Source of the DNA: Anaeromyxobacter terrae
GTDB lineage: Bacteria > Myxococcota > Myxococcia > Myxococcales > Anaeromyxobacteraceae
Reading direction: 5' to 3'
Assembly (NCBI RefSeq): GCF_022690685.1
Contig: NZ_JALCYY010000006.1
Coordinates: 61,135 to 125,134, forward strand
DNA: 64,000 bases
Part shown: positions 1-64,000 of the stretch, in pieces
Position numbering within the stretch: position 1 is the stretch's first letter
How the letters are laid out: every line of letters starts with the position of its first letter
Translations under genes and position numbers: made by a program
Notes under the pieces: generated by a model
What the model was told of the DNA's origin: nothing
Seen by the model: only the letters and a program-made list of their open reading frames with translations
Databases searched by the model: none

Positions 1-100
1 CCCCCCGCGGCGGGGGGCCCCCGGCCCCCCGGGGGGGGGCGGGGGGGGGTGGGGGGGGCCGCCCCGGCGGGCTCGCTTCGCTCGCCTGTTCGCTAATCAT
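1..100. other. Low-complexity G/C run at window start; etfA not recognisable
   Basis: Roughly the first 60 bases consist almost only of runs of C and G, unlike any coding or intergenic stretch elsewhere in the window. The pattern suggests a degraded contig end rather than biology. On the minus strand an ATG at 98-100 opens a short frame just downstream of etfB, at the place where etfA normally follows, but the few readable residues do not resemble the EtfA N-terminus. Either etfA is absent or the sequence here is unreliable. Confidence 0.55.
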
Positions 101-109
101 GATGGCCGT

Positions 110-913
110 TCAGACCGCCTTCGCCTCGTCGCGCAGCTTCCGGACGAGCTCGTCCACGTCCGCGACCTTCACGCCGCCCTTGCGCGCGGGCGGCGCCACG
201 AGCTTCCTCACGATCACCTTCGGCGTGAGGTCCACCCCGAGCGACGCGGCCGGGATCTCCCGGACCTCCTTCTTCTTCGCCTTCATGATCCCGGGGAGCG
301 ACGCGAACCGCGGCTTGTTGAGCCTGAGGTCGGTCGTGACGACCGTCGGGAGCCGGACCTCGAGCGTCTCGACGCCCCCGTCGACCTCGCGCACGACGGT
401 GACGCGCGTGCCGTCGGCGGACACGGCGAGCCCCGGCAGCCGCTTCTGCTCCGCCTCGCTCTCGAGGCTCTCGCTCTTCGAGGCGAACGTCGCCTGCCCG
501 ACCCCGAGCCGCTCCGCGAGGTACTGGCCGGCCTGGTTCTGGTCGTCGTCGATCGACTGCTTCCCGAGGATCACGAGGTCGGGCTTCTCCTGCTCGAACA
601 CCCTCGCGAGGATGGCGGAGACGACGGCCGGGTCGAGGGGGCCCTCGTGCCGGACGAGGACGCCGCGGTCGGCCCCCATCGCGAGCGCGGCGCGGATCTC
701 GGTCACCGACCGCTCCCCGCCGATGGAGACGACGACCACCTCGCCCCCGTGCCGCTCCCTGAGCCGCAGCGCCTCCTCGACGGCGATCTCGTCGAAGGGG
801 TTCATCTTGTAGTTCACGCCGTCCGTCACGATCCCCGTGCCGTCCGGCTTGACCTGGATCCTCGACTCCGGGTCCTCGACCCGCTTCGCGGTGACCAGCA
901 GCTTCAGCGGCAT
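110..913 (-). CDS. etfB: Electron transfer flavoprotein beta subunit
   Basis: This 267-residue protein is the AMP/FAD-supporting small subunit of ETF, which takes electrons from acyl-CoA dehydrogenases and passes them to ETF:quinone oxidoreductase. The N-terminus (MPLKLLVTAKRVEDPES), the MNPFDEIAVEEALRL segment near residues 38-52 and the DDDQNQAGQYLAERLG segment near 130 are classic EtfB features, and the length is normal. The ATG at 911-913 was chosen over longer upstream frames because it is preceded by GGAGG and starts the conserved domain. Its partner etfA should follow at lower coordinates but is lost in the low-complexity window edge. The upstream region shares a 70-bp block with the acyl-CoA synthetase promoter, so it probably serves the acyl-CoA dehydrogenase encoded nearby. 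Confidence 0.92.
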   Translation of the reverse strand: MPLKLLVTAKRVEDPESRIQVKPDGTGIVTDGVNYKMNPFDEIAVEEALRLRERHGGEVVVVSIGGERSVTEIRAALAMGADRGVLVRHEGPLDPAVVSAILARVFEQEKPDLVILGKQSIDDDQNQAGQYLAERLGVGQATFASKSESLESEAEQKRLPGLAVSADGTRVTVVREVDGGVETLEVRLPTVVTTDLRLNKPRFASLPGIMKAKKKEVREIPAASLGVDLTPKVIVRKLVAPPARKGGVKVADVDELVRKLRDEAKAV

Positions 914-943
914 GCCATCCTCCCTCGCGAGCGACCGACCACC

Positions 944-1013
944 GCGACTGTACGCACCGGCGCGGCGCGGGCGCGATGCCTGGCGAGGGCCCGGTGGCTG
1001 GCGCTTTTTGCCA
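944..1013 (-). promoter_or_regulatory. Promoter/operator block upstream of etfB, copy 1
   Basis: The block begins with GCGACTGTACGC (944-955), about 30 bp from the etfB ATG; on the minus strand it contains TACAGT, a plausible -10. It ends with GGCTGGCGCTTTTTGCCA (996-1013), an imperfect TGGC-N7-GCCA palindrome. The same two elements occur with exactly the same 52-bp offset at 9067-9136 in front of the acyl-CoA synthetase gene, and many bases between them also match. It also lies 55 bp upstream of the divergent AraC-type gene, a natural candidate for the binding protein. The operator role is inference; the duplication is directly visible. Confidence 0.6.
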
Positions 1014-1067
1014 GTCGGCGTGGGGGCGCTGTACCATCGAGGGCCACCCCGAAGCGGCCCGAGAGCG

Positions 1068-2126
1068 ATGCAAAAGCACACCGTCTCGATGCATTTCGTC
1101 GGCGCCGCCGTCGCCGGACTCTCCGGCGACGCGCGCGCGCGGGTGCTGGCGTCCGCCGGCATCCCCGCGGACCTCCTCGCCACGGCCCACGCGCGGGTGC
1201 CGGCGGAGTCCTTCTCTGCCCTGTGGCTCGCCGTGAACCGCGAGCTCGACGACGAGTTCTTCGGGCTCGACCGCCGGCGGATGAAGTGCGGCAGCTTCGC
1301 CCTGCTGTGCCACGCCGTCCTGCACGCCGGGACGCTCGACCGGGCGCTGCGGCGGATGCTGAGGGGGTTCGGGGTGTTCCTGGACGACGTCCGCGCGGAG
1401 CTGCGCGTGGAGGGGCGGGACGCGGTCGTCGCCGTGACGAACGGCATCGAGGCCGCGCACGCCCGGCGCTTCGCGGACGAGACGTTCCTCATCATGGTCC
1501 ACGGGCTGATGTGCTGGCTGGCGGGCCGGCGGATCCCGCTCACGATGGCGGAGTTCGCGCACCCGCGGCCCCCCTACGCGCAGGAGTACACGGTCATGTA
1601 CTCGCAGGCGCTGCGGTTCGACGCGGAGCGCACGGGGATCCGCTTCGACGCGCAGCTCCTCGCGCTGCCCATCCGGCAGAACGCGACCAGCCTGAAGACG
1701 TTCCTGCGCACGGCGCCGCAGTCCGTGTTCCTCAAGTACACGAACGAGGACAGCTGGACGGCGCGGCTTCGTCGGCGGCTGCGCAGGAGCATCGGCCAGA
1801 TCGAGTGGCCGCGGCTCGAGGACGTCGCGCGCGAGTTCCACGTCGCACCGACGACGCTCCGCCGGCGGCTCGACGCGGAGGGGACGAGCTACCAGGGGAT
1901 CAAGGACGAGCTGCGGCGCGACGCGGCCGTCCATCACCTGTGCGGCTCCCGCCTGAGCGTCGCCGAGATCGCCGCCACGCTCGGCTTCCAGGAGACGAGC
2001 GCGTTCCACCGCGCGTTCAAGCGCTGGAGCGGCGTGCAGCCCGGTGAGTACCGCAGGCGGCAGGCGGAGCTCGCGCCGCGCCGGCCGGACGACGCCGCGC
2101 CCCTGTCCGCCTCGGCGCGCGGCTGA
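1068..2126 (+). CDS. AraC-family transcriptional regulator (Arabinose_bd-type N-terminus)
   Basis: This 352-residue regulator has an N-terminal ligand-sensing region (about residues 15-210) of the OruR/ArgR-like 'Arabinose_bd' kind and a C-terminal double helix-turn-helix (about 255-345). The latter shows the family pattern of RLSVAEIAATLGF, then the second helix with SAFHRAFKRWSG and a PGEYRRR end. The ATG at 1068 begins the folded domain; an open frame extends upstream but reads as non-protein sequence overlapping the promoter block. It is divergent from etfB and convergent with the acyl-CoA dehydrogenase. Family members commonly control fatty-acid, amino-acid or branched-chain catabolism, so regulation of the adjacent acyl-CoA genes is a reasonable inference, not shown. 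Confidence 0.86.
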   Translation: MQKHTVSMHFVGAAVAGLSGDARARVLASAGIPADLLATAHARVPAESFSALWLAVNRELDDEFFGLDRRRMKCGSFALLCHAVLHAGTLDRALRRMLRGFGVFLDDVRAELRVEGRDAVVAVTNGIEAAHARRFADETFLIMVHGLMCWLAGRRIPLTMAEFAHPRPPYAQEYTVMYSQALRFDAERTGIRFDAQLLALPIRQNATSLKTFLRTAPQSVFLKYTNEDSWTARLRRRLRRSIGQIEWPRLEDVAREFHVAPTTLRRRLDAEGTSYQGIKDELRRDAAVHHLCGSRLSVAEIAATLGFQETSAFHRAFKRWSGVQPGEYRRRQAELAPRRPDDAAPLSASARG

Positions 2127-2149
2127 TCCGCCCGGCACCCCGCCGCGCG
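2116..2149. terminator. Possible bidirectional terminator hairpin
   Basis: CGCGCGGC (2116-2123) can pair with GCCGCGCG (2142-2149), an 8-bp stem with an 18-nt loop. It sits between the convergent AraC-type gene and acyl-CoA dehydrogenase gene. There is no T-tract, so only the position and pairing support it. Confidence 0.35.
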
Positions 2150-2153
2150 GCCG

Positions 2154-3950
2154 TCAGAACTGGTCGTCCTCGAGGGCGAGCAGCGCGTCGGCGTCGGAGA
2201 CGACGGTCCGCGCGAGCCCGGCCGCGCGCACGAGCACGTGATCGGCGTAGAAGCGCGCGGTCGACACCTTGGCGCGGAGGAAGCCGGCCTCGCCCCGCCC
2301 CGCCCCGAGGTGCCGGTGCGCGGCGAGCGCGGCGCGGGCCATCTGCCACCCGCCGGCGACGGTGCCGAAGAGCTCGAGGAACGGCACGGCGCCGACCGCG
2401 GCGCGGCGCACGTCCGGGCCGAAGGTGGCGACGACGAACTGCACCGCCTGCTCGAGGGCCGTGACGCCGTCCCTGAGCCGCGCCGCGATGGCGGAGAGCG
2501 CCTCGCTCCTCTCCTGATCGAGCTGCGCCACCACCTCGCGCATCTCGTCCATCACCCGGCGGATCGTCTCTCCCCCGTCTCGGGCCACCTTCCGGCCGAT
2601 GAGATCGATGGCCTGGATGCCGTTGGTGCCCTCGTAGATCGAGGTGATCCGGGCGTCGCGGAAGAACTGCGCCGCGCCGGTCTCCTCGATGAAGCCCATG
2701 CCGCCGTGGACCTGGATCCCGAGCGACGCGATGTCGATCGCGTGATCGGTGCTCCACGCCTTCACGATCGGGATCATGAGCTCGACGAACGCCTGGCTGC
2801 GCGCGCGCTGCTCCGCCTCGGGGTGGCAGCGCGCCGTATCCATCGCCGCCGCGGTGACGCACGCGATGGCGCGCATCGCCTCGGTCCGCGACTTCATGAG
2901 CAGGAGCATCCGGCGGACGTCCGGGTGGCGGAGGATCGCCACCTTCTCCTTGCTCCGCGTGCCGAGCTCCGTCCCCTGGAGCCGCTCGCGCGCGTAGGCG
3001 AGCGCGACCTGGTAGGCGCGCTCCGCGAGGCCGACCCCCTCGAGGCCGACCGAGAACCGGGCCGCGTTCATGGTGATGAACATGTACTCGAGGCCGCGGT
3101 TCTCCTCGCCGACGAGCCACCCGACCGCGCCCCCCTGGTCGCCGAAGGCGAGGACTGCCGTCGGGCTCGCGTGAATGCCGAGCTTGTGCTCGAGCGACAC
3201 GCAGCGGACGTCGTTCCGCGCGCCGAGGCCGCCGTCGTCGTTCACGAGGAACTTCGGCACGACGAACAGCGAGATCCCCTTGACGCCCTCGGGGGCGTCG
3301 GGCGTCCGGGCGAGGACGAGGTGGATGATGTTCTCGGTGAGGTCGTGCTCGCCGTAGGTGATGAAGATCTTCTGCCCCTCGAGGCGGTAGCTGCCGTCCG
3401 GCTGCCGCACCGCGCGCGTGCGCACCGCCGAGAGATCCGAGCCCGCCTGCGGCTCGGTGAGCACCATCGTACCGGCCCACTCGCCCGAGGTGAGCTTCGG
3501 CAGGTATCTACGCTTCAGCTCCTCCGAGCCCTTCAGCTCGAGCGCCTCGATGGCGCCCCGGGTGAGCATGGGGCAGAGCGCGAACGAGACGTTCGCCGCG
3601 TTCCACATCTCCTCGACGAGCGCCGACACGAGCCGCGGGACCCCCTGGCCGCCGTACTCGGGGCTGCACGAGAGGGCGTTCCAGCCCCCGTCCACGAACT
3701 TGCCGTACGCGTCGCGCCAGCCGGTCGCGGTGACGACCTCGCCGCCCTCGACGCGCGCACCTTCGCGGTCGCCCACGGCGTTGAGGGGCGAGAGGACTCC
3801 GGCGGCGAACTTCCCGGCCTCCGTGAGGATCGCCTCCGCCAGCTCGAGGTTCACGTCGCCGCAGCCCGGGAGGCGGGCCACCTCCTCGAGCGGGGCGAGC
3901 TCGCGCAGGACGAACTGCATGTCGCGGAGGGGTGCGCTGTATTCCTTCAT
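2154..3950 (-). CDS. Acyl-CoA dehydrogenase (long AcdA/DmdC-like type)
   Basis: This 598-residue FAD-dependent acyl-CoA dehydrogenase catalyses alpha,beta-desaturation of an acyl-CoA and hands electrons to ETF. It belongs to the longer subgroup with an extra N-terminal helix and a C-terminal extension (3-methylmercaptopropionyl-CoA dehydrogenase-like). Visible landmarks are MVLTEPQAGSDLSAVRTRA near residue 160, GMGFIEETGAAQFFRDARI near 425, and IYEGTNGIQAIDLIGRK near 445, the last being the flavin/active-site signature. The ATG at 3948-3950 starts the conserved MKEYSAPLRDMQF N-terminus. It follows IcmF on the same strand with an 87-bp gap and is probably the last gene of the synthetase-mutase-dehydrogenase operon. 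Substrate is not determinable; a short or branched acyl-CoA fits the context. Confidence 0.92.
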   Translation of the reverse strand: MKEYSAPLRDMQFVLRELAPLEEVARLPGCGDVNLELAEAILTEAGKFAAGVLSPLNAVGDREGARVEGGEVVTATGWRDAYGKFVDGGWNALSCSPEYGGQGVPRLVSALVEEMWNAANVSFALCPMLTRGAIEALELKGSEELKRRYLPKLTSGEWAGTMVLTEPQAGSDLSAVRTRAVRQPDGSYRLEGQKIFITYGEHDLTENIIHLVLARTPDAPEGVKGISLFVVPKFLVNDDGGLGARNDVRCVSLEHKLGIHASPTAVLAFGDQGGAVGWLVGEENRGLEYMFITMNAARFSVGLEGVGLAERAYQVALAYARERLQGTELGTRSKEKVAILRHPDVRRMLLLMKSRTEAMRAIACVTAAAMDTARCHPEAEQRARSQAFVELMIPIVKAWSTDHAIDIASLGIQVHGGMGFIEETGAAQFFRDARITSIYEGTNGIQAIDLIGRKVARDGGETIRRVMDEMREVVAQLDQERSEALSAIAARLRDGVTALEQAVQFVVATFGPDVRRAAVGAVPFLELFGTVAGGWQMARAALAAHRHLGAGRGEAGFLRAKVSTARFYADHVLVRAAGLARTVVSDADALLALEDDQF

Positions 3951-4037
3951 GAGGTACCTCGAGCAGCCGGTAGAGCGAGCGTTCGATGGGGAAACGGTCG
4001 GTCAGCCTTCAATCGCCATAACAGGAGCCGTGCTTCG

Positions 4038-7000
4038 TCACATGTTGCGCCGGTACTGTCCGCCCACCTCGAAGAGCGCGGTCGTGATCTGGCCGAGCGA
4101 GCACACCCGGACCGCGTCCATGAGCACCTCGAAGACGTTGCGGCCCTCGAGGACGGCCTGCCTCAGCCGGCGCAGCGCGAGCGGCGCCTCGTCCGCGTGG
4201 CGCGCGTGGAAGTCTCGCAGCCGGTCGAGCTGGGAGCGCTTCTCCTCCTCCGTCGAGCGCGCCAGCTCGATGTGGTCGGGGACCGGGTCGCCGTGCGGGT
4301 TGCGGAAGGTGTTCACGCCGACGATCGGGTACTCGCCGGTGTGCTTGAGCATCTCGTAGTGCATGCTCTCTTCCTGGATCCGGCTGCGCTGGTAGCCGGT
4401 CTCCATCGCGCCGAGCACGCCGCCGCGATCCGCGAGCCGCTCGAACTCGGCGAGCACCGCCTCCTCGACGAGCTCCGTCAGCTCGTCGATCACGAACGCG
4501 CCCTGGTTCGGGTTCTCGTTCTTCGCGAGTCCCCACTCACGGTTGATGATGAGCTGGATCGCCATCGCGCGGCGGACGCTCTCCTCCGTGGGCGTGGTGA
4601 TCGCCTCGTCGTAGGCGTTCGTGTGGAGGGAGTTGCAGTTGTCGTAGATCGCGACGAGGGCCTGGAGCGTCGTGCGGATGTCGTTGAACGCGATCTCCTG
4701 CGCGTGCAGCGACCGGCCCGAGGTCTGGATGTGGTACTTCAGCTTCTGGCTGCGCTCGTTCGCGCCGTACCGATCGCGCATCGCCACCGCCCAGATGCGG
4801 CGCGCCACGCGGCCGAGCACCGTGTACTCCGGGTCCATGCCGTTGCTGAAGAAGAAGCTCAGGTTCGGCGCGAACTCGTCGATGCGCATGCCGCGCGCGA
4901 GGTAGGCCTCGACGAACGTGAACCCGTTCGCGAGCGTGAACGCGAGCTGGCTGATCGGGTTCGCCCCCGCCTCGGCGATGTGGTACCCGCTGATGCTGAC
5001 CGAGTAGAAGTTGCGCACCTGGTGGCGGACGAAGTACTCGGCGATGTCGCCCATCACCTTCAGGCTGAACTCCGTCGAGAAGATGCAGGTGTTCTGGCCC
5101 TGATCCTCCTTGAGGATGTCGGCCTGCACCGTCCCGCGCACGCTCGAGAGCGCGCAGGCGCGGAGCTCCGCCGCCTCGGCCTCGGTCGGCTCCCGCCCGC
5201 GCTCGACCACGAACTTCTCGACCTGCTGGTCGACGGCGGTGTTCATGAACATCGCCAGGATCGCGGGCGCCGGGCCGTTGATCGTCATCGAGACCGACGT
5301 CGCGGGGTCGCAGAGGTCGAACCCCGAGTACAGCACCTTCATGTCGTCGAGCGTCGCGATCGAGACGCCGGAGTTCCCGATCTTGCCGTAGATGTCGGGG
5401 CGCGCGTCCGGGTCGCAGCCGTACAAGGTCACCGAGTCGAAGGCCGTGGAGAGCCGCTTCGCCGGCATGCCCTCGGAGACGAGCTTGAAGCGCCGGTTGG
5501 TCCGGAACGCGTCGCCCTCCCCCGCGAACATGCGGGTCGGGTCCTCGTTCTCGCGCTTGAACGGGAAGGTGCCCGCCGTGTACGGGAACGCGCCGGGCAC
5601 GTTCTCCAGCATGAGCCACGCGAGCCGCTCGCCGTCGTCCTCGAACCGGGGCAGGACCACCTTCCGGATCCTGGTGCCGGAGAGGGAGGTGTGCACGAGC
5701 CGCGTCCGCACCTCGCGGTCGCGGATCTTCATGACGTATTCGTCGCCCGCGTAGGCGTCCACGAGCTCGGGCCAGCTCGCGAGCAGCGCCTTCGCGGCGG
5801 GCTCGAGGCGGGCCTCGCGCGCCTGCGCGAGCGGCTCGAGCGCCTCGGCGGGCGCCGGCCGCGCCGGGTCGGCCGCGAGCACCATGCGCTGCGCCGCGCG
5901 GAGCTGCTGCACCTCCCGCGCGAGCGCCGCCTGCTCGCGGGCGCGGCGCTTGTGGCCGCGGACGCCGTCCGCGATCTCGGCGAGGTAGCGCACGCGCCCG
6001 GCCGGCACGAGCGGGGTCTGGTGGGTGCTGTGGCGCGTCGTGACCGCCGGGAGCCGGCCCTCGCGGACCGGGAGGCCCAGCTCGCGCAGGCGCGGGCGCA
6101 GCGCGTGGTACAGCGCGGTGACGCCGTCGTCGTTGAAGCGGCTCGCGATGGTCCCGAACACCGGCATCGCGTCGAGCGGCCGGTCGAACGCTCCGCGGTT
6201 CCGCTGCACCTGCTTCGAGACGTCGCGCAGCGCGTCGGCCGCGCCCCGGCGGTCGAACTTGTTGATGGCGACGAGCTCGGCGAAGTCGAGCATGTCGATC
6301 TTCTCGAGCTGGCTCGCCGCGCCGAACTCCGGGGTCATGACGTACAGCGGCACGTCGACGAGCGGCGCGATCGCGGCGTCGCCCTGGCCGATGCCGGGGG
6401 TCTCGACGATGACGAGATCGAACCCGGCGACCTTCGCGGCGGCGACGACGTCCGGCAGCGCCCGGCTCACCTCGGCGCCGGTGTCCCGCGTGGCGAGGCT
6501 CCGGAAGTAGACGCGCGGGCCTCGCGCCCACGGGCCGATGGCGTTCATGCGGATGCGATCGCCGAGGAGCGCGCCGCCGCTCTTCCGCCGCGACGGGTCG
6601 ATGCTGATGACGGCGATCCGGAGCGCGTCGTCCTGGTCGAGGCGCAGCCGCCGGATGAGCTCGTCGGTGAGGCTCGACTTGCCGGCGCCGCCCGTGCCGG
6701 TGACGCCGACGGTCGGGACGCGCCGGCTGCGCGACTGCGCGTGGAGCGCCATGACGAGCTTCGGGTCCGCGTCGCCGTTCTCGAGGGCCGTGATGAGCCG
6801 CGCGAGGGCTCGCCACGCGGCGTCGCCGTGGCCCGTGATCGCCTCGAGCGTCCGCGGGGCGAGCGGCGACGGAGCGACGTCGCACTGCTTCACGATCTCG
6901 CCGATCATCCCGGCCAGCCCCATGCGCTGGCCGTCCTCGGGGCTGTAGATCCGCCCGACGCCGTAGGCGTGCAGCTCCCGGATCTCCGCGGGCACGATGA

Positions 7001-7331
7001 CGCCACCGCCGCCCCCGAACACCTGGATGTCCTCGCCGCCGCGCTGCCGGAGCGAGTCGACCACGTACTTGAAGAACTCGAGGTGGCCGCCCTGGTACGA
7101 GCTGATGGCGATCCCCTGCGCGTCCTCGTGCAGGGCCGCCGTGACGATCTCGTCGACCGAGCGGTTGTGGCCGAGGTGGATGACCTCGGCTCCCTCGTCC
7201 ATGAGGATCCGCCGCACGATGTTGATCGCGGCGTCGTGGCCGTCGAACAGCGCGGCGGCGCTGACGATCCGGACCTTGTGCCTCGGCCGCTCCTCGGCGA
7301 CGGGCGCGACCTCGCCGGACGCGATGCTCAC
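4038..7331 (-). CDS. icmF: Fused isobutyryl-CoA mutase with G-protein chaperone
   Basis: This 1097-residue IcmF interconverts isobutyryl-CoA and n-butyryl-CoA using adenosylcobalamin. Domain order is as in the family: a B12-binding domain first (DGHD with base-off His at residue 32), then a MeaI-type GTPase (P-loop GTGGAGKSS 212-220, NKFD 357-360), a linker, then the mutase barrel. Two substrate-specificity positions can be read: RMFAGEG gives Phe602 where methylmalonyl-CoA mutases have Tyr, and DQGQNT gives Gln746 where they have Arg. The Phe/Gln pair is the isobutyryl-CoA mutase signature and argues against methylmalonyl-CoA mutase. The start is GTG at 7329-7331, overlapping the stop of the synthetase gene (GTGA), so translation is probably coupled. 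Related IcmFs also act on isovaleryl/pivalyl-CoA, so the true substrate may differ. Confidence 0.96.
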
Positions 7332-9031
7332 GGGTTCGCCTTCAGCTCGGGGAAGTCTTCCTCGAAGAACTCCCGCTCGCCGCGCGCCGCGGGAGACTCG
7401 TGGCGCTGCTTCTCGAGCCGGCTCAGCTCGGTGCGGCGGATCTTCCCGGAGATGGTCTTCGGGAGCTCCGCGATCTCGATCCGGCGGACGCGCTTGTAGG
7501 GGGCGAGCACGGCCCGGATGTGCTGGAAGATCGAGAGCGCCAGCTCCCGGCTGGGCTCGTAGCCGTCGCGCAGCACGACGAACGCCTTCGGGACGCTGAG
7601 GCGGCGCGGATCGGGGCTCGGGACGACCGCCGCCTCCGCGATGGCGTCGTGCTCGATCAGCGCGCTCTCGAGCTCGAACGGGCTGATGCGGTAGTCGGAC
7701 GACTTGAACACGTCGTCCATCCGGCCGACGTACGTGTAGTAGCCCTCGTCGTCCACGGAGGCGACGTCGCCGCAGTGGTAGTGGCCGTTGCGCAGCAGGT
7801 GTGCCGTCTTGGCGGGGTCGTCACTGTAGCCGCTCATGAGCCCGACGGGGCGCTCCTCGAGCGAGAGGCAGATCTCGCCCTCGCGCGCGGGCTGCTCCGC
7901 GTCGCCGAGCAGCGCGACCCGGTAGCCCGGCAACGGCCGCCCCATCGACCCGGGCTTCACCTTCTGCCCGGGCGAGTTGCCGATCTGGCAGGTGGTCTCG
8001 GTCTGGCCGTAGCCGTCGCGGATGACGATGCCCCACGCCTTCTTGACCTGCTCGATAACCTCGGGGTTGAGCGGCTCGCCCGCGCCGACGAGCTCGCGGA
8101 GCTTCACCGGGTACCTCTCGAGGTCCTCCTGGATCAGCATCCGCCACACGGTCGGCGGGGCGCACAGGGAGGTGACGCCGCAGCGCCCGACGACGTCGAG
8201 CATCGCCTTCGCGTTGAAGCGCGCGTAGTTGTAGATGAACACCGTCGCGCCTGCGTTCCACGGCGCGAAGAGGTTGCTCCAGGCGTGCTTCGCCCACCCC
8301 GGCGAGCTGACGTTGTAGTGCACGTCGCCCGGCATCAGGCCGATCCAGTACATGGTCGAGAGGTGACCGACTGGATAGCTCGTGTGCGTGTGGAGCACGA
8401 GCTTCGGCTTCGCCGTCGTGCCGGAGGTGAAGTAGAGGAGCAGCGGATCGCCGGCGGCCGTGGGCCCGTCCGGCGTGAACTCCGCCGCCACGGCGCGGGC
8501 GCTGTCGTAGGTCGTCCAGCCCGAGCGCTCGCGCCCGACGACGATGCGCGTGTAGTCGCCGGGGAGCGCGTCGAACTTGCCGGCGTCCGCCTCTCCGACG
8601 ATCACGTGCCGCACCTTGCCGCGCTCGAACCGGTCCTTCAGGTCGTCGGTGGTGAGGAGGGTCGTGGCCGGGATGATCACCGCGCCGAGCTTCATGCAGG
8701 CGAGCATGACCTCCCAGAGCGGGACCACGTTCCCGAGCATCATGAGGACCGCGTCACCCCGGCGGACGCCCTTCGCGCGGAGGAAGTTCGCGACCTGGGC
8801 CGAGCGCAGGGAGAGCTCGGCGAAGGAGAGCTTCACCTCGTGGCCGCCCTCGTCGACGATCCAGAGCGCGGGGCGGTCGTTCCCTCTCGCCATCTCGTCG
8901 AAGTAGTCGAGGGCCCAGTTGAACCGCTCGAGCCTCGGCCACCGGAAGTTCCGGTAGGCCTGCTCGTAGTCGGTCCGGTGGGCGAGGAGGAAGTCTCGCG
9001 CTTCGAGGAAGGGCCGTGACGGGCTCATCAT
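7328..9031 (-). CDS. AMP-forming acyl-CoA synthetase
   Basis: This 567-residue member of the ANL superfamily activates a carboxylic acid to its CoA thioester via an acyl-adenylate. The adenylation motif [11 protein letters not shown] lies at about 200-210, followed by DGYGQTET, a [15 protein letters not shown]...GRMDD hinge segment and, near the C-terminus, KTISGKIRR with the catalytic lysine. Overall it resembles the medium/short-chain acyl-CoA synthetase branch. Two adjacent ATGs (9029-9031, 9026-9028) are preceded by GAGGT at a suitable distance; the upstream frame is basic, proline-rich and non-homologous-looking. It is the first gene of an operon with icmF (4-bp overlap) and the dehydrogenase, so a short branched acid such as isobutyrate, isovalerate or pivalate is the likely substrate (inference). 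Confidence 0.92.
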
Positions 9032-9066
9032 GGACGCACCTCGGTCGGTCGGGTGTGGACGCGTCT

Positions 9067-9136
9067 GCGACTGTACGCGGCGGCGACGCCGGGCGGCGAT
9101 GCCCGAGCCGGCCGGGGCGGCTGGCTGTTTTTGCCA
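9067..9136 (-). promoter_or_regulatory. Promoter/operator block upstream of the acyl-CoA synthetase, copy 2
   Basis: GCGACTGTACGC (9067-9078) and GGCTGGCTGTTTTTGCCA (9119-9136) repeat the two elements found before etfB at the identical spacing. Between them about two thirds of positions also match without gaps, including GCGATGCC. The block starts 36 bp upstream of the synthetase ATG. Just beyond it lies a further palindrome, CCACGTGG. A shared activator or repressor site for the two acyl-CoA transcription units is the simplest reading. Confidence 0.6.
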
Positions 9137-9300
9137 CACCCCACGTGGTGCCGCTCCCCTGTCGGCGGGGCATGACGAAAGCGCAGCCCGCCGCCGTCCG
9201 CTCGTACGTCCATGGGCCGGGCCACCGGGCCCCCGGGCCCCCGGGCCTCATGGCGACCTGCGATGCGGCTCGCCGGTAGTGGCCACATGATCCGCACGGA

Positions 9301-10044
9301 ATGACGACCCGGCGCGCTCGACGGCGTTCGCTCGTCCGCATCGAGGACGGGGCGCTCCCCTCGCCGCTCTTCTCGCGCCTCGCGCGCTCGGTGCGTGCGC
9401 TCGGGACCGAGAACCTGGACCGCACCTACCAGACGACCTTCTGGTTCGACCTCCGCGCGCCGGCCGCGCTGCCGGAGGAGGCGATCCTCTCGCTGCGCGA
9501 GCGCCTCCGCGTGCGCGCGGTCGCCGGCGTCGAGTGGTGGCTCTCCCGCATGCGCACGAGCGACGTCCAGGTGGACTTCCACCGGGACCGCGACGAGGCC
9601 CTGTTCCGCCGGACCGGGCGGATCGCGCACCCGGCGATCTCCTCCGTCCTGTTCCTGAACCGCTGCCGCGGCGGGCTCCTCGCCGTCGTGGACGCCCCGC
9701 CGAACGACGCGAACCCGGCGTGCGCGCCGGATGCGCTCGATGCCGACCTCGTGAGGCCCCGGCCGAACCGCCTCGCGGTCTTCGCCGGCGACGCGACCCA
9801 CGGCGTGCTCGACGCGAACGACGACATCCCGTGCCGCCGGCTGCCCGCGCCGATGCCGCTGCGCCTCGCGCTCGTCATGAACTGGTGGAAGCGCCGGCCC
9901 GAGCACGTGCCGCGGTTCGCGGACTCGAGGAGGTATGGGACGCTGCGGATCGGGAGCGGCGCGCCATCCCGAGGCGGCGATAGGACCGTCCCGTCGTCGC
10001 CTCATCCTGAGCGGGCCCTCGACGTCGACCTCCGGAGGCGCTGA
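9301..10044 (+). CDS. Putative 2-oxoglutarate/Fe(II)-dependent oxygenase-like protein
   Basis: This 247-residue protein is not assignable to a named enzyme. It has the spacing of a double-stranded beta-helix dioxygenase: VDFHRDRDE gives an HxD pair near residue 98, a GGLLAVVD strand follows, then NRLAVFAGDATHGVL supplies a distal His near 165 and PLRLALVMNWW about 20 residues later could give the arginine that binds 2-oxoglutarate. The C-terminal ~40 residues are basic and low in structure. The ATG at 9301 has only a weak purine-rich site. It stands alone between the acyl-CoA operon and the Mla operon, transcribed toward the latter. A prolyl-4-hydroxylase-like fold is the best guess; the motif evidence is moderate. 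Confidence 0.55.
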   Translation: MTTRRARRRSLVRIEDGALPSPLFSRLARSVRALGTENLDRTYQTTFWFDLRAPAALPEEAILSLRERLRVRAVAGVEWWLSRMRTSDVQVDFHRDRDEALFRRTGRIAHPAISSVLFLNRCRGGLLAVVDAPPNDANPACAPDALDADLVRPRPNRLAVFAGDATHGVLDANDDIPCRRLPAPMPLRLALVMNWWKRRPEHVPRFADSRRYGTLRIGSGAPSRGGDRTVPSSPHPERALDVDLRRR

Positions 10045-10063
10045 AGCAGGACGCGGTCCTTCC

Positions 10064-10678
10064 TCACGGCGTGCCGCGCGGCGCGTCCCCCCGGCTCGCG
10101 CCCACGGCCGCGGCGATGTCTCGGGCCAGCGCCCCGATCGCCCTGCTCAGCGCCGCCACCGTGGCAGCGACCCCCGGCGCGGCGCCGCGCTCGCGCGCGG
10201 TCGTGACCCCCTGCTTCGCGAGGGCGCCACCCCTGCGCACGGCCCATCGCGCCTCGAGGACGGCGCTCCCGTCCGGCTCGCCTTCGAACCGCAGCACCTC
10301 GACGGAGACCGACCACTCCGGCGAGGCGCTCACCGGCCAGGGCCACCCGAGCACCTCGCGCGCAGGGACGGCCGCTCGGAGATCCTCGGCGAGCACGCCC
10401 GTGAAGAGGACGTCGAGCGGAGCGGCCCACCGATCGGCGCTCGCCACCTCGACGCGCGCGGGTCCGGCACGCGTCACGATCTCCGGCCGGTCGAGGTATG
10501 CGGGCAGCCGCACCGGGCCGACGCCGAGCACGGGCATCGGCGGGCGGGTCGAGCCCGGTGCGCTCGCCTCGGCCTCGAGGACGTACCAGCGGGCCGGCTC
10601 GGATCGCGGCCCGAGCGTCAGGCATCCGGCGACCAGCGCGAGCGGCGCCGCGAGGGCGAGCGCGATCGCCCTTCTCAT
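10064..10678 (-). CDS. ABC-transport auxiliary lipoprotein (PqiC/DUF330-like)
   Basis: This 204-residue protein has a lipoprotein signal peptide ending in LVAGC (Cys near 19). The mature part has the ABC_trans_aux pattern: WYVLEAEA, then VLGVGPVRLPAYLDRPEIVTR, and a repeated alpha-helical tail. In PqiC-like partners of MCE systems the protein is anchored in the outer membrane and docks the MCE subunit. The ATG (10676-10678) overlaps the TGA of the MCE gene (ATGA), and it is the last gene of the four-gene operon, so a role in the same lipid-transport machine is very likely. Confidence 0.8.
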   Translation of the reverse strand: MRRAIALALAAPLALVAGCLTLGPRSEPARWYVLEAEASAPGSTRPPMPVLGVGPVRLPAYLDRPEIVTRAGPARVEVASADRWAAPLDVLFTGVLAEDLRAAVPAREVLGWPWPVSASPEWSVSVEVLRFEGEPDGSAVLEARWAVRRGGALAKQGVTTARERGAAPGVAATVAALSRAIGALARDIAAAVGASRGDAPRGTP

Positions 10679-11631
10679 CGCCGGTCCTCCGCGCGGCCTC
10701 GGACGAGCGCGCTCGGATCGCGGTCGAGCCTCTCCGCGAGGTTGCGCAGCGTCCGGCTGGTGCTCTGGAGCTCGGCGAGCGTCCTCGTGAGCTGCCACGC
10801 GAGCGGCGAGGCGGGATCGACGAGCTCGTCCACGTGCCGGACGGCGGACTCCGCGCTCTCGAGGGTCGTGCGGAGCTGGACGACCGCGGCGCGCGTGTCG
10901 GCGGTGAGCGGCGGCACGCCGGCCTCGATCGAGCGCGCCGCCCGCCCCACGGACGCGATCGCGGCGTCCGCGGCTCGGAGCGTGCTCGGCACCCCCGCGA
11001 CGGCGGCGTCGACGCCTCCGGCGGTGCGCTCGAACGAGCGCGCGGCGCGGCGAAGGTCGGCGACGAGCCCGTCGAGATCCAGGGCCTGGAGCTTCGTGAG
11101 GAGCTTCGAGGCGTCCGCCTGGAGCGCGGCCAGCCCGGGCTCGGAGTAGACCGGGATCTCCGGGTACGGGAGCCGGAGCGGTGACGGCTTCGCGGGCGGC
11201 GCCTCGGGCAGGATGTCGAGGGTGACGTAGCGGCGGTTCGAGAGGTAGCTCTCGAGCGCGAGCCGCGCGCGGAGGCCGTGGTCGATCAGCGTGCGCATGG
11301 CGCGCTGGTCCGAGAGGTCGATCTCCCCGCCGATCTCCCGGATCCGCGTCTGGTTGAGCTCGATCACGACCGGCATGCGCAGCTCGCGCAGGGGCTCCGT
11401 CGCGGAACCCATCGAGAGGTGGATGCTCGTGACGCGTCCCACGGGGACCCCGCGGAACTTCACCGGTGCGTCCAGCTCCAGGCCCGCGAGGTCCTCGGAG
11501 AAGACCACCACGAACTGGACCCGGTGCTGGAGGACACGACCGGCCCCGAGGTACACCGCCGCGACGACGCCGAGCGCGACGGCCGCGATCACGAACGCGC
11601 CGACCAACTTCGGATCCCACCTCCGTGGCAT
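10675..11631 (-). CDS. mlaD: MCE-domain lipid-binding protein of an Mla-type transporter
   Basis: This 318-residue protein has one N-terminal transmembrane helix (about 8-28) followed by an MCE domain (VQFVVVFSEDLAGLELDAPV..FRGVPVGRV). A long helical/coiled region rich in Ala, Arg and Thr comes after, as in periplasm-spanning MCE proteins. It forms the periplasmic ring that shuttles phospholipid between inner-membrane ABC core and outer membrane. ATG at 11629-11631 has GGAGG at ideal distance. It lies 10 bp after the ATPase gene and overlaps the lipoprotein gene by 4 bp. It is longer than E. coli MlaD and nearer in layout to myxobacterial and chloroplast TGD2-like forms. Confidence 0.92.
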   Translation of the reverse strand: MPRRWDPKLVGAFVIAAVALGVVAAVYLGAGRVLQHRVQFVVVFSEDLAGLELDAPVKFRGVPVGRVTSIHLSMGSATEPLRELRMPVVIELNQTRIREIGGEIDLSDQRAMRTLIDHGLRARLALESYLSNRRYVTLDILPEAPPAKPSPLRLPYPEIPVYSEPGLAALQADASKLLTKLQALDLDGLVADLRRAARSFERTAGGVDAAVAGVPSTLRAADAAIASVGRAARSIEAGVPPLTADTRAAVVQLRTTLESAESAVRHVDELVDPASPLAWQLTRTLAELQSTSRTLRNLAERLDRDPSALVRGRAEDRR

Positions 11632-11641
11632 GAGACCTCCT

Positions 11642-12400
11642 TCACGGACCGGCGACGCTCCCTGCGAAGAACGCCCGGACCGGCGCCGGCCCGCGCTCGC
11701 GCAGCTCCGACGGCGGACCCTCCGCGATCGCCCGCTGGGCCTCTCCGTCGAGGAACAGCGCCCGCGTCCCGATCCCGAGGATCGTCGCGACGTCATGGGT
11801 GACGACGACGGCGGTCGTGCCGAGCGCGCCGCGCAGCTGCAGGATGAGCCCGTCGAGCCGCCGCGCGGTCGGCGGGTCGAGGCTCGCCGAGGGCTCGTCG
11901 ATGAGGAGGATCTCCGGGTCGAGCGAGATCGCGCGGGCGAGCCCGGCGCGCTTCTGCATCCCCCCCGACAGCTCCCACGGGTAGTACTCCTCGAAGCCGC
12001 GCAGGCCGACGAGCGAGAGCTTGAGCCGCACGACGGCGCGAACGCTCGACGCGCCCAGCGAGGTGAACTGCTCGAGGGGCAGCGCGACGTTCTCGGCGAG
12101 CGTCATGGACGTCCAGAGGGCGCTCCCCTGGAACAGGACGCCGACGCGCCGGAGGATGCGCTCCCGCTCGTCCGGGGGAGCGCTCGTGAAGCTCTCGTCG
12201 CCGTAGCGGACCTCGCCGGCGGCGGGCTCCTGGAGGCCGAGGAGGTGGCGGAGCAGCGTGGTCTTCCCGCAGCCGCTCGCGCCCATCACGACGAAGATCT
12301 CGCCGCGACGGACCGTGAAGTCGAGATCGCGGATGACCACGCGCTCGCCGAACCCCATCGTGAGCCCGCGCACGCTGATGACGTCGTCCGCCACGTTCAC
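11642..12400 (-). CDS. mlaF: ABC transporter ATP-binding protein, Mla type
   Basis: This 252-residue ABC ATPase powers the Mla/MCE lipid transporter. It shows Walker A MGASGCGKTTLL, a Q-loop at GVLFQGSALW, the signature LSGGMQKRAGLARAI, Walker B EILLIDEPSASLDP and a switch His in VVVTHD. The LSGGM(Q)KR signature and EPSASLDP are characteristic of MlaF rather than of general importers. A GTG start at 12398-12400 overlaps the permease stop (GTGA). A second in-frame GTG (12392-12394) is possible and would shorten it by two residues. Confidence 0.94.
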   Translation of the reverse strand: MNVADDVISVRGLTMGFGERVVIRDLDFTVRRGEIFVVMGASGCGKTTLLRHLLGLQEPAAGEVRYGDESFTSAPPDERERILRRVGVLFQGSALWTSMTLAENVALPLEQFTSLGASSVRAVVRLKLSLVGLRGFEEYYPWELSGGMQKRAGLARAISLDPEILLIDEPSASLDPPTARRLDGLILQLRGALGTTAVVVTHDVATILGIGTRALFLDGEAQRAIAEGPPSELRERGPAPVRAFFAGSVAGP

Positions 12401-13527
12401 CACCCGAACAGGAAGAACACGTACTGGTAGACGCCACACGCGGCGATGATCGCGACGATGCCCGTCACGACCGCCTGGGTCGCCGCGTCGCCCACCCGCG
12501 CTGCGCTGCGCTCCGCCTGCATGCCCCGGTGCGTGGCCGTGAGCGCGATGAGGAGCCCGTAGGTCGCGCCCTTCACGAGTCCGCCGACGAGGTCCCCCGC
12601 CGTGACGGCGAGCGCCGTCTGCCGCACGTAGCCGCTGAAGGGCTGGTGCAGCATCGTCGTGCCGACCACGGCGCCCCCCAGGATGCCGGTCGCGTCCGCG
12701 AAGAGCGTCAGGAAAGGCGTCATCGCCGTGAGGGCGAGGACGCGGGGAACGACCAGGAACTCCACCGGCGAGAAGCCGAACGTCCGCAGCGCGTCGATCT
12801 CCTGGGTCACCTTCATCGTGGCGATCTGCGCTGCGAACGCCCCGCCGCTCCGCCCCGACAGCGTGACGCCGGTGATGAGGGCGGCCATGTCGCGGACGAC
12901 GGCGATCCCGACGATGTCCGCGACGTAGGTCTCCGCACCGAAGAACCGGAGCTGCGTGATCCCGACGAAGGCGAGGATGATCCCCACGAGGAAGTTCACG
13001 AGCACGACGATCGGGAGCGCCTCGGCGCCGGACTGCTGAACGAGGAGCCACAGGTCCTGGGGGCGATAGCGTCCACGGCCTCTCCCGAACCTTCCGAGCG
13101 CGAGCGCGGTGTCGCCGATGAACGCGACTGCGCCCAGCAGCTTCACGTGCCGCTTCAGGGCCCGCACGCCCACGCGCTCGATGCCGCTCGGGCTCGGCGC
13201 CGTCCGTTCCTCGGGGACGGCGGTCTCCTGCGCGAGCTCGAGGAGCCGGCCGACCTCGGCCGGGAGGCCGCGCGCGTCCACTGGAATTCCGCGGGAGCGA
13301 CAGCCGTCGAGGACGGCACCGACGAACACCACGAGGGCGCTGTCCCATGCGGCGAGGCCGGCCCCATCGATCGTGACCCTCGGTGGGCGGGGGCGGTCCA
13401 GCTCGCGCTCGACGTCCTTCACGCGCGGCAGCCCATCCGCGAGCCGCCAGGTTCCACCGAGTCGGATGAACAGCGTCGCGTCGTCGGTGCGGCGCACGTC
13501 GACCGTTGCACCAGACAACGTCGTCAC
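12397..13527 (-). CDS. mlaE: Mla-type ABC permease with N-terminal STAS domain
   Basis: This protein has about 376 residues. An N-terminal STAS-like domain (about 1-105; VTIDGAGLAAWDSALVVF) precedes the MlaE permease with five or so membrane segments. The conserved FGAETYVADIVGIAVVRDM and RTFGFSPVEFLVVPRVLA stretches are easily read, as is the terminal YQYVFFLF. In this family the permease sets the lipid entry site in the inner membrane. The STAS fusion takes the place of the separate MlaB subunit of enterobacteria. The start is uncertain: GTG at 13525-13527 begins the STAS domain, and another in-frame GTG lies three codons upstream. It heads the operon mlaE-mlaF-mlaD-lipoprotein. Confidence 0.9.
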   Translation of the reverse strand: MTTLSGATVDVRRTDDATLFIRLGGTWRLADGLPRVKDVERELDRPRPPRVTIDGAGLAAWDSALVVFVGAVLDGCRSRGIPVDARGLPAEVGRLLELAQETAVPEERTAPSPSGIERVGVRALKRHVKLLGAVAFIGDTALALGRFGRGRGRYRPQDLWLLVQQSGAEALPIVVLVNFLVGIILAFVGITQLRFFGAETYVADIVGIAVVRDMAALITGVTLSGRSGGAFAAQIATMKVTQEIDALRTFGFSPVEFLVVPRVLALTAMTPFLTLFADATGILGGAVVGTTMLHQPFSGYVRQTALAVTAGDLVGGLVKGATYGLLIALTATHRGMQAERSAARVGDAATQAVVTGIVAIIAACGVYQYVFFLFGW

Positions 13528-13822
13528 CGGATGCACCCCGCCTGCATCGTAGCCGGTCGTGGCCGAGGCGTTCGCACCACGCGGGCGACTCCGAAAGACC
13601 GGCCCCACGCGATGCCCCGCGCTGTGGTGCGCACCTCTGCCGCAGACGGCCGCATCCGGTCGAGCCGACGGGGGTGCGCTCGCGCGAAGCCGCGGGCCAC
13701 GCCCCCGGCTCCCGGTACGCCGGACCCCGTGCGCGGAGCGCAGCCTGCGTGGACGGTCCTCGCCGGGTAGGCCGCACCAGACGGCGTTCCAGCCGCCCTG
13801 GATCGGCGAACATCCGACCACC

Positions 13823-14758
13823 ATGAGCGCGTTGCGCCTGCAGGTCGTGGCTTTGCTCGCGCTGCTCCCGCCGCTTGCCGAGGCCCAGCTCAACGTCGGG
13901 CACAAGACGCTCGGCGCGGTCGGGCTCGACGCCGGGTCACAGCCGGAGCCGGGCCTCTACGTCGTCGAGCGTGCCCTGCTCTACGACGCGGACGAAGCGA
14001 GGGACCGGCATGGCGACCGGATTCCCATCGGCATGGACCTGGATGCTTTCGGGAACGGGATCGGGGTGATCGGCGTCGTCGAGGTGCGACCGCTCTCGAC
14101 GTACCTCACCGCCGCGATCGCCATCCCCATCGCCCACGTGACCGTCACGACGGACCGACCGGAGGCGAGCACCGACCGGCTCGGCCTGGGGGACGTGTAC
14201 GTGCAACCCCTGAAGCTGGGCTGGCGCTGGCCCCGGTCCGACCTCGGGATCGGGTACGGCTTCTACGCACCGACCGGCCGCTTCGAGCCCGGCGGCCGGG
14301 ACGGCGTCGGTCGTGGCCACTGGACGCACCAGCTCTCGGCCGGCGGGACGGCCTACCTCGACCCGGCGCGGACCTGGAACGTCTCCGCCGTCGCGAGCTA
14401 CGACCACAACCAGCGCAAGCAGGGCATCGACCTCACCCGCGGCGACACGGTCCAGCTCCAGGGCGGCGCAGGGAAGACGCTGCTCCGGTTCCTGCAGCTC
14501 GGTGTCGCGGGTTACGCGCTGTGGCAGGTCCGAGACGACCGCGGGGCGGACCTGCCGCCGGTGCTGCGGGGCGCACGGGACCGAATCTTCGGCCTGGGGC
14601 CCGAGGTCGGCGTCCTCGTCGCGCCGCTCCGCTCCAAGCTGACGATCCGCTACGAGCGCGAGCTCGGCGCACGCTCCCGCCCGCAAGGCCAGCTCCTGGT
14701 GCTGGGCTTGACGTTCGTCGCGCTCGGGGGCGAGAGACCGGCGGACCGCACGCCGTGA
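13823..14758 (+). CDS. Outer-membrane beta-barrel protein (phenol MetA-like transporter family)
   Basis: This 311-residue protein has a short signal peptide (MSALRLQVVALLALLPPLAEA). The mature part alternates aromatic/aliphatic strands with a GDVYVQPLKLGWRW segment, GIGYGFYAPTGRFEPGG and a run of strands ending in LVLGLTFVAL. This is the pattern of the 'transporter / MetA-pathway of phenol degradation' outer-membrane family. The ATG at 13823 begins the signal peptide; frames further upstream overlap the divergent mlaE promoter. It is divergent from the Mla operon, so the two could share a control region. Substrate is unknown. Confidence 0.68.
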   Translation: MSALRLQVVALLALLPPLAEAQLNVGHKTLGAVGLDAGSQPEPGLYVVERALLYDADEARDRHGDRIPIGMDLDAFGNGIGVIGVVEVRPLSTYLTAAIAIPIAHVTVTTDRPEASTDRLGLGDVYVQPLKLGWRWPRSDLGIGYGFYAPTGRFEPGGRDGVGRGHWTHQLSAGGTAYLDPARTWNVSAVASYDHNQRKQGIDLTRGDTVQLQGGAGKTLLRFLQLGVAGYALWQVRDDRGADLPPVLRGARDRIFGLGPEVGVLVAPLRSKLTIRYERELGARSRPQGQLLVLGLTFVALGGERPADRTP

Positions 14759-14771
14759 CCCCTCGATCCCT

Positions 14772-14808
14772 GGCGCGGCCGTGTCAGGGAGGTCACAGCG
14801 GTCGCGCC
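14772..14808. terminator. Hairpin between convergent genes
   Basis: GGCGCGGCCG pairs with CGGTCGCGCC (10 bp including one G-T pair). The stem overlaps the last codons of the sensor kinase gene and follows the outer-membrane protein gene by 13 bp. It probably ends both transcripts. Confidence 0.4.
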
Positions 14809-16151
14809 TTCGGCAGGGCGACGCGGAACACGCTCCCGCCGCCAGCGTTGTCCTCGACCCAGATCTTGCCGCGATGCAGCTCCACGATGTGCTTCGCGAT
14901 CGCGAGGCCGAGCCCCGTCCCCTTCACTCCTTCCCGCTCCAGCCGCTCGAACCGCGTGAAGATCCGCTGCTTGTCCTCGTCCCGTATGCCTTCGCCGTGG
15001 TCGGCCACGGCGACGACCCAGTGCTCGCCGGCGTCCTCGACGTCGACCGTGACGGTGCCGCCGTCGCGCCCGTACTTGATCGCGTTCGAGACGAGGTTGG
15101 CGAAGACCTCGCTGACGAGGGGGTTCGCGCGGACGGGCAGGTCGCGGAGCGACCCCAGCGCGATGCGCGCCGCGTCATCCTGGATCGGCACCTGGAAGTC
15201 CGCCACCACGTCCTGCAGCACCCGTCGAAGATCGAGCGTCTCGAGCTCGAGCTGTTCCAGCGTCGAGATCTTCGCGTACTTCGCGGCGTTCTCGATCAGG
15301 TCCGTCAGCCTCGCGCAGCTCCTCCTCATCTGGCCGAGCAGCCGCGTCGTGGTCGGGCTCGACTCTCGCTTCGCCAGCACGTCGACGGTCATCCGGAGCG
15401 TGGCGGCGGGACCGAGCAGATCGTGCCGGAGGATGTCGGCGAACAGGTCCTTGAGCCGGGTCGCCTCCTCGAGCTGCGTCGCATAGCTCCGCAGCTTCTG
15501 CTCCGTGCGCCTTCGCTCGGTGATGTCGCGGATGATCCCCACGGCCGCGGTCGGCTTCCCCGCGACGCCGAACACGAGCGCGGTCGTCAGCCAGATCGGG
15601 AAGGTCCGCCCGTCCTTGTGCTTCACCTCGAGCTCGCCGGTCCAGCGACCCGTCTGCTGGATCGCCGGGAGGATGACGCGGCTCGCGAAGTCTGGATCGA
15701 CGTTCATCGAGTTCACGTGCTTCCCCCGGAGCTCGTCTGGCGAGAACCCGTAGATCTCCTGCACGGCGCGGTTCGAGTAGGCCACGTGGCCCCCGAGGTC
15801 CGAGATCTGGACGCCGTCGGGGGCCTCGGCGACCGCCGAGGAGAGCAGGTGCAGCCGAGCCCTCTCCTGCCTCAGCGCGAACACGGCCGCGATCAGCGTG
15901 GCCACGAGGACCCTCATCCACGCCTCCGACGGCGTCGGATGGACGAGCGCCGCGCTCCAGCCGCGGCGCTCGAGGACGACGGCGTCGATCGCGGCGTCGA
16001 CGATCCAGAAGCCGACGAGTGCGGCGGCGGCGACGAGCGCGATCCAGCCGGCCCGCTCGCGGGGACGTTGGGATAGCAGCGCCGCCGTGGAGAAGCGCAT
16101 CCACGCATCGTCGTAGCACAGGTGGGCTGGCGGCGCGCGCCGGACCGACAT
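14793..16151 (-). CDS. PAS-domain sensor histidine kinase
   Basis: This 452-residue membrane kinase has two N-terminal helices (about 36-58 and 77-94). A PAS domain (about 98-215; DGVQISDLGGHVAYSNRAV...EIYGFSPDEL) follows, then a HisKA-like box with ILRHDLLGPAATLR (phospho-acceptor His243) and a HATPase_c domain (NAIKYGRDGG; GEGI; KGTGLGLAIAKHI). H-box context HDLLGP is typical of archaeal/myxobacterial-style PAS kinases. No response regulator is adjacent, so it is an orphan here. Start is either ATG 16149-16151 or a methionine 17 codons in, just before the first hydrophobic helix; the latter gives a more usual N-terminus. It is divergent from the BtsS-like gene. Confidence 0.88.
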   Translation of the reverse strand: MSVRRAPPAHLCYDDAWMRFSTAALLSQRPRERAGWIALVAAAALVGFWIVDAAIDAVVLERRGWSAALVHPTPSEAWMRVLVATLIAAVFALRQERARLHLLSSAVAEAPDGVQISDLGGHVAYSNRAVQEIYGFSPDELRGKHVNSMNVDPDFASRVILPAIQQTGRWTGELEVKHKDGRTFPIWLTTALVFGVAGKPTAAVGIIRDITERRRTEQKLRSYATQLEEATRLKDLFADILRHDLLGPAATLRMTVDVLAKRESSPTTTRLLGQMRRSCARLTDLIENAAKYAKISTLEQLELETLDLRRVLQDVVADFQVPIQDDAARIALGSLRDLPVRANPLVSEVFANLVSNAIKYGRDGGTVTVDVEDAGEHWVVAVADHGEGIRDEDKQRIFTRFERLEREGVKGTGLGLAIAKHIVELHRGKIWVEDNAGGGSVFRVALPKARPL

Positions 16152-16320
16152 CCGAGGGCGGGTGGACGGCGGGCGCCTGGGCGACTGGACGTCACCGGGC
16201 GGCCTCGCGCGCGGCCGAGGCGGCGGGGGTCTTCGCGCGGGAGCGCGGAGGCGCCATAATGCCCGCTCGCCGCGCGCGGTTCACGGCTGGAGGACGACGG
16301 CCGCCCGACGGGAGACCGGC

Positions 16321-18003
16321 ATGAAACTCGCGCTGCAGCTCACCGAGGCGCTCTCGGTCTTCCTCGTCATCTTCTACCTGTACTGCCGGTCGCCCGCGTT
16401 CCGTCCACTCAAGCCCGACTGGCCCCGCCCCCGGGGCAAGATCCGCCTGTACCTCGTCTTCAGCGGCATCGCGATCCTCGGGAACTACCTCGGCGTGCCT
16501 GTCGTGGACGGGCAGGCCATCGTGAACGCGCGGGCGGTCGGCTCGACGCTCGCCGGCCTGCTCGGCGGCCCCGCGCTCGGGATGCTCGTCGGGGCGACCG
16601 CGGGCCTGCACCGCGTGACGGCGCTCAGCGGCGCGGCCGCGTTCCCGGGCGCCGTCTCCACCACGCTGGAAGGGCTGCTCGGCGGCCTCGTGCACCTCGC
16701 GTTGAAGCGCCGGCCCGAGCAGCTCATGACCCCGCGGGTCGCGTTCGCGACGACGTTCGTCGGCGAGCTCCTCCACATGTTCATCGTGCGGTACCTCACG
16801 TCGGCGCCGCCCGAGCAGGTGATCGCGATCGTGAAGGCGATCGGCCCGCCGATGGTGATCGCGAACCCGATCGGCGCCGCGCTCTTCATGGCCGTGCTCC
16901 TCGAGCGGCAGCGCGAGCAGGACCGGGTCGCGGCGACGTCCTCGGCGCGCGCCCTCAAGGTCGCGGACCGGACGCTGCGCCTCCTCGCGCGGGGGCTCGG
17001 GCGGGAGGCCGCCGGCGAGCTCGCCGCGATCATCCGGGAGGAGACCGGCGTCGGCGCGGTGGGGGTCACGGACACCGAGCGCGTCGTCGGCTGGTCCGGG
17101 ATGGGCTCCGACCATCACCTGCCAGGGAACCCGATCGCCTCGCCGTACACCCGCCAGTCCATCGCGGAGAACGCCGTCGTCTTCGCCGACGGCGTCCGGC
17201 AGGCCTACGACTGCACGGTGTCGCCGAGCTGCCCGCTCAACTCGATGGTGATCGCGCCGCTGCAGGTGGACGGCGCCGTCGTCGGGACGGTCCAGCTCTT
17301 CGAGCCGCGCGGGCGCCGCTTCCTCAACATGAACAAGTCGCTCGGCGAGGGGCTCGGCGCCGTGCTCTCGAGCCAGCTCCTCATCGCGCGCTACCAGGAG
17401 CAGAAGAGCCTGCTCGTCATGTCGGAGCTGAAGCTCGCCCAGGCGCAGGTGAACCCGCACTTCCTGTTCAACGCGCTCAACACCATCATCGCCATCCTGC
17501 GCCGCGACGCCGACCGCGCGCGGGACCTGCTCGTCCACCTCTCGAACTTCTTCCGGAAGAACCTGAAGCGCTCCAGCGACGTGTCGACGCTCCGCGAGGA
17601 GCTCGAGCACGTCGGCGCGTACCTGGAGATCGAGAAGGCGCGGTTCGAGGGCCGCATCGCCGTCGAGACGGACGTCGATCCGGAGCTCCTCTCGCTCGAG
17701 ATGCCCGCGTTCACGCTCCAGCCGCTCGTCGAGAACGCCTTCAAGCACGGGCTCTCGGAGGTGCTCGGGGAGGGCCGCGCCACCATCCGCGCCTACCGGA
17801 AGGATGGCGAGGCGCTCGTCGAGGTCGAGGACAACGCCGGCGCGTGGACCGAACCGCGGGAACGCGCGGGGCTCGGCATGCAGATCGTCGACAAGCGCGT
17901 GAAGAACCGCTTCGGAGAGGCGTTCGGCCTGTCGGTCACGTGCGTGCCGCACGAGCTGACGCGCGTGACGGTGCGCCTCCCCGGGAAGGGAGTCGCGGCG
18001 TGA
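16321..18003 (+). CDS. btsS: LytS-family sensor histidine kinase, BtsS-like
   Basis: This 560-residue kinase has an N-terminal 5TM-5TMR_LYT sensor (about 1-205; TTLEGLLGGLVH and IGAALFMAVLLER are typical), a GAF-like region (about 225-350) and a His_kinase/HATPase module with AQVNPHFLFNALNTI (phospho-His380). Segments such as SDHHLPGNPIASPYT, VSPSCPLNS and ALKVADRTLRLL closely track E. coli BtsS (YehU), a high-affinity pyruvate receptor, rather than LytS of Gram-positives. The ATG at 16321 follows an AT-poor leader; the upstream frame is non-homologous. The TGA overlaps the regulator's ATG (TGATG). Context includes an L-lactate permease downstream, which fits carboxylate sensing. Confidence 0.92.
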   Translation: MKLALQLTEALSVFLVIFYLYCRSPAFRPLKPDWPRPRGKIRLYLVFSGIAILGNYLGVPVVDGQAIVNARAVGSTLAGLLGGPALGMLVGATAGLHRVTALSGAAAFPGAVSTTLEGLLGGLVHLALKRRPEQLMTPRVAFATTFVGELLHMFIVRYLTSAPPEQVIAIVKAIGPPMVIANPIGAALFMAVLLERQREQDRVAATSSARALKVADRTLRLLARGLGREAAGELAAIIREETGVGAVGVTDTERVVGWSGMGSDHHLPGNPIASPYTRQSIAENAVVFADGVRQAYDCTVSPSCPLNSMVIAPLQVDGAVVGTVQLFEPRGRRFLNMNKSLGEGLGAVLSSQLLIARYQEQKSLLVMSELKLAQAQVNPHFLFNALNTIIAILRRDADRARDLLVHLSNFFRKNLKRSSDVSTLREELEHVGAYLEIEKARFEGRIAVETDVDPELLSLEMPAFTLQPLVENAFKHGLSEVLGEGRATIRAYRKDGEALVEVEDNAGAWTEPRERAGLGMQIVDKRVKNRFGEAFGLSVTCVPHELTRVTVRLPGKGVAA

Positions 18004-18707
18004 TGCGCGCCCTGATCGTCGACGACGAGCTGCACGCGCGCGAGGAGCTCGAGTCGCTCCTCCTCGAGACGGGCGCCTTCACGATCGCGGGCCTGTGCGG
18101 CAACGCCGTCGAGGCGATCCAGGCGATCCGCAAGCAGCGTCCGGACGTGGTGTTCCTCGACATCCAGATGCCGGCGATCTCCGGGTTCGAGCTCCTCTCG
18201 ATGCTCGACGACGACGAGCTGCCTGCCGTCGTCTTCGTCACTGCCCACGACGCGTTCGCGCTGCGCGCGTTCGAGGAGCGCGCCCTCGACTACCTCCTGA
18301 AGCCCGTCGGGCGGGAGCGCCTCGCGAAGACCGTCGAGCGGCTGCGAAGGCTCCCCGGCGTGGAGGCCCGGCAGGGCTACCCGCGCGCCGAGATCCGGCG
18401 CATCCCCTGCCTCGCCGCGCGCGCGATCAAGCTCGTCGACCTCCCGGACGTCGAGTTCGTGCGGTCGAGCGAGGCCGGCGTGTACGTCGTCACCGCGAAG
18501 GCGGAGCTCTTCACCGAGCTCACGCTGAAGGTGCTCGAGGAGCGCGCCGGGCTCGTCCGCTGCCACAAGCAGTTCCTCGTCAACGTCGACCAGGTCGATC
18601 AGATCAGCATCGACGAGGGGCTCGCGGTGATCCGGACCCGGTCCGGGAAGGACGTACCGGTGAGCCGCCGGCACCTGCCCGCCGTCAAGGCGCGCCTCGA
18701 CCTCTGA
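18003..18707 (+). CDS. btsR: LytTR response regulator, BtsR-like
   Basis: This 234-residue regulator has a receiver domain (acidic pocket IVDDE, phospho-Asp53 in FLDIQMP, Lys in LLKPV) and a C-terminal LytTR DNA-binding domain (about 130-232; AELFTELTLKVLEER, VRCHKQFLVNVDQV, VPVSRRHL). The segments DVVFLDIQMPAISGFEL and the IPC motif before the LytTR domain match the BtsR/YehT branch. It is translationally coupled to the kinase by a 1-bp overlap. The predicted target would be an uptake gene; in E. coli BtsR activates a pyruvate transporter. Confidence 0.92.
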   Translation: MRALIVDDELHAREELESLLLETGAFTIAGLCGNAVEAIQAIRKQRPDVVFLDIQMPAISGFELLSMLDDDELPAVVFVTAHDAFALRAFEERALDYLLKPVGRERLAKTVERLRRLPGVEARQGYPRAEIRRIPCLAARAIKLVDLPDVEFVRSSEAGVYVVTAKAELFTELTLKVLEERAGLVRCHKQFLVNVDQVDQISIDEGLAVIRTRSGKDVPVSRRHLPAVKARLDL

Positions 18708-18867
18708 TGGCGGCCGTCGCTTGCGTGGAGCCGTCGCGAGACGCGCGATGCCGTCGCCGAGCCGGGCGCTCCGAGGAGTGAGCACCGCAGGCGTGCCTGC
18801 AAGGCCTCATCATTCACCACATCCTGAGGCTGTCGACCGTGCACGCGGTCGCCATTCGACGAGCGGC

Positions 18868-19419
18868 TCAGCGCGCGCGGCGGTTGGGGCATCGACGGGG
18901 GTGAGCACGCGCGGCCCGGGAACGCGCCCTTCGGAGTCGTACGGTCGGCAGCGCCGCGCTCGCCTGGGCGGGCGCGCGCTCCGGGAGCTTGCGGATCCCC
19001 GCGCGCGGCGCGGTGCGGGCCTGGATGGAGACGACGAGGTGCTCGACCTCGGCGCGGGTCCGGTACGCGGCGCGCGCGACGAGATCGTCCGCGTTCTCGT
19101 CAGTGAGAACCTGGCCGAGGAGCGCCACGGTGGACAGGCAGACGCGCCCGTCGCGCAGCGGCGCCTCGAGGCTCGGGAACCGGCGCAGCACGCGCATGGC
19201 CTGGATGCGGCGGCCGGTGGCCCCCTCCCGGAGGTGGAGGACCTTCAGGCAATAGGCCCAGAGCGAGGCGTGCCCCGCCTCGACGAAGGCGCGCCGTCGG
19301 TCGAACTCGTCGAGGTGGAGGAGGAAGTCGACCTGAACGTTTCGTTCCTCTCCGGCGAGCTCGCGCAGGCGAACGGCGAGGACGCTCGAGTCGAGGGAAG
19401 CGGGAACGGGCGCGGACAT
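18868..19419 (-). pseudogene. Truncated HNH-endonuclease-family protein (N-terminal part only)
   Basis: This 183-residue frame begins with a good ATG (19417-19419). It carries the helical N-terminal domain typical of a multicopy HNH-nuclease family I associate with Anaeromyxobacter and relatives (LRELAGEERNVQVDFLLHL, HASLWAYCLKVLHLREGAT, LSTVALLGQVLTDENADDL). Intact members continue for 100-200 residues to a Cys/His-rich HNH domain. Here the frame ends in an Arg/Ala-rich tail with no HNH residues, and no other frame downstream restores them. It is most likely a decayed copy; a short regulator derived from the family cannot be excluded. Confidence 0.65.
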
Positions 19420-20241
19420 GGAGTGCACCTCCAGATGCACCCTTCGTAACACGCGTTTTCGGGAGCTCCGGAGGCGCTCCAGGCTCGTGCGAGCGCGGCT
19501 TTCTTCGGCCTCCCCTCGGCAACCCCCTGCCGCGGTCGAACGCGCGCGCCCAGCCCATTTGCGCGCGCGTGAGTGGCCCTGGCGCGCCGCCTCGAACCCA
19601 GGAGCGGAATTTCGGCGAGGAGCAGTCAAGGGCGTTCATTCACGCACCGCAACTGGGACCGATTGTTCACGTCGCCATGAAGCGCGTAAGACGTCCGTCA
19701 CTACCTCTGGCGATAGTTGTTACGTTCAGTGAACTACGCAAGCTCATGCGCCGCTTCCGGGCTCGCCTCCGCGCGTGGGGGGCGCGAGCGCCCACGGCAA
19801 GACGCCTCGGTGAAGAGACGCTCACCTGCACCCGCCACTCCGGCTGGGCCGCTCGGAACCGTGCCCGGACAGCGCGATCCCACCTCGTCGATGCCCGAGT
19901 CCGATGTGCGCATCCATACGCCGGTCCATCGGCGTACGGCCCTCCGGGCGGTCGGCTCTGAGATGTGATGAGTCGAGCCCGCCAAGGCACGTCGAGGAGC
20001 GCAACGACGAGGCCGCCCGGCGCAGGCAGGCAGCGTGCGTCGCAGCAGGCTCCATGCGAGCGGGTGGCGCCATGAAGCTCGCCGGTCACCCTCGCCCACG
20101 CGCCGCTCCCCGCCTGCCCGCCACCGGTCGCCCGGAACGGCCGCGGCCCTCGCGCGCGCCGTGCGAGACCTGGCAGCGACGCAGCCCGCCCTGCCGTGTG
20201 TCGCGCGCGCCGGGGAGACCTCCAACCACAGGGGACGACGC
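19420..20241. other. Long intergenic region, no supported gene
   Basis: About 820 bp separate the truncated HNH gene from the lactate permease. No frame shows coding character. A noticeably AT-richer island lies at about 19640-19745 and contains a perfect palindrome, GTTCA-G-TGAAC (19724-19734). The last ~100 bp would hold the permease promoter. This could be the remains of deleted genes or a regulatory region for the BtsSR-LctP set. Confidence 0.4.
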
Positions 20242-21909
20242 ATGACGTGGACCCAGAACTACGTGCCGCTCGGGAACCTCCATCTCTCCGCGCTCGTGGC
20301 GGCGATCCCGGTGGTCGTCCTCCTCGCCGCGCTGGCGTTCTTCCACGTGAAGGCGCACGTCGCGGCGCTGCTCGGGCTCGCGCTCGCCCTCGGCATCGCG
20401 GTCGGCGTCTACGGGATGCCCCTCGGCATGGCGGGCGCGACCGCCGCGTACGGCGCGGCCTTCGGGCTCCTGCCGATCGGCTGGATCATCCTGAACGCCA
20501 TCTTCATCTACGACATCACGGTGAAGACCGGGAAGTTCGAGGTGGTGAAGGACACGATCGGCGGCCTCGCCGGCGACCGGCGCATCCAGGTGCTCCTCAT
20601 CGCGTTCGCGTTCGGCGCGTTCATCGAGGGCGCGGCGGGGTTCGGCACGCCGGTCGCGATCAGCGCCGCGATGCTCATCGGCCTGGGCTTCAAGCCCCTC
20701 GCCGCAGCCGGCCTGGCGCTCATCGGCAACACCGCGCCCGTCGCCTACGGCGCGCTCGGCACGCCCATCATCACGCTCGCGAAGGTCACGGGCCTCAACG
20801 AGCTGGCGCTCTCCTCGATGGCGGGCCGCCAGCTCCCGCTGTTCTCGCTGATGGTCCCGTTCTGGCTCGTGTGGGCCATGGCCGGGTTCCGCGGGATGCT
20901 CGGGGTGTGGCCGGCGTGCCTCGTCGCGGGGCTCTCCTTCGCCATCCCTCAGTTCCTCGTCTCGAACTTCATCGGGCCGAACCTCGTCGACATCGTCGCC
21001 GCGGCGTCCTGCATCCTCGTGACCTACGGCTTCCTCAAGCTGTGGCAGCCGAAGGAGGAGTGGCGGTTCCCCGAGGAGCGCGCGCCCGAGGCGGCCGCCG
21101 CGCCGCAGCGGCGGTCGGTCGGCGCCGCCGCCGCGTTCCGCCGCCACACGTTCGGCGAGGCGTTCATGGGCTGGATGCCCTGGATCGTCCTCTCCGTCTC
21201 CGTGTTCGTGTGGGGCCAGCCCGCCGTGAAGACCTGGCTGAACGGGCTGTTCAACCCGACCTTCGACGTGCCGTTCCTCCACAACCTCGTCCTCAAGGCG
21301 CCACCGGTCGCGGCCAAGGTCCACCCCGAGGCGGCGCGGTACAGCCTGAACCTCCTCTCCGCCACCGGCACGGCCCTCCTCGTCGCCGGCCTGGTCGCGG
21401 GCCTGTGGCTGAGGCTCTCGCCGCTCACCCTCGCCAGGACCTACCTCGGCACGCTGAAGCGGGTCCGCTACTCGCTCCTGACGATCGCCGCGATGCTCGC
21501 CCTCGGGTTCACGACGCGCTACTCGGGCTCCGACTCGACGATGGGCCTCGCGTTCGCCTCGACGGGCTTCCTGTTCCCGTTCTTCTCGCCGCTCCTCGGC
21601 TGGCTCGGCGTGGCGCTGACCGGCTCCGACACGTCGTCGAACGTGCTGTTCGGGAACCTCCAGGTCGTCTCGGCCCAGCAGATCGGGATGAACCCGCTCC
21701 TCGCGGCCGCGTCCAACAGCTCGGGCGGCGTCATGGGCAAGATGATCGACGCGCAGAGCATCGTCGTGGCGTCGGTCGCGACGAAGCAGGACGGGCACGA
21801 GGGCGCCATCCTGCGCTACGTGTTCTGGCACTCGCTCGCGCTGGCGTGCCTCGTCGGCGTCGTCGTGTTCGCCCAGGCGTACTGGCTCGGCTGGATGGTC
21901 CCGCGCTAG
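20242..21909 (+). CDS. lctP: L-lactate permease (LctP/LldP family)
   Basis: This 555-residue multi-spanning secondary transporter of the LctP family takes up L-lactate (also D-lactate/glycolate in relatives) with protons. It begins with the family-typical W[21 protein letters not shown]. Also seen are [50 protein letters not shown] and [19 protein letters not shown], all LctP signatures, and about 13 hydrophobic segments. ATG at 20242 is preceded by AGGGGACGACGC. It is a single gene downstream of the BtsSR-like pair and probably feeds lactate/pyruvate carbon to the organism. Confidence 0.95.
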
Positions 21910-22060
21910 GCACGCCCGCAGGTCCGCGGCGTGAAGTGGCCGTGGACCGACAGCGCCGTACATCGCCGTGACCCGGGCGGCCCGGGGGGCCTCGTCCATG
22001 GGTGTTCCCGATTCGCGGGCGAACCTTCACGTTCGGCGACGTCACCGTGGGTCACCATTT

Positions 22061-22115
22061 TGCGTTTACACCCCATTTGCGCAGAGCCGGATCCTTGCGA
22101 CTCATCGTAAACGCA
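22061..22115 (+). promoter_or_regulatory. 9-bp perfect inverted repeat upstream of the FG-GAP/deacetylase gene
   Basis: TGCGTTTAC (22061-22069) and GTAAACGCA (22107-22115) are exact inverted copies 37 bp apart, in an AT-richer patch ending about 38 bp before the ATG of the large secreted protein. CATTTTGCG and CATTTGCG also occur close together. The repeat could be a dimeric operator or promoter element; function is inference. Confidence 0.4.
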
Positions 22116-22153
22116 CGGGCCGGCTCGGACGAGTCACCGCCAGAAGGGGACCC

Positions 22154-24919
22154 ATGCTGCGCATCCGCTCGCGCGCGCTCGCCGCGCTCGCCTCTCTCTC
22201 CGCCGCCGCTGTACCCGTCGCCGCGCGCGGAGCCTGGTCGTACGACCTCGCCAAGACCGTGGTTCCGCTTCCGGTGAACTACGCGCCAGCGCCTGTCGCT
22301 GCCGACTGGAACGGCGACGGCGTCCAGGACCTCGTCGTCGGGCTCTACCAGCCCTCGCTGTTCGGCGGCGTCGCGGTCTACCTGCGCGACGCCAGCGGCG
22401 CCCTCGGCCCCGCGACGAGCGCGTTCGCGAGCGGCAGCGCGGCGAGCGTGCTGCCAGCGAGCTACCATTACAGGCCCGCCGTCGCCGACTGGAATGGAGA
22501 CGGTCTTCCCGACCTGCTCCTGGGACAGCGCTCCGGCTCGCCAGCGGCCGGCGGCGTGCTGTTCTGCCCGAACACGGGGGCCGTGGGTGCGCCCGTGATC
22601 CACGGCGTGAACTGCCGTCGTCTGACGACGGCAGCGGGCGCGGTCGTGGGCGTCACCACCGGGAGCTCGTTCGGCTATCTCTCGCCCGAGGTCGTCGACT
22701 GGGACGGCGACGGCGATCTCGACCTGCTCGTCGGTACCGGCGGGCCCGCGAACGAGAAGGGCGTGCGTCTCTACCGGAACGTCGGGACCGCCCAGGCGCC
22801 ATCGCTCGCCGAGCCGATCTTCGTCGTGCAGCGCGGGGTGACGGGCGGGCTCGCCACCGAGACCTACTTCGCGCCCGCGGTGGCCGATCTCGACGGCGAC
22901 GGCGGCAGGGACCTCCTCGTGGCCGGGGCGCAGCAGGCACCGGGGGTGCAGGCGTTCTGGCTGTGGGAGTGCCGCGACGCAGGCACGCCGGGGGCGCCGC
23001 TCTTCCCGTCCTGCACCTCGTCCCTCGCCCACGGCCTCGTCCACAACGCCATCGACGCGGTCGACTGGGACGGCGACGGGACCGTCGACCTCCTGCGCGG
23101 GTTCTTCAGCGGGCTCATCGGGAACCCGGTCACGCTGCTCCACGGGAGCGCACCCGACACCGACGGCGACGGGCTGTCGGATCCGGTCGACAACTGCCCC
23201 GCCACGCCGAACCCGGCCGACATGAAGCTCGACCGGAGCAACCCGGTTCAGATCGACACGGACGGCGACGGCGCCGGCGACGCGTGCGACGACGACGACG
23301 ACGACGGGGACGGGGTCACGGACGCCAGCGACCACTGCCCGCTCACACCCGACGCGGCTCAGGGCGACGTGGACGGCGACGGGCGCGGCGACGCCTGCGA
23401 CCCCCACGACGACCGTCCTGGCGCGCCGGGCGTCGGCTCGTACGAGTGGCGCCAGGCCCACGAGACGCTGTGGGGGCGGAGGCCCGTGATCGTGCTCCGT
23501 GCCGACGCGCTCTCGATCGGCTTCCGCAGCGAGATCGCCTTCGCGCTCGCGCGCGAGGCGACGTCGCGCGGGATCGCGTTCTCGCTGGCGGTCATCCCCT
23601 GGAACGCCGCTCGGCTCGCGGGCTCGACCTCCGCGCCCTTCCTCTCCGAGATGGCGCGCCACCCGAGGTTCGAGACGGTGCAGCACGGGACGTACCATGC
23701 GTGCATGTACACGCCCGTGCTCACCGGCGCGGAGTTCGACTGCGGCATGGACTTCGCGCGCTCGCTGAACCTCATGTTCGTCGGCAAGGACGCGCTCGAG
23801 ACCGCCGTCGATCGGTCGGGCGCGACGCACGCGCTCGCCGGGTTCATCCCTCCCGAGGACCAGTACGACGACGCGGCGCTCGACGCGATCGCGGCGCTCG
23901 GCTACCGGTACATCGGGTCGAGCTACTCGGCGGAGAAGTCCTCGCTGTGGCTGGCGTACGTGGACGCGCGCGGCCTCGTCCACATCCCGTGGTCGCAGAC
24001 CGCTTGCGGCAACGGGGCTTCGCCGTGGATCGAGTGCCGCACGACGTCGCTCGAGGCGCACGCCGGGGTCGACTGCGCGGACGAGGCGGTCTGCAAGCCG
24101 ACGAAGGATGCGAAGAGCTACGAGCCGTGGAGCGACTTCGCCCTGAACACGCTCGCGGCGCGGTGCCGCTACGACATCGAGTCGCGCTATGGCGGCGGCC
24201 TCTGCTCGATCCTCTTCGAGCTCTCGTCGTACGACGACGGCACCAGCACCGGCGGGCTCGACCCGGTCGCGTTCGAGGGCTACCAGCGCGTACTCGACGA
24301 CCTGCAGGCGCTCGCGACCGAGAAGGACGCGGTCTTCATGACGCTCGGCGAGTACGCCGCGGCGCGCAGCATCGAGGACTTCGTGAAGCCCGAGATCGCG
24401 ATCGTCGCTCCGGCGGCGCGCGCGTACGGACACGCCGAGCTCGTGACGGTGGGCTTCGAGGCGACGGACGCGCTGAGCGGGGTGTTCGCGGTCTCGGCGA
24501 CGCTCGACGGGCGCCCGGTCGCGAACCGCGAGGTGCTCGATCTGCTCGCGCTGCCGCTCGGCAGGCACGTGCTCCGCGTCATGGCCGAGGACACCGCGCG
24601 CAACGTCGCCGAGCGTCAGGTGGCGTTCGAGGTCCGCTCCACGCTCGCGAGCCTCGAGGCGGCGGTCGTGCGCCTGCGCGCCGACGGGCGCATCGACTCG
24701 GACGGCGTCGCGACGAGTCTCCTCGCGAAGCTCGCGAGCGCGCGCAGCGCGCTGGACGCGGGGCGCCCCACCGTCGCGCGCAACATCCTCGCTGCATTCA
24801 CGAACGAGGTGGCTGCGCAGCGCGGAAAGCACATCGTCGCGACCGCCGCCGACCTGCTCGTCGCGGACGCGGCGGTGACGGAAGCCGAAATGCGGGTCGA
24901 ACCTCGCGCCCGCGATTAG
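22154..24919 (+). CDS. Secreted FG-GAP / thrombospondin-3 / deacetylase-like / FIMAH-domain protein
   Basis: This 921-residue exported protein has a signal peptide (about 1-26). Residues 40-330 hold four or five FG-GAP/VCBS calcium repeats (ADWNGDGVQDLVVG, DWDGDGDLDLLVG, ADLDGDGGRDLLVA). Residues 335-425 hold thrombospondin type 3 Asp-rich repeats (DTDGDGLSDPVDNCPATPNP and similar). Residues 430-730 form a polysaccharide-deacetylase-like barrel: LRADALSIGF, QHGTYH with His511/His515 in the metal-ligand pattern, and GFIPPEDQYDD. The next part is Ig/Big-like, and about 830-895 is a helical FIMAH-like tail (LRADGRIDSDGVATSLLAKL). It is probably a cell-surface or secreted glycan-acting protein with calcium-dependent folding. 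The start ATG at 22154 has GGGGACCC upstream. Catalytic competence is not certain because the canonical NodB first Asp-Asp is not clear. Confidence 0.8.
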   Translation: MLRIRSRALAALASLSAAAVPVAARGAWSYDLAKTVVPLPVNYAPAPVAADWNGDGVQDLVVGLYQPSLFGGVAVYLRDASGALGPATSAFASGSAASVLPASYHYRPAVADWNGDGLPDLLLGQRSGSPAAGGVLFCPNTGAVGAPVIHGVNCRRLTTAAGAVVGVTTGSSFGYLSPEVVDWDGDGDLDLLVGTGGPANEKGVRLYRNVGTAQAPSLAEPIFVVQRGVTGGLATETYFAPAVADLDGDGGRDLLVAGAQQAPGVQAFWLWECRDAGTPGAPLFPSCTSSLAHGLVHNAIDAVDWDGDGTVDLLRGFFSGLIGNPVTLLHGSAPDTDGDGLSDPVDNCPATPNPADMKLDRSNPVQIDTDGDGAGDACDDDDDDGDGVTDASDHCPLTPDAAQGDVDGDGRGDACDPHDDRPGAPGVGSYEWRQAHETLWGRRPVIVLRADALSIGFRSEIAFALAREATSRGIAFSLAVIPWNAARLAGSTSAPFLSEMARHPRFETVQHGTYHACMYTPVLTGAEFDCGMDFARSLNLMFVGKDALETAVDRSGATHALAGFIPPEDQYDDAALDAIAALGYRYIGSSYSAEKSSLWLAYVDARGLVHIPWSQTACGNGASPWIECRTTSLEAHAGVDCADEAVCKPTKDAKSYEPWSDFALNTLAARCRYDIESRYGGGLCSILFELSSYDDGTSTGGLDPVAFEGYQRVLDDLQALATEKDAVFMTLGEYAAARSIEDFVKPEIAIVAPAARAYGHAELVTVGFEATDALSGVFAVSATLDGRPVANREVLDLLALPLGRHVLRVMAEDTARNVAERQVAFEVRSTLASLEAAVVRLRADGRIDSDGVATSLLAKLASARSALDAGRPTVARNILAAFTNEVAAQRGKHIVATAADLLVADAAVTEAEMRVEPRARD

Positions 24920-25024
24920 GCTTCCTCCCCGCCGCCCGGGCAGGCCATGACCCGGTCGCCGGCCATCGCGCGGCGCCACGACCCGACCATGACCGATCAC
25001 GCGACCCGGAAGGAATCCGCGCCC

Positions 25025-25525
25025 ATGCCTTCACGCCGTCTCGCCTCCATCCTTGCCGCCGCCGTCGTGCCGGTGCTCGCGAGCTGCGCCTCGGCGCGAC
25101 CGCACGCCGATGCCGAAGCTGGACGCCCGGCTGTCGAGGGCCGCGTCGCGGAGCTCTTGCGGCGGTACGCCGAGGACGATGCGGACGGCGTCCTGCGCCT
25201 CGTCGACCCCGCCGGCTTCATCGCCTACGGAAGCGATCTGTCCGAGGTCGTGCGCACTCCCGCCGAGCTGCGACGGCTGATGGCAGACGACTTCGCGCTC
25301 TGGCGCAGCGCCACGTTCGGCGCGGTGCGCGACCTCGACGTGCGCGTCGACGGTGCGCTGGCCACTGCGTACTTCCACGTTCCGTTCTCCGCGGGCGGGC
25401 GGCCGCCGGTCGTGGTGCGCTTCAGCACCACCTGGCGCAAGTCCGAGGGTCGATGGCTGCTGACGCAGATCGCCAACACCGTGCCGACGGTCGGCTCGTC
25501 CGCACGCGAGCTCATCGGACGTTAG
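25025..25525 (+). CDS. SnoaL/NTF2-like lipoprotein
   Basis: This 166-residue protein has a lipoprotein signal peptide (MPSRRLASILAAAVVPVLASC, Cys21). The mature domain looks like a DUF4440/SnoaL cone fold: RVAELLRRYAEDDADGVLRLV at the start and TTWRKSEGRWLLTQIANTV at the end. Such proteins bind small hydrophobic ligands or are simple isomerase-like folds; no catalytic residues can be assigned. The ATG at 25025 is preceded by GGAAGGA. The upstream in-frame ATG at 24947 would bury the signal peptide and is unlikely. Confidence 0.7.
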   Translation: MPSRRLASILAAAVVPVLASCASARPHADAEAGRPAVEGRVAELLRRYAEDDADGVLRLVDPAGFIAYGSDLSEVVRTPAELRRLMADDFALWRSATFGAVRDLDVRVDGALATAYFHVPFSAGGRPPVVVRFSTTWRKSEGRWLLTQIANTVPTVGSSARELIGR

Positions 25526-25664
25526 GCCGGGTGTCTCGCGATGACGGGAGCGAACCGCGCCTGTAGACGGTCTCGAACGTCTCACACGTGAGGAGCGCCG
25601 GTGTGGCGCGCTGCAACTCCGGAGGGGGTTGCGAGCGAGGCGCGTCGCCCATAATCACGAGGAC

Positions 25665-26195
25665 ATGCTCGCCTACGTCTTCTGGCACTGGCCGGCGCCC
25701 ACGGTGGACGCCGCACGCTACGCAGAGTCGCTCGTCGCGTTCCACCGCGCACTCGCGTCCACCCCTCCTCCCGGCGTGCGTTCGTCGCGCGTGTACGAGC
25801 TGGAGGCCGCGCCGTGGCTGCCGGTCGCGCGCGCGTTCGAGGACTGGTACCTCGTGGACGACTTCGCCGCGCTCGGCGCGCTGAACGAGGCCGCTGTCTC
25901 GGGAGCTCGGCGCGAGCCGCACGACGCCGCGGCACGGCTGGCGGGCGGCGGCCACGGCGGCGTCTACCGCCTCCTCGCGCCGGCCCGGGGCGGCACCCTG
26001 CCCCGCACGACGTGGTGCTCGAAGCCTGGCGGCGCCTCGTATCCCGAGTTCGTCGCGCAGCTTCCGCCCGGGGAGACGTGGCAGCGCCAGATGGTGCTCG
26101 GGCCCGCGCCGGAGTTCTGCATCATCGGGGTGGACGCGGCGGCCGCCCTCGGCGGCGTGGCGGTCGCGGCCCGGAAGATCCACGCGTCCCCGTGA
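25665..26195 (+). CDS. Conserved hypothetical protein, possible dimeric alpha/beta-barrel
   Basis: This 176-residue protein is not recognised as an enzyme. It begins MLAYVFWHWP and has two aromatic-rich repeats: RVYELEAAPWLPVARAFEDWYLVDDF, and later LPPGETWQRQMVLGPAPEFCIIG. The alternation resembles stress-responsive/EthD-like dimeric barrel proteins. Start ATG at 25665 has ACGAGGAC just before it. It is cytoplasmic (no signal peptide), monocistronic, and convergent with the next gene across a strong hairpin. Confidence 0.6.
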   Translation: MLAYVFWHWPAPTVDAARYAESLVAFHRALASTPPPGVRSSRVYELEAAPWLPVARAFEDWYLVDDFAALGALNEAAVSGARREPHDAAARLAGGGHGGVYRLLAPARGGTLPRTTWCSKPGGASYPEFVAQLPPGETWQRQMVLGPAPEFCIIGVDAAAALGGVAVAARKIHASP

Positions 26196-26208
26196 CCGAT
26201 TCGCCGCG

Positions 26209-26244
26209 CTGAGGCGCGCGGGCCCCGCCGGGGAGCGCGCTCAG
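26209..26244. terminator. Bidirectional terminator hairpin
   Basis: CTGAGGCGCGC pairs with GCGCGCTCAG (one bulged G), with CCCC/GGGG pairing inside. The element lies 14 bp after the upstream plus-strand stop and covers the stop codon of the opposing lipoprotein gene, as expected for a terminator serving two convergent genes. Confidence 0.55.
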
Positions 26245-27572
26245 GGCCAGGTCCGCGAGATGGCGGCGAGGCACATCGGTCCGCCGATGCTCCCCGTCCG
26301 CCCCGCCGACAGCCTGCGGAAGCCCTGCTCGGCGAAGGTCCACCGGCACTGCCCGCCGACGAGCCACGTCTTCTCCACCGCGAGATCGAGACCCGCCGCC
26401 ACGTACGCGCCGCCCGTGACGCCGCTCTCGGTCACCTCACCGGGGAAGCCGAGCGTCGCGCCGGTCAGCGTGACCTTCGACACGAGAAGGGCCACGCCGG
26501 CTCCCGCCCACGGTTGGAGGATCCCGAGCGGCGCGATCCCTCGGATCCCGGCGGCGAACCCGAGCGACGACAGGCTCATGCGATCGCTCTTCGTCTCGAA
26601 CATCCCGGGTGGAGGGGCGGTGGTGGAGGAGAACTGACCGTACCCGTAGGTCAGGTCGAGATCGACGCCCAGCGACTGCATTCGGCGATACGTGGCGCCG
26701 AGCAGGAGCGCGATCCCGCCGCTCGGCTCGTCGAGGGCGCCGGGCTCGCCGCGCGGCGAGAACCAGCCCAGCGCGCCGCGAAATGCCAAGGTTCCCGGCA
26801 TCTGCGGTGCCGCCTTCACGACCGGCCTGGGCAGGACGGGCCGGGGCTCCCCCGCCTCCGTCGCCCACGGATCCTGCGCTCCCTCTGGCTCCCTCGGCGA
26901 GGGGGCCGGTGGCGCGCGCGGAAGCTCCGGAGCCGGCACGGCGGCGATGCCTCGGCTGTCCATCCAGGCGCGGACAGAGGCATCGGAGAGCAGCCGGTCC
27001 ACGAACGCGCGACCTGCCTCCTGGAGCGCGAGCGCGACCGCGTCGCCGATGCAGGAGCCGAGCGCCGGTGGCGGCTGCTCGCCGACGGTCTCCGTGGTCC
27101 AGCGCGCGATCGGCTCGCCGGCCGCGGTCGAGAGCTCCCAGCCGAGGGCGACGGTGGCGCGGCAGGCGGTCGCGTCGAACCCCTCGGGCGCGCGGAGCTC
27201 GAACGCGGCGAGCCGGACGTCGAGCACGGCGTCGATGCCCTCGGGCGGCGCGGTCGCCGAGAGCGGCCTCGTCCCGGCGAAGACGGCGGGGAGGAGCCGA
27301 TCGCACATGGCCTCGACGGAGCGGCCCACCGGCGCGACCGACCGGACGGAGGTCCATGCCCATCCTGGCCGCGAGGAGACGTCCTCTCGCCTCGCCAGTC
27401 CTGGCTCGAAGCGGACGCCCACCGTCGCCTCGATGCGCCGCGCGGGCGGCGGCTCGACGACGGGCTCCGGGATGGCGTGACGGTGCGTCAACGTGCATCC
27501 CCCGCACGCGAGCGCGACGAGCGCCCAGGTTGCCCGCGAGCACGATCGCGCCCTGCGCCGCTCTCCTGGCAT
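26241..27572 (-). CDS. Lipoprotein with C-terminal beta-barrel-like domain
   Basis: This 443-residue protein has a lipobox LVALACGGC near residues 16-25. A first domain (about 40-195) reads as a periplasmic module with two Cys residues, followed by a Pro-rich linker (about 210-250). The C-terminal half (about 265-443) has barrel-like strands: GGIALLLGATYRR, DLDLTYGYGQF, PWAGAGVALLVSK, GGAYVAAGLDLAVEKTW. A lipid anchor plus an outer-membrane-barrel-like end is uncommon. ATG at 27570-27572 was preferred to the GTG two codons upstream because GGAGG lies 5 bp before it. Function unknown. Confidence 0.68.
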   Translation of the reverse strand: MPGERRRARSCSRATWALVALACGGCTLTHRHAIPEPVVEPPPARRIEATVGVRFEPGLARREDVSSRPGWAWTSVRSVAPVGRSVEAMCDRLLPAVFAGTRPLSATAPPEGIDAVLDVRLAAFELRAPEGFDATACRATVALGWELSTAAGEPIARWTTETVGEQPPPALGSCIGDAVALALQEAGRAFVDRLLSDASVRAWMDSRGIAAVPAPELPRAPPAPSPREPEGAQDPWATEAGEPRPVLPRPVVKAAPQMPGTLAFRGALGWFSPRGEPGALDEPSGGIALLLGATYRRMQSLGVDLDLTYGYGQFSSTTAPPPGMFETKSDRMSLSSLGFAAGIRGIAPLGILQPWAGAGVALLVSKVTLTGATLGFPGEVTESGVTGGAYVAAGLDLAVEKTWLVGGQCRWTFAEQGFRRLSAGRTGSIGGPMCLAAISRTWP

Positions 27573-27668
27573 CCCCACCTCCGCCCGGAGAGCCTAGCAG
27601 GCGGGGAGATCGCTGTAACCCCTGGGGGGACTCCGCCTGGAGAGCGAGCGGCCGCCCCGGGCGTTGGG

Positions 27669-27890
27669 CACCTCGCGCTCGTGCGCGGCAAGCGCCTCGA
27701 TGCGGCGCTCGAGCGGTGGTTCGGCGCGCGCGACATCGCCGACACGTGGCGACCCTTCTTCTGCACGTCGGCGAACCTCACGCGGGCGCGCCCCGAGGTC
27801 CACCGGAGTGGCCCGCTCGCGCTCGCGCGTCGAGACCTCCGGCGATTCGTCGAGGAGGCCTCCCTCGCCGCCGCGGCGGACGTCGCGTGA
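27669..27890 (+). pseudogene. Remnant of a patatin-like phospholipase
   Basis: About 74 codons resemble the middle of NTE-type patatin-like phospholipases: ALVRGKRLDAALERWFG, then DIADTWRPFFCTSANLTRA and EVHRSGPL, where intact proteins have the IEDLW-PFFCVS-NLT and hydrophobic-HR-GPL stretch. The serine hydrolase elbow (GxSxG) and oxyanion part that should precede it are missing, and after HRSGPL the sequence loses similarity and stops. No start codon context is seen. I read it as a decayed fragment between a lipoprotein and a sensor kinase. Confidence 0.6.
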
Positions 27891-27944
27891 CGGGCCCGCG
27901 GCGGGAGCAGGATCGGCGCGAGCGAGGAGCCTCGAGCCGGGTCG

Positions 27945-30368
27945 TCAACTTGCGCAGGACGGGCGCGCCGACGTCAGCCCGGAGCTCGTCGAACGCGCGC
28001 CGGTCGCGGACGGAGAGGTCTCGGCGTAGGAGCGGATGACCTGTGCGATCTCCTCCGGATCCGGCGGCTTCGCCACATGCCCGTCGAAGCCGGCCTCGGT
28101 CGCCTTCGCCACGTCCTCCGGCTGCGCGTACCCGCTCACGGCGACGATCCGGGCAGCCGTGCCGCGGCCGCGAAGCTGCCTCGCCACCTCGTAGCCATCC
28201 ATCCCGGGCAGGCCGATGTCGCAGAGGATGAGGTCGGGGGCGTACTCGCGCGCTTTCGTGATCGCGCTCGGCCCGTCGTAGGCGACCTCGGCGTCGTGCC
28301 CCAGCATCTCGACGAGCTGCGCGAGGGTCTCGGCGGCGTCCTCGTTGTCGTCCACGACGAGGACTCGCCGCCGAAAAGGTGCGGGTCGCGCAACCGCGGC
28401 GCCGTCTCGCTCCGCGACGGCGGCCGTGGTCGCAGCGCCGAGCGGGAGCCTGACGACGAAATCCGTCCCTTCCCCCGTGCCGCCGCTGACCGCAAGGACC
28501 TCGCCGCCATGCAGAGCTACCAGGCCCTTCACGAGGGCGAGCCCGAGCCCGAGCCCACCGTCGCTCCGCGCGAGCGTCTGCGTCGCCTGGGTGAAGGGCT
28601 CGAAGATCGACAGCAACATGTGCGGCTCGATGCCGGGCCCGGTGTCTTGGACGTGCACCACCGCATGGCGTCCGTCGGCGCGGACCGTGAGCGTCACGCG
28701 GCCGCCCGCGGGCGTGAACTTCGCGGCATTGCTGAGCAGATTCCCGAGCACCTGCGCGAGCCGGGTGTCGTCGCCGTTCACCACGAGGCGTTCGTCCGGC
28801 ACGTCCACCTTGAGGTCCAGCCCTCGAACCTGCATCAGCGCGCGGTGGTCCTCGGCGGTCCGACGCCCGAGGGCGGCGAGATCCACATCCGTGCGGCGCA
28901 GCTCGATCTTACCCCGCCCGATGCGCGTGACATCCAGGAGGTCGTCGACGAGCCGCGTGAGGTGAGTGAGCTGCCGGTTCACCACCTCCTTCGCTCGGCG
29001 CGCCTGTTGCCCCGCCGGCTCGGCGCGGTCGAGGATGTAGAGCGCGTTCCGGATGGGAGCTAGCGGGTTCCGCAGCTCGTGCGAGAGCATCCCGAGGAAC
29101 TCGTTCTTGCGCTGGTCGGCGTCCCGCAGCCGCAGATTCGCCTCGCGAAGCTCCAGCTCGGTACGCTTGCGGTCGGTGATCTCCTGTATGGCGACGCTGA
29201 TCCCGAGGATGCGCCCCTCGCCGTCCTTGATCGGAACCCACCGCTCGTTCCAGAACCGCGCGACGCCGGGCTGGGTGGTCGTGGTCCCGGTGAACTCGAC
29301 GTCGAGGAGCGGCTCCCCGGTCTCCAGGACCTTGCGGAGCGCAGCTTCGGCCTGCTCGCCGACGTCCGGCAGCAGCTCACGCGGGGTCTTGCCGATGTGA
29401 GCCTCCAGCGAGAGGCCGTCGACCTCGGCGGCGCGCTCGTTCAGCCGCACCCAGCGCAGGTCCCGATCGAAGACGCACAGCCCCACGGGCGCGTTTGCGT
29501 AGATGGCCTCGATCTCCGCGAGCTGCCCCCGCGCGCGCTGCTCGCTGACCCGGGCCTGTTCCTCGCTTTCGCGCATCGCCGCCTCGGCGCGCTTCCGATC
29601 CTCGATGTCCAGCGCCGCGCCGATGAGCCGAGCCACCCGCCCACCCTCGACGATCGGCGCGAGGCGGCTCAGGAACCAGCGGTAGGTACCGTCCGCGGCG
29701 CGGTAACGCAGCTCGGCGTGCTGCGGAGCGAGGCTCTTCAGCGCCCGCAGTCGGCACTCGCCCGCGGCGGCCACGTCGTCCGGGTGCAGAAACCCGAGCC
29801 ACCCCGCGCGTGCCGTCGCCTCGAGGTCGAGGCCGGAGAACGCGGTCCAGGCCGAGTTGACGTACTCGGGCCTGCCGTCCGGTTCGACCAGGCACACGAT
29901 CTGCGGCATGGCTTCGATCACGAGCCGGAGCCGTTCCTCGAATCCGGACTCGGCCCGCCCTGGGTCCGTTGCGGGCGCGTTCCCGGCGTTCGCCGCGGCC
30001 GACGGGACCGACACGCCTTGATCGTCGCCGCGCGGCGAGACCTCCCGCGCCGTGATGAGGAGCCCCGTGCCGCCGTCCAGCGGGACGGGATCGATGCTCC
30101 CCTCCCACCACGTCTCGCGCCCCTCCACGTGCCTCGCTTGCCGAGGCACCTCGACGTGGTGCCCGGCGCGGGCGTGCGCGTGCATCGCGAGCACCGTGTC
30201 TCGCGTCGCGGGGGAGAACGCGACGATGTCCGCGCCGAGGACATCGTCGTGTGGGAAGCCCGTCGAGCGCAGCCACTCGGCGTTGGCGCGAAGGATGGTG
30301 CCGTCCGCGGCGACGAGGCACCGCCCCACGGTGCGCTCATCGAACAGGAGATCCAGGAGATGGCGCAT
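27945..30368 (-). CDS. Hybrid sensor kinase: three PAS domains, HisKA, HATPase, receiver
   Basis: This 807-residue soluble kinase has PAS 1 (about 10-105), PAS/PAC 2 (about 145-265; PEYVNSAWTAFSGLD, ends GAALDIEDRKRAE), a short coiled linker, PAS 3 (about 285-400), HisKA with MLSHELRNPLAPI (His430), HATPase_c (NAAKFTPAGG, LARSDGGLGLGLALVKGL) and a C-terminal receiver (VLVVDDNED, phospho-Asp717 in CDIGLPGMDGYE). No transmembrane segment is present, so signals are likely intracellular (redox, ligand). The receiver may act as an internal phosphate sink or pass phosphate to a missing Hpt protein. No output regulator is adjacent. Confidence 0.93.
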   Translation of the reverse strand: MRHLLDLLFDERTVGRCLVAADGTILRANAEWLRSTGFPHDDVLGADIVAFSPATRDTVLAMHAHARAGHHVEVPRQARHVEGRETWWEGSIDPVPLDGGTGLLITAREVSPRGDDQGVSVPSAAANAGNAPATDPGRAESGFEERLRLVIEAMPQIVCLVEPDGRPEYVNSAWTAFSGLDLEATARAGWLGFLHPDDVAAAGECRLRALKSLAPQHAELRYRAADGTYRWFLSRLAPIVEGGRVARLIGAALDIEDRKRAEAAMRESEEQARVSEQRARGQLAEIEAIYANAPVGLCVFDRDLRWVRLNERAAEVDGLSLEAHIGKTPRELLPDVGEQAEAALRKVLETGEPLLDVEFTGTTTTQPGVARFWNERWVPIKDGEGRILGISVAIQEITDRKRTELELREANLRLRDADQRKNEFLGMLSHELRNPLAPIRNALYILDRAEPAGQQARRAKEVVNRQLTHLTRLVDDLLDVTRIGRGKIELRRTDVDLAALGRRTAEDHRALMQVRGLDLKVDVPDERLVVNGDDTRLAQVLGNLLSNAAKFTPAGGRVTLTVRADGRHAVVHVQDTGPGIEPHMLLSIFEPFTQATQTLARSDGGLGLGLALVKGLVALHGGEVLAVSGGTGEGTDFVVRLPLGAATTAAVAERDGAAVARPAPFRRRVLVVDDNEDAAETLAQLVEMLGHDAEVAYDGPSAITKAREYAPDLILCDIGLPGMDGYEVARQLRGRGTAARIVAVSGYAQPEDVAKATEAGFDGHVAKPPDPEEIAQVIRSYAETSPSATGARSTSSGLTSARPSCAS

Positions 30369-30651
30369 CCAGAAGGCTCGAGGCGGTCATGACGCGCGCG
30401 ACGTTTCGAAGACCGCGTATTCGAGTGTCGAACCCTACGGCAATTGCACCTCGGCGCGCCACCCGCGGATGCAACGTCGCTCGCCTGAGCCCGAGCGCCA
30501 ACCGGGCGTGCACCGAAAGGCACACGGACCGCCTGGCTGCCCGACGGTCGTGATTGCGATGAGCCGACGGTCGCGTCGATTGATGACGATTGCGACTCCC
30601 GCCACCCCAGCTCGCCGCGGCGCGCGCGCAGCCGGGCGGGCGAGTGGATGG

Positions 30652-30843
30652 CTAGACGGCTGGTCCTTGCGGTCGCGCGAACCTGCGCCTCATGAAGCCG
30701 ACCGCGAACAGGACCAGCGCGACGACCAGGAGGAGGTGGATGGCCGCGGCCGCGACGTGGAACGCCACCACCGCGATGAACCACGCGGCGAGGAGCACCA
30801 GCGCGAAGAGGAAGAGGACCAGCACCGCTCGAACGGTCGGCAC
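30652..30843 (-). CDS. Small two-helix membrane protein (lmo0937-like)
   Basis: This protein has about 63 residues. Two closely spaced hydrophobic helices (VLVLFLFALVLLAAWFIAVV and IHLLLVVALVLFAVGFM) are separated by FHVAAAA and followed by a basic tail RRRFARP. This matches the small 'lmo0937' membrane family, often stress-associated, function unknown. The start is uncertain: GTG 30841-30843 is taken because it immediately precedes the first helix; an open frame extends much further upstream but is Arg-rich and unlike protein. It is divergent from the radical SAM gene. Confidence 0.55.
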   Translation of the reverse strand: MPTVRAVLVLFLFALVLLAAWFIAVVAFHVAAAAIHLLLVVALVLFAVGFMRRRFARPQGPAV

Positions 30844-31012
30844 TGGGCGCCAGACCTGCAACCGACGGATCACGCTCGGCTGAGCGCACGCAGCCCACCC
30901 ATGGCGCCGAGATCGGGGGACCGCGCGGCGCTCCGTGGCCCGCCGACGATGGTCGGGGCAGCCATGGCGTGACCGTGACGGATCGGTGACATACAGTGAA
31001 TAGCTCGCGGTC

Positions 31013-32671
31013 ATGCGCGCCCTCCTCGTGCAGTCGCGGTCACCGACGACCTACTGGAGCTTCGAGCACGCGCTCCCGTTCGTCGAGAAGGCGGCGACGT
31101 ACCCGCCGCTCGGGATCGCGACGCTGGCCGCGCTCCTGCCGACCCATTGGGAGCTGCGCCTCCGCGACCTCCACGTCGCGCCGCTCGACGACGCCGACCT
31201 CGCGTGGGCCGACGTGGTCCTCGTCTCGGGAATGCTCATCCAGCTGGAGTCGATGCGCGCCGTGCTGCGGCGCGCTCGAGCGATGGGCCGGCGCACGGTC
31301 GTGGGCGGCCCCGCCGCGAGCAGCGCGCCCGAGCTCTTCGAGCAGGCGGACCACGTGTTCCGCGGCGAGGCCGAGGGCCGACTCGACCTGCTCGTGCGCG
31401 TCCTCGAGGCGCCCGCGACCGATTCGCCCCGCCTTCTGTCCCCGCAAGGCGACGACCGCCCCGATCTGCGCCTCGCTCGGGTGCCCCGCTTCGATCTGCT
31501 CGAGCTCTCGCGCTACGGGAGCCACGCGCTCCAGTACTCGCGCGGCTGCCCTTTCAAGTGCGAGTTCTGCGACATCATCGAGATCTTCGGGCGCGTGCCG
31601 AGGGTGAAGTCGACGGAACAGGTCCTGGCCGAGCTCGACGCGCTACGCGCGCTGGGAGCCCGCGGCACCCTGTTCTTCGTGGACGACAACTTCGTGGGCA
31701 ACCGGCGCGCGGTCGCGAGCCTGCTCCCGGCGCTGCGCGCGTGGCAGGAGCGGAACGGGTTCCCCTTCGCCTTCTGCACGGAGGCGAGCATCGATCTCGC
31801 GACGCATCCCGAGCTGGTGACCGCCATGGTCGGCGCGGGGTTCGGGCAGGTCTTCGTCGGGCTCGAGACCCCCTCGACCACCGCGCTCGCCGAGGCGGGA
31901 AAGACGCAGAACCTGCGGGTGCCCCAGGAGCAGGCCGTCGAGGCGCTGACCCGCGCCGGGCTCGAGGTGTACGCGGGGTTCATCGTCGGCTTCGACAGCG
32001 ATGGCCCGGACATCTTCGACCGGCAGCTCGCATTCATCTCGGGCCTTCCCATCGCACGCGCCATGGTGAACCTGCTGACCGCGCTCCCGGGGACGCAGCT
32101 GTGGCGGCGGCTCGAGCAGGAGGGGCGCCTGCGCGGCGCACCGTCCGGCGACTCGTTCGAGCGTCCCAACTTCGAGCCCGCGCTGGACGAGCGGACGTTG
32201 CTCGCGGGGTACCGCCGCCTGCTCGCCGCGCTGTATGCACCGGAGGCATACTTCCGGCGTTGCGCCCTCCAGCTCGAGCAGGCGCCGCCGCGGCGCGGCG
32301 CCGTCGCGCACAGCGTCGGCAACGGATCCGTCGGGACGCTGGGTCGAGCGCTGTGGCGCCTCGGCATCCGCGGCCCCCGCCGGCGGCTTTTCTGGCGGCT
32401 CGTCGCACGCGCCCTGCGGCGCGGCACCGCCGCGCTGCCGCGGGCGGTGATGTTCGCGATCGTCGGCGAGAGCCTCATCCGCTACACGGAAGAGGTCGTG
32501 CTTCCGCGCATCGACGCCTCCCTGTCGGAGCTCGACGATGGGGGCGACGCCGCCAGCGAGCACGCTCGCATCGGCGACAGGGCGCCCGCCCGTGCGCGGG
32601 GTGCTGCCGCTTCGGGACGACGCACGCCTGGCGCTCGACTCATCACCGAGGAGGAGACGACGGTGAGGTGA
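31013..32671 (+). CDS. B12-binding radical SAM protein (DUF4070 type)
   Basis: This 552-residue protein has an N-terminal B12-binding-like Rossmann domain (about 1-130), then a radical SAM core with CPFKCEFC (Cys179, Cys183, Cys186) binding the 4Fe-4S cluster, and a DUF4070 region. The order FVDDNFVGN, FCTEASIDLA, FVGLETPS and FIVGFDSD is the recognisable backbone of this subfamily. Members are predicted methyltransferase-type or C-C bond-forming enzymes; the substrate is unknown. The last ~60 residues are low-complexity. Start ATG 31013-31015 lies beside the divergent small-membrane-protein gene. It ends 4 bp before the BrkB-family gene, so the two are probably cotranscribed. Confidence 0.9.
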   Translation: MRALLVQSRSPTTYWSFEHALPFVEKAATYPPLGIATLAALLPTHWELRLRDLHVAPLDDADLAWADVVLVSGMLIQLESMRAVLRRARAMGRRTVVGGPAASSAPELFEQADHVFRGEAEGRLDLLVRVLEAPATDSPRLLSPQGDDRPDLRLARVPRFDLLELSRYGSHALQYSRGCPFKCEFCDIIEIFGRVPRVKSTEQVLAELDALRALGARGTLFFVDDNFVGNRRAVASLLPALRAWQERNGFPFAFCTEASIDLATHPELVTAMVGAGFGQVFVGLETPSTTALAEAGKTQNLRVPQEQAVEALTRAGLEVYAGFIVGFDSDGPDIFDRQLAFISGLPIARAMVNLLTALPGTQLWRRLEQEGRLRGAPSGDSFERPNFEPALDERTLLAGYRRLLAALYAPEAYFRRCALQLEQAPPRRGAVAHSVGNGSVGTLGRALWRLGIRGPRRRLFWRLVARALRRGTAALPRAVMFAIVGESLIRYTEEVVLPRIDASLSELDDGGDAASEHARIGDRAPARARGAAASGRRTPGARLITEEETTVR

Positions 32672-32675
32672 GGCC

Positions 32676-33581
32676 ATGGACCCGGTTCGCGACGCATGGC
32701 GATGGACCACTCAGCTGCTGCTCTTCGCCGGCCGAACCCTGCGCGCGTTCTCGCGAAACCGTGGAATCCTGCTCGCCGGCGGCGTGGGCTACAACGCGCT
32801 GCTCTCGCTCGTGCCCTTCCTGACGCTGGTGGTGGCCGCGCTCTCGCTCTTCTTCGACGAGGCTCGCATCCTCGACATCTTGCGCCCGGAGCTCACGGCG
32901 CTCGTTCCCCAGCACGCGGACGCCGTACTGCAGGCTGCGCAGGCGTTCCTCCACACCGAGGCGTCGACCCGCGCTCTCAGCGTGCTGGCCATGCTGTTCT
33001 TCAGCTCGATCGCGTTTCGCATGCTGGAGCAGGCAGTTGCCGCGATCTTCCACACGTCCAGCCCGACCGCGCACCGGAGCTTCTGGGTCTCGGCCCTGCT
33101 TCCCTACCTGTTCATGCTGGTGCTGATGGTCGCTCTCCTGTGTGTCACCCTGCTCACGGCCGGCCTCGACGCCCTCGACGAGCACCAGCTGCGGATGTTC
33201 GGGCTGCAGCGCCCGCTCGCGTCCGGGATCAAGCTGCTCTTGCGGCTATCGGGTTTCCTGGGGCTGGTCGTCCTGTTCGGCGGCATCTACCGCGTCCTGC
33301 CGGTGGTCAGGATCTCCGCCCGACGCGCATTCATCGGCGGGCTCGCCGCGGCGGTGCTCTGGCGGCTCACCGCGCTGTTCGTGGTCTACTTCTTCGCCAA
33401 CATCTCGATGGTGAACGTGCTCTACGGCTCGCTCGCCAGCGTCGTCGTCGTGCTGCTCTCGCTCGAGATCGTGTTCGTCATCCTGCTCCTCGGCGCGCAG
33501 GTCATCGCCGAGCTCGAGGCCAGCTCCGCCGCGGGAGTGCGCTGGTACGAGAAGGCGCGCGAGGTGACGCGCCAAGCCTAG
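32676..33581 (+). CDS. YihY/BrkB-family inner-membrane protein
   Basis: This 301-residue polytopic protein has about six hydrophobic segments. It begins with the conserved FSRNRGILLAGGVGYNALLSLVPFLTLVV pattern (the GxxYxxLLSLxP core) and ends with a region containing VYFFANISMVNVLYGSLASVVVVLL (the Y-GS-A family signature) and a final helix. Members include YihY and BrkB; a transport or membrane-assembly role is suggested but unproven, and the older 'ribonuclease BN' name is a misassignment. ATG at 32676 lies directly behind the radical SAM gene. Confidence 0.88.
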   Translation: MDPVRDAWRWTTQLLLFAGRTLRAFSRNRGILLAGGVGYNALLSLVPFLTLVVAALSLFFDEARILDILRPELTALVPQHADAVLQAAQAFLHTEASTRALSVLAMLFFSSIAFRMLEQAVAAIFHTSSPTAHRSFWVSALLPYLFMLVLMVALLCVTLLTAGLDALDEHQLRMFGLQRPLASGIKLLLRLSGFLGLVVLFGGIYRVLPVVRISARRAFIGGLAAAVLWRLTALFVVYFFANISMVNVLYGSLASVVVVLLSLEIVFVILLLGAQVIAELEASSAAGVRWYEKAREVTRQA

Positions 33582-33654
33582 GGCGGGCCCGCCGCTGAAG
33601 ACGGCTCCCCCCCCCCCGTGTGGCCCGTGTCAGCCCCATCCGGTAGAACACGCC

Positions 33655-34212
33655 ATGGCGACAGACCCGACGAACTCCTCCCCCGGCGAGGAGCGCGGCG
33701 CGGTGCTCTCCGAGGATGGCCCGTACAAGGACGAGATCGTCATCTCGTGGCCGGAGCTGCATCGCGACACGCGCTACCTGTCGCGCGTCCTGCACGAGCT
33801 CGGCGACTGGAAGGGCATCATCGCGATCACGCGCGGCGGCCTCGTGCCGGCGGCGCTCGTCGCCCGCGAGCTCGAGATCCGGCTCATCGACACGGTCTGC
33901 ATCGTCAGCTACGGCGGGGGCGAGTCCGGCGGCGCGGAGCAGAAGCAGGGCGAGCTGCGCTGGCTGAAGACGGTCCCCGGAGACGGCGACGGCTGGCTCC
34001 TCATCGACGACCTCGTCGACACCGGACGGACCGCGCAGGCGGTCCGGGAGAAGCTCCCGAAGGCGCACTTCGCGACGCTCTACGCGAAGCCGCTCGGGCG
34101 CCCCGTCGTCGACACGTTCGTGAAGGAGTTCCGACAGGAGAAGTGGATCTACTTCCCGTGGGACATCGACTACAGGTTCGTCTCGCCGATCCGGCAGCGG
34201 CGGACGGAGTGA
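33655..34212 (+). CDS. gpt: Xanthine/guanine phosphoribosyltransferase
   Basis: This 185-residue enzyme of the PRT family joins PRPP with xanthine or guanine to give XMP/GMP. The PRPP loop is WLLIDDLVDTGRTAQ (about 113-127), with the TRGG motif in IAITRGGLVPAALVARELEIR. The tail WIYFPWDIDY is typical of E. coli-type Gpt. It is 30 residues longer than the E. coli enzyme, mostly at the N-terminus. Upstream is an 11-C homopolymer (33607-33617) and a palindrome GGCGGGCCCGCC after the previous gene. It leads an operon with an ABC importer 10 bp downstream, so salvage follows uptake. Confidence 0.93.
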   Translation: MATDPTNSSPGEERGAVLSEDGPYKDEIVISWPELHRDTRYLSRVLHELGDWKGIIAITRGGLVPAALVARELEIRLIDTVCIVSYGGGESGGAEQKQGELRWLKTVPGDGDGWLLIDDLVDTGRTAQAVREKLPKAHFATLYAKPLGRPVVDTFVKEFRQEKWIYFPWDIDYRFVSPIRQRRTE

Positions 34213-34222
34213 GGGGCCCGAA

Positions 34223-35761
34223 GTGAGCGCACCGCGCCTCGAGCTCCGCCACATCACGAAGCGCTACGGGGACGTCGTCGCGAACGACGACGTCGGGCTC
34301 GCGGTCGCGCCCGGAGAGATCCACGCGATCCTCGGCGAGAACGGCGCGGGCAAGTCGACGCTGATGAAGGTCGTCTACGGCGCCGTCGCGCCGGACGCCG
34401 GCGAGCTCCTCTGGGACGGCGCGCCGGCCGCGATCCAGAGCCCGCACGACGCGCGCGCGCTCGGCATCGCGATGGTGTTCCAGCACTTCTCGCTGTTCGA
34501 CTCGCTCACGGTCGCGGAGAACGTCTGGCTCGGCCTGTCCCGCACGGTGAGCCTGCGGGAGGTGGTCGAGGGGATCCGCGGCAAGGCGGCCGAGTACGGC
34601 CTCGACCTCGATCCCGACCGGCCGGTGCACGTGCTGTCCGTCGGCGAGCGCCAGCGCGTCGAGATCGTCCGGGCGCTCCTCGCGAACCCGCGGCTCCTGA
34701 TCCTCGACGAGCCGACGGCGGTGCTCACGCCGCAGGCCGCCGAGAAGCTGTTCGAGACCCTGCGCAAGCTCGCCGCGACGGGGTGCTCGATCCTCTACAT
34801 CAGCCACAAGCTCCACGAGATCCTCGCGCTGTGCCACCAGTGCACCGTGCTGCGCGGCGGCCGCGTCGTGGCGAGCTGCGATCCCACGCGGGAGAGCACC
34901 GCGAGCCTCTCGCGCATGATGATCGGCGCCGAGCCGCCGCGGCTCGAGCGGCGCCCCGCGAACGTCGGCCCCCTCGCGCTCTCGGCGCGGGGGCTCGCCC
35001 TCCCCGGCCACGACCGGTTCGGCGTCGCGCTCGAGGACGTCTCGCTCGACGTCCACGCGGGCGAGATCGTCGGGATCGCCGGGGTGTCCGGGAACGGGCA
35101 GCAGGAGCTGCTCGCCGCGCTCTCCGGCGAGGATCCGCGCGCCGACGCCGGCGCGATCCAGCTCTTCGGGCAGCCCATCGGGCGGATGGGCGCGGCCGCT
35201 CGCCGGAAGCGCGGCCTGCACTTCGTCCCCGAGGAGCGGCTCGGCCGCGGCGCGGTGCCGTCGCTCTCGCTCGCGAACAACATGCTGCTGACGCGCCACG
35301 AGGCGCTGCGCGCGTTCGGCTGGATCGATCGCGCCGCGCTCCGCCACCAGGCGTCCGGCGTGCTCCGGCGGTACTGGGTGAAGGCCTCGGGGCCGGCCGC
35401 GGCGGCGCGGAGCCTCTCGGGCGGCAACCTCCAGAAGTACATCGTCGGACGCGAGCTCGACGCCGTCCCGAAGGTGCTCGTCGTGGCGCAGCCGACCTGG
35501 GGAGTGGACGTCGGCGCGGCGGCGCAGATCCGCGCCGAGCTCGTCGCCCTCCGCGACGCGGGGTGCGCCGTGCTCGTCGTCTCCGAGGAGCTCGAGGAGC
35601 TCTTCGCGCTCGCCGACCGGCTCCACGTCATCGCGAAGGGCCGCCTCTCTCCGTCGATCGGGTCGGCCGAGGCGAGCGTCGAGCAGATCGGGGAGTGGAT
35701 GAGCGGGCTGTGGACCGGCGGCCCCGGACAGGCGGCCGCGCTCGCCGGAGGAGCCCGATGA
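34223..35761 (+). CDS. Nucleoside/purine ABC transporter ATPase (two-cassette)
   Basis: This 512-residue protein has two fused ABC cassettes of the RbsA/YufO type. The first carries Walker A GENGAGKSTLMKVVYG, Q-loop, SVGERQRVEIVRALL and LLILDEPTAVLTP. The second has GVSGNGQQEL in place of a good Walker A and LSGGNLQKYIVGREL as signature, i.e. the degenerate cassette usual for this family. GTG start at 34223, 10 bp after gpt; the stop overlaps the next gene. Neighbours (two permeases, BMP lipoprotein, gpt) point to purine nucleoside or nucleobase import. Confidence 0.93.
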   Translation: MSAPRLELRHITKRYGDVVANDDVGLAVAPGEIHAILGENGAGKSTLMKVVYGAVAPDAGELLWDGAPAAIQSPHDARALGIAMVFQHFSLFDSLTVAENVWLGLSRTVSLREVVEGIRGKAAEYGLDLDPDRPVHVLSVGERQRVEIVRALLANPRLLILDEPTAVLTPQAAEKLFETLRKLAATGCSILYISHKLHEILALCHQCTVLRGGRVVASCDPTRESTASLSRMMIGAEPPRLERRPANVGPLALSARGLALPGHDRFGVALEDVSLDVHAGEIVGIAGVSGNGQQELLAALSGEDPRADAGAIQLFGQPIGRMGAAARRKRGLHFVPEERLGRGAVPSLSLANNMLLTRHEALRAFGWIDRAALRHQASGVLRRYWVKASGPAAAARSLSGGNLQKYIVGRELDAVPKVLVVAQPTWGVDVGAAAQIRAELVALRDAGCAVLVVSEELEELFALADRLHVIAKGRLSPSIGSAEASVEQIGEWMSGLWTGGPGQAAALAGGAR

Positions 35762-36846
35762 TCCGCCTCGACGTCCGCCAGGTCCCTTCGCTCAGGATGA
35801 GCGTCCTGTCCCCGATCATCGCGCTCGCCGTGACCGTCGCCGCGGGCGGCGTGCTCTTCCTCGCGCTCGGCAAGGACCCCGTGCGCGTGCTCTCGATGTT
35901 CCTCGTCGAGCCGTTCAACGGCGTTCGCGCGCTCACCGAGCTCGGCCTCAAGTGCACGCCGCTCATCCTGTGCGCGCTCGGCCTCGGGCTCTGCTTCCGG
36001 TCGAACGTGTGGAACATCGGCGCCGAGGGGCAGTTCCTGATGGGCGCGATCGCGGGCGGCGGGCTCGCGCTGTGGGTCACGAACGCCTCGGCCGCGCTCT
36101 CGCCGTGGGTCTTCTTCCCGCTCGTCGTGGTGGCGGGGGCCGCGGGCGGCGCGGCGTGGGCCGCGATCGTGGCGCTCCTGCGGGACCGCTTCAACGCGAA
36201 CGAGATCCTCGTCAGCCTGATGCTCGTCTACGTCGCGGACCTCTTCCTCTCGTGGCTCGTGTTCGGGCCGTGGAAGGACCCTCTCGGCTTCAACTTTCCG
36301 CAGACCGTGCAGTTCGCGGCGGCGACCGAGATCCCGCGGTTCGTGCGCGGCATGCGGCTGCACTGGGGGTTCGCGTTCGCGCTCGTCGCGGCGGTCCTCA
36401 TGTGGCTGTTCATGTTCCGGACGCACCGCGGCATCCAGCTCCAGATCGGCGGCCCGGCGCCGGCGGCGGCGCGGTACGCCGGGTTCTCGTCGCGCGCCGC
36501 GATCTGGACGACGCTCCTCATCTCGGGCGCGCTCGCCGGGATCGCCGGCGCCTTCGAGGTCACCGGCCCGATGGGACAGCTCACGCCTCACGTCGCGAGC
36601 GGCTACGGGTTCACCGCGATCATCGTCGCGTTCGTGGGCCGGCTCCATCCGCTCGGGGCGGTCCTCGGCAGCGTCGTGCTCTCCGCCTTCGTGATCGGCG
36701 GCCAGCTCGCGCAGTCGCGCGTCGGCCTGCCCGCGTCGGTGAGCGGCGTGTTCCAGGGCATGCTGCTCCTCGCCCTGCTCGGCTGCGACACGCTCATCCA
36801 CCACCGCCCGCGGCTCGCCCGGTGGACCTGGAGGGCCGCGCCGTGA
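35758..36846 (+). CDS. Nucleoside ABC transporter permease 1 (YufP-like)
   Basis: This 362-residue BPD_transp_2 permease has about nine membrane helices. The segments FRSNVWNIGAEGQFLMGAI, RFNANEILVSLMLVYVADLF and GYGFTAIIVAFVGRLHPLGAVLGS are those of purine/nucleoside permeases (YufP/NupB type). ATG 35758-35760 overlaps the ATPase stop (ATGA) and the stop overlaps the next gene (GTGA), so the core of the transporter is translationally coupled. Confidence 0.92.
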   Translation: MIRLDVRQVPSLRMSVLSPIIALAVTVAAGGVLFLALGKDPVRVLSMFLVEPFNGVRALTELGLKCTPLILCALGLGLCFRSNVWNIGAEGQFLMGAIAGGGLALWVTNASAALSPWVFFPLVVVAGAAGGAAWAAIVALLRDRFNANEILVSLMLVYVADLFLSWLVFGPWKDPLGFNFPQTVQFAAATEIPRFVRGMRLHWGFAFALVAAVLMWLFMFRTHRGIQLQIGGPAPAAARYAGFSSRAAIWTTLLISGALAGIAGAFEVTGPMGQLTPHVASGYGFTAIIVAFVGRLHPLGAVLGSVVLSAFVIGGQLAQSRVGLPASVSGVFQGMLLLALLGCDTLIHHRPRLARWTWRAAP

Positions 36847-37763
36847 ACGAGCTCGCCCTGCTCGTCGCCGCGACGCTCTCCGCGGGCACGCCCCTCGCCA
36901 TCGCTGGGCTCGGGCTCCTCCTCAATGAGCGCGCCGGCGTCCTGAACCTCGGCGCCGAGGGCATGCTGCTCATCTCCGCGGTCGCCGGCTTCGCGGCGGC
37001 GTACCACGGCGGGAGCGAGTGGCTGGGCTTCGCGGCGGGCGCGGCCGCGGGCGCGGCGGTCGCGGCCGTCTTCGGCTGGCTCGTCGTCTGGCTCAACACG
37101 AACCAGTACGCGACCGGGCTCGCGGTGAGCCTCTTCGGCTCGGGGTTCTCGGCGTTCGTGGGGATCGACTACGTCGGCAGGCAGCTCGGCGAGAAGACCG
37201 CCCACGCGGTGCCGGTCCTCGCCGACGTGCCGTTCCTCGGCCCTGCCCTCTTCCGGCAGCACCCGATGGTCTACGTGGCGGTCGCGCTCGTCGCGGCCGC
37301 GGCCTTCTTCCTGTACCGGACGCGCGCGGGGCTCGTGCTGCGGGCGGTCGGCGAGTCGCCGCAGTCCGCGCACGCGCTCGGGTACGGCGTGCGGCGGATC
37401 CGCCTCGCGGCCGTCGTGACGGGCGGGGCGCTGTGCGGCGTCGCGGGGGCGTTCCTCTCGGTGGTGTACACGCCGCTCTGGGTCGAGGGCATGGTCGCCG
37501 GACGCGGCTGGATCGCGCTCGCGCTCACGGTCTTCGCGACGTGGCGGCCCGGACGGATCCTCCTCGGCGCCTACCTGTTCGGCGGCGTGACCATGCTCCA
37601 GCTCCACCTGCAGGCGCAGGGCGTCCAGATGCCGAGCCAGTTCATGGCGATGCTGCCCTACGTCGCGACCGTCGTCGTCCTCGTCCTCATCTCCCGGAAT
37701 CCGCTCTGGATCCGGCTCAACATGCCCGCGTCGCTCGGGAAGCCGTTCTTCCCGGGCGCCTGA
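36843..37763 (+). CDS. Nucleoside ABC transporter permease 2 (YufQ-like)
   Basis: This 306-residue second permease has about eight helices. It opens with a classic TLSAGTPLAIAGLGLLLNERAGVLNLGAEGMLL and has FSVVYTPLWVEGMVAGRGWIALAL-like sequence near the C-terminal third (LSVVYTPLWVEGM visible). GTG start 36843-36845 overlaps the first permease. It forms the heterodimeric membrane core with permease 1. Confidence 0.92.
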   Translation: MNELALLVAATLSAGTPLAIAGLGLLLNERAGVLNLGAEGMLLISAVAGFAAAYHGGSEWLGFAAGAAAGAAVAAVFGWLVVWLNTNQYATGLAVSLFGSGFSAFVGIDYVGRQLGEKTAHAVPVLADVPFLGPALFRQHPMVYVAVALVAAAAFFLYRTRAGLVLRAVGESPQSAHALGYGVRRIRLAAVVTGGALCGVAGAFLSVVYTPLWVEGMVAGRGWIALALTVFATWRPGRILLGAYLFGGVTMLQLHLQAQGVQMPSQFMAMLPYVATVVVLVLISRNPLWIRLNMPASLGKPFFPGA

Positions 37764-37819
37764 ACCGCGGGACGAAGCGCCTCACCGAAGTCACCACCGC
37801 ACCTAGAGAGGGGAGACAC

Positions 37820-38950
37820 ATGACTCGCTCGTTCACCCGCAAGCTCGCGCTCGGCGCGATCGTCCTCGGGGCGACGCTCGCCGCCTGCGCCAAGAAGGAA
37901 GAGGCGCCGCCGGCGCCTGCCGCCGCCCCCGTCGCCAAGGTCGAGCCGCTGAAGGCCGCCTTCGTCTACGTCGGCCCGGTCGGCGACTCCGGCTGGAGCT
38001 TCTCGCACGACCTCGGCCGCAAGAACGCGCTCGCCAAGTTCGGCGACAAGGTCACGACCACCTTCGTCGAGAAGGTGCCCGAGGGCCCCGACGCCGAGCG
38101 CGTCATCCGCGACCTCGTCGCGCAGGGCAACAAGGTCGTCTTCGCCACGTCGTTCGGCTTCATGGACGCGATGGTGAAGGTCGCGAAGGACCACCCGGAC
38201 GTCTACTTCGAGCACGCGACGGGCTACAAGACGGCGGACAACCTCCGCGTCTACGAGGCCCGCTTCTACGAGGGCGCCTACCTCGCGGGCGTCGTCGCGG
38301 GCAAGATGACGAAGACGAACACCCTCGGCTTCGTCGCCTCGTTCCCGATCCCCGAGGTGCTCCGGAACATCAACGCGTTCACGCTCGGCGCCCAGAGCGT
38401 CAACCCGAAGGTGAAGACGCGGGTGGTCTGGATCAACTCCTGGTTCGATCCGCCGAAGGAGACCGAGGCGGCGCAGTCGCTCATGAACCAGGGCGCCGAC
38501 GTGCTGCTCCAGAACACCGACTCGACGGCCGTCCTCCAGGCCGCGGAGCGCAACGGCAAGTTCGCGTTCGGCTGGGACAGCGACATGAGCGCGTTCGCGC
38601 CGAAGGCGCACCTCGGCTCGGTCGCGCTGAACTGGACCGTCTACTACGAGAAGTCGTTCGGCGAGATCCTCGAGAAGAGCTGGAAGCCCGAGGTCACGAA
38701 GTGGGGCGTCAAGGAGGGCATGCTCGACTTCGTGAAGCCCGCCGCGTTCCTCCCCGAGGACACGAAGAAGGCCGTCGAGACCGCGCGCGAGGGGCTCAAG
38801 ACCGGCACGGTCGCGGTGTTCAAGGGCCCGGTCGTCGACAACACCGGCAAGGAGGTCCTCGCGAAGGACGTCGTCGCCGACGACGCCTGGAAGGGCGCGA
38901 TCAACTTCTACGTGAAGGGCGTCGAGGGCAAGGTCCCCTCGGGCAAGTAG
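37820..38950 (+). CDS. BMP-family substrate-binding lipoprotein (purine nucleoside type)
   Basis: This 376-residue lipoprotein (lipobox ATLAAC, Cys22) has a Pro/Ala linker and a Bmp/PnrA-like periplasmic-binding domain: FVYVGPVGDSGWSFSHDLGR, ERVIRDLVAQGNKVVFATSFGFMD, ARFYEGAYLAGVVAGKMTK, LLQNTDSTAVLQAAE, and FGWDSDMSAFAPKAHLGS. These are features of PnrA/BmpA purine-nucleoside receptors. GAGAGGGGAGAC is an excellent ribosome site before the ATG at 37820; together with the 56-bp gap, this suggests the receptor is translated independently and abundantly. A strong terminator follows. Confidence 0.93.
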   Translation: MTRSFTRKLALGAIVLGATLAACAKKEEAPPAPAAAPVAKVEPLKAAFVYVGPVGDSGWSFSHDLGRKNALAKFGDKVTTTFVEKVPEGPDAERVIRDLVAQGNKVVFATSFGFMDAMVKVAKDHPDVYFEHATGYKTADNLRVYEARFYEGAYLAGVVAGKMTKTNTLGFVASFPIPEVLRNINAFTLGAQSVNPKVKTRVVWINSWFDPPKETEAAQSLMNQGADVLLQNTDSTAVLQAAERNGKFAFGWDSDMSAFAPKAHLGSVALNWTVYYEKSFGEILEKSWKPEVTKWGVKEGMLDFVKPAAFLPEDTKKAVETAREGLKTGTVAVFKGPVVDNTGKEVLAKDVVADDAWKGAINFYVKGVEGKVPSGK

Positions 38951-38974
38951 CCACGCTCTCACGCAGGATCCCAG

Positions 38975-39005
38975 CGGCCCCGACCGGCATCGCCGGCCGG
39001 GGCCG
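38975..39005 (+). terminator. Rho-independent terminator of the purine import operon
   Basis: CGGCCCCGACCGGC (38975-38988) pairs with GCCGGCCGGGGCCG (38992-39005) with one mismatch around a 3-nt loop, followed by TTCCTTTC. It lies 25 bp after the binding-protein stop and is the clearest intrinsic terminator in the window. Confidence 0.82.
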
Positions 39006-39219
39006 TTCCTTTCATCCTCGCGCGTTCTTCGACACCAGCTCCGGTCGCGCCGGACGGCGCCGGCGCGCCCTGGAGCTCGCTCGCCGGCGTGAACGGCGAC
39101 GGGCCCCTCGACCCGGTCGCCAAGTTCGAGACCGAAGAACGTCTCGCAGCCCAAGAGGGTGCCGACGTCGATCCGGCGCGGGCTCGCTCGTCGCCAGATT
39201 GGAACCCAGAGGAGAAGCC

Positions 39220-39591
39220 ATGAAATACCTGACGTTCATCCGCCATTCCGAGTCCTATCGCGAGTCCCCGCCGCCTGCGGCGTTGATGGAGGCGATGGGC
39301 AAGTTCGTCGAGAAGTCGCTCAAGGACGGCACCCTCGTCGACACGGGCGGTCTGCTGCCGAGCAAGGATGGCGTCCGCGTGCGACTCGCCAGCGGCAAGA
39401 TCGCCGTGTCCGACGGCCCGTTCTCCGAGAGCAAGGAGGTCATCGGGGGGTGGGCCATCCTGAAGACGGATACGAAGGGCGAGGCGATCCGGATCGCGAC
39501 CGAGTTCATGGAGCTGCACCGGAAGCACTGGCCCGAGTTCGAGGGCGAGGCCGAGGTGCGGCCGATGTTCGATCCCGGCATGGGCCCGTAG
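39220..39591 (+). CDS. YciI/DGPF-domain protein
   Basis: This 123-residue small dimeric barrel protein starts with MKYLTFIRHSESYRE and contains the diagnostic KIAVSDGPFSESKEVIGGW segment. Such proteins often sit beside ECF sigma factors in a 'DGPF/YCII' module, but no sigma factor is adjacent here. ATG 39220 has AGAGGAG 6 bp before it. Biochemical role unknown. Confidence 0.85.
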   Translation: MKYLTFIRHSESYRESPPPAALMEAMGKFVEKSLKDGTLVDTGGLLPSKDGVRVRLASGKIAVSDGPFSESKEVIGGWAILKTDTKGEAIRIATEFMELHRKHWPEFEGEAEVRPMFDPGMGP

Positions 39592-39624
39592 CGCGCCACG
39601 CGCCCTTCGGGCGCCCGGCCTACG
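39587..39624. terminator. Bidirectional terminator between DGPF gene and lanM
   Basis: An inner stem GCGCCC-TTC-GGGCGC (39600-39614) is enclosed by CGTAG (39587-39591) and CTACG (39620-39624). The outer arms include the stop codons of both convergent genes. Confidence 0.5.
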
Positions 39625-42600
39625 CGTCCGTCGGCGGCGCCAGCACCAGCACCGAGGGGACTCGCTCCGGGCGCGCGAGCCGCAAGAGCCCGTAGCCAAC
39701 GCCGGCCAGACCGGTCATGAGCCCCGGCGGCGCGACGTGGGTCGGCGCGCCCAGGAGGCAGCCGCGCGCCGCGATCCCGGCCAGGGTCTCGCGCGCGAGC
39801 CGCTGCCCGGCGTCCGTCCACCAGGACTCGTCCACGTGCCGCGCGGCGTGGAGCAGGAGGTCCAGGTTGCCGAGGGCGCCGTGGCAGAGGGAGTGGTTCG
39901 ACCCGAAGCCGGAGTCGATCGTCGTCTGGAGCGCGATGCGGATCTCCCCGCGAACCTCGGCGTCGTCCAGGTACGGCAGGCCGTCGATCCGGGCCAGGCC
40001 GATCCCGGGCGCGCCGTGGCACCAGGCGACCTCGCAGTGCACGTCGGCTGGATCTCCCCCGGGCCGCGCACGGTAGTCCGGCCAGTTGGCCCGCGCCGCC
40101 ACGAACGTGCTGCGCTCGTACGCGATCGCTGCCTCCGCCGCCCGGCGGAAGCGCTCCTCCCCGCTCCACGCCGCGAGCTTGAGCAGCGCCCACGCGATCC
40201 CGGCCGCGCCGTGGGAGAAGCCCGTCAGCGGCCGATCACTCGCGACGTCGGTCCTCCACCCCGCCCCCGCGCCCTGGGGCTGCTGCCTTTGCAGGAGCCG
40301 CTCGCCGCAGAGGACGGCCGCCGTGAGCAGGTCGTCGCTCGCGCTGACGCCGTTCAGGACGTGCAGCGCGGCGATCGCGCCCGCCGAGCCGCCGATCACG
40401 TCGAGGGTCTCGTCCGCGCCGACCAGCGCCGGCACGTCCGCCGCGAGCGCCTTCGCCTCCTCGAGCAGCGCGGCGTCGTCCCAGAGCACCGCCAGGTGAG
40501 AGAGCGTGTAGATGATCCCGCCGAGGCCGGTGAACGCGCCCAGGCCCGCGGCGAGCGCGCCGGAGGCTCTCCCGCGAGCGACGTGCCTCCGCGCGAGGGT
40601 GAGCGCCTTCCTCGCGACCCGCTCGTACGACCCGTCCCCGGTGGCGCGCGCCAGGTAGGCCAGGAACATCGAGCAGCCGGAGAGCCCGTCGTAGAGCCCC
40701 GGATCCAGCGGGTGGATCGACGAGCGCCCGTCGCCCAGCGGCGACGTCCCGATCCAGCTCGCGCAGGCGTCGCTCTCCACGACGTCCCGGCAGAGCAGGT
40801 CTCCCACCGCGCGCGCGAGGTGGATCGGCTCGGATCCGCCCGCCGGGCGCAGCCTCGGCGCCGTCGGGCCGCCGTCGGGGGACGGCGCACTCTTCGCGAC
40901 GGACGCGATGGCCGCGCGGATGAAGCTCTCCTGCCGCGCGAGGTCGTCCGCGCCGAGGCGGCTCAGCCCCTCGCGGACCAGCGCCATGGCCGGACGGTCG
41001 AAGACGTCCGGGATGCGCTCGCCGTCGCTCGTCCACAGGTCCCGCGAGTCGGGGCGGGAGGTGAAGACCGGGACGTCGCCGCGCTGGAGATCCCTCGCCT
41101 CCGCCGGGATGAGCCGCATGAGGTGCGGCTGCCGCGCGGCGTCGAGCCACAGGCCGTCGAACGCGTGATCCCAGTCGATCGCGTTCCTGAGCAGGTCGGG
41201 GTGATGCGTGGGCCTGAGCAGCATCGCGTAGGTCGCGGTGGGCCTCGCGACGAACCGCACCTCGTCGCCGGCGAAGCGCTCCAGGATCCCTCCGCCCGCG
41301 AGGAGCTCGTCGCGCCGCGCCTCGACGAGGCCGTACACGCGCCGGAAGCCTTCGACGAAGGCCGGGGCCCACTCCGCCGCGTCGACCTCCTCGCCGTCCA
41401 GCTTCGGGCGATTCCTCGCGACCATCCTCGGCACCGTCGTGCCGTGCCCCACGCGCATCTCGTCGGTCGCCGCCCCCTCCCAGGAAGAGGAGCGGCCCAG
41501 CGGGAAGGACTGATCGCTGCTCGCGCCGAAGCCGCTCATGTCGACGACCTCGCCGGAGGCGCCCTGGACGGGCTGGGGCAGCAGCATCACCTGCATGACG
41601 GACGACTGGAACGCCGCGATGGCAGGATCGTCGCGCAGGGCCGCGCCGGCGTCGTTGTGGAACATCGTCTCGAGGTCCACGGGCATCGGGTGCTCGCCGG
41701 CCGCGATCACGTTCTCGAAGTGCATGTCCCGCGCTCGCACCATCCGGAACGCGGCCAGGTACCCGCCGAGCCTTCGATAGAAGCGCTCGACCTCCTCGCG
41801 GCTCGTGCAGGGCTCATGAGCGACGAACTCGGACCAGCCGTAGCCGCCGCGGTCGAGGATCCGCAGGACGCGGAACGGCGCCTCGAAGCCCGCCGCGTTG
41901 AGCCACTCGAGGAGCTCGCCGAAGTGGACGTCGACCGACTGGCCGTGGGGCTTGTAGACGAGCTTGAAGCCCGTCGAGAACTCGAGGATCGCGACCGTCT
42001 GGCCGCGGCGGTGCGTGTCGCCGGCGCCGAAGCGGATCGCGGAGAGGTGGCCCGCCTCCGCGCCGCCGGGGAGCCTCGCGCGGATGAGCTCCCAGTCGGC
42101 GTGCAGCCGCTCCAGGAGCTCGAGGCTGCACTCCAGCCAGCTCGTCGCCTTCGCGTGGAGTGAGCGGAACAGGACCGGGTACTCCCGGGCGATCGCCAGC
42201 CGCTCGTCCCGCTCGCGGAGGCGCTCGCAGAAGCCGCGGAAGCGCGCCTCCGGGGTCTCGCCCGTGAGCGTCCCCTGCACGCGGGCGACGTTCAGCTCGA
42301 GCACCATCACGACCTCGAGCGCGTGCTCGAGCGTCTCGAGCAGCCGGGGGACGACGAGCCCTTCCGCGGACGCTGCGTCGAACGGGACGCCCCTCGCCGG
42401 GATCCGGGCCGCGCGCGCTCGGAACCGGCGGAGCGCCTCGGCGACGAGCGGGTACGCGAGCCACAGGAATCCGTTCGTCCCCTCCTCCGCGTAACGCGCG
42501 AACGCGGGGTCGACGTCGTCGTCGGGTGGCGGCGCGAGGTAGAGCGCCTCCAGCTCGCGCGCCCACTCGGGCGGCGCCGCCAGGAGGTCGGAGTAGGCGT

Positions 42601-42862
42601 CGGGCGGCAGCCCGAGGAGGGTCGCCAGGCCTGCTTCGCTCAGGCCGTCCAGCCGGAGCCGCCGCTGGAGGAGCTCGTCCGCCGAGAAGGGCTCACGCGA
42701 CCTCCAGCGTTCCAGCGCGGCCGCCCCGCGGCCGCTGACGGGCCTCGAGCCTTCGAAGCGTTCCGCACCTCGCCGGAGGCACGCCGCCCGCTCGCCGAGC
42801 GACAGCGCCGAGTAGAGGTGTGGGGTGAGCCCGGACGCGGGAGAGCAGGCCTCGTGAGCCAT
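39620..42862 (-). CDS. lanM: Class II lanthipeptide synthetase LanM
   Basis: This 1080-residue bifunctional enzyme dehydrates Ser/Thr of a precursor and then adds Cys to make thioether rings. The N-terminal DUF4135 kinase-like dehydratase shows FKLVYKPHGQSVDVHF, RARDMHFENVIAAGEHPMPVDLETMF and the KLDGEEVD region. The C-terminal LanC-like cyclase carries the zinc ligands in EVAWCHGAPGIG (Cys948) and NHSLCHGALGN (Cys993, His994), plus GFSHGAAGIAWALL. The ATG 42860-42862 is clear. The matching precursor gene lies 195 bp upstream on the same strand behind a long inverted repeat. No LanT transporter or protease is nearby. Length and both catalytic halves are intact. Confidence 0.95.
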   Translation of the reverse strand: MAHEACSPASGLTPHLYSALSLGERAACLRRGAERFEGSRPVSGRGAAALERWRSREPFSADELLQRRLRLDGLSEAGLATLLGLPPDAYSDLLAAPPEWARELEALYLAPPPDDDVDPAFARYAEEGTNGFLWLAYPLVAEALRRFRARAARIPARGVPFDAASAEGLVVPRLLETLEHALEVVMVLELNVARVQGTLTGETPEARFRGFCERLRERDERLAIAREYPVLFRSLHAKATSWLECSLELLERLHADWELIRARLPGGAEAGHLSAIRFGAGDTHRRGQTVAILEFSTGFKLVYKPHGQSVDVHFGELLEWLNAAGFEAPFRVLRILDRGGYGWSEFVAHEPCTSREEVERFYRRLGGYLAAFRMVRARDMHFENVIAAGEHPMPVDLETMFHNDAGAALRDDPAIAAFQSSVMQVMLLPQPVQGASGEVVDMSGFGASSDQSFPLGRSSSWEGAATDEMRVGHGTTVPRMVARNRPKLDGEEVDAAEWAPAFVEGFRRVYGLVEARRDELLAGGGILERFAGDEVRFVARPTATYAMLLRPTHHPDLLRNAIDWDHAFDGLWLDAARQPHLMRLIPAEARDLQRGDVPVFTSRPDSRDLWTSDGERIPDVFDRPAMALVREGLSRLGADDLARQESFIRAAIASVAKSAPSPDGGPTAPRLRPAGGSEPIHLARAVGDLLCRDVVESDACASWIGTSPLGDGRSSIHPLDPGLYDGLSGCSMFLAYLARATGDGSYERVARKALTLARRHVARGRASGALAAGLGAFTGLGGIIYTLSHLAVLWDDAALLEEAKALAADVPALVGADETLDVIGGSAGAIAALHVLNGVSASDDLLTAAVLCGERLLQRQQPQGAGAGWRTDVASDRPLTGFSHGAAGIAWALLKLAAWSGEERFRRAAEAAIAYERSTFVAARANWPDYRARPGGDPADVHCEVAWCHGAPGIGLARIDGLPYLDDAEVRGEIRIALQTTIDSGFGSNHSLCHGALGNLDLLLHAARHVDESWWTDAGQRLARETLAGIAARGCLLGAPTHVAPPGLMTGLAGVGYGLLRLARPERVPSVLVLAPPTDA

Positions 42863-42991
42863 GAGCCTCGTGACCTCGTTCTGTGCGGGTGGGAGGCCGG
42901 CGGCGGTCCCGGCGCGAGCCGAGACGCGCCGCCGGCCGGACGCTGTGTTTCGGGGGCGCCCCGGCGGCGGCCGACGCCGCGCGGGGGGACC

Positions 42992-43048
42992 GCGCCCCGG
43001 GCGGGCGGTGTTTTTGGGGGGGCGCGGCGTCGTCTCCCGCCGGGGCGC
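42992..43048 (-). terminator. Long inverted repeat between lanA and lanM (possible attenuator)
   Basis: GCGCCCCGGGCGGG (42992-43005) and CCCGCCGGGGCGC (43036-43048) are inverted copies (one extra G) around a 30-nt loop, starting 10 bp after the lanA stop. Read on the minus strand the loop holds a C-run and AAAAA, not a T-tract, so it would slow or partly stop transcription or protect the lanA 3' end. Such hairpins between precursor and enzyme genes commonly adjust precursor excess. Confidence 0.5.
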
Positions 43049-43057
43049 GGGGGTCCG

Positions 43058-43327
43058 TCACATCACCTTCATCGGACCGATGGTGGAGTTGTAGCAGCAC
43101 TCCGGGTACTCGGTCTTGCAGTTGCTGCCACCGAGCGTGGTGTCCGCGAGCCGCAGCCCGCTGAAGCGCATGGCGCCGAGCCTGGCGCCGCCGACGGCCG
43201 CCTTCAGCTCCTCGTCGGACGTCGCGACGAACCCCGTCGGACACTCCGGCACGCTCGCGAGCTCCTCCGCGCTCAGGCTCTTGCGGTACTCGGGATCCTT
43301 CCACGCGCGGACGATGTCGATCTTCAT
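43058..43327 (-). CDS. lanA: Lanthipeptide precursor, mersacidin/lichenicidin-type leader
   Basis: This 89-residue precursor has a leader MKIDIVRAWKDPEYRKSL...AEELASVPECPTG that is typical of mersacidin/lichenicidin-family precursors, ending with the secretion site AAVGG at 43-47. A second GG occurs at 66-67 (TTLGG). Past the second GG is a 22-residue core, SNCKTEYPECCYNSTIGPMK plus VM, with Cys70, 77, 78 and Ser/Thr 68, 72, 81, 82, which could form three thioether rings. Start ATG 43325-43327 has GAGGAG upstream. It is the partner of LanM encoded downstream. The identification of leader and core is strong; the cleavage point is uncertain. Confidence 0.9.
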   Translation of the reverse strand: MKIDIVRAWKDPEYRKSLSAEELASVPECPTGFVATSDEELKAAVGGARLGAMRFSGLRLADTTLGGSNCKTEYPECCYNSTIGPMKVM

Positions 43328-43473
43328 TCTGTTGCTCCTCTCGTATTCGGTTGGTGTGTATTGGCCTGCCGTCTCCCCTGCGGCCCTTCTGCCGCGCTGC
43401 GGTCCGGCCCTGAAGCTCACCGGTGCCTCGGGAGAACGTGAGGTGGACCGGGGCGCGCGCCGTAGCTGACGCA

Positions 43474-43493
43474 CGCGCCCCTTCGAGGGCGCG
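43474..43493 (-). terminator. Hairpin between the cyclase gene and lanA
   Basis: CGCGCCC-CTTCGA-GGGCGCG is a perfect 7-bp stem with a 6-nt loop, located between the cyclase stop and lanA. It could end the upstream operon and so isolate the lanthipeptide unit. No T-tract follows. Confidence 0.4.
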
Positions 43494-43535
43494 GGGCACG
43501 CCGCCGGCGGTCCTGCCTGGGCTCGCAGGAAGCTC

Positions 43536-44210
43536 CTAGCCCCCGATCACCGCGTAGGCGCGCACGGGGAACGTCCCCATGCCGTGGACGAGCGGCGGCG
43601 CGGCGTGGAACCGGAAGCCGCCGGGGGGGAGTTGCTCGAGGCCGCGGAGGTGCTCGACCACGGGGATGCCGGCCGCGAGGAGCACGGTGTGCGCCGGCCG
43701 GGTGCCGTCCTCCACGTCGTCCACGTTGACCGCGTCGATGCCGACGAGCGCCGCGCCCTCGGCCGCGAGCCACTCGGCCGCCCGGCGCGTGAGGAACGGC
43801 GCGCCGCGCGAGTACTGCTCGGTGCCGAAGTAGCGGTCCCATCCCGTGTGGACGAGCACCGCGCGCCCGCGCACCTCGAGCGGCAGCAAGAGCTCGCGAT
43901 CGACCGCCCGGCCGCCGTCCCCGGCCACGCGCACGACGACGCCCTCGAGATCGGCCATGGAGGCGAGGGACGTCCCCGCCAGATCCGCGCCTCCGGCGAA
44001 GCGGTGCGAGGGCGCATCGAGGTAGGTGCCGGTGTTGGCCACCATCGAGATGCGCGCGATGTGGAACTCGGTGCCCGGGGCGTAGCGGGCCCTCGACGCC
44101 TCCCGGGTGAGGTGGTCGGTGATCTCCGGGCCGGGCAGGCCCGGGTAGGTCACCATCCCGTGCCGGATCGGATGGCTCAGCTCCACGAGGCGTCGCGCGC
44201 CGGGCGTCAT
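43536..44210 (-). CDS. Cyclase-family protein (kynurenine formamidase-like)
   Basis: This 224-residue member of the cyclase superfamily (KynB, alkaline-type arylformamidase). It begins with VELSHPIRHGMVTYPGLPGP and has the zinc-site region NTGTYLDAPSHRF near 60, then GWDRYFGTEQY and FHAAPPLVHGMGTFPVRAYAVI. The canonical zinc site is HxGTHxDxPxH; here the first two His are Asn and Tyr while Asp and the last His remain, so metal binding or chemistry may differ from KynB. Start ATG 44208-44210. It follows the cupin gene by 16 bp (same operon). Confidence 0.82.
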   Translation of the reverse strand: MTPGARRLVELSHPIRHGMVTYPGLPGPEITDHLTREASRARYAPGTEFHIARISMVANTGTYLDAPSHRFAGGADLAGTSLASMADLEGVVVRVAGDGGRAVDRELLLPLEVRGRAVLVHTGWDRYFGTEQYSRGAPFLTRRAAEWLAAEGAALVGIDAVNVDDVEDGTRPAHTVLLAAGIPVVEHLRGLEQLPPGGFRFHAAPPLVHGMGTFPVRAYAVIGG

Positions 44211-44226
44211 GGTGCTCGCCGCCGCC

Positions 44227-44730
44227 TCACGGGTGCCGATGCGACGCAGGCATCCCGAGCCGATCGACCGTGGCGCTCTCGAAGTCGAACTCGATCAGCA
44301 CGGCCGGCGCATCGCCGACCACGTACCCGTCGTGGCCCGGGTCGATCGCCACGATCTCCGGTGCCTCGAACTCGACGGTGCAGCCGTCCGGGTACTCGAT
44401 GCCGATCGCGCCGCTCGCGAGGAAGCCGACGTGCGCGTGCATGCAGAGGTCCGTCGAGACGACCGGCTTCATGTCGGTCGACCAGCGGAACCCCGCCGGA
44501 TAGATGACGCGCTTCACGCGTGCGCCGCCGGCTCGACCGATCTCGAGCTGCACGCCGCCGATGTCCCGGCGCGTCGCGCCCTTGAGCGGGGCGAACGTCG
44601 GCGCACGCCGCTGCGCCGGGCGCCGCGCCGGAGCCGCTTTCCGCTTCGCGACCCTCCCCCGCTCGCCGACCTTCTTTGCGACCCTCGCCCGCCCCCCGAC
44701 CTTCTTCTTCACCGGCTTCGTCTTGGCCAT
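44227..44730 (-). CDS. Cupin-domain protein with Lys/Arg/Ala-rich N-terminus
   Basis: This 167-residue protein has two parts. Residues 1-45 are a highly basic, Lys/Arg/Ala/Pro-rich tail (AKTKPVKKKVGGRARVAKK) resembling histone-H1-like bacterial tails. Residues 65-155 form a cupin-like barrel with MHAHVGFLASGAIGIEYPDG and VAIDPGHDGYVVGDAPAVLIEFDF, where the His residues could bind a metal. The tail may bind nucleic acid or merely be a disordered extension. It is cotranscribed with the cyclase gene. Confidence 0.72.
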   Translation of the reverse strand: MAKTKPVKKKVGGRARVAKKVGERGRVAKRKAAPARRPAQRRAPTFAPLKGATRRDIGGVQLEIGRAGGARVKRVIYPAGFRWSTDMKPVVSTDLCMHAHVGFLASGAIGIEYPDGCTVEFEAPEIVAIDPGHDGYVVGDAPAVLIEFDFESATVDRLGMPASHRHP

Positions 44731-44857
44731 GGATGCCCACCTCGGCCGCTCTGGGTGGCGGGATCATGCGTGCCCAGGAGCAGAGGGCACCGGAGAAAAC
44801 GGGTACGCCAGGAAGCGCTCACCCGCTATCCCGACCCGCGCTCGCCGCGCGCGCCGG

Positions 44858-45652
44858 CTACCGACGCGTGGGGCTCGCGGTGGCGTCCCTCCGGAGCTTG
44901 CTCGGCGAAGTCCCCATCATCCGCCGGAACATCGCGATGAACGCGGACGAGCTGCCGTACCCGAGGTCGAGCGCGATGGACTCCACCGACCGCCCCGCCT
45001 CGAGCAGCGCGAGCGCGCGCACGACCCGCAGCCGCTGCCGCCACTCGCCGAAGGACATGCCGAGGTCGCGCTGGCACCGCCGCACGAGCGTCCGCTCCGT
45101 GGTGTGCACTCGCCTCGCCCACTGCGCCAGGGTCCGCGGATCGTCGGGGCACGCCTCGAGCGCGGCGAGGATGGGGCGGAGGAGCGGATCCTCGGAGGTG
45201 GGCAGGTACGTGCCCTGGCGCGGCGCCGCGGCGAGCTCGTCCACGAGCACCTCCACGAGCCGCGCGTCCGCGGGGGTGCGGGGCGTGTCGATCCCGCGCG
45301 CGCGCAGCTCTTCGAGGAGCACCTTCAGGAGCGGGCCCACCGCGAGGGCGCACGCCTCGCGGGGGAGCCGGCGAGACCGGTCGCGCGCGAGGTAGAGCGA
45401 GCAGAACGTCGCCTCGTGGCGGTTGAGGCCGACGTGCTCCACCTCGGGCGGGAGCCAGATCCCGTACTGCGGCGGCGCGAGGTAGTGGCGGTCCGCCAGC
45501 TTCAGCTCCATGACGCCGCTGAACGCGTACACGAACTCGCCCCAGTGGTGGCGGTGACGCGGGTACGACGAGTCCGGCTGCAGGCTGTCCGTCCGGAAGT
45601 ACACCGGGTGCGGGAGCGTCTCGTCGAGCGGGGTGCGGATGTGCCTCGGCAT
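44858..45652 (-). CDS. AraC-family transcriptional regulator with N-terminal cupin
   Basis: This 264-residue regulator has an N-terminal cupin-type sensor (about 15-95; HRHHWGEFVYAFSGVMEL, APPQYGIWLPPEVEHVG) and a C-terminal AraC double HTH (about 165-260; TLAQWARRVHTTERTLVRRCQRD, SIALDLGYGSSSAFIAMFRRMMG). It belongs to the subgroup that includes NimR, which controls an efflux gene next to it. A divergent EamA transporter lies 106 bp away and is the likely target. Confidence 0.88.
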   Translation of the reverse strand: MPRHIRTPLDETLPHPVYFRTDSLQPDSSYPRHRHHWGEFVYAFSGVMELKLADRHYLAPPQYGIWLPPEVEHVGLNRHEATFCSLYLARDRSRRLPREACALAVGPLLKVLLEELRARGIDTPRTPADARLVEVLVDELAAAPRQGTYLPTSEDPLLRPILAALEACPDDPRTLAQWARRVHTTERTLVRRCQRDLGMSFGEWRQRLRVVRALALLEAGRSVESIALDLGYGSSSAFIAMFRRMMGTSPSKLRRDATASPTRR

Positions 45653-45758
45653 GGCGACTTCGCTGCAGCGAATGTCCGGATCGCACTATATCGAGGCACC
45701 TCGCCAGCGGCATCATCGTGCGCGTGCCGGCGGCTGGGCTGGCGGCAGAGGGGACGGC

Positions 45759-46703
45759 ATGAGCTCGACGCGCAAGGGTCTCGACGGCTTCGTGATGGCG
45801 ACGATGGTGCTGCTGTGCGCGATCTGGGGCGCGCAGCAGGTCGCGATCAAGCTCGCGGCCCACGACGTCGTCCCGATCATGCAGGTCGGCCTCCGCTCCG
45901 GGATGAGCGCCCTGCTCGTGCTGCTCCTGATGCTGGCCCGCCGCGAGGACCTGTCGCTCCGGGACGGCACGCTTCGGCCCGGGGTCCTCGCGGGGGCGCT
46001 CTTCGCCGCCGAGTTCCTGTTCGTCGCCGAGGGGCTGCGCCGGACGTCCGCGTCGCACATGGCGGTGCTCCTCTACACCTCCCCGATCTTCACGGCGGTG
46101 GGGCTCCACTTCGCCGTCCGCGCCGAGCGCCTCCGCCGCCACCAGTGGCTCGGCATCGTGGTCGCATTCGCCGGGGTCGCGGTGGCGTTCGCGGGCGGCT
46201 GGCTCCACGGCGGCGTCTCGACGCGGATGCTCGTCGGCGACGCGCTGGGCGTCCTCGCCGGCGCGGCGTGGGGAGCGACGACGGTGGTGGTGCGGGGATC
46301 GGCGCTGTCCGACGCGGCGCCGGCGAAGACGCTGCTGTACCAGCTGGCGGTCGCGAGCGTCCTCCTGGTGGGCGCCGCCGCGATCTCGGGCCAGGCGGCG
46401 CAGGTCTCCCTCACGCCCGTCGCGTGGACGAGCCTCCTCTTCCAGGGGGTCGTCGTGTCGTTCGCGAGCTACCTCGCCTGGTTCTGGCTGCTCCGCCGCT
46501 ACGCCGCGTCCCAGGTCTCGGTGTTCTCGTTCCTGACGCCGCTGTTCGGCGTGACCTTCGGCGTGGTCGTGCTCCACGAGCGCGTCGACGCCGCCTTCGG
46601 CGTGGGCGCCGCGCTGGTGCTCGCGGGCATCACCGTCGTGAGCGCGCCGGGACTTCGCCGGCGCGCTCCGCGAGCCGCCCCGACGCCGGCCGGGGCCTCG
46701 TGA
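45759..46703 (+). CDS. EamA/DMT-family transporter
   Basis: This 314-residue protein has ten predicted membrane helices arranged as two EamA repeats (MVLLCAIWGAQQVAIKLAAHD and the second starting near GVLAGAAWGATTVVV). Start ATG 45759 follows AGAGGGGAC. It probably exports a small metabolite or drug, under control of the divergent AraC-type regulator. Confidence 0.88.
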   Translation: MSSTRKGLDGFVMATMVLLCAIWGAQQVAIKLAAHDVVPIMQVGLRSGMSALLVLLLMLARREDLSLRDGTLRPGVLAGALFAAEFLFVAEGLRRTSASHMAVLLYTSPIFTAVGLHFAVRAERLRRHQWLGIVVAFAGVAVAFAGGWLHGGVSTRMLVGDALGVLAGAAWGATTVVVRGSALSDAAPAKTLLYQLAVASVLLVGAAAISGQAAQVSLTPVAWTSLLFQGVVVSFASYLAWFWLLRRYAASQVSVFSFLTPLFGVTFGVVVLHERVDAAFGVGAALVLAGITVVSAPGLRRRAPRAAPTPAGAS

Positions 46704-46759
46704 CGCCGCGGGGCTCGTCCCTGGCGCCGGGCGGCGAGCTCGGGTAGGAAACCTTCACT

Positions 46760-47677
46760 GTGGCCCTCACTCCGCTCAATGCCCTGAACGCCTTCATCGC
46801 GGTCGCGCGTCGCCGTAGCTTCGCGGCCGCTGCCAGGGATCTCGGCGTATCCACCTCCGCGCTGAGCCAGTCCGTTCGGCAGCTCGAGGTGCGCCTCGGC
46901 GTGACGCTGCTCACGCGGACGTCGCGGACCGTGGCGCTCACGGACGCGGGGCAGCGTCTGGTGGAGAACGCGGGCCCGGCGGTGGATCAGGCGCTCGAGT
47001 CGCTGAAGACCGTGTCGGCCCGGCCTGGCGAGGTCACGGGCCGGGTCCGGCTCTCGGTGCCGACCCCGTCGGTGGCGCTCGTCGTCGCTCGACTGCTCTC
47101 GCGGTTCATCGAACGGTATCCGAAGGTGGAGGTCGAGGTTCAGGCCGAGAATCGGTTCGTGAACATCGTCGCCGAGGGCTTCGACGCGGGCATCCGCCTC
47201 TCGGAGGCCATCGAGCGCGACATGGTCCAGGTCCGGCTCACGGACGCGGGCCGCTTCGTCGTCGCGGCGGCTCCGTCGTATCTTTCGCGACGGGGCATCC
47301 CGGAGAAGCCGCAGGACCTCCTCCAGCACGACTGCCTCTGCATCCGCGCGTCCCCCAGCGGAGCGCGTTACGCGTGGGAGCTCGAGCGCGGGAGGAAGAC
47401 GTGGCGCGTCCCCGTGCAAGGGACGGTCACGACGAACGACCCCGACCTCATGCGACTTCTCGCCGTGGCGGGAGTGGGCCTCCTCTACGCGTTCGAGCCG
47501 CAGATCGCGGACGAGCTGCGCCGCGGGAGCCTGCGCATCGTTCTCGAGCAGTACGCGGCAGCCGTTCCGGGGTTCTTCCTGTACTTCCCGAGCCGAGCCC
47601 AGGTGTCGCCCGCGTTCAGGGCCTTCGTGGACGTCGCGCGCGAGCTGGCGACCGAGTCGAAGCAGCGATCACGGTGA
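46760..47677 (+). CDS. LysR-family transcriptional regulator
   Basis: This 305-residue regulator has an N-terminal winged HTH (about 5-63; NAFIAVARRRSFAAAARDLGVSTSALSQSV) and a periplasmic-binding-like effector domain (about 92-295) with RVRLSVPTPSVALVVARLL and GFDAGIRLSEAIERDMV. The pattern resembles the CrgA/DhcR branch that often controls SDR and aldo-keto reductase genes. GTG start at 46760. Target genes are not evident. Confidence 0.88.
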   Translation: MALTPLNALNAFIAVARRRSFAAAARDLGVSTSALSQSVRQLEVRLGVTLLTRTSRTVALTDAGQRLVENAGPAVDQALESLKTVSARPGEVTGRVRLSVPTPSVALVVARLLSRFIERYPKVEVEVQAENRFVNIVAEGFDAGIRLSEAIERDMVQVRLTDAGRFVVAAAPSYLSRRGIPEKPQDLLQHDCLCIRASPSGARYAWELERGRKTWRVPVQGTVTTNDPDLMRLLAVAGVGLLYAFEPQIADELRRGSLRIVLEQYAAAVPGFFLYFPSRAQVSPAFRAFVDVARELATESKQRSR

Positions 47678-47717
47678 CCGCACGCCTCGCGCCGGGCGGA
47701 CGTGCTCCCTGCTGCGA

Positions 47718-48380
47718 CTAGCGCCCTGACCGGCGGCGTGGCTTCCGCACGGCGCGGACCCGGCCGCTCGCGCCACCGCCGGCGTAGAAGAGCTCGCCCT
47801 GGTCCGACTCCAGCCCGCTCACGCCCGTTCCCGCCGGCATCGTCAGGCGGGTCAGCACCTCGCCCGTCTCGGGGTCGACCTGGCGGATGTCGGCGTCGTC
47901 GCCTTCCCAGGTCCCGTGCCAGAGCTCGCCGTCCACCCAGGTGACTCCGGTGACGAAGCGGTTCGACTCGATCGTGCGCAGGATCGCGCCGGTGTCGGGA
48001 TCGATCTGATGGATCTTCCGGTCGCGGTATTGCCCGACCCACAGCGTACCCTCACCCCAGGCCAGCCCCGAGTCACGCCCGCCGCCGGGCGCCGGGATCG
48101 TCGACAGGACCTCGCCGGTCGCCGGATCGATCTTGTGGATGCGGTCCCCCGCGATCTGGAAGAGGTGCCGGCCGTCGAAGGCCGTCCCGGCATCGCAGGC
48201 GACGTCCAGGGCTCGCACGATCCTGCCGCTCGCCGGCTCGAAGGCCTGCAGCTTCTCGCCGCTGGCGAACCAGACCCGGCTGCCGTCGAAGCTGACGCCG
48301 TGCACGTGCGGTGCGCCGGGGAAGGGCCCGTACTCGCGCACGGTCTCGGCCGGTTGCTCCGTCTCGCTGACCTTGCTCAT
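47718..48380 (-). CDS. Beta-propeller protein (Vgb/glutamine-cyclotransferase-like)
   Basis: This 220-residue cytoplasmic-looking protein consists of about five repeated blades (HVHGVSFDGSRVWFAS, GLAWGEGTLWVGQYRDRKIHQIDPDTG, GVTWVDGELWHGTWEGDDADI). This is the pattern of the Vgb/SMP-30/glutamine-cyclotransferase propeller group. No signal peptide. ATG 48378-48380 has AGGAG upstream. It is 22 bp downstream of the TPR/winged-helix regulator and surely cotranscribed. Function unknown. Confidence 0.7.
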   Translation of the reverse strand: MSKVSETEQPAETVREYGPFPGAPHVHGVSFDGSRVWFASGEKLQAFEPASGRIVRALDVACDAGTAFDGRHLFQIAGDRIHKIDPATGEVLSTIPAPGGGRDSGLAWGEGTLWVGQYRDRKIHQIDPDTGAILRTIESNRFVTGVTWVDGELWHGTWEGDDADIRQVDPETGEVLTRLTMPAGTGVSGLESDQGELFYAGGGASGRVRAVRKPRRRSGR

Positions 48381-48402
48381 CGCCTGCTCCTTTTCTCTCT
48401 CC

Positions 48403-49623
48403 CTAACCGAGCCCGTCGGAGACCGGGAGCAACAAGGTCGTCGCGAATCCGGCCACTGGCGCGGAGAGCCAGCGCTGGGAGCGGCCGCGGCCCAGCGCGC
48501 GAACCTGGCCGGCCTCCTCGAGGGCGACCAGGGCCCGCTGCACCGTCCGCTGGCTGGCCCCAAGGGCCTGAGCCAGCGCCGAGGTCGACCAGGCCTCGCC
48601 GTCGGCGAGCAGCGCCAGGACGGCGGCGTCGGGGCTCTCGATCGGTGGCGCCAGCAGCCGCACCGTGCCGGCCCCTCGCGCCACCAGGCGAAAGCCAACC
48701 GCGGTGGCCCGGATCTCGGCGAGCGGCCGCAGCTCTCGACGCAGGCGCCCGATTCCGACCCGCAGGCGCGCGCGATGGGATGGGTTCGTCCGGCGCGCGC
48801 CGAACGCGCGCTCGATCAGGCCGTCGCGCGCCGCCTCGCCGGGCCACGCCTCCGCCAGACCGTACAGCAGCGCGAACAGCGCCGGCCGGCGTGAGAGCCG
48901 CACGACCCGCTCTCCCCGGCGCGCCACCCGCCGGCAGCCGTCGACGACCAGGTCCGGTGAGGCGAGTACCGCCTCCACCTCCGCCAGGGTCAGGGACCGC
49001 GCCTCGCCCGCGGCGACGAGGCGCGCCGCCGGCAGCACGAGGGTCCGTCCCGCCTGCTCGACCTCCGCGCACAGCGCCCCGATGCCCGACCGCTCCGCCG
49101 CCGCCCGCGCGCCGGCGAGGGCCACGCGCGCCTGCTCTGCTCGCCCGCGGCGGAGCGCGATCTCGAAGGTGACCAGGGCGGCGATGGCCGCGAGGCGGGC
49201 GGGCCCGGCGCCGAGCTCGAGCGTCGCGCACGCGGCGTCCGCCTCGTCCACCCGGCCGAGCAGCAGGAGACGACGGATCTGCAGCAGCCGGGCGTGGGCC
49301 GCGTTCTCCCGGTCCCCGCGAGCGGCGAACGTGCGCAGGGCTTCGGCGAGCGCCCGCGGCGGCCAGGCGAGATCGCGCGCCGCCAGCGCCACCTCCGCCT
49401 CCGCCGTGAGGCACCGTGCCCGCGCGAGCGTCTCGCGCGGCCCGAAGCCCTGCGCCGCGCGTCGCAGCAGCTCCCGCGCGCGCCCCAGGTCCGAGAGCTG
49501 GGCCATCGCGATCCCGCGCAGCGCGAGCGCCGCCGGGTCGTCCCGCAAGGCGACGCGCTTGAGCGCGCCGAGCGGATCTCCCGCGCGCAGCGCGCGCCCT
49601 GCCGCGGTGATCGAGGAATCCAT
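48403..49623 (-). CDS. TPR-like regulator with two winged-helix regions
   Basis: This 406-residue protein has an Ala/Arg-rich helical first half (about 1-200) that reads as TPR-like repeats. A winged-helix region like Trans_reg_C follows (about 225-320; RPALFALLYGLAEAWPGEAARDGLIERAFG). A C-terminal helix-turn-helix (about 330-385; SPDAAVLALLADGEAWSTSALAQALGASQRTVQRALVALEEAG) closes it. The architecture suggests a transcription regulator of the BTAD/SARP-like type with an added DNA-binding module. It is divergent from the SDR gene and upstream of the beta-propeller gene. Confidence 0.7.
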   Translation of the reverse strand: MDSSITAAGRALRAGDPLGALKRVALRDDPAALALRGIAMAQLSDLGRARELLRRAAQGFGPRETLARARCLTAEAEVALAARDLAWPPRALAEALRTFAARGDRENAAHARLLQIRRLLLLGRVDEADAACATLELGAGPARLAAIAALVTFEIALRRGRAEQARVALAGARAAAERSGIGALCAEVEQAGRTLVLPAARLVAAGEARSLTLAEVEAVLASPDLVVDGCRRVARRGERVVRLSRRPALFALLYGLAEAWPGEAARDGLIERAFGARRTNPSHRARLRVGIGRLRRELRPLAEIRATAVGFRLVARGAGTVRLLAPPIESPDAAVLALLADGEAWSTSALAQALGASQRTVQRALVALEEAGQVRALGRGRSQRWLSAPVAGFATTLLLPVSDGLG

Positions 49624-49734
49624 CGTCCGATCCTAACCGCGTCGTCCTTGTTACTCCCGCCTCGCTTCGTCGGCCTTTACGACTCGTCCTGTGCAGGGGC
49701 TGAGCCCTGCCGAACAACGAGAAGGGAAGAGACG

Positions 49735-50493
49735 ATGAACGCACAGAGAATCGAAGGAGCGGTCGCCCTGGTGACGGGCGCCAACCGTGGCATCGGGCGA
49801 GCTCTGACCGAAGCGCTCCTGACCCGGGGCGTGAGGAAGGTCTACGCCACGGCGCGCAATCCGGAGGCGCTGCGCGCCGTGCGTGACGAGCGGCTCGTTT
49901 CGCTGCGGCTCGACGTGACCGACGCGAACCAGATCCGCGCGGGCGCAGAAGCGGCTTCGGACGTCGAGCTCGTCTTCAACAACGCCGGCGTGGTGCTTGC
50001 CAGAGGAATCGCGGATTCAACGCTCCTCGACCAGGCCCGGCGCGAGATGGAGGTGAACTACTTCGGGCCTCTGCAGCTGCTCCACCGCCTGGCGCCGACG
50101 CTGGCCAGGAACGGCGGGGGGGCGGTCGTCAACATCGGCTCGGCGGCCGGCCTGACCAACCTCCCCTTCTTCCCGACCTACAGCGCCTCGAAGGCCGCGC
50201 TCCATTCGCTGACCCAGGCCGCGCGTATCCTCCTCGGGGCGCAGGGCACCTCGGTCTTCGGCGTCTACGCGGGCCCCGTCGACACCGACATGGCCCGTGA
50301 GCTTGCGCTGCCGAAGACCTCGCCGCGTGACGTGGCGTTCGCGATCCTCGACGGCATCGAGACCGGGCAGGAGGACATCTTCCCGGACCCCTTCGCCGTG
50401 GAGTTTGGTCGACAGTTCGGGTCCTCGCCGAAGGCCTCGGAACGACAGATCGCCGCAATGGCCGCCGCGATGCTGTCGGGATCCGCGGCATGA
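49735..50493 (+). CDS. Short-chain dehydrogenase/reductase
   Basis: This 252-residue classical-type SDR has the NAD(P)-binding TGANRGIGRAL, NNAG and a catalytic Ser-Tyr-Lys in VNIGSAAG...TYSASKAAL. ATG 49735 follows GAAGGGAAGAG. The substrate is unknown. It starts a plus-strand run with DUF899 and DUF2182 genes. Confidence 0.9.
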   Translation: MNAQRIEGAVALVTGANRGIGRALTEALLTRGVRKVYATARNPEALRAVRDERLVSLRLDVTDANQIRAGAEAASDVELVFNNAGVVLARGIADSTLLDQARREMEVNYFGPLQLLHRLAPTLARNGGGAVVNIGSAAGLTNLPFFPTYSASKAALHSLTQAARILLGAQGTSVFGVYAGPVDTDMARELALPKTSPRDVAFAILDGIETGQEDIFPDPFAVEFGRQFGSSPKASERQIAAMAAAMLSGSAA

Positions 50494-50578
50494 ACGAGCG
50501 ACCTTTCGCCCGAGCAGCCGACGAACGCGGGACGGAAGGGGACGAACGATGAAGGACACCCGCAGGAAGGAGAGAAAG

Positions 50579-51352
50579 ATGACGACGCACACGACCGGCA
50601 CACGTGAGGAGTGGCTCGCTGCACGGCTCGAGCTGCTCGAGGCGGAGAAGGAGCTGACACGGCGCAGCGACGAGCTGGCGCGGCGGCGGCAGGAGCTGCC
50701 GTGGGTTCGGATCGACAAGGAGTATCGATTCGAGACCGACGAGGGGAGCGCCTCGCTGGCGGACCTCTTCCGGGGGCGCTCGCAGCTCCTCGTCTACCAC
50801 TTCATGTTCGGCCCCGACTACACGGCGGGGTGTCCGTCCTGCTCGGCGATCGCGGACGGGTTCGACGGTTCCGTCGTCCACCTGGCCCACCACGACGTCA
50901 CGCTCTCGGCGGTGTCGCGGGCGCCTCTCGCGAAGCTGCAGGCGTACAAGCGACGGATGGGGTGGAAGTTTCCCTGGGCGTCCTCGTTCGGAGGGGACTT
51001 CAACCTCGACTTCAACGTCCAGTTCACCGCGAGGCAACAGCGCGAGGGGGGCATCGAATACAACTACCGGCGCGAGGCGGCCGCGTTTCAGCGGAGCGCG
51101 CTCGGCCGGGACGGTGGCGGCGAGGGGGCCGTCGGCGAGATCGCGGCCATGACCGGAACCGACGTGGCCACGTACACCCGCGAGCGGCCGGGCATGAGCG
51201 CGTTCGTGCTCGAGGACGGCGTCGTCTACCACGCCTATTCCGCCTATTCGCGCGGGATCGACGGCCTGTGGGGCATGTACCAGTGGCTCGACCGCGCGCC
51301 CGGGGGGCGCAACGAGACGGACGTCTGGTGGCGCCGCCACGACGAGTACTGA
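50579..51352 (+). CDS. DUF899 thioredoxin-fold protein
   Basis: This protein has about 257 residues. A DUF899 thioredoxin-like fold is visible from LVYHFMFGPDYTAGCPSCSAIADGFDG (two Cys in a CPSC pair) through SSFGGDFNLDFNVQF to WQWLDRAPGGR-like end (MYQWLDRAPGGRNE). Redox or peroxiredoxin-like activity is suspected, unproven. Start ATG 50579 has AGGAAGGAGAGA; an upstream ATG (50549) in frame is possible. Confidence 0.88.
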   Translation: MTTHTTGTREEWLAARLELLEAEKELTRRSDELARRRQELPWVRIDKEYRFETDEGSASLADLFRGRSQLLVYHFMFGPDYTAGCPSCSAIADGFDGSVVHLAHHDVTLSAVSRAPLAKLQAYKRRMGWKFPWASSFGGDFNLDFNVQFTARQQREGGIEYNYRREAAAFQRSALGRDGGGEGAVGEIAAMTGTDVATYTRERPGMSAFVLEDGVVYHAYSAYSRGIDGLWGMYQWLDRAPGGRNETDVWWRRHDEY

Positions 51353-51402
51353 GCGAAGTCGTGGGGGTCAGTGGCGCAACTGCGGGACTGGAGATCTCAC
51401 CC

Positions 51403-52197
51403 ATGGTTTCCGAGCGAGCCTCGCGGCAAGCCTTCCTCGGCGTCTCGGCCCTGCTCTTCGCCGTCAGCGCGGCGGTGACGATCGTCTGGTGCCGGTCCAT
51501 GTCGGCGATGGGCGGGATGCCGATGCCCGGCGGCTGGACGATGTCGATGGCGTGGATGCGGATGCCCGGACAGACGTGGCCCGGCGCCGCGGCGTCGTTC
51601 CTCGGCATGTGGGTCGTGATGATGGTGGCGATGATGCTGCCGTCCCTGGTCCCGATGCTGGGGCGCTACCGCGAGGCAGCCGCTGGCAGGACGGGCGAGA
51701 CGCACCTCGGTCGGCTGACCGCGCTCGTGGGCGTGGGTTACTTCCTGGTGTGGACGGTGTTCGGAATGGCGGCCTTTCCGCTGGGGATCGCGCTGGCGGC
51801 GGCCGAGATGATGGAGCCGGCGCTGGCGCACGGCGTACCGATCGCGGTCGGCGTGGTCGTCGTCATCGCCGGCTCCCTCCAGTTCACCGCATGGAAGGCG
51901 CGTCACCTTGCCTGCTGCCGGGAGGCACCCGGGCGCGGCCGCACGCTGCCGGCCGACGCCGCCACGGCCTGGCGGCACGGCCTGCGCCTCGGTCTCCACT
52001 GCAGCTACTGCTGCGCCGGTCCGATGGCGATCCTCCTGGTCATGGGGGTCATGGACCTTCGCGCGATGGCACTCGTGACGGCAGCCATCACCGTGGAGCG
52101 TCTCGCACCGGCCGGCGAGCGCGTCGCGCGAGCCATCGGGGCCGCCGTCGTCGGGGCGGGGCTGCTCATGATCGCGCGAGCAGCCGGGCTCGGATGA
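51403..52197 (+). CDS. DUF2182 integral membrane protein
   Basis: This 264-residue membrane protein has about six helices. A Met-rich periplasmic part (MSAMGGMPMPGGWTMSMAWM) and the WVVMMVAMMLPSLVPML and GLRLGLHCSYCCAGPMAILL stretches are DUF2182 signatures. The Met/Cys/His content suggests metal (copper-like) binding. ATG 51403 was chosen with GGAG at distance 10; a GTG at 51361 is a longer alternative. Confidence 0.85.
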   Translation: MVSERASRQAFLGVSALLFAVSAAVTIVWCRSMSAMGGMPMPGGWTMSMAWMRMPGQTWPGAAASFLGMWVVMMVAMMLPSLVPMLGRYREAAAGRTGETHLGRLTALVGVGYFLVWTVFGMAAFPLGIALAAAEMMEPALAHGVPIAVGVVVVIAGSLQFTAWKARHLACCREAPGRGRTLPADAATAWRHGLRLGLHCSYCCAGPMAILLVMGVMDLRAMALVTAAITVERLAPAGERVARAIGAAVVGAGLLMIARAAGLG

Positions 52198-52348
52198 CGC
52201 ATCCGAGGTGCTCGCCGTCCGGTGGGGGTGTCAGCTTTCCCGCCCCGGCCCGTCTGAAGACTCGGGTCTGGCGGTGCAGCGAGCGCGCTGCTCCGTGGGG
52301 CCCCGCCCACCACGGGCGTCACCAACCCCACGAAGAAGGATGACGACA

Positions 52349-52525
52349 ATGCGCAATCCGAACGAGAAGCCCCTCCGCCCCGTGCCCGCGCCGACGGCGC
52401 TCGGGGACGCCTTGCTGAGCAAGGTGTCCGGGGCCAGCAAGCACCCCGTCTATCCCATGCCCCCCGGCCAGTTCCCTGGCGAGGGCAACGGCTGGCTCCC
52501 CGGAAACGGCGAACGCTCGCGCTGA
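52349..52525 (+). CDS. Small Pro/Gly-rich peptide with possible double-glycine-type leader
   Basis: This 58-residue peptide has AAGGA 8 bp before ATG 52349; an upstream ATG at 52340 is less well spaced. The first ~29 residues end in ALLSKVSGA, which resembles the hydrophobic-G(G/A/S) site of exported bacteriocin/RiPP leaders. The second half is Pro/Gly-rich with two Trp/Phe-containing blocks (PPGQFPGEGNGWLPG) and has no Cys. No modifying enzyme is adjacent; LanM is 9 kb away and needs Cys. Function unknown. Confidence 0.5.
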   Translation: MRNPNEKPLRPVPAPTALGDALLSKVSGASKHPVYPMPPGQFPGEGNGWLPGNGERSR

Positions 52526-52592
52526 TCCAGGGCCGCTGGGGCTCCGGTCCTGGCTGAGTCGATCCGGCCGCGCCACGCCTCGCGCTTCCCCC

Positions 52593-52631
52593 CTCGGCCC
52601 GGCCGCGCCTGCACGGTTCGGCCGGGCCGAG
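52593..52631. terminator. Strong hairpin between convergent genes
   Basis: CTCGGCCCGGCCG (52593-52605) and CGGCCGGGCCGAG (52619-52631) are perfect inverted 13-mers around a 13-nt loop. They lie between the small-peptide gene and the SnoaL-like gene, which run toward each other. Confidence 0.6.
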
Positions 52632-52662
52632 TGCGACCTTGCGCACGCGGCCGGCCACGCAA

Positions 52663-53091
52663 CTACAGCAGGCCGATCTGCCGCAGGAAGCCGACCTGGT
52701 CGTAGAAGAGCTTCTCCTCGACGATCTCGCCGTCCTTCCAGCGCGCGACGGTGCAGAACTCCAGCTCGAACGACTTGCCGGTGGGGGGATGCACCTTGCC
52801 GCTCAGATCCTTCCACGGCCCGATCATCTTCCCCTTCCACTTCGCGATCGTGCAGGTCCAGTCGCCCGACGCGAGCATCACCTTGTAGGGATCGTTCTCG
52901 AGCTGGTTCTCGATCGACTTGAAGAATGCCGCCGACTCGGCCTGGTGTGCGTCGCGGCCGCGCGTCGGGTCGGGCTGGCCCGGCCAGAACACCTGCGTGT
53001 CCGCCGAGTGGCGCTTCCTGAAGACCTCCCAGTCCTGGCTGTTCCAGGCATCGTCGAGCGTCTTCATCCGCTGCAGGTTGTCCTCGGCCAT
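52663..53091 (-). CDS. SnoaL-like ester-cyclase-family protein
   Basis: This 142-residue NTF2/SnoaL-fold protein has landmarks WEVFRKRHSADTQVFWPGQP, GKVHPPTGKSFELEFCTVARW and the final YDQVGFLRQIGLL, common in 'ester cyclase' members. Start ATG 53089-53091 has GGAGG at 6 bp; a longer frame upstream is Gly/Arg-rich and unlikely. Substrate unknown. Confidence 0.82.
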   Translation of the reverse strand: MAEDNLQRMKTLDDAWNSQDWEVFRKRHSADTQVFWPGQPDPTRGRDAHQAESAAFFKSIENQLENDPYKVMLASGDWTCTIAKWKGKMIGPWKDLSGKVHPPTGKSFELEFCTVARWKDGEIVEEKLFYDQVGFLRQIGLL

Positions 53092-53496
53092 GGTCTCGCC
53101 TCCGACGTGAACGCCTCGTCCGCGCAGGCCCAGGCCCATCCCGTCCTGCCCGTCGTGCGAGGCGCGATAACCGTACGCACCGTCCGCGGAGCGCGCGGGC
53201 GAATCGAAGCGGGTCGCGAGTGGTCGTCACGCCGCTCGTTCGCGTGGACGCTGGCCTCGGGGTTCCCTCGTTCGCCGCGCCACGGCCATCCCTGCCACGT
53301 GCCTGACGTCGTCAGGGAGGACTGACGCGGTGCTGGCGCAGCCCGCCGTGCTCAAGTTTCCGTCCGATTCACACGGGAACGGTGCCACGTCATTCCCTGA
53401 CTCGACCCGGCGAGCGGGGCCCCGCCGAGGGGCCGCTCGACACGGCCTGTGGCCTCACACGCGGTCGGCCGCCCCGTGGAACGGAGTGAGGAATAC
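53092..53496. other. Intergenic region with a palindrome
   Basis: About 400 bp with no supported gene between divergent genes. It holds CCTGAC-GTC-GTCAGG (53302-53316), a perfect 6-bp inverted repeat resembling an operator, about 180 bp before the M20 gene. Confidence 0.4.
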
Positions 53497-54759
53497 ATGG
53501 CACACGCGCCCGGCGTCAGCGAGTTGCTCGCCCCCCTCGACGGTCTGCTCCCGGACCTGGAGAAGGTCTACACCGACCTCCACGCGCACCCGGAGCTCTC
53601 GATGCAGGAGACCCGCACGGCGGGGATCGCGGCGGAGCGGCTGCGCGCCGCCGGGTGCGACGTCACGACGGGGATCGGGAAGACCGGCGTCGTCGGCGTG
53701 CTGCGGAACGGCGACGGTCCCACCGTCATGCTGCGCGCGGACATGGATGCACTGCCGGTCAAGGAGCTGACGGGGTTGCCCTACGCCAGCGCGGTCACGT
53801 CGGTGGACAAGGACGGCAAGACCGTTCCGGTCATGCATGCCTGCGGGCACGACATGCACGTCGCGTGGCTGGCCGGCGCGGCGGCGCTGTTCGGCCGTAC
53901 CCGCGGGGCCTGGCGGGGGACGCTGCTCGCCGTGTTCCAGCCCGCGGAGGAGATCGCCACGGGCGCCCAGGCGATGATCGACGACGGGCTCTTCACCCGC
54001 TTCCCGAAGCCGGATGTCGTGCTCGGGCAGCACGTCATGGTCGGCTCCGCCGGCGTCCTCGGCTGGCGCGCCGGCGTCATGACCTCCGCCGGCGACAGCC
54101 TGCAGATCCGGCTCTTCGGCCGTGGCGCCCACGGGTCGATGCCTCAGGCGAGCATCGACCCGGTGGTGATGGCCGCGGCGACCGTGCTCCGCCTGCAGAC
54201 GATCGTCTCCCGCGAGGTCGCGGCGACCGAGGCCGCGGTCGTGACGGTGGGGGCGCTGCAGGCCGGCACGAAGGAGAACGTCATCCCCGACGAGGCCCTC
54301 ATCAAGCTCAACGTCCGCACCTTCGACGAGGGCGTCCGCGCTCGCGTGCTCGCCGCCATCGAGCGGATCGCGAAGGCTGAAGCGGCGGCGTCGGGTGCGC
54401 CCAAGCCGCCCGAGCTCACGCCGCTCGACCGCTACGTCTCCGTCCGGAACGACCCGGAGGCGACGCGCCGCGTGGTCGCCTCGTTCCAGCGGAGCTTCCC
54501 CGCCGAGCGCGTGCGGGAGGTGGAGCCGACGTCGGCGAGCGAGGACTTCGGCTGCTTCGGCGCGGAGTGGCACGTGCCCTCGGTGTTCTGGTTCGTGGGT
54601 GGCACCGATCCCGAGGCGTACCGGCAGGCCCGGGACGCGGGCCGCATGGGCGACCTGCCGACCAACCACAACCCGCGCTTCGCGCCGGTCCTGCACCCGA
54701 CCCTGCGCACCGGCGTGGAGGCAGCCGTCGCCGCGGCGACGGCCTGGCTCGCGCCATGA
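53497..54759 (+). CDS. M20-family amidohydrolase
   Basis: This 420-residue enzyme is of the M20D IAA-amino-acid hydrolase/AmhX/HipO-like group. Metal ligands appear in MHACGHDMHVA (His, Asp), FQPAEE (Glu) and GQHV (His). The dimerisation domain follows with SASEDFG near the C-terminus. Likely cleaves an N-acyl or carboxy-amide bond of an amino-acid conjugate. ATG 53497; an in-frame start 16 codons upstream is less likely. Confidence 0.92.
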   Translation: MAHAPGVSELLAPLDGLLPDLEKVYTDLHAHPELSMQETRTAGIAAERLRAAGCDVTTGIGKTGVVGVLRNGDGPTVMLRADMDALPVKELTGLPYASAVTSVDKDGKTVPVMHACGHDMHVAWLAGAAALFGRTRGAWRGTLLAVFQPAEEIATGAQAMIDDGLFTRFPKPDVVLGQHVMVGSAGVLGWRAGVMTSAGDSLQIRLFGRGAHGSMPQASIDPVVMAAATVLRLQTIVSREVAATEAAVVTVGALQAGTKENVIPDEALIKLNVRTFDEGVRARVLAAIERIAKAEAAASGAPKPPELTPLDRYVSVRNDPEATRRVVASFQRSFPAERVREVEPTSASEDFGCFGAEWHVPSVFWFVGGTDPEAYRQARDAGRMGDLPTNHNPRFAPVLHPTLRTGVEAAVAAATAWLAP

Positions 54760-55433
54760 CCGTCACCCGCTTCGCGGTCGACCTCGGCGTGCTCCCCGTG
54801 GCGCTCGACCTCGGCGGCACGTTCGTGTTCGCGCTCAGCGGCGCGGCCGCGGGCGTGAAGCACCGGCTCGACGTCTTCGGGGCCCTCGTGCTGGCCCTCG
54901 TGGCCGCGAGCTCGGGCGGGATGGTTCGCGACGTGCTCATCGGCGCCGTGCCGCCGGCGGCGCTCGTCGACTGGCGATACCTCGCGGTCTCGCTGCTCGC
55001 AGGCGCGGTGGTGCTCCTCTGGCACTCCGCGGTGGAGCGCCTGCGGAACCCGGTGCAGCTCTTCGACGCGGTCGGCCTGGCCCTGTTCGCGGTCTCCGGC
55101 GCTCACAAGGCACTCGCCTTCCACGTCGGCCCGCTCCCCGCCGCGCTGCTCGGCATGCTGAGCGGGATCGGCGGCGGCATCGTGCGCGACCTGCTGGTCG
55201 CCGAGGTTCCCACCGTGCTGCGCGCCGAGATCTACGCCGTCGCCGCCCTCGCCGGCGCGGCCGTGGTGGTCCTCGGGAGCGCGCTCGGAGTGCCATCCTC
55301 GCTGGCCACGGCCGCCGGCGCGCTCCTCTGCTTCGGGCTCCGCTTCATGGCCCTCCGGCGCGGCTGGCGGCTGCCCGTCGCCGGCGAGCAAGAGCCGTCG
55401 GCCGACGCCGCCAAGACACGCTGGAGAGCGTGA
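54756..55433 (+). CDS. TRIC/YicG-family channel protein
   Basis: This 225-residue UPF0126/TRIC-like protein has about seven helices in two repeats (FVFALSGAAAGVKHRLDVFGALVLALVAASSGGMVRDVL and a second with GLALFAVSGAHKAL...GGGIVRDLL). Homologues form cation channels. The ATG overlaps the stop of the M20 gene (ATGA). Confidence 0.9.
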   Translation: MTVTRFAVDLGVLPVALDLGGTFVFALSGAAAGVKHRLDVFGALVLALVAASSGGMVRDVLIGAVPPAALVDWRYLAVSLLAGAVVLLWHSAVERLRNPVQLFDAVGLALFAVSGAHKALAFHVGPLPAALLGMLSGIGGGIVRDLLVAEVPTVLRAEIYAVAALAGAAVVVLGSALGVPSSLATAAGALLCFGLRFMALRRGWRLPVAGEQEPSADAAKTRWRA

Positions 55434-55638
55434 CGCCGGGTGGCGGTCGAGGGCTGGGATCTCGCGGCGCCTGATCGCTCGAGAGTTCCGGAGCTCATCT
55501 GGGCGAAGAGGACGAGCCCCCATGAGCAAGACACGACGATGGCTGTCTCCGGCCACTTCAAGCCGGGGCTCATCAGCCGCGAACCGCGAGTCCGAGCTCG
55601 CGAAGGAGGCGCCCGAGACGCGACGCCGGAAGAAGCGA

Positions 55639-55941
55639 TCATGAGCGCGCGAGCGCCGATCTCACGGCCGCCTCGATGAGCAATCGCGGGGGCACGCCCG
55701 CGAGGCCGTACAGCCGTCAACCCAGGCCGACGTTCGTCGGCGGTTGCGGATCGATATCGCGGCCGTTCACGCGGATGGTCGGCGACCCTGGGAAGGAGAA
55801 CCGCGCGGCGTCCTCCGCGGTCGCGACCAAGGTCGTCTCGATCTCCGTCCCCGGCGCGCTATGCCGGACGACGTCCGCCACCAGCTCGAGCGCTCGCTCT
55901 CCGTGCCCGCAGGCGGGGCTCATCAGGACCTGGACCTTCAT
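55639..55941 (-). CDS. Thioredoxin-like protein with in-frame TGA (candidate selenoprotein or nonsense mutant)
   Basis: Seventy-four codons (MKVQVLMSPACGHGERALEL...RFSFPGSPTIRVNGRDIDP...NVGLG) lead to TGA at 55717-55719. The same frame then continues with 25 more codons, RLYGLAGVPPRLLIEAAVRS..., which read like the expected C-terminus of this small thioredoxin-like family (about 100 residues; GLxCRLY, then GVPPR.LIEAA). Family members as I recall them have Cys where the TGA stands. A 7-bp hairpin with a 6-nt loop sits 13 nt after the TGA, in bacterial-SECIS geometry. Two readings compete: selenocysteine, or a single-base nonsense mutation of TGC/TGT. If the TGA is a true stop, the CDS ends at 55717. 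Confidence 0.6.
55684..55703 (-). promoter_or_regulatory. Candidate bSECIS hairpin
   Basis: On the minus strand TCGCGGG-CGTGCC-CCCGCGA forms a perfect 7-bp stem with a 6-nt loop whose second base is G. The loop begins 20 nt after the in-frame TGA. Known bacterial SECIS elements have the apical loop within about 16-37 nt of UGA and a G in the first two loop positions; this fits. GC-rich DNA makes chance hairpins common, so the support is limited. Confidence 0.45.
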
Positions 55942-56238
55942 CGACGGTGAAGCGTACCACTCTCAACGGGAGTCGCCGGCGTGTTCATGGTTCCGCGGTC
56001 TCGGTGAGGGCCAACAGAGCGGCGAGAGTGTGGGCGAGCGCGTCGCCGAACCAGCCGGCAATCTCGCGGTCAGGCACGCGTCGCTCGAGGGGGTCCCGGC
56101 GCGACAGCGCGACAGGCGCCGAGCGACGCGCCATGCGCTCGGCCGCGAAGATGGCACATCGTGAAGTTTTCCTGCACGGGCCATCCGCGATCGACCTCTT
56201 TCGAGACCGCCGGGCCGCGCGTAGGTTCTCGTCCGACC

Positions 56239-57615
<1,377 letters not shown>

Positions 57616-57707
57616 CCGCCCGTGTTCGGAGGAGGTTCGAAGCACATGCGGGCGGTGACGCTCGACGCCGGAGTCGTTCCAACAGAGATGGCCGAGGAGA
57701 GATCATC

Positions 57708-58724
57708 ATGAGAGGAGCAGTCATCCACGGACCGCGCGACGTGCGCTTCGAGGAGCGCCCGACGCCAAAGATCGAGAAGCCGACCGACGCCGTCATCCGC
57801 ATCTCCGCGGCGTGCGTGTGCGGGTCCGACCTGTGGCCCTACCGCGGCGCCAACCCCATCACCCAGCCCACGCCGATGGGGCACGAGTACTGCGGCTTCG
57901 TCGAGGAGGTCGGCCGAGAGGTCACCGGCGTGAAGCCGGGCCAGTTCGTGATCGGCTCGTTCTTCGCCTCCGACGGCACCTGCCCTCATTGTCATGCCGG
58001 GTATCACTCGTCGTGCCAGCACCGCGAGCTCGTCGGTGGTGCGCAGGCGCCCTTCCTGCGGGTGCCGCTCGCGGATGGCACGCTGGTCCCGACCCGGGAA
58101 ACTCCCTCCGCCGACCTCGTCCCGAGCCTGCTCACGCTCTCGGACGTGATGGGCACCGGCTGGTTCGCGGCGGAGGCCGCCAACGTGAAGCCCGGCATGA
58201 CCGTGGTGGTCGTCGGCGACGGCGCGGTCGGCCTCCTCGCCGTCCTCTCCGCACGGCAGAAGGGCGCCGAGCGCGTCATCGCGATGAGCCGTCACCCCTC
58301 GCGGCAGAAGCTCGCTCGCGAGTTCGGAGCGACCGACATCGTGACCGAGCGTGGCGACGAGGCAGTGGCCCGCGTCCGGGAGCTGACCCGCGGGGTCGGC
58401 GCCGATGCGGTGCTGGAGTGCGTCGGCACGCAGGAGGCGATGCAGGCGGCGATCCGGTCCACCCGCCCGGGTGGAACGGTCGGCTACGTCGGTGTTCCCC
58501 ACGGCGTCGAGCTCGACGCGCAGGCCCTGTTCTTCGGGCACGTCCGCCTCTTCGGTGGCCCTGCCCCCGTGCGCCACTACCTCCCCGACCTGATCGACCT
58601 CGTCTGGAACGGCAGGATCAACCCGGGGAAGGTGTTCGACCTCATGCTCCCACTCGACCAGGTGGCGGAGGGCTACCGCGCGATGGACGAGCGCCGCGCG
58701 ATCAAGGCGCTCCTGCGCCCGTAG
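57708..58724 (+). CDS. Zinc-dependent alcohol dehydrogenase (MDR family)
   Basis: This 338-residue medium-chain dehydrogenase has catalytic zinc residues in CVCGSDLWPYRG and GHEYCGFVEEVG. The Cys-lobe CPHCHAGYHSSC has three Cys and a structural-zinc-like pattern, and the NAD(P) site is VVVVGDGAVGLLAV. It resembles the IMP-dehydrogenase-like 'zinc-dependent alcohol dehydrogenase' group often linked to AKR genes. ATG 57708. Confidence 0.93.
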   Translation: MRGAVIHGPRDVRFEERPTPKIEKPTDAVIRISAACVCGSDLWPYRGANPITQPTPMGHEYCGFVEEVGREVTGVKPGQFVIGSFFASDGTCPHCHAGYHSSCQHRELVGGAQAPFLRVPLADGTLVPTRETPSADLVPSLLTLSDVMGTGWFAAEAANVKPGMTVVVVGDGAVGLLAVLSARQKGAERVIAMSRHPSRQKLAREFGATDIVTERGDEAVARVRELTRGVGADAVLECVGTQEAMQAAIRSTRPGGTVGYVGVPHGVELDAQALFFGHVRLFGGPAPVRHYLPDLIDLVWNGRINPGKVFDLMLPLDQVAEGYRAMDERRAIKALLRP

Positions 58725-58807
58725 CGCGTGCTCACGGCGCGACCCGAACGCTTCTGACCCCAGGAACGTCCCGGGCCGCCAGCAGCGCCGACACGAGGAC
58801 CGGAAAC

Positions 58808-59596
58808 ATGAAACCGACCACGAATCGTCCAGTTGCCCATCTGACGGAGGCGGCCGTCCGCAATCACGAACAGCTCTTTCCCGGGTACGAGTCCAAGTTG
58901 AAGGAGACGGACCCGGAGCTGATCGAGATCTTCGACAACTTCGCGTTCGACGAGGTTCTCCGTCACGGGAACCTGGACCCGAAGACGAGGGTCATGGTCA
59001 TCCTGGCGTCGACGATCGCGAGCCGGGCTTTGAGCGAGTACAGGGTGATGCTCGGCGGCGCGCTGAACGTGGGCGTCACCCCGGTCGAGGCCAAGGAGAT
59101 CCTGTACCAGGCCGTCCCCTACGTCGGCCTCGCCAAGGTCCTCGACTTCATCCACACGACCAACGAGGTGCTGCGGGCCAGGGGCGTGGAGCTGCCGCTG
59201 GAGCCTCAGTCCACGACGACGCGAGAGACCCGGCGCGCGAGGGGGCTGGCGCTCCAGAAGGAGATCTTCGGGGATCGAATCGACGAGATGCACGAGGCCG
59301 CGCCCGCCAATCAGCGCCACATCAAGGAGCTCCTCTCGGCGAACTGCTTCGGCGATTACTGGACCCGGAGCGGCCTCGATACGAGGACGCGGGAGCTCCT
59401 GACGTTTTCCATGCTGGCGTCTCTCGGCGGCGCCGAGCCTCAGCTCAAGGGGCACGTCCAGGGCAACGTCAACGTCGGGAACGACAAGGAGAAGCTCATC
59501 GCGGTCGTGACGCAGCTTCTTCCGTACATCGGCTATCCGCGGGCGCTGAGCGCCCTGACTTGCGTGAACGACGTCATCCCTGAAGGCCAGCCCTAG
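58808..59596 (+). CDS. Carboxymuconolactone decarboxylase-family protein (two CMD domains)
   Basis: This 262-residue protein has two CMD/AhpD-like domains (about 45-130 and 170-255). The first reads LDPKTRVMVILASTIASRALSEYRVMLGGALNVGVTPVEAKEILYQAVPYVG, the second LDTRTRELLTFSMLASLGG...NVNVGNDKEKLIAVVTQLLPYIGYPRAL. No CxxC redox pair is visible, so AhpD-type peroxidase activity is unlikely. ATG 58808. It follows the oxidoreductase genes. Confidence 0.88.
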   Translation: MKPTTNRPVAHLTEAAVRNHEQLFPGYESKLKETDPELIEIFDNFAFDEVLRHGNLDPKTRVMVILASTIASRALSEYRVMLGGALNVGVTPVEAKEILYQAVPYVGLAKVLDFIHTTNEVLRARGVELPLEPQSTTTRETRRARGLALQKEIFGDRIDEMHEAAPANQRHIKELLSANCFGDYWTRSGLDTRTRELLTFSMLASLGGAEPQLKGHVQGNVNVGNDKEKLIAVVTQLLPYIGYPRALSALTCVNDVIPEGQP

Positions 59597-59799
59597 CGCC
59601 CGACGGCGTTCACTCCTTTCATGCGGCCGCTGCGTTGCATGATCGCTTTCATGCTCGCCCTCTGACCGCCGATGAGCCGCAGCGCCCGTCGTCGCGGAAG
59701 ATGCCCGGACGGCCTAGCAGCGCCGCGTCGATTTCAGCCCAAGCTCATCCATCCTCACTGCTCTTCCTTCGTCGACGCTCCCGAGGTCGTCGACGCGCT

Positions 59800-59917
59800 C
59801 TCCGCGCTCGAGGTGTCCGTGCGGTGCATCCCGCTCCAGCAAGAGCGGCGCCCGGCGAAGTGCCTGTTCCCCGGCAGAGATACCGATCGGTGGGCCATCT
59901 TCGCCAAAGCGTACTGA
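59800..59917 (+). pseudogene. C-terminal remnant of prolyl-tRNA synthetase
   Basis: The last ~35 codons read VSVRCIPLQQERRPAKCLFP and end WAIFAKAY before TGA. That resembles the extreme C-terminus of the ProS3/archaeal-type ProRS (RCIPF...GxC...xxG.P....xFAKAY). The rest of the ~480-residue enzyme is absent. It is a relic; whether it is ever expressed is doubtful. Confidence 0.55.
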
Positions 59918-59923
59918 CAGACT

Positions 59924-60160
59924 CTAGGCGTGCCCACCAGGCATGCCGGCTTCCTCGGCTCCTGCGGAGCCGACAGCTACCACCTTCACGCTCGTGGCGG
60001 CCCTGGCGATGAGCGCCGCCACGGCCTTGGGTTGCGACATGTAGATCGCGTGGGACCCCTTCTCCTCGATCGTCGTCGCTCCGGCACGCTTGGCCATGAT
60101 TCGCTGCGCAGGGGGCGGGATCATCCGGTCCTCGGTGGTGACCAGGTACCAGCTCGGCAC
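59924..60160 (-). pseudogene. C-terminal remnant of an alpha/beta hydrolase
   Basis: A frame of about 78 codons matches the end of an EstC-like alpha/beta hydrolase: PSWYLVTTEDRMIPPPAQRIM, then GATTIEEKGSHAIYMSQPKAV with the catalytic His and the final Asp in the TEDR segment. The nucleophile elbow part is missing upstream, where a different gene now begins. Confidence 0.7.
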
Positions 60161-60227
60161 CCCGCACGGGCGTCACAATCCGAACTCTCGGCGGCCGCGG
60201 TGAGGAGAGTCGGTACCCGCGACGTCG

Positions 60228-61460
60228 GTGACGGACTTCGAACGCTTTCGATGGAGCGCGGCGAGCCGGCCCGCTATCCACCGCATCCTGAGCTCGCCTC
60301 GTCCCACCGGCGGCGCGAGGCTTGGCGCCCTGCCGAACCGCTCCCCGGAGACCGAGGGCGGCGAATGGTTCGATCTGTTCTTCGATCTCGTGTTCGCCGT
60401 CGCCATCGTTCTCTGGGCGGAGCAGGTCGGCGACCATCCGACCGTGGGCGCATACGCGAGGGGGGTCGCGGAGCTCGTTCCGATCTGGTGGCTGTGGCTC
60501 GGCCAGACGCTGTTCGCAGCCCGCTTCCCGGTCGATCGGCCGATGGAACGTCTCCTGGCCCTCGCCGTGGTCGTGGCGGTCGGCGTCATGTCGACCGAGC
60601 TGGTCGCGGACCCCACGCGGTCGTTGCGCTTTCCGCTCGGCTTCGTGGCGGCGCGGGCGGCGCTCCTCGCGCTGTACGCGAGCGTCCGCGGCGTTTCCTC
60701 CGATGCGCGAAGGATCGCCGACGCGTACCTGGTTGGATTCGGAGCGGGCGCGGGGCTCTGGGCGGTGTCCGCTTTGCTCCCCGCCTCGCAGCGAGGCGCG
60801 GCGTGGGCTCTCGGGCTCGCCATTGACTTCTCCGTGCCCTGGCTGGCTCGGCCACGCCTCCAGCGGATGCCGCTCGATGACCGGTACGTCCGGTCGCGCG
60901 TCGGAGCGTTCACGAGCCTGCTGCTATACGTCTCGATCGAGAGCCTCGTCCGTGGACTCACCGAGACGGGATGGAGCGCCTGGACGAGCGTTGTCGCGCT
61001 GCTGTCCTTCGCGCTCGTGGTCACGTCCTGGTGGATCTACGCGGCGCGCGTCAACAGGCAGGACATGCGTTCGGTGTTCGGCTCGAGCGCGTTGCCGTAC
61101 CTGTACTCGCATCTCGCGATCGTGCTCGGGGTCGGGACGCTCAGCGTCGGCGTCCGGGTCGCGGTCGAGGCCGGTGGGCCAGGCGGCCAGGCGGCCCGCG
61201 GCGTCGGCTTCGTGGCGGCGGGGCTGTCGCTCTGGATCACCGGGCTCGTCCTCGTTCGCGCAGTCGTGCTCCGGCATCGAGATCGCTGGTGGCACTGGCC
61301 GTTCCTCGCGGCAGGGGTGTTCTTCCCCTCGCTGGCGGCCGTCGGGGCGACGCGCCGCCCGATCGCCACGCTCGGCGCATATGTGGGCGTGCTCTTCGCG
61401 TTGCTCACCCTGGAGCTTCGCCATGGCCGCGCACACGCGCGCGCGCCGCACCGGCTCTGA
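60228..61460 (+). CDS. LtrA-like low-temperature-requirement membrane protein
   Basis: This 410-residue polytopic protein has about ten to twelve helices. The opening EWFDLFFDLVFAVAIVLWAEQV is the LtrA family hallmark, and the rest shows the same repeat of hydrophobic segments with few charges. Function of the family is unclear. GTG start at 60228. Confidence 0.85.
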   Translation: MTDFERFRWSAASRPAIHRILSSPRPTGGARLGALPNRSPETEGGEWFDLFFDLVFAVAIVLWAEQVGDHPTVGAYARGVAELVPIWWLWLGQTLFAARFPVDRPMERLLALAVVVAVGVMSTELVADPTRSLRFPLGFVAARAALLALYASVRGVSSDARRIADAYLVGFGAGAGLWAVSALLPASQRGAAWALGLAIDFSVPWLARPRLQRMPLDDRYVRSRVGAFTSLLLYVSIESLVRGLTETGWSAWTSVVALLSFALVVTSWWIYAARVNRQDMRSVFGSSALPYLYSHLAIVLGVGTLSVGVRVAVEAGGPGGQAARGVGFVAAGLSLWITGLVLVRAVVLRHRDRWWHWPFLAAGVFFPSLAAVGATRRPIATLGAYVGVLFALLTLELRHGRAHARAPHRL

Positions 61461-61551
61461 TCACCGGGCCGCCCGGCCGGACGGCTCAGCTGCGTCGTGC
61501 GGTATGCCGCTTGCCGTTTCCGCGAACGCGCGGCCCCGGGTATGCACGGCG

Positions 61552-61589
61552 CCGACTTGGCGATCGGTTCTGACCGAGCGCCAAGTCGG
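61552..61589. terminator. 38-nt near-perfect hairpin
   Basis: CCGACTTGGCG pairs with CGCCAAGTCGG (11 bp), then an A-G mismatch, then TCGGT/ACCGA (5 bp) and a 4-nt loop TCTG. It lies between convergent genes. It may be a bidirectional terminator; the exceptional symmetry also allows a transposon-end or REP-type origin. Confidence 0.6.
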
Positions 61590-61624
61590 GCGGACAGGCA
61601 CGCCGCGCGCGCGACGCGGTGGTC

Positions 61625-61873
61625 TCATTCCCGCGCAATCCATTCACGTATGAACGGCGGACAATTGCGCAGCTCGAGACCCTGACGCTCCGCGAATTTC
61701 AGAAAACGAACGACTTCGACGTCCACGAGCGTCACCTCGGCGAGATCCAGCACGATCGCCCCGCGCGCCCCGATCTCCTTCGTCACATGATCGATATGCT
61801 CCGAGGTGATTCGCCCACTCAGGCGCAGAGTGACGACGATCCCGTTCGTAGTCGTGTCGATCCGCATCGTCAT
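61625..61873 (-). CDS. STAS-domain protein
   Basis: This protein has about 82 residues. A STAS-like core reads GIVVTLRLSGRITSEHIDHV, GARGAIVLDLAEVTLVDVEVVRFL, LELRNCPPFI. The conserved Ser/Thr usually phosphorylated is not obvious (LVDVEVV). ATG 61871-61873 is likely; a GTG four codons upstream is possible. Likely a small regulatory partner. Confidence 0.75.
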   Translation of the reverse strand: MTMRIDTTTNGIVVTLRLSGRITSEHIDHVTKEIGARGAIVLDLAEVTLVDVEVVRFLKFAERQGLELRNCPPFIREWIARE

Positions 61874-62050
61874 CCCGCCGAGCACGTGATGCAGCGGACG
61901 TGCCCGGCGTGGGCTCGGAGACGGCCGACGGGCTGGCAGGTGAGTCGGCGCGTGCTTGGGAGACCCGAAAGGCGTTTCGCGACGTCCCGGCGCGTCGTTT
62001 AGCTCTCCGTCGTAGACACGAGAACGCCTTCATCTCTTCGAGGGGCCCCC

Positions 62051-62689
62051 ATGAGCGTGCCCGCCGCACCGATTCCGTTTGCCGGCTCCGAGTTGCCCGG
62101 CAGGTCGCGTCACGTTTGTGCGTTCTTCCGCAGCGACGACGAGCAGTACCGCGTGTTGCTTCCCTTCATCAAAGACGGGTTCGCGTGTGGCGACAAGGCG
62201 GTCCACGTCGTCAACCCGGCTCGACGGGCGGATCACGTGCGACGGCTCGACGCTGCGGGCATCGACTCGACGGCTGCGCAGCGCACCGGACAGCTGGAGC
62301 TCCGGAGCAACGCCGACACCTACCTGCGCGACGGCCGCTTCGATCAGGATCGCATGCTCGAGGCGTTCGAGCAGCTCGCGAGCGGCACCGCCAAAGGTGG
62401 ATTCCCGCTGAGTCGCATCGTGTGCCAGATGGACTGGGCGACGGAGAGTCGATCGCATCTGGCCGCGCTCGTCGAGTTCGAGTCACGTGTGAATGACGTG
62501 TGGTCCCGACACGACGACGCGGTGATCTGCGTGTACGATCTCGCGAAGTTCGCAGGCGTCACCGTGCTCGACATGGTGCGGACGCATCCCCTGGTCATCA
62601 TCGGGGGCATCCTCCAGCAGAACCCGTTCTTCGTGCCGCCGGAGGAGTTCCTGCGCGAGCATCGCGAGTATCGCGAAGGGCGCGACTGA
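62051..62689 (+). CDS. MEDS-domain sensor protein (DcmR-like)
   Basis: This 212-residue protein consists of a single MEDS (DcmR) sensory domain: [40 protein letters not shown], and [17 protein letters not shown] with the usual PPEEFLRE end. Such proteins sense hydrocarbon-derived or related ligands and work with kinases or anti-sigma factors. ATG 62051. The sigma-54 activator gene follows by 29 bp. Confidence 0.9.
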
Positions 62690-62718
62690 GCGTTGGCCGC
62701 GCTGGACGACACGCCGAG

Positions 62719-64000
62719 ATGGAACAGGTGATCGAGAGCAGACTGCTGCAGGCCTGCATAAACGATCTCGTCAGCGTCCTGGCCCTCCCCGCGATGTGGA
62801 CCGGCCAGGACCCGGCACAGGTCGTCGGCACGCTCCTGGACGCGGTCGTGGGGATGCTGGGCCTGGATTTCGCGTGCGCGTGGCTCAAGCTGGAGGCGAG
62901 CGCGCCGTACCTCTTGACGGTGCGGCTCGGAGAGTCGCGAGGCTCGGGGGGCGTGGAGCGGCAGGTCGCGAGGACGTTCGATCGCTGGGTCGCGGACGAG
63001 CCGAGCCGGTGGCCGTCGACGGTGCCGAACCCCTTCGGCGGGGGCGACGTCGCGATCATGGCGCTGAGGCTTGGGCTCGCGGACGACCTCGGCGTCATGG
63101 TGGCGGCCTCGGCTCGCTCCGGATTTCCTCGTGACACCGAGCGGCTCCTGCTGAGCGTCGCAGCGAACGAGGCGGTGGTCGGGGTCCACGAGGCTCGGCT
63201 CCTCGGCGAGCAGAAGCGCATCGCGAAGGAGCTCGATGCGAGGGTCGCCGAGCGGACGAAGGAGCTCGCGGCCGCCAACGAGGAGCTGCGGCGCATCACC
63301 GACGCAGTCCCGCAGGCGATCATCGTGCTCGCGCCGGACGGACGCGTCGTGTACGTGAACGCATTCGTGCTCGCCTACGCGGGGTTGAGCGTCGTGGCCG
63401 GGAACGCCGAGGCCGCGCGCGAGCGGATCTTCCATCCCGACGATCGCGAGCGGGTCCTGAACGAACGCGAGGCGGGCCTCTCGCGTGGCGAGCCGTTCGA
63501 GTCGGAGCTGCGCGCGCGCCGCAAGGACGGGCAGTACCGCTGGTTCCTCATGCGGTACCAGCCCCTCCGCAGCGAGAGCGGAGAGATCCTGCGGTGGTAC
63601 GCGACGGCGACCGACATCGAGGATCGTCGACGGGCGGAGGAGAGGGTTCGCAACGAGAACCTCGCCCTCCGCGACGAGATCGACCGCTCGTCCATGTTCG
63701 AGGAGATCGTCGGCTCGTCCGAGGGGCTCCGCCGCGTGCTCGCGAAGGTGGCGAAGGTCGCGCCGACGGACTCGACCGTCCTCATCGTCGGCGAGACGGG
63801 GACGGGGAAGGAGCTCGTGGCGCGCGCCATCCACAAGCGCTCCAGCCGCGCGAGCCGGGCGTTCATCCGCGTCAACTGCGCGGCGATCCCGCCGTCCCTG
63901 GTCGCCTCCGAGCTGTTCGGACACGAGAAGGGCGCCTTCACCGGGGCGCTGCAGCGGCGCGTCGGGCGGTTCGAGGCCGCGGACGGTGGGACGATCTTCC
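62719..64000 (+). CDS. Sigma-54-dependent activator with GAF-like and PAS domains (partial)
   Basis: The gene continues past the window; 427 codons are visible. A GAF-like region (about 10-165) is followed by a coiled linker ([22 protein letters not shown]), a PAS domain (about 195-305; [20 protein letters not shown]) and an NtrC-type AAA+ core. The core shows [15 protein letters not shown], Walker [15 protein letters not shown] near 358 and the loop GAFTGAL near 405 that touches sigma-54. The C-terminal Fis HTH must lie beyond 64000. It is 29 bp after the MEDS gene, so the two likely form one signalling unit. Confidence 0.92.

Follow-up and report, generated by a model that had tools for sequence, protein, structure and literature searches.

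Calcium-loop repeats and a NodB/CE4-fold barrel with altered MT1 and MT5 positions in a secreted-type protein of Anaeromyxobacter terrae

Results

The gene and its surroundings

The window, a 64,000-nucleotide stretch of Anaeromyxobacter terrae DNA, contains at 22154..24919 (+) an open reading frame for a 921-aa multidomain protein of secreted type. The frame proposed in the sequence-only reading is real and its coordinates are correct; a full-length homologue (L075) is 54% identical. A Shine-Dalgarno-like sequence, AGAAGGGGA (22142..22150, +), ends 3 bases before the ATG at 22154. By eye, the translated N-terminus (aa 1–25; 22154..22228, +) reads like a signal peptide, in line with the earlier claim of secretion. 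The next gene (24947..25525, +) starts 27 bp downstream and codes for a DUF4440/SnoaL-like product that by eye is lipoprotein-like, and co-transcription of the two genes is possible.

A scan of 21850–25650 for promoters and terminators returned none, Rfam gave no match at the gathering threshold across 18000–28000, and the eight neighbouring ORFs that were scanned showed no glycan operon. The GC content of the gene is 0.726 versus 0.718 for the window, and its GC3 (0.935) is inside the range of its neighbours (0.865–0.993), so that composition gave no sign of recent foreign DNA. The gene was missing in 8/8 other genomes of the genus examined, one of which is 66% complete.

Domain organization

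From the N- to the C-terminus of the protein, FG-GAP repeats are followed by TSP3 repeats, then by a polysaccharide-deacetylase-like barrel and lastly by an Ig-like and a FIMAH domain. The FG-GAP_3 repeat region (aa 40–330; 22271..23143, +), a probable propeller, matched PF13517 with an E-value of 9.3e-19 (68.2 bits versus a cut-off of 26.9) and has five calcium-loop motifs, at aa 51, 112, 182, 245 and 304. Four further loops, at aa 335, 368, 382 and 405, bring the total to nine and lie in the TSP3 repeats (aa 335–420; 23156..23413, +), which matched TSP_3 (PF02412) at 33.9 versus a cut-off of 25. The FIMAH domain (aa 831–907; 24644..24874, +) scored 34.7 versus 24.8 for PF22888. Both calcium-loop blocks and the FIMAH tail had been named from the letters alone, and Pfam scores over the cut-offs bear them out. 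The Ig-like (Big_7-like) domain (aa 746–830; 24389..24643, +), located between the barrel and FIMAH, is an addition to the earlier domain list; its match was below the cut-off in the window protein (E 8.7e-4) and over it in L075 (E 4.7e-5).

A rare group of relatives

Four members of the barrel subfamily are known: the window protein, L075 (Nitrospiraceae MAG bin899, CP070644.1; 920 aa), L079 (Pontiellaceae B12227; 1077 aa) and L081 (Anaerolineales UBA2181; 1184 aa). L075 has the same whole domain order as the window protein, is 62% identical to it in the barrel and shares the motifs RADALS, HGTYH and FEL; its FIMAH match, however, is just under the cut-off (24.5 versus 24.8), its Big_7 match is over, and its gene neighbours are unlike those of the window gene. 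The existence of a Nitrospiraceae protein 54% identical over its full length and with the same domain order indicates that the architecture is not a product of chance. L079 and L081 share the FG-GAP, TSP3 and barrel core, including RIDALS, QHGTYH, PP and Glu at MT5, but their barrels are only 24–28% identical to that of the window protein, they have a long insert after strand 1, and their C-terminal parts differ, with no FIMAH match (that of L081 is Big_1/Big_2-like, both below the cut-off).

The domain order had been described as unusual, and this held: the whole order was found in 2 genomes and the core in 4, and HMM searches of 1,237 genomes of the members' phyla (195 + 295 + 380 + 367) recovered the seed genomes only. 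These searches gave no support for a common architecture. A search of 195 genomes at E<=10 gave matches in 62, the window's own included, and the alignments listed looked like chance; one of those listed read as a GTPase. Plasmids searched with the window barrel, and plasmids and phages searched with the L081 barrel, contained none. An initial contig scan with exact peptides produced 14 pattern matches and 0 relatives; scans of this type undercount, since a 61%-identical homologue exists. In the tree, where 6/12 inner branches were open and L011, L012 and L013 were flagged as long branches, the four members formed one clade (support 99/98). As judged from these alignments and profiles, the four-member group is a rare subfamily adjoining DUF2334.

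Fold of the barrel

The barrel (aa 428–743; 23435..24382, +) had no Pfam family or PHROG match, and a single-sequence search of the PDB gave no match below E 0.75. The gathering cut-off of DUF2334 (PF10096) was not reached, the window barrel having no match and L075 scoring 21.6 versus 26. With sequence profiles alone, no PDB match had an E-value of 0.01 or lower (the best deacetylase had 0.013, from A7), and the DUF2334 profile A9 ranked an APC subunit first (E 0.03). The subfamily profile A6 aligned with A9 at 98.4% and E 6.3e-15 over 116 columns (hhalign).

An AlphaFold (AF2) model of the barrel had a moderate pLDDT of 74.3 and a pTM of 0.81, with aa 615–659 below 50; the single-sequence AF2 prediction of aa 424–770 reached a pLDDT of 37.8. 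Foldseek of the barrel model gave an E-value of 8.2e-8. The best PDB structural match was 3rxz (Z 22.4, rmsd 2.9 over 243), PuuE (3cl6, Z 20.0) and its relatives 1z7a and 3s6o (20.1 each) were within the five best, and Agd3 (6nwz) matched with Z 16.7. Based on the relatives and the model, we place the barrel in the NodB/CE4 fold, a distorted beta/alpha barrel, with DUF2334 as its nearest neighbour. This agrees with the deacetylase-like barrel with HGTYH (aa 511–515) that had been proposed previously. A chance HGTYH inside an unrelated fold was ruled out by the profile-profile match, the AF2 model, Foldseek and the structural matches.

Residues at the active-site positions

The MT1-like motif of the window protein is R449-A450-D451-A452 (23498..23509, +), in which one Asp is kept and the second Asp of DUF2334 is replaced by Ala. 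The MT2 motif HGTYH (23684..23698, +) keeps two metal-ligand positions, H511 and H515, and an MT3-like proline pair, P566-P567, is at 23849..23854 (+). At the MT5 position (24218..24220, +), E689 replaces the catalytic-acid His. In the model, H511 closes strand 506–511 and E689 is the last residue of strand 683–689.

R449, D451, H511, H515 and P566-P567 were kept in 4/4 members. D451 was present in all 12 rows of the alignment (4 members and 8 DUF2334 proteins), as were H511 and H515, the latter two partly selected by the search pattern. Members were found via patterns with HG..H or PP, and these motifs are therefore partly conserved by construction; positions 449–452 and 689 were absent from the patterns and are free of that selection. 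Position 452 was A in 4/4 members versus D in 8/8 DUF2334 rows, and position 689 was E in 4/4 versus H in 8/8, identically in three MAFFT modes. The column pairing E689 with His is flanked by a Gly seven residues before and an aromatic residue four after (window protein, L079, L076 and L077). The MT5 His was also present in 5/5 DxD-type rows. One of twelve relatives, L086 (MT1 RFDD), was left out of alignment A7 because its open frame stops before MT5. Outside the 12-row alignment, the Pfam-found DUF2334 matches L009–L013 were read by eye: in 5/5 the second MT1 place holds Asp and MT5 holds a His, with the first MT1 place occupied by E in L009 and by H in L010 and L011; L017 has KADD with the MT5 His, and L014, L015 and L018–L020 are DxD-type. 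No further conserved His ligand is put forward: each of three MAFFT modes places F of L079/L081 against H610, and H636 varies with MAFFT mode, while BLASTP pairs GLVH with GMFH.

The subfamily thus shares RxD, HGxxH and PP with DUF2334, whose rows have RxDD and the MT5 His where the subfamily has RxDA and Glu. The NodB barrel, an MT1 Asp, HxxxH and the MT3 Pro are likewise common to CE4, CE18 (Agd3) and CE21 (PelA), which have two MT1 Asp and a catalytic-acid His where the subfamily has one Asp and Glu. The combination of two MT1 Asp, HxxxH and a catalytic His, given for CE18 and CE21 in the portions of the sources available, was not found in the subfamily; the CE4 catalytic-acid His at MT5 was Glu689 in 4/4. 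A metal site in the barrel, raised earlier as a point to check, is partly supported: HxxxH and one MT1 Asp are kept, with Ala452 where DUF2334 has its second Asp and Glu689 in place of the MT5 His.

The register of MT1

The role of D451 depends on how MT1 is aligned. Of five DUF2334 rows scanned with Pfam, three (L077, L080 and L083) have a match that extends to MT1; in their PF01522 coordinates the leading D of RxDD falls on profile position 14 if ungapped, and four CE4s of this genome have the same register. Read ungapped from VIA start residues, D451 falls on D377 of Agd3 (6nwz), on residue 275 of SpPgdA (2c1g) and on Asp14 of HpPgdA (3qbu), a metal ligand there. In joint alignments with the DxD-type deacetylases L014, L015 and L018–L020, D451 was under the second D of DxD, where column 452 reads G/G/A/S/A, and by this reading Ala452 may be ordinary. 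D451 would thus be the base by the PF01522, 6nwz and 2c1g registers, whereas the DxD alignment and 3qbu would make it a metal ligand. At the metal-ligand place, as in the DxD-type relatives, D451 would complete the triad; as the base, its role in DD-type enzymes, it would leave the site one metal ligand short. By either register, the subfamily is predicted to fill just one of the two Asp roles of MT1.

Discussion

We consider the protein, with a probability of about 0.5, to be a secreted, calcium-stabilised glycan esterase or de-N-acetylase-like protein with a reduced Asp-His-His-Glu metal site. The FG-GAP propeller would bind a surface polysaccharide or exopolysaccharide, with TSP3 as a calcium-filled spacer and FIMAH as a C-terminal module of secreted proteins. 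The barrel may still hold a divalent metal, with H511, H515 and one carboxylate as its ligands; the other carboxylate would be the general base/acid that acts on the metal-bound water, and an acyl group, probably acetyl, would be cleaved from the glycan. That Glu689, which ends strand 7, is the third ligand in place of the lost strand 1 Asp is rather doubtful when taken singly. In the available part of PMC13254593, the MT5 His of B. cereus PelADA joins D263/H350/H354 as a Zn ligand in chain A, so an MT5 residue can reach the metal; the IcaB MT5 residue is described there as bifunctional acid-base. A bolder version of the same proposal is speculative: a new carbohydrate-esterase family in which a ligand moved from the MT1 Asp to the MT5 Glu, so that the metal site is His-His-Glu and D451 serves as the base. 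The calcium-filled FG-GAP-TSP3 arm would deliver the barrel to its glycan, and the cassette as a whole would have crossed from phylum to phylum (two cross-phylum pairs).

This relocation would fall if D451 were itself the third ligand, a normal DxD-type metal ligand in a D451-H511-H515 triad, with only the base and acid differing. The joint alignment with the five DxD-type rows and the ungapped reading of the 3qbu range point to such a triad. However, the subfamily profile is far nearer DUF2334 (RxDD; E 1.8e-15) than the DxD-type rows (E 0.24, not significant), and the PF01522, 6nwz and 2c1g registers point otherwise. We regard D451 as third ligand as unlikely, and its probability is a share of that given to the reduced-site esterase, not additional to it.

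The barrel might instead have lost metal-dependent hydrolysis and bind glycan as part of a calcium-dependent adhesin, a rival that we view as rather doubtful. In the excerpts available, Agd3 has no measurable activity once either its second MT1 Asp (D378N) or its MT5 His (H668A) is mutated (PMC7229062), and both residues are absent here; an Ala mutant of the metal Asp of PtPelA has no detectable activity (PMC12022489). These mutant data count against an active reduced site. The remaining domains are binding-type modules, and the CE4 fold has known pseudoenzymes (7bkf, 6hpa and 6hm9, by title; 4M1B, from the available part of PMC10967932). Nevertheless, 4/4 members keep the MT1 Asp with the Arg close to it, the two His and the Pro pair, and the replaced positions each hold one fixed residue instead of varying, although with four members drift is possible. 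Quite improbable, in our view, is a hydrolase that uses no metal, or a different one, and acts on a small or unusual substrate, like the NodB-fold allantoinase PuuE, which is described as non-metal-dependent in the accessible part of PMC10967932. PuuE and its relatives were among the closest structural matches, but the likeness is of fold alone and shows no function; HxxxH is kept, and a secreted-type protein with repeat and Ig modules is unlike PuuE as generally known.

How charged and how sticky cell walls and biofilm polymers are is set by CE4-type deacetylases, and the architecture described here couples calcium-loop repeats with a glycan-modifying fold. Given that the MT5 Glu and single MT1 Asp are identical across phyla, the subfamily offers a natural test of the extent to which a NodB metal site can be rebuilt or, alternatively, of how a glycan-binding pseudoenzyme arises. 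Whether enzyme or pseudoenzyme, the answer would aid annotation of DUF2334-type proteins. Viral contigs gave 0 relatives with profiles A2, A3, A4 and A6, and three with the DUF2334 profile A9, which were kept out of the alignments.

Domain layout of the protein

A gene for a 921-aa protein lies at 22154-24919 (+), preceded by a Shine-Dalgarno-like AGAAGGGGA, the last base of which lies three bases before the ATG. Pfam analysis identified FG-GAP_3 (four stretches, E 9.3e-19), TSP_3 (three stretches, E 2.4e-8) and FIMAH (aa 831-907, E 2.8e-8), each exceeding the curated cut-off, which bore out these parts of the architecture proposed in the sequence-only reading. Calcium loops were readable in both repeat types, five in FG-GAP and four in TSP3, and PDB matches of the TSP3 block included COMP and thrombospondins. 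An Ig-like domain at about aa 746-830 was indicated by a Big_7 match that was under the cut-off in this protein (E 8.7e-4) and exceeded it in the homologue L075. The middle block (aa 424-762 tested) had zero matches in Pfam and PHROGs, and its single-sequence PDB search gave no match with E < 0.75.

FIMAH matches were present in 12 of 193 genomes of the window's phylum. The seven FIMAH proteins read, from ten regions fetched, were by eye subtilase-like, HAF-repeat-like or nuclease-like, and the domain was at the C-terminus of these unrelated secreted-type proteins (L035, L036, L039-L042, L044). FIMAH is thus a mobile tail. In the library of papers searched, the word "FIMAH" returned two uropathogenic E. 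coli papers, which appear unrelated to the domain.

Relatives and rarity

The middle block was confined to the window's own genome among the 99 relatives and among the 195 genomes of its phylum that were searched. An exact-peptide scan of the species-genome collection identified no relatives; a degenerate motif profile scan matched 75 stretches, 12 of which encode relatives, each locus having been selected by a pattern that spans either HG..H or PP. The Nitrospiraceae MAG protein L075 (920 aa) is 54% identical to the window protein across the full length and has its domains in the same order. In L079 (Pontiellaceae) and L081 (Anaerolineales), FG-GAP and TSP3 repeats precede a barrel of the same type, with no FIMAH match in either. 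The remaining nine relatives have, by eye, RxDD-type barrels, and the PF10096 (DUF2334) cut-off was exceeded in all five that were Pfam-scanned (L076, L077, L080, L083, L084).

An HMM built from the barrels of the window protein, L075, L079 and L081, hereafter the subfamily, matched one genome in each phylum searched, always the seed genome: 1/195 in the window's phylum, and 1/295, 1/380 and 1/367 in those of the Nitrospiraceae, Anaerolineales and Pontiellaceae members, respectively. The architecture, which had been called unusual, was not common among the searched genomes. Further members probably exist, as the contig scan was pattern-limited and the latter three sets sample larger groups. 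In the library of papers searched, none combined FG-GAP with thrombospondin type 3 and polysaccharide deacetylase, and none joined DUF2334 with polysaccharide deacetylase.

Fold of the barrel

Profile-profile comparison matched the subfamily to DUF2334 rows across 116 columns (98.4% probability, E 6.3e-15), with the CE4 motif positions MT1 and MT5 outside those columns. Against the PDB, the sequence profile alone gave nothing significant (every E > 0.01). An AlphaFold2 model of the barrel from a 12-row alignment had pLDDT 74.3 and pTM 0.81, with aa 615-659 below 50. The top VIA matches of this model were 3rxz (Z 22.4), 3qbu (21.0), and 1z7a and 3s6o (both 20.1), followed by PuuE allantoinase 3cl6 (20.0) and ArnD (19.0); Agd3 scored 16.7 and SpPgdA 16.2. 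3rxz was also the top Foldseek match (E 8.2e-8). GH57 enzymes (both searches) and alpha-mannosidases (Foldseek) matched as well, as is expected of related barrels. In both searches the model also matched 8qpg, the Haloferax tailed virus 1 turret protein (Z 17.4), and a like fold is therefore present on an archaeal virus.

Of 31 near relatives, 14 had a DUF2334 match at E<=0.001 and 6 had one over the cut-off (L009-L013 among the loci); G004, of the window's genus, has two adjacent copies.

Active-site residues

The site was compared in 12 rows (four subfamily, eight others), with three MAFFT modes in agreement. R449, D451, H511, H515, P566, P567 and D572 were conserved in 12/12 rows, the HG..H and PP conservation being partly built in because loci were picked by those patterns, and position 693 was aromatic in all 12. 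Positions 449-452 and 689 played no part in selection. At 452, all four subfamily rows have Ala whereas the eight others have Asp; at 689, the four have Glu and the eight have His. The replacing residues are identical across members, the two deep branches of which are only 24-28% identical.

D451 may be the first (DD register) or the second (DxD register) MT1 Asp. In the DD-type enzymes Agd3 (D377-D378; PMC7229062) and PelADA (D262-D263; PMC13254593), the base is the first Asp and the metal ligand the second. In PelA (D528, D530; PMC12022489) the metal Asp is two positions further on, and in HpPgdA (PMC3084791) the ion is held by Asp14, with Asp12 contacting the water. In favour of the DD register, the first D was on PF01522 position 14 in 4/6 matches of the window genome and, by match coordinates, in the RxDD of L077, L080 and L083. 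The first aligned VIA residues of Agd3 and SpPgdA were consistent with the DD register, and that of 3qbu with the DxD register. In all four alignments that added five DxD-type deacetylases, D451 fell under the second D and column 452 of those rows read G/G/A/S/A, in favour of the DxD register. We lean tentatively towards the DD register, because the subfamily profile was strongly similar to DUF2334 (98.5%, E 1.8e-15) and showed no similarity to the five DxD-type rows (0.25%, E 0.24). As judged from the aligned residues, Glu689-for-His holds in either register, since His is at 689 in 5/5 DxD-type rows as well.

The DxD-type family of deacetylase-like proteins was met repeatedly among the window genome's relatives (L014, L015, L018, L019, L020), with the pattern SIDLDAL...HTFSH...NLELHG. 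A DUF2334-type protein on an IMG/VR viral contig (L095) has DFDD at MT1, uniting the DxD and DD patterns.

What the barrel may do

The metal site that the sequence-only reading had proposed to look for in the barrel was supported in part: the subfamily keeps one MT1 Asp, H511, H515 and the Pro pair, and is missing the other MT1 Asp and the MT5 His. These losses would suit a glycan-binding pseudoenzyme, and D378N and H668A each abolished measurable activity of Agd3 (PMC7229062); given the uniform replacements, we consider this rather unlikely. A metal-free hydrolase resembling PuuE (PMC10967932) would fit the 3cl6 match, though HxxxH is retained, and seems to us improbable. An active barrel with a predicted reduced site has, in our estimate, a probability of about 0.5. 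The putative site D451/H511/H515/E689 would be the simplest function-keeping reading, in which one carboxylate would bind the metal while the second acts as base/acid. An MT5 side chain can reach the metal, as the MT5 His of B. cereus PelADA coordinates zinc in one of the chains (PMC13254593).

Spread and gene neighbourhoods

In a tree with half of its inner branches unresolved, the subfamily barrels formed one clade (99/98) containing the cross-phylum pairs window protein and L075 (98/98) and L079 and L081 (100/99; 52% identity in the barrel, 48% overall), with short end branches. The gene was not found in eight other genomes of the window's genus. These cross-phylum pairs and this absence suggest that the whole cassette spread horizontally; gene composition showed no sign of recent arrival.

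The gene of a classical CE4 protein (9422-10891 (-) of L079; TFDDG, PF01522 E 2.8e-34) neighbours the L079 subfamily gene. A protein with a PEP-CTERM-like end, slightly under the cut-off, is also nearby (5342-6070 (+) of L079), in what is possibly a glycan-modifying neighbourhood.

The neighbours of the window gene are a lactate permease, a LytS/LytTR pair and a DUF4440 protein, the gene of which is 27 bp downstream. An ORF at 26241-27578 (-), for which Pfam gave nothing at E<=0.01, encodes a lipoprotein-like protein of 444 aa with, by eye, a CGGC lipobox-like N-terminus. The LytS-type sensor kinase and LytTR regulator (16162-18707) are upstream of the L-lactate permease gene (20242-21909). 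Between the LytTR and permease genes is an ORF at 18868-19629 (-), the tested part of which (18868-19563) had no Pfam match and which we take to resemble a truncated HNH/DUF222-type piece.

Follow-up and report, generated by a model that had tools for sequence, protein, structure and literature searches.

A gene on the minus strand of Anaeromyxobacter terrae contig NZ_JALCYY010000006.1, at positions 55639-55941 of the window (the whole stretch of 64,000 nucleotides that was analysed), is predicted to make a single-domain thioredoxin-fold selenoprotein of the DF family, with selenocysteine (Sec) at an in-frame TGA, a reading to which we assign a probability of about 0.95. We favour it because the TGA column is conserved among relatives, the codons of the hairpin that follows are synonymously frozen, and the Sec machinery is present in the genome. 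As the hairpin is weak evidence when taken alone, the case for Sec rests on comparison, that is, on the TGA, the Cys column that it occupies and the codons downstream. The gene and its two recoding features are as follows.

55639..55941, minus strand: predicted DF family selenoprotein gene, 100 residues with read-through, matched by NF049942 and modelled with AlphaFold2
55717..55719, minus strand: in-frame TGA, predicted selenocysteine 75; 8 genomes have TGA at this column, most other relatives Cys
55684..55703, minus strand: predicted bacterial SECIS hairpin, 7-bp stem and 6-nt loop CGUGCC, codons +5 to +10 the same in 8/8

Reading the frame places the start ATG at 55941-55939 and, after the internal TGA and 25 further codons, the terminal stop TGA at 55641-55639, all on the minus strand, which the first-pass annotation had left unnamed. 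The first-pass annotation had described a frame running past a single TGA for 25 codons to about 100 residues, and this stands: the read-through product has 100 residues (MKVQVLMSPACGHGERALELVADVVRHSAPGTEIETTLVATAEDAARFSFPGSPTIRVNGRDIDPQPPTNVGLGURLYGLAGVPPRLLIEAAVRSALARS), and plain stop-codon reading of the gene yields a form of 74. A plus-strand reading of 55639-55941 was rejected, as no family-like frame exists there. We found neither a promoter-like site nor a clear operon partner for the DF gene. The frames on either side of it resemble those of a membrane channel, an aldo-keto reductase and an amidohydrolase-type peptidase.

Assignment to the family depends on the sequence beyond the TGA. 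When the gene is read through with Cys at the TGA, it scores 81.4 bits against NF049942 (cut-off 70) over positions 1-96 of 96, but when cut at the TGA it scores 65.0 bits and falls below the cut-off; a six-frame search in which the stop is left unread gives 73.6 bits. The residue encoded by the TGA falls on the conserved C-terminal Sec/Cys column (C/U-R-x-Y) that marks DF membership.

With the NCBIfam profile NF049942 we searched 195 genomes from the phylum, each species being represented by a single genome, and obtained matches in 23. The TGA occurs at the identical column in eight genomes (the window's own, four of the same genus and three of the same family), in each case within the context GURLYGLAGVPPR. 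Eight DF genes were found among the 24 genomes of Anaeromyxobacteraceae, every one of them with the TGA, and in Myxococcota relatives from beyond the family this column is mostly Cys. The alignment of homologues that had been recommended as a check thus bears out the earlier proposal that the TGA stands at a Cys position (GLG-U-RLY). Three relatives (L033, L034 and L042) have S, D and Q, respectively, at the Sec/Cys column and retain the N-terminal Cys11. A scan of genome contigs with a single DF protein as query returned no match; with the DF alignment as query, it returned six Sec-form loci. The Sec-form records include, by name, Anaeromyxobacter oryzae Red232, A. oryzisoli SG63 and A. soli SG29, all three of the window's genus, and three Myxococcales MAGs. 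At one locus (L036, in G036), TGA and hairpin are kept and the N-terminal half lies in another frame, a frameshift of the gene or of its sequence.

The Sec-form proteins share 55-80% identity with the window protein. In the tree they occupy a single branch among the Cys forms (support 92/98), many deeper forks being weak. Since the Sec forms share this one branch, their distribution would fit one Cys-to-Sec change in an ancestor of the family Anaeromyxobacteraceae.

The predicted hairpin (stem TCGCGGG / CCCGCGA, DNA loop CGTGCC) begins after a spacer of 13 nt from the TGA, and the first-pass description of a 7-bp stem with G at the second loop position is borne out in every detail. Published limits for bacterial SECIS (bSECIS) elements are a loop of 3-9 nt, a stem of 4-16 bp, a folding energy at or below -7.5, a G within the first two loop positions and a UGA-to-loop distance of 16-37 nt (PMC13188914). 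The SECIS check that had been advised, carried out by hand and with a script, places the hairpin within all of these limits (loop 6 nt, stem 7 bp, G at position 2, distance 20 nt, energy -17.7 kcal/mol). An Rfam search of 54000-57500 gave one chance match and nothing else.

We nevertheless rejected the hairpin as stand-alone proof of Sec, because equally good hairpins are common at the GC content of the window: 103 of the 1100 TGAs in this GC-rich sequence (9.4%) precede a bSECIS-like hairpin of at least 7 bp, and when the same peptide is recoded synonymously, one as long or better arises in 19% of cases. Covariation in the stem is likewise uninformative among the Sec forms, because the stem hardly varies.

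Stronger evidence comes from the codons that make up the hairpin. From +5 to +10 past the TGA, six codons (Leu, Ala, Gly, Val, Pro, Pro), each at least four-fold degenerate, are identical in all eight Sec forms, compared with a codon shared in 58% of pairs at sites elsewhere at which the amino acid is invariant. A Fisher test comparing codons +5 to +11 of the hairpin with other sites that are invariant and highly degenerate, with counts tallied by hand, gives p = 6e-4. Codons +1, +2 and +4, directly ahead of the hairpin, are variable. That the hairpin is synonymously frozen in all eight genomes speaks with unusual clarity for a bacterial SECIS element in the DF family.

A search for selA, selB, selC and selD, also proposed by the first-pass annotation, found all four in the window's genome. 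The scores are 531.9 bits for selA, 394.6 bits for selD and 75.4 bits for selC (tRNA-Sec), to which ARAGORN assigns the anticodon TCA; selB is above its cut-off, with two pieces of one frame covering the model at 306.7 bits together. A second tRNA (L003, G000:C35:27551-27636) scores 49.7 bits against the tRNA-Sec gathering threshold of 47 and is probably an ordinary long-arm tRNA, e.g. Ser or Leu. The selD gene itself (L019, G000:C101:3623-4552) has an in-frame TGA in HGAG-U-ACK, and three formate-dehydrogenase-like genes (L050, L051 and L054) have one in NQAR(L/V/I)-U-H, followed by a predicted downstream hairpin that contains a GGTCTGG-type sequence. We take both motifs to be well-known Sec sites. 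With selD and three formate-dehydrogenase-like genes carrying TGA at canonical Sec sites, the window's genome decodes Sec. Across Anaeromyxobacteraceae, selA is present in 24/24 genomes and selB is over its cut-off in 18/24. A 2006 list of 11 selenoproteins for A. dehalogenans has no DF entry by name and calls two of its members 'thioredoxin' (PMC1794560).

The first-pass annotation had named a nonsense mutation as the main alternative to Sec. On that account, or on the related one of a sequencing error, a Cys-type gene would have acquired an ordinary stop and would be truncated or decaying; the TGA is indeed one base away from Cys codons, and a hairpin like this one is by itself common at the GC content of the window. 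Such an origin is nevertheless very improbable given the same TGA and a conserved downstream frame in eight genomes, the synonymous freezing of the hairpin codons and the sel genes of the genome, and because eight genomes keep the TGA, mutation and error can be regarded as excluded in practice. The earlier reading of the in-frame TGA as a Sec codon is, by the same evidence together with the Cys column and the bSECIS constraints, supported.

A functional 74-residue protein ending at a true stop, with the downstream conservation reflecting another role of the DNA, has in its favour that the short form is still family-like (65.0 bits) and retains Cys11 and the cis-Pro motif. Beyond the TGA, however, agreement with the family profile continues up to its last position (1-96), and Cys/Sec, Arg76 and Tyr78 are conserved; the C-terminal helix is part of the predicted fold; and the TGA occupies a Cys column in a genome that decodes Sec, so that we hold this possibility to be no less remote than mutation. 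Least probable of all is read-through of the UGA by near-cognate decoding with Trp, Cys or Arg in place of Sec: UGA read-through is known in bacteria generally, but this genome has the full Sec machinery and uses TGA at Sec sites in selD and the formate-dehydrogenase-like genes, relatives have Cys at the column, and the bSECIS hairpin is conserved. Sec at position 75 is accordingly the reading that we carry forward, and it confirms a 100-residue gene where plain stop-codon reading gives 74 residues.

Two further features define the predicted active site of the product.

55909..55911, minus strand: codon of the N-terminal Cys11, which takes the active-site position of thioredoxins (CGHG); nearly invariant and, in the model, located after strand 1 and before helix 1
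55780..55785, minus strand: Ser53-Pro54 of the GSPT motif, with G52, S53 and P54 invariant in 23 relatives

AlphaFold2, run on a 23-row alignment, models all 100 residues with a mean pLDDT of 95.2 and a pTM of 0.86, and predicts with high confidence that the product is a complete thioredoxin fold in which helix 86-99 derives wholly from sequence past the TGA. Structure comparison retrieves many thioredoxins at Z 8-9.2 (80-83 residues aligned at an rmsd of about 2.5), a designed thioredoxin at Z 9.6 and, tied with these at 9.7, fold-switched KaiB, which is also thioredoxin-like; Foldseek E-values are weak (best 4.6e-3). We take Ser53-Pro54 to be the cis-proline loop of thioredoxin folds. In the same alignment the Cys/Sec75 column is nearly invariant, D62 and R76 are invariant, and Tyr78 is conserved.

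Bacterial Sec insertion is established as the work of SelB and Sec-tRNA(Sec), directed by a hairpin. For this gene, SelB with Sec-tRNA(Sec) would bind the hairpin loop and Sec would be inserted at the UGA; without selenium, translation would stop at 74 residues and leave the fold incomplete. The full-length product would be a thioredoxin-fold oxidoreductase with CxxG for CxxC, its Sec75 placed in the loop that joins the central sheet to the last helix. This loop lies near the active site in thioredoxins, which makes it plausible by analogy that Sec75 and Cys11, the active-site Cys of CxxG, form a selenol/thiol redox pair; we judge the odds of this to be roughly even. A point against our overall explanation is that the relatives that lack the C-terminal Cys (L033, L034 and L042) keep Cys11. 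For the substrate, we tentatively suggest a partner that is oxidised or has a metal(loid) bound.

Metal(loid) redox chemistry is, by analogy with relatives, the best lead to what the DF selenoprotein might do, because of the fusions of the DF domain to ArsC-like and MerC domains and the neighbourhood of one plasmid copy, which adjoins an ArsR/SmtB regulator and is near a copper ATPase. The DF domain forms the N-terminus of longer ORFs at L024, L033, L034 and L038 and at L032, L035, L041, L043 and L044; the fusion at L024 was matched to LMWPc (PF01451, ArsC-like) and that at L043 to MerC (PF03203), and the remaining long DF ORFs are similar by sequence to these two. LMWPc (PF01451) is the fold of one arsenate reductase class. 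Two plasmid DF homologues carry the annotation alkylmercury lyase, and around one of these two no mer genes are listed. Beside the window gene we found no metal(loid) gene neighbours like those of the plasmid relatives. The most specific version of this lead gives the DF selenoprotein a dedicated, Sec-based role in metal(loid) redox or transfer: its Cys11-Sec75 selenenylsulfide pair would act on bound arsenic or mercury, and it would be the stand-alone Sec counterpart of the ArsC-like- and MerC-fused DF domains. We consider this version doubtful.

Compared with known systems, the product shares with Thioredoxin_3 (PF13192) and the MJ0307-type small thioredoxins (TIGR00411) the thioredoxin fold, the N-terminal active-site Cys and the cis-Pro motif, but differs from them in having CxxG where they have CxxC and in placing its second redox residue (Cys/Sec) far downstream, right before the last helix. 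Profile scores against these families are low: PF13192 gives 16.3 bits (E 0.01) for the 74-residue form, below its gathering score of 24.8, and does not match the read-through form at E-values up to 0.1; TIGR00411 gives 18.4 bits, below its curated cut-off. With the alignment as query, 1fo5 is matched at E 3e-7. The LMWPc/ArsC-like and MerC fusions have N-terminal regions of about 100 residues that are DF homologues, and differ in their extra C-terminal domain from the window gene, which is a bare DF domain with Sec.

The closest comparison is with the DF family itself. The name 'hypothetical protein DF' was given in the deep-Sep study to a protein of Desulfosediminicola flagellatus (Thermodesulfobacteriota; WP_419720682.1) described as lacking TGA homologues in other Sec-utilising bacteria (PMC12013277), and a 2026 review places 'hypothetical protein DF' under NF049942 (PMC13188914). 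Judged by its sequence, the window gene is a new member of this known selenoprotein family in a second phylum. NCBI gives NF049942 the name 'DF family (seleno)protein', and its curators may perhaps already be aware of more Sec forms. Our comparison with the D. flagellatus protein is by its published description. The window gene shares with the family the full-model match, a TGA at a conserved Cys column and a bSECIS-like hairpin downstream; the difference is that Sec had been reported only from D. flagellatus, whereas here it characterises a conserved form of Anaeromyxobacteraceae (Myxococcota), a lineage with known metal reduction. The DF selenoproteins, so far described from one species of Thermodesulfobacteriota, would thereby gain a second lineage in which the Sec form is conserved.
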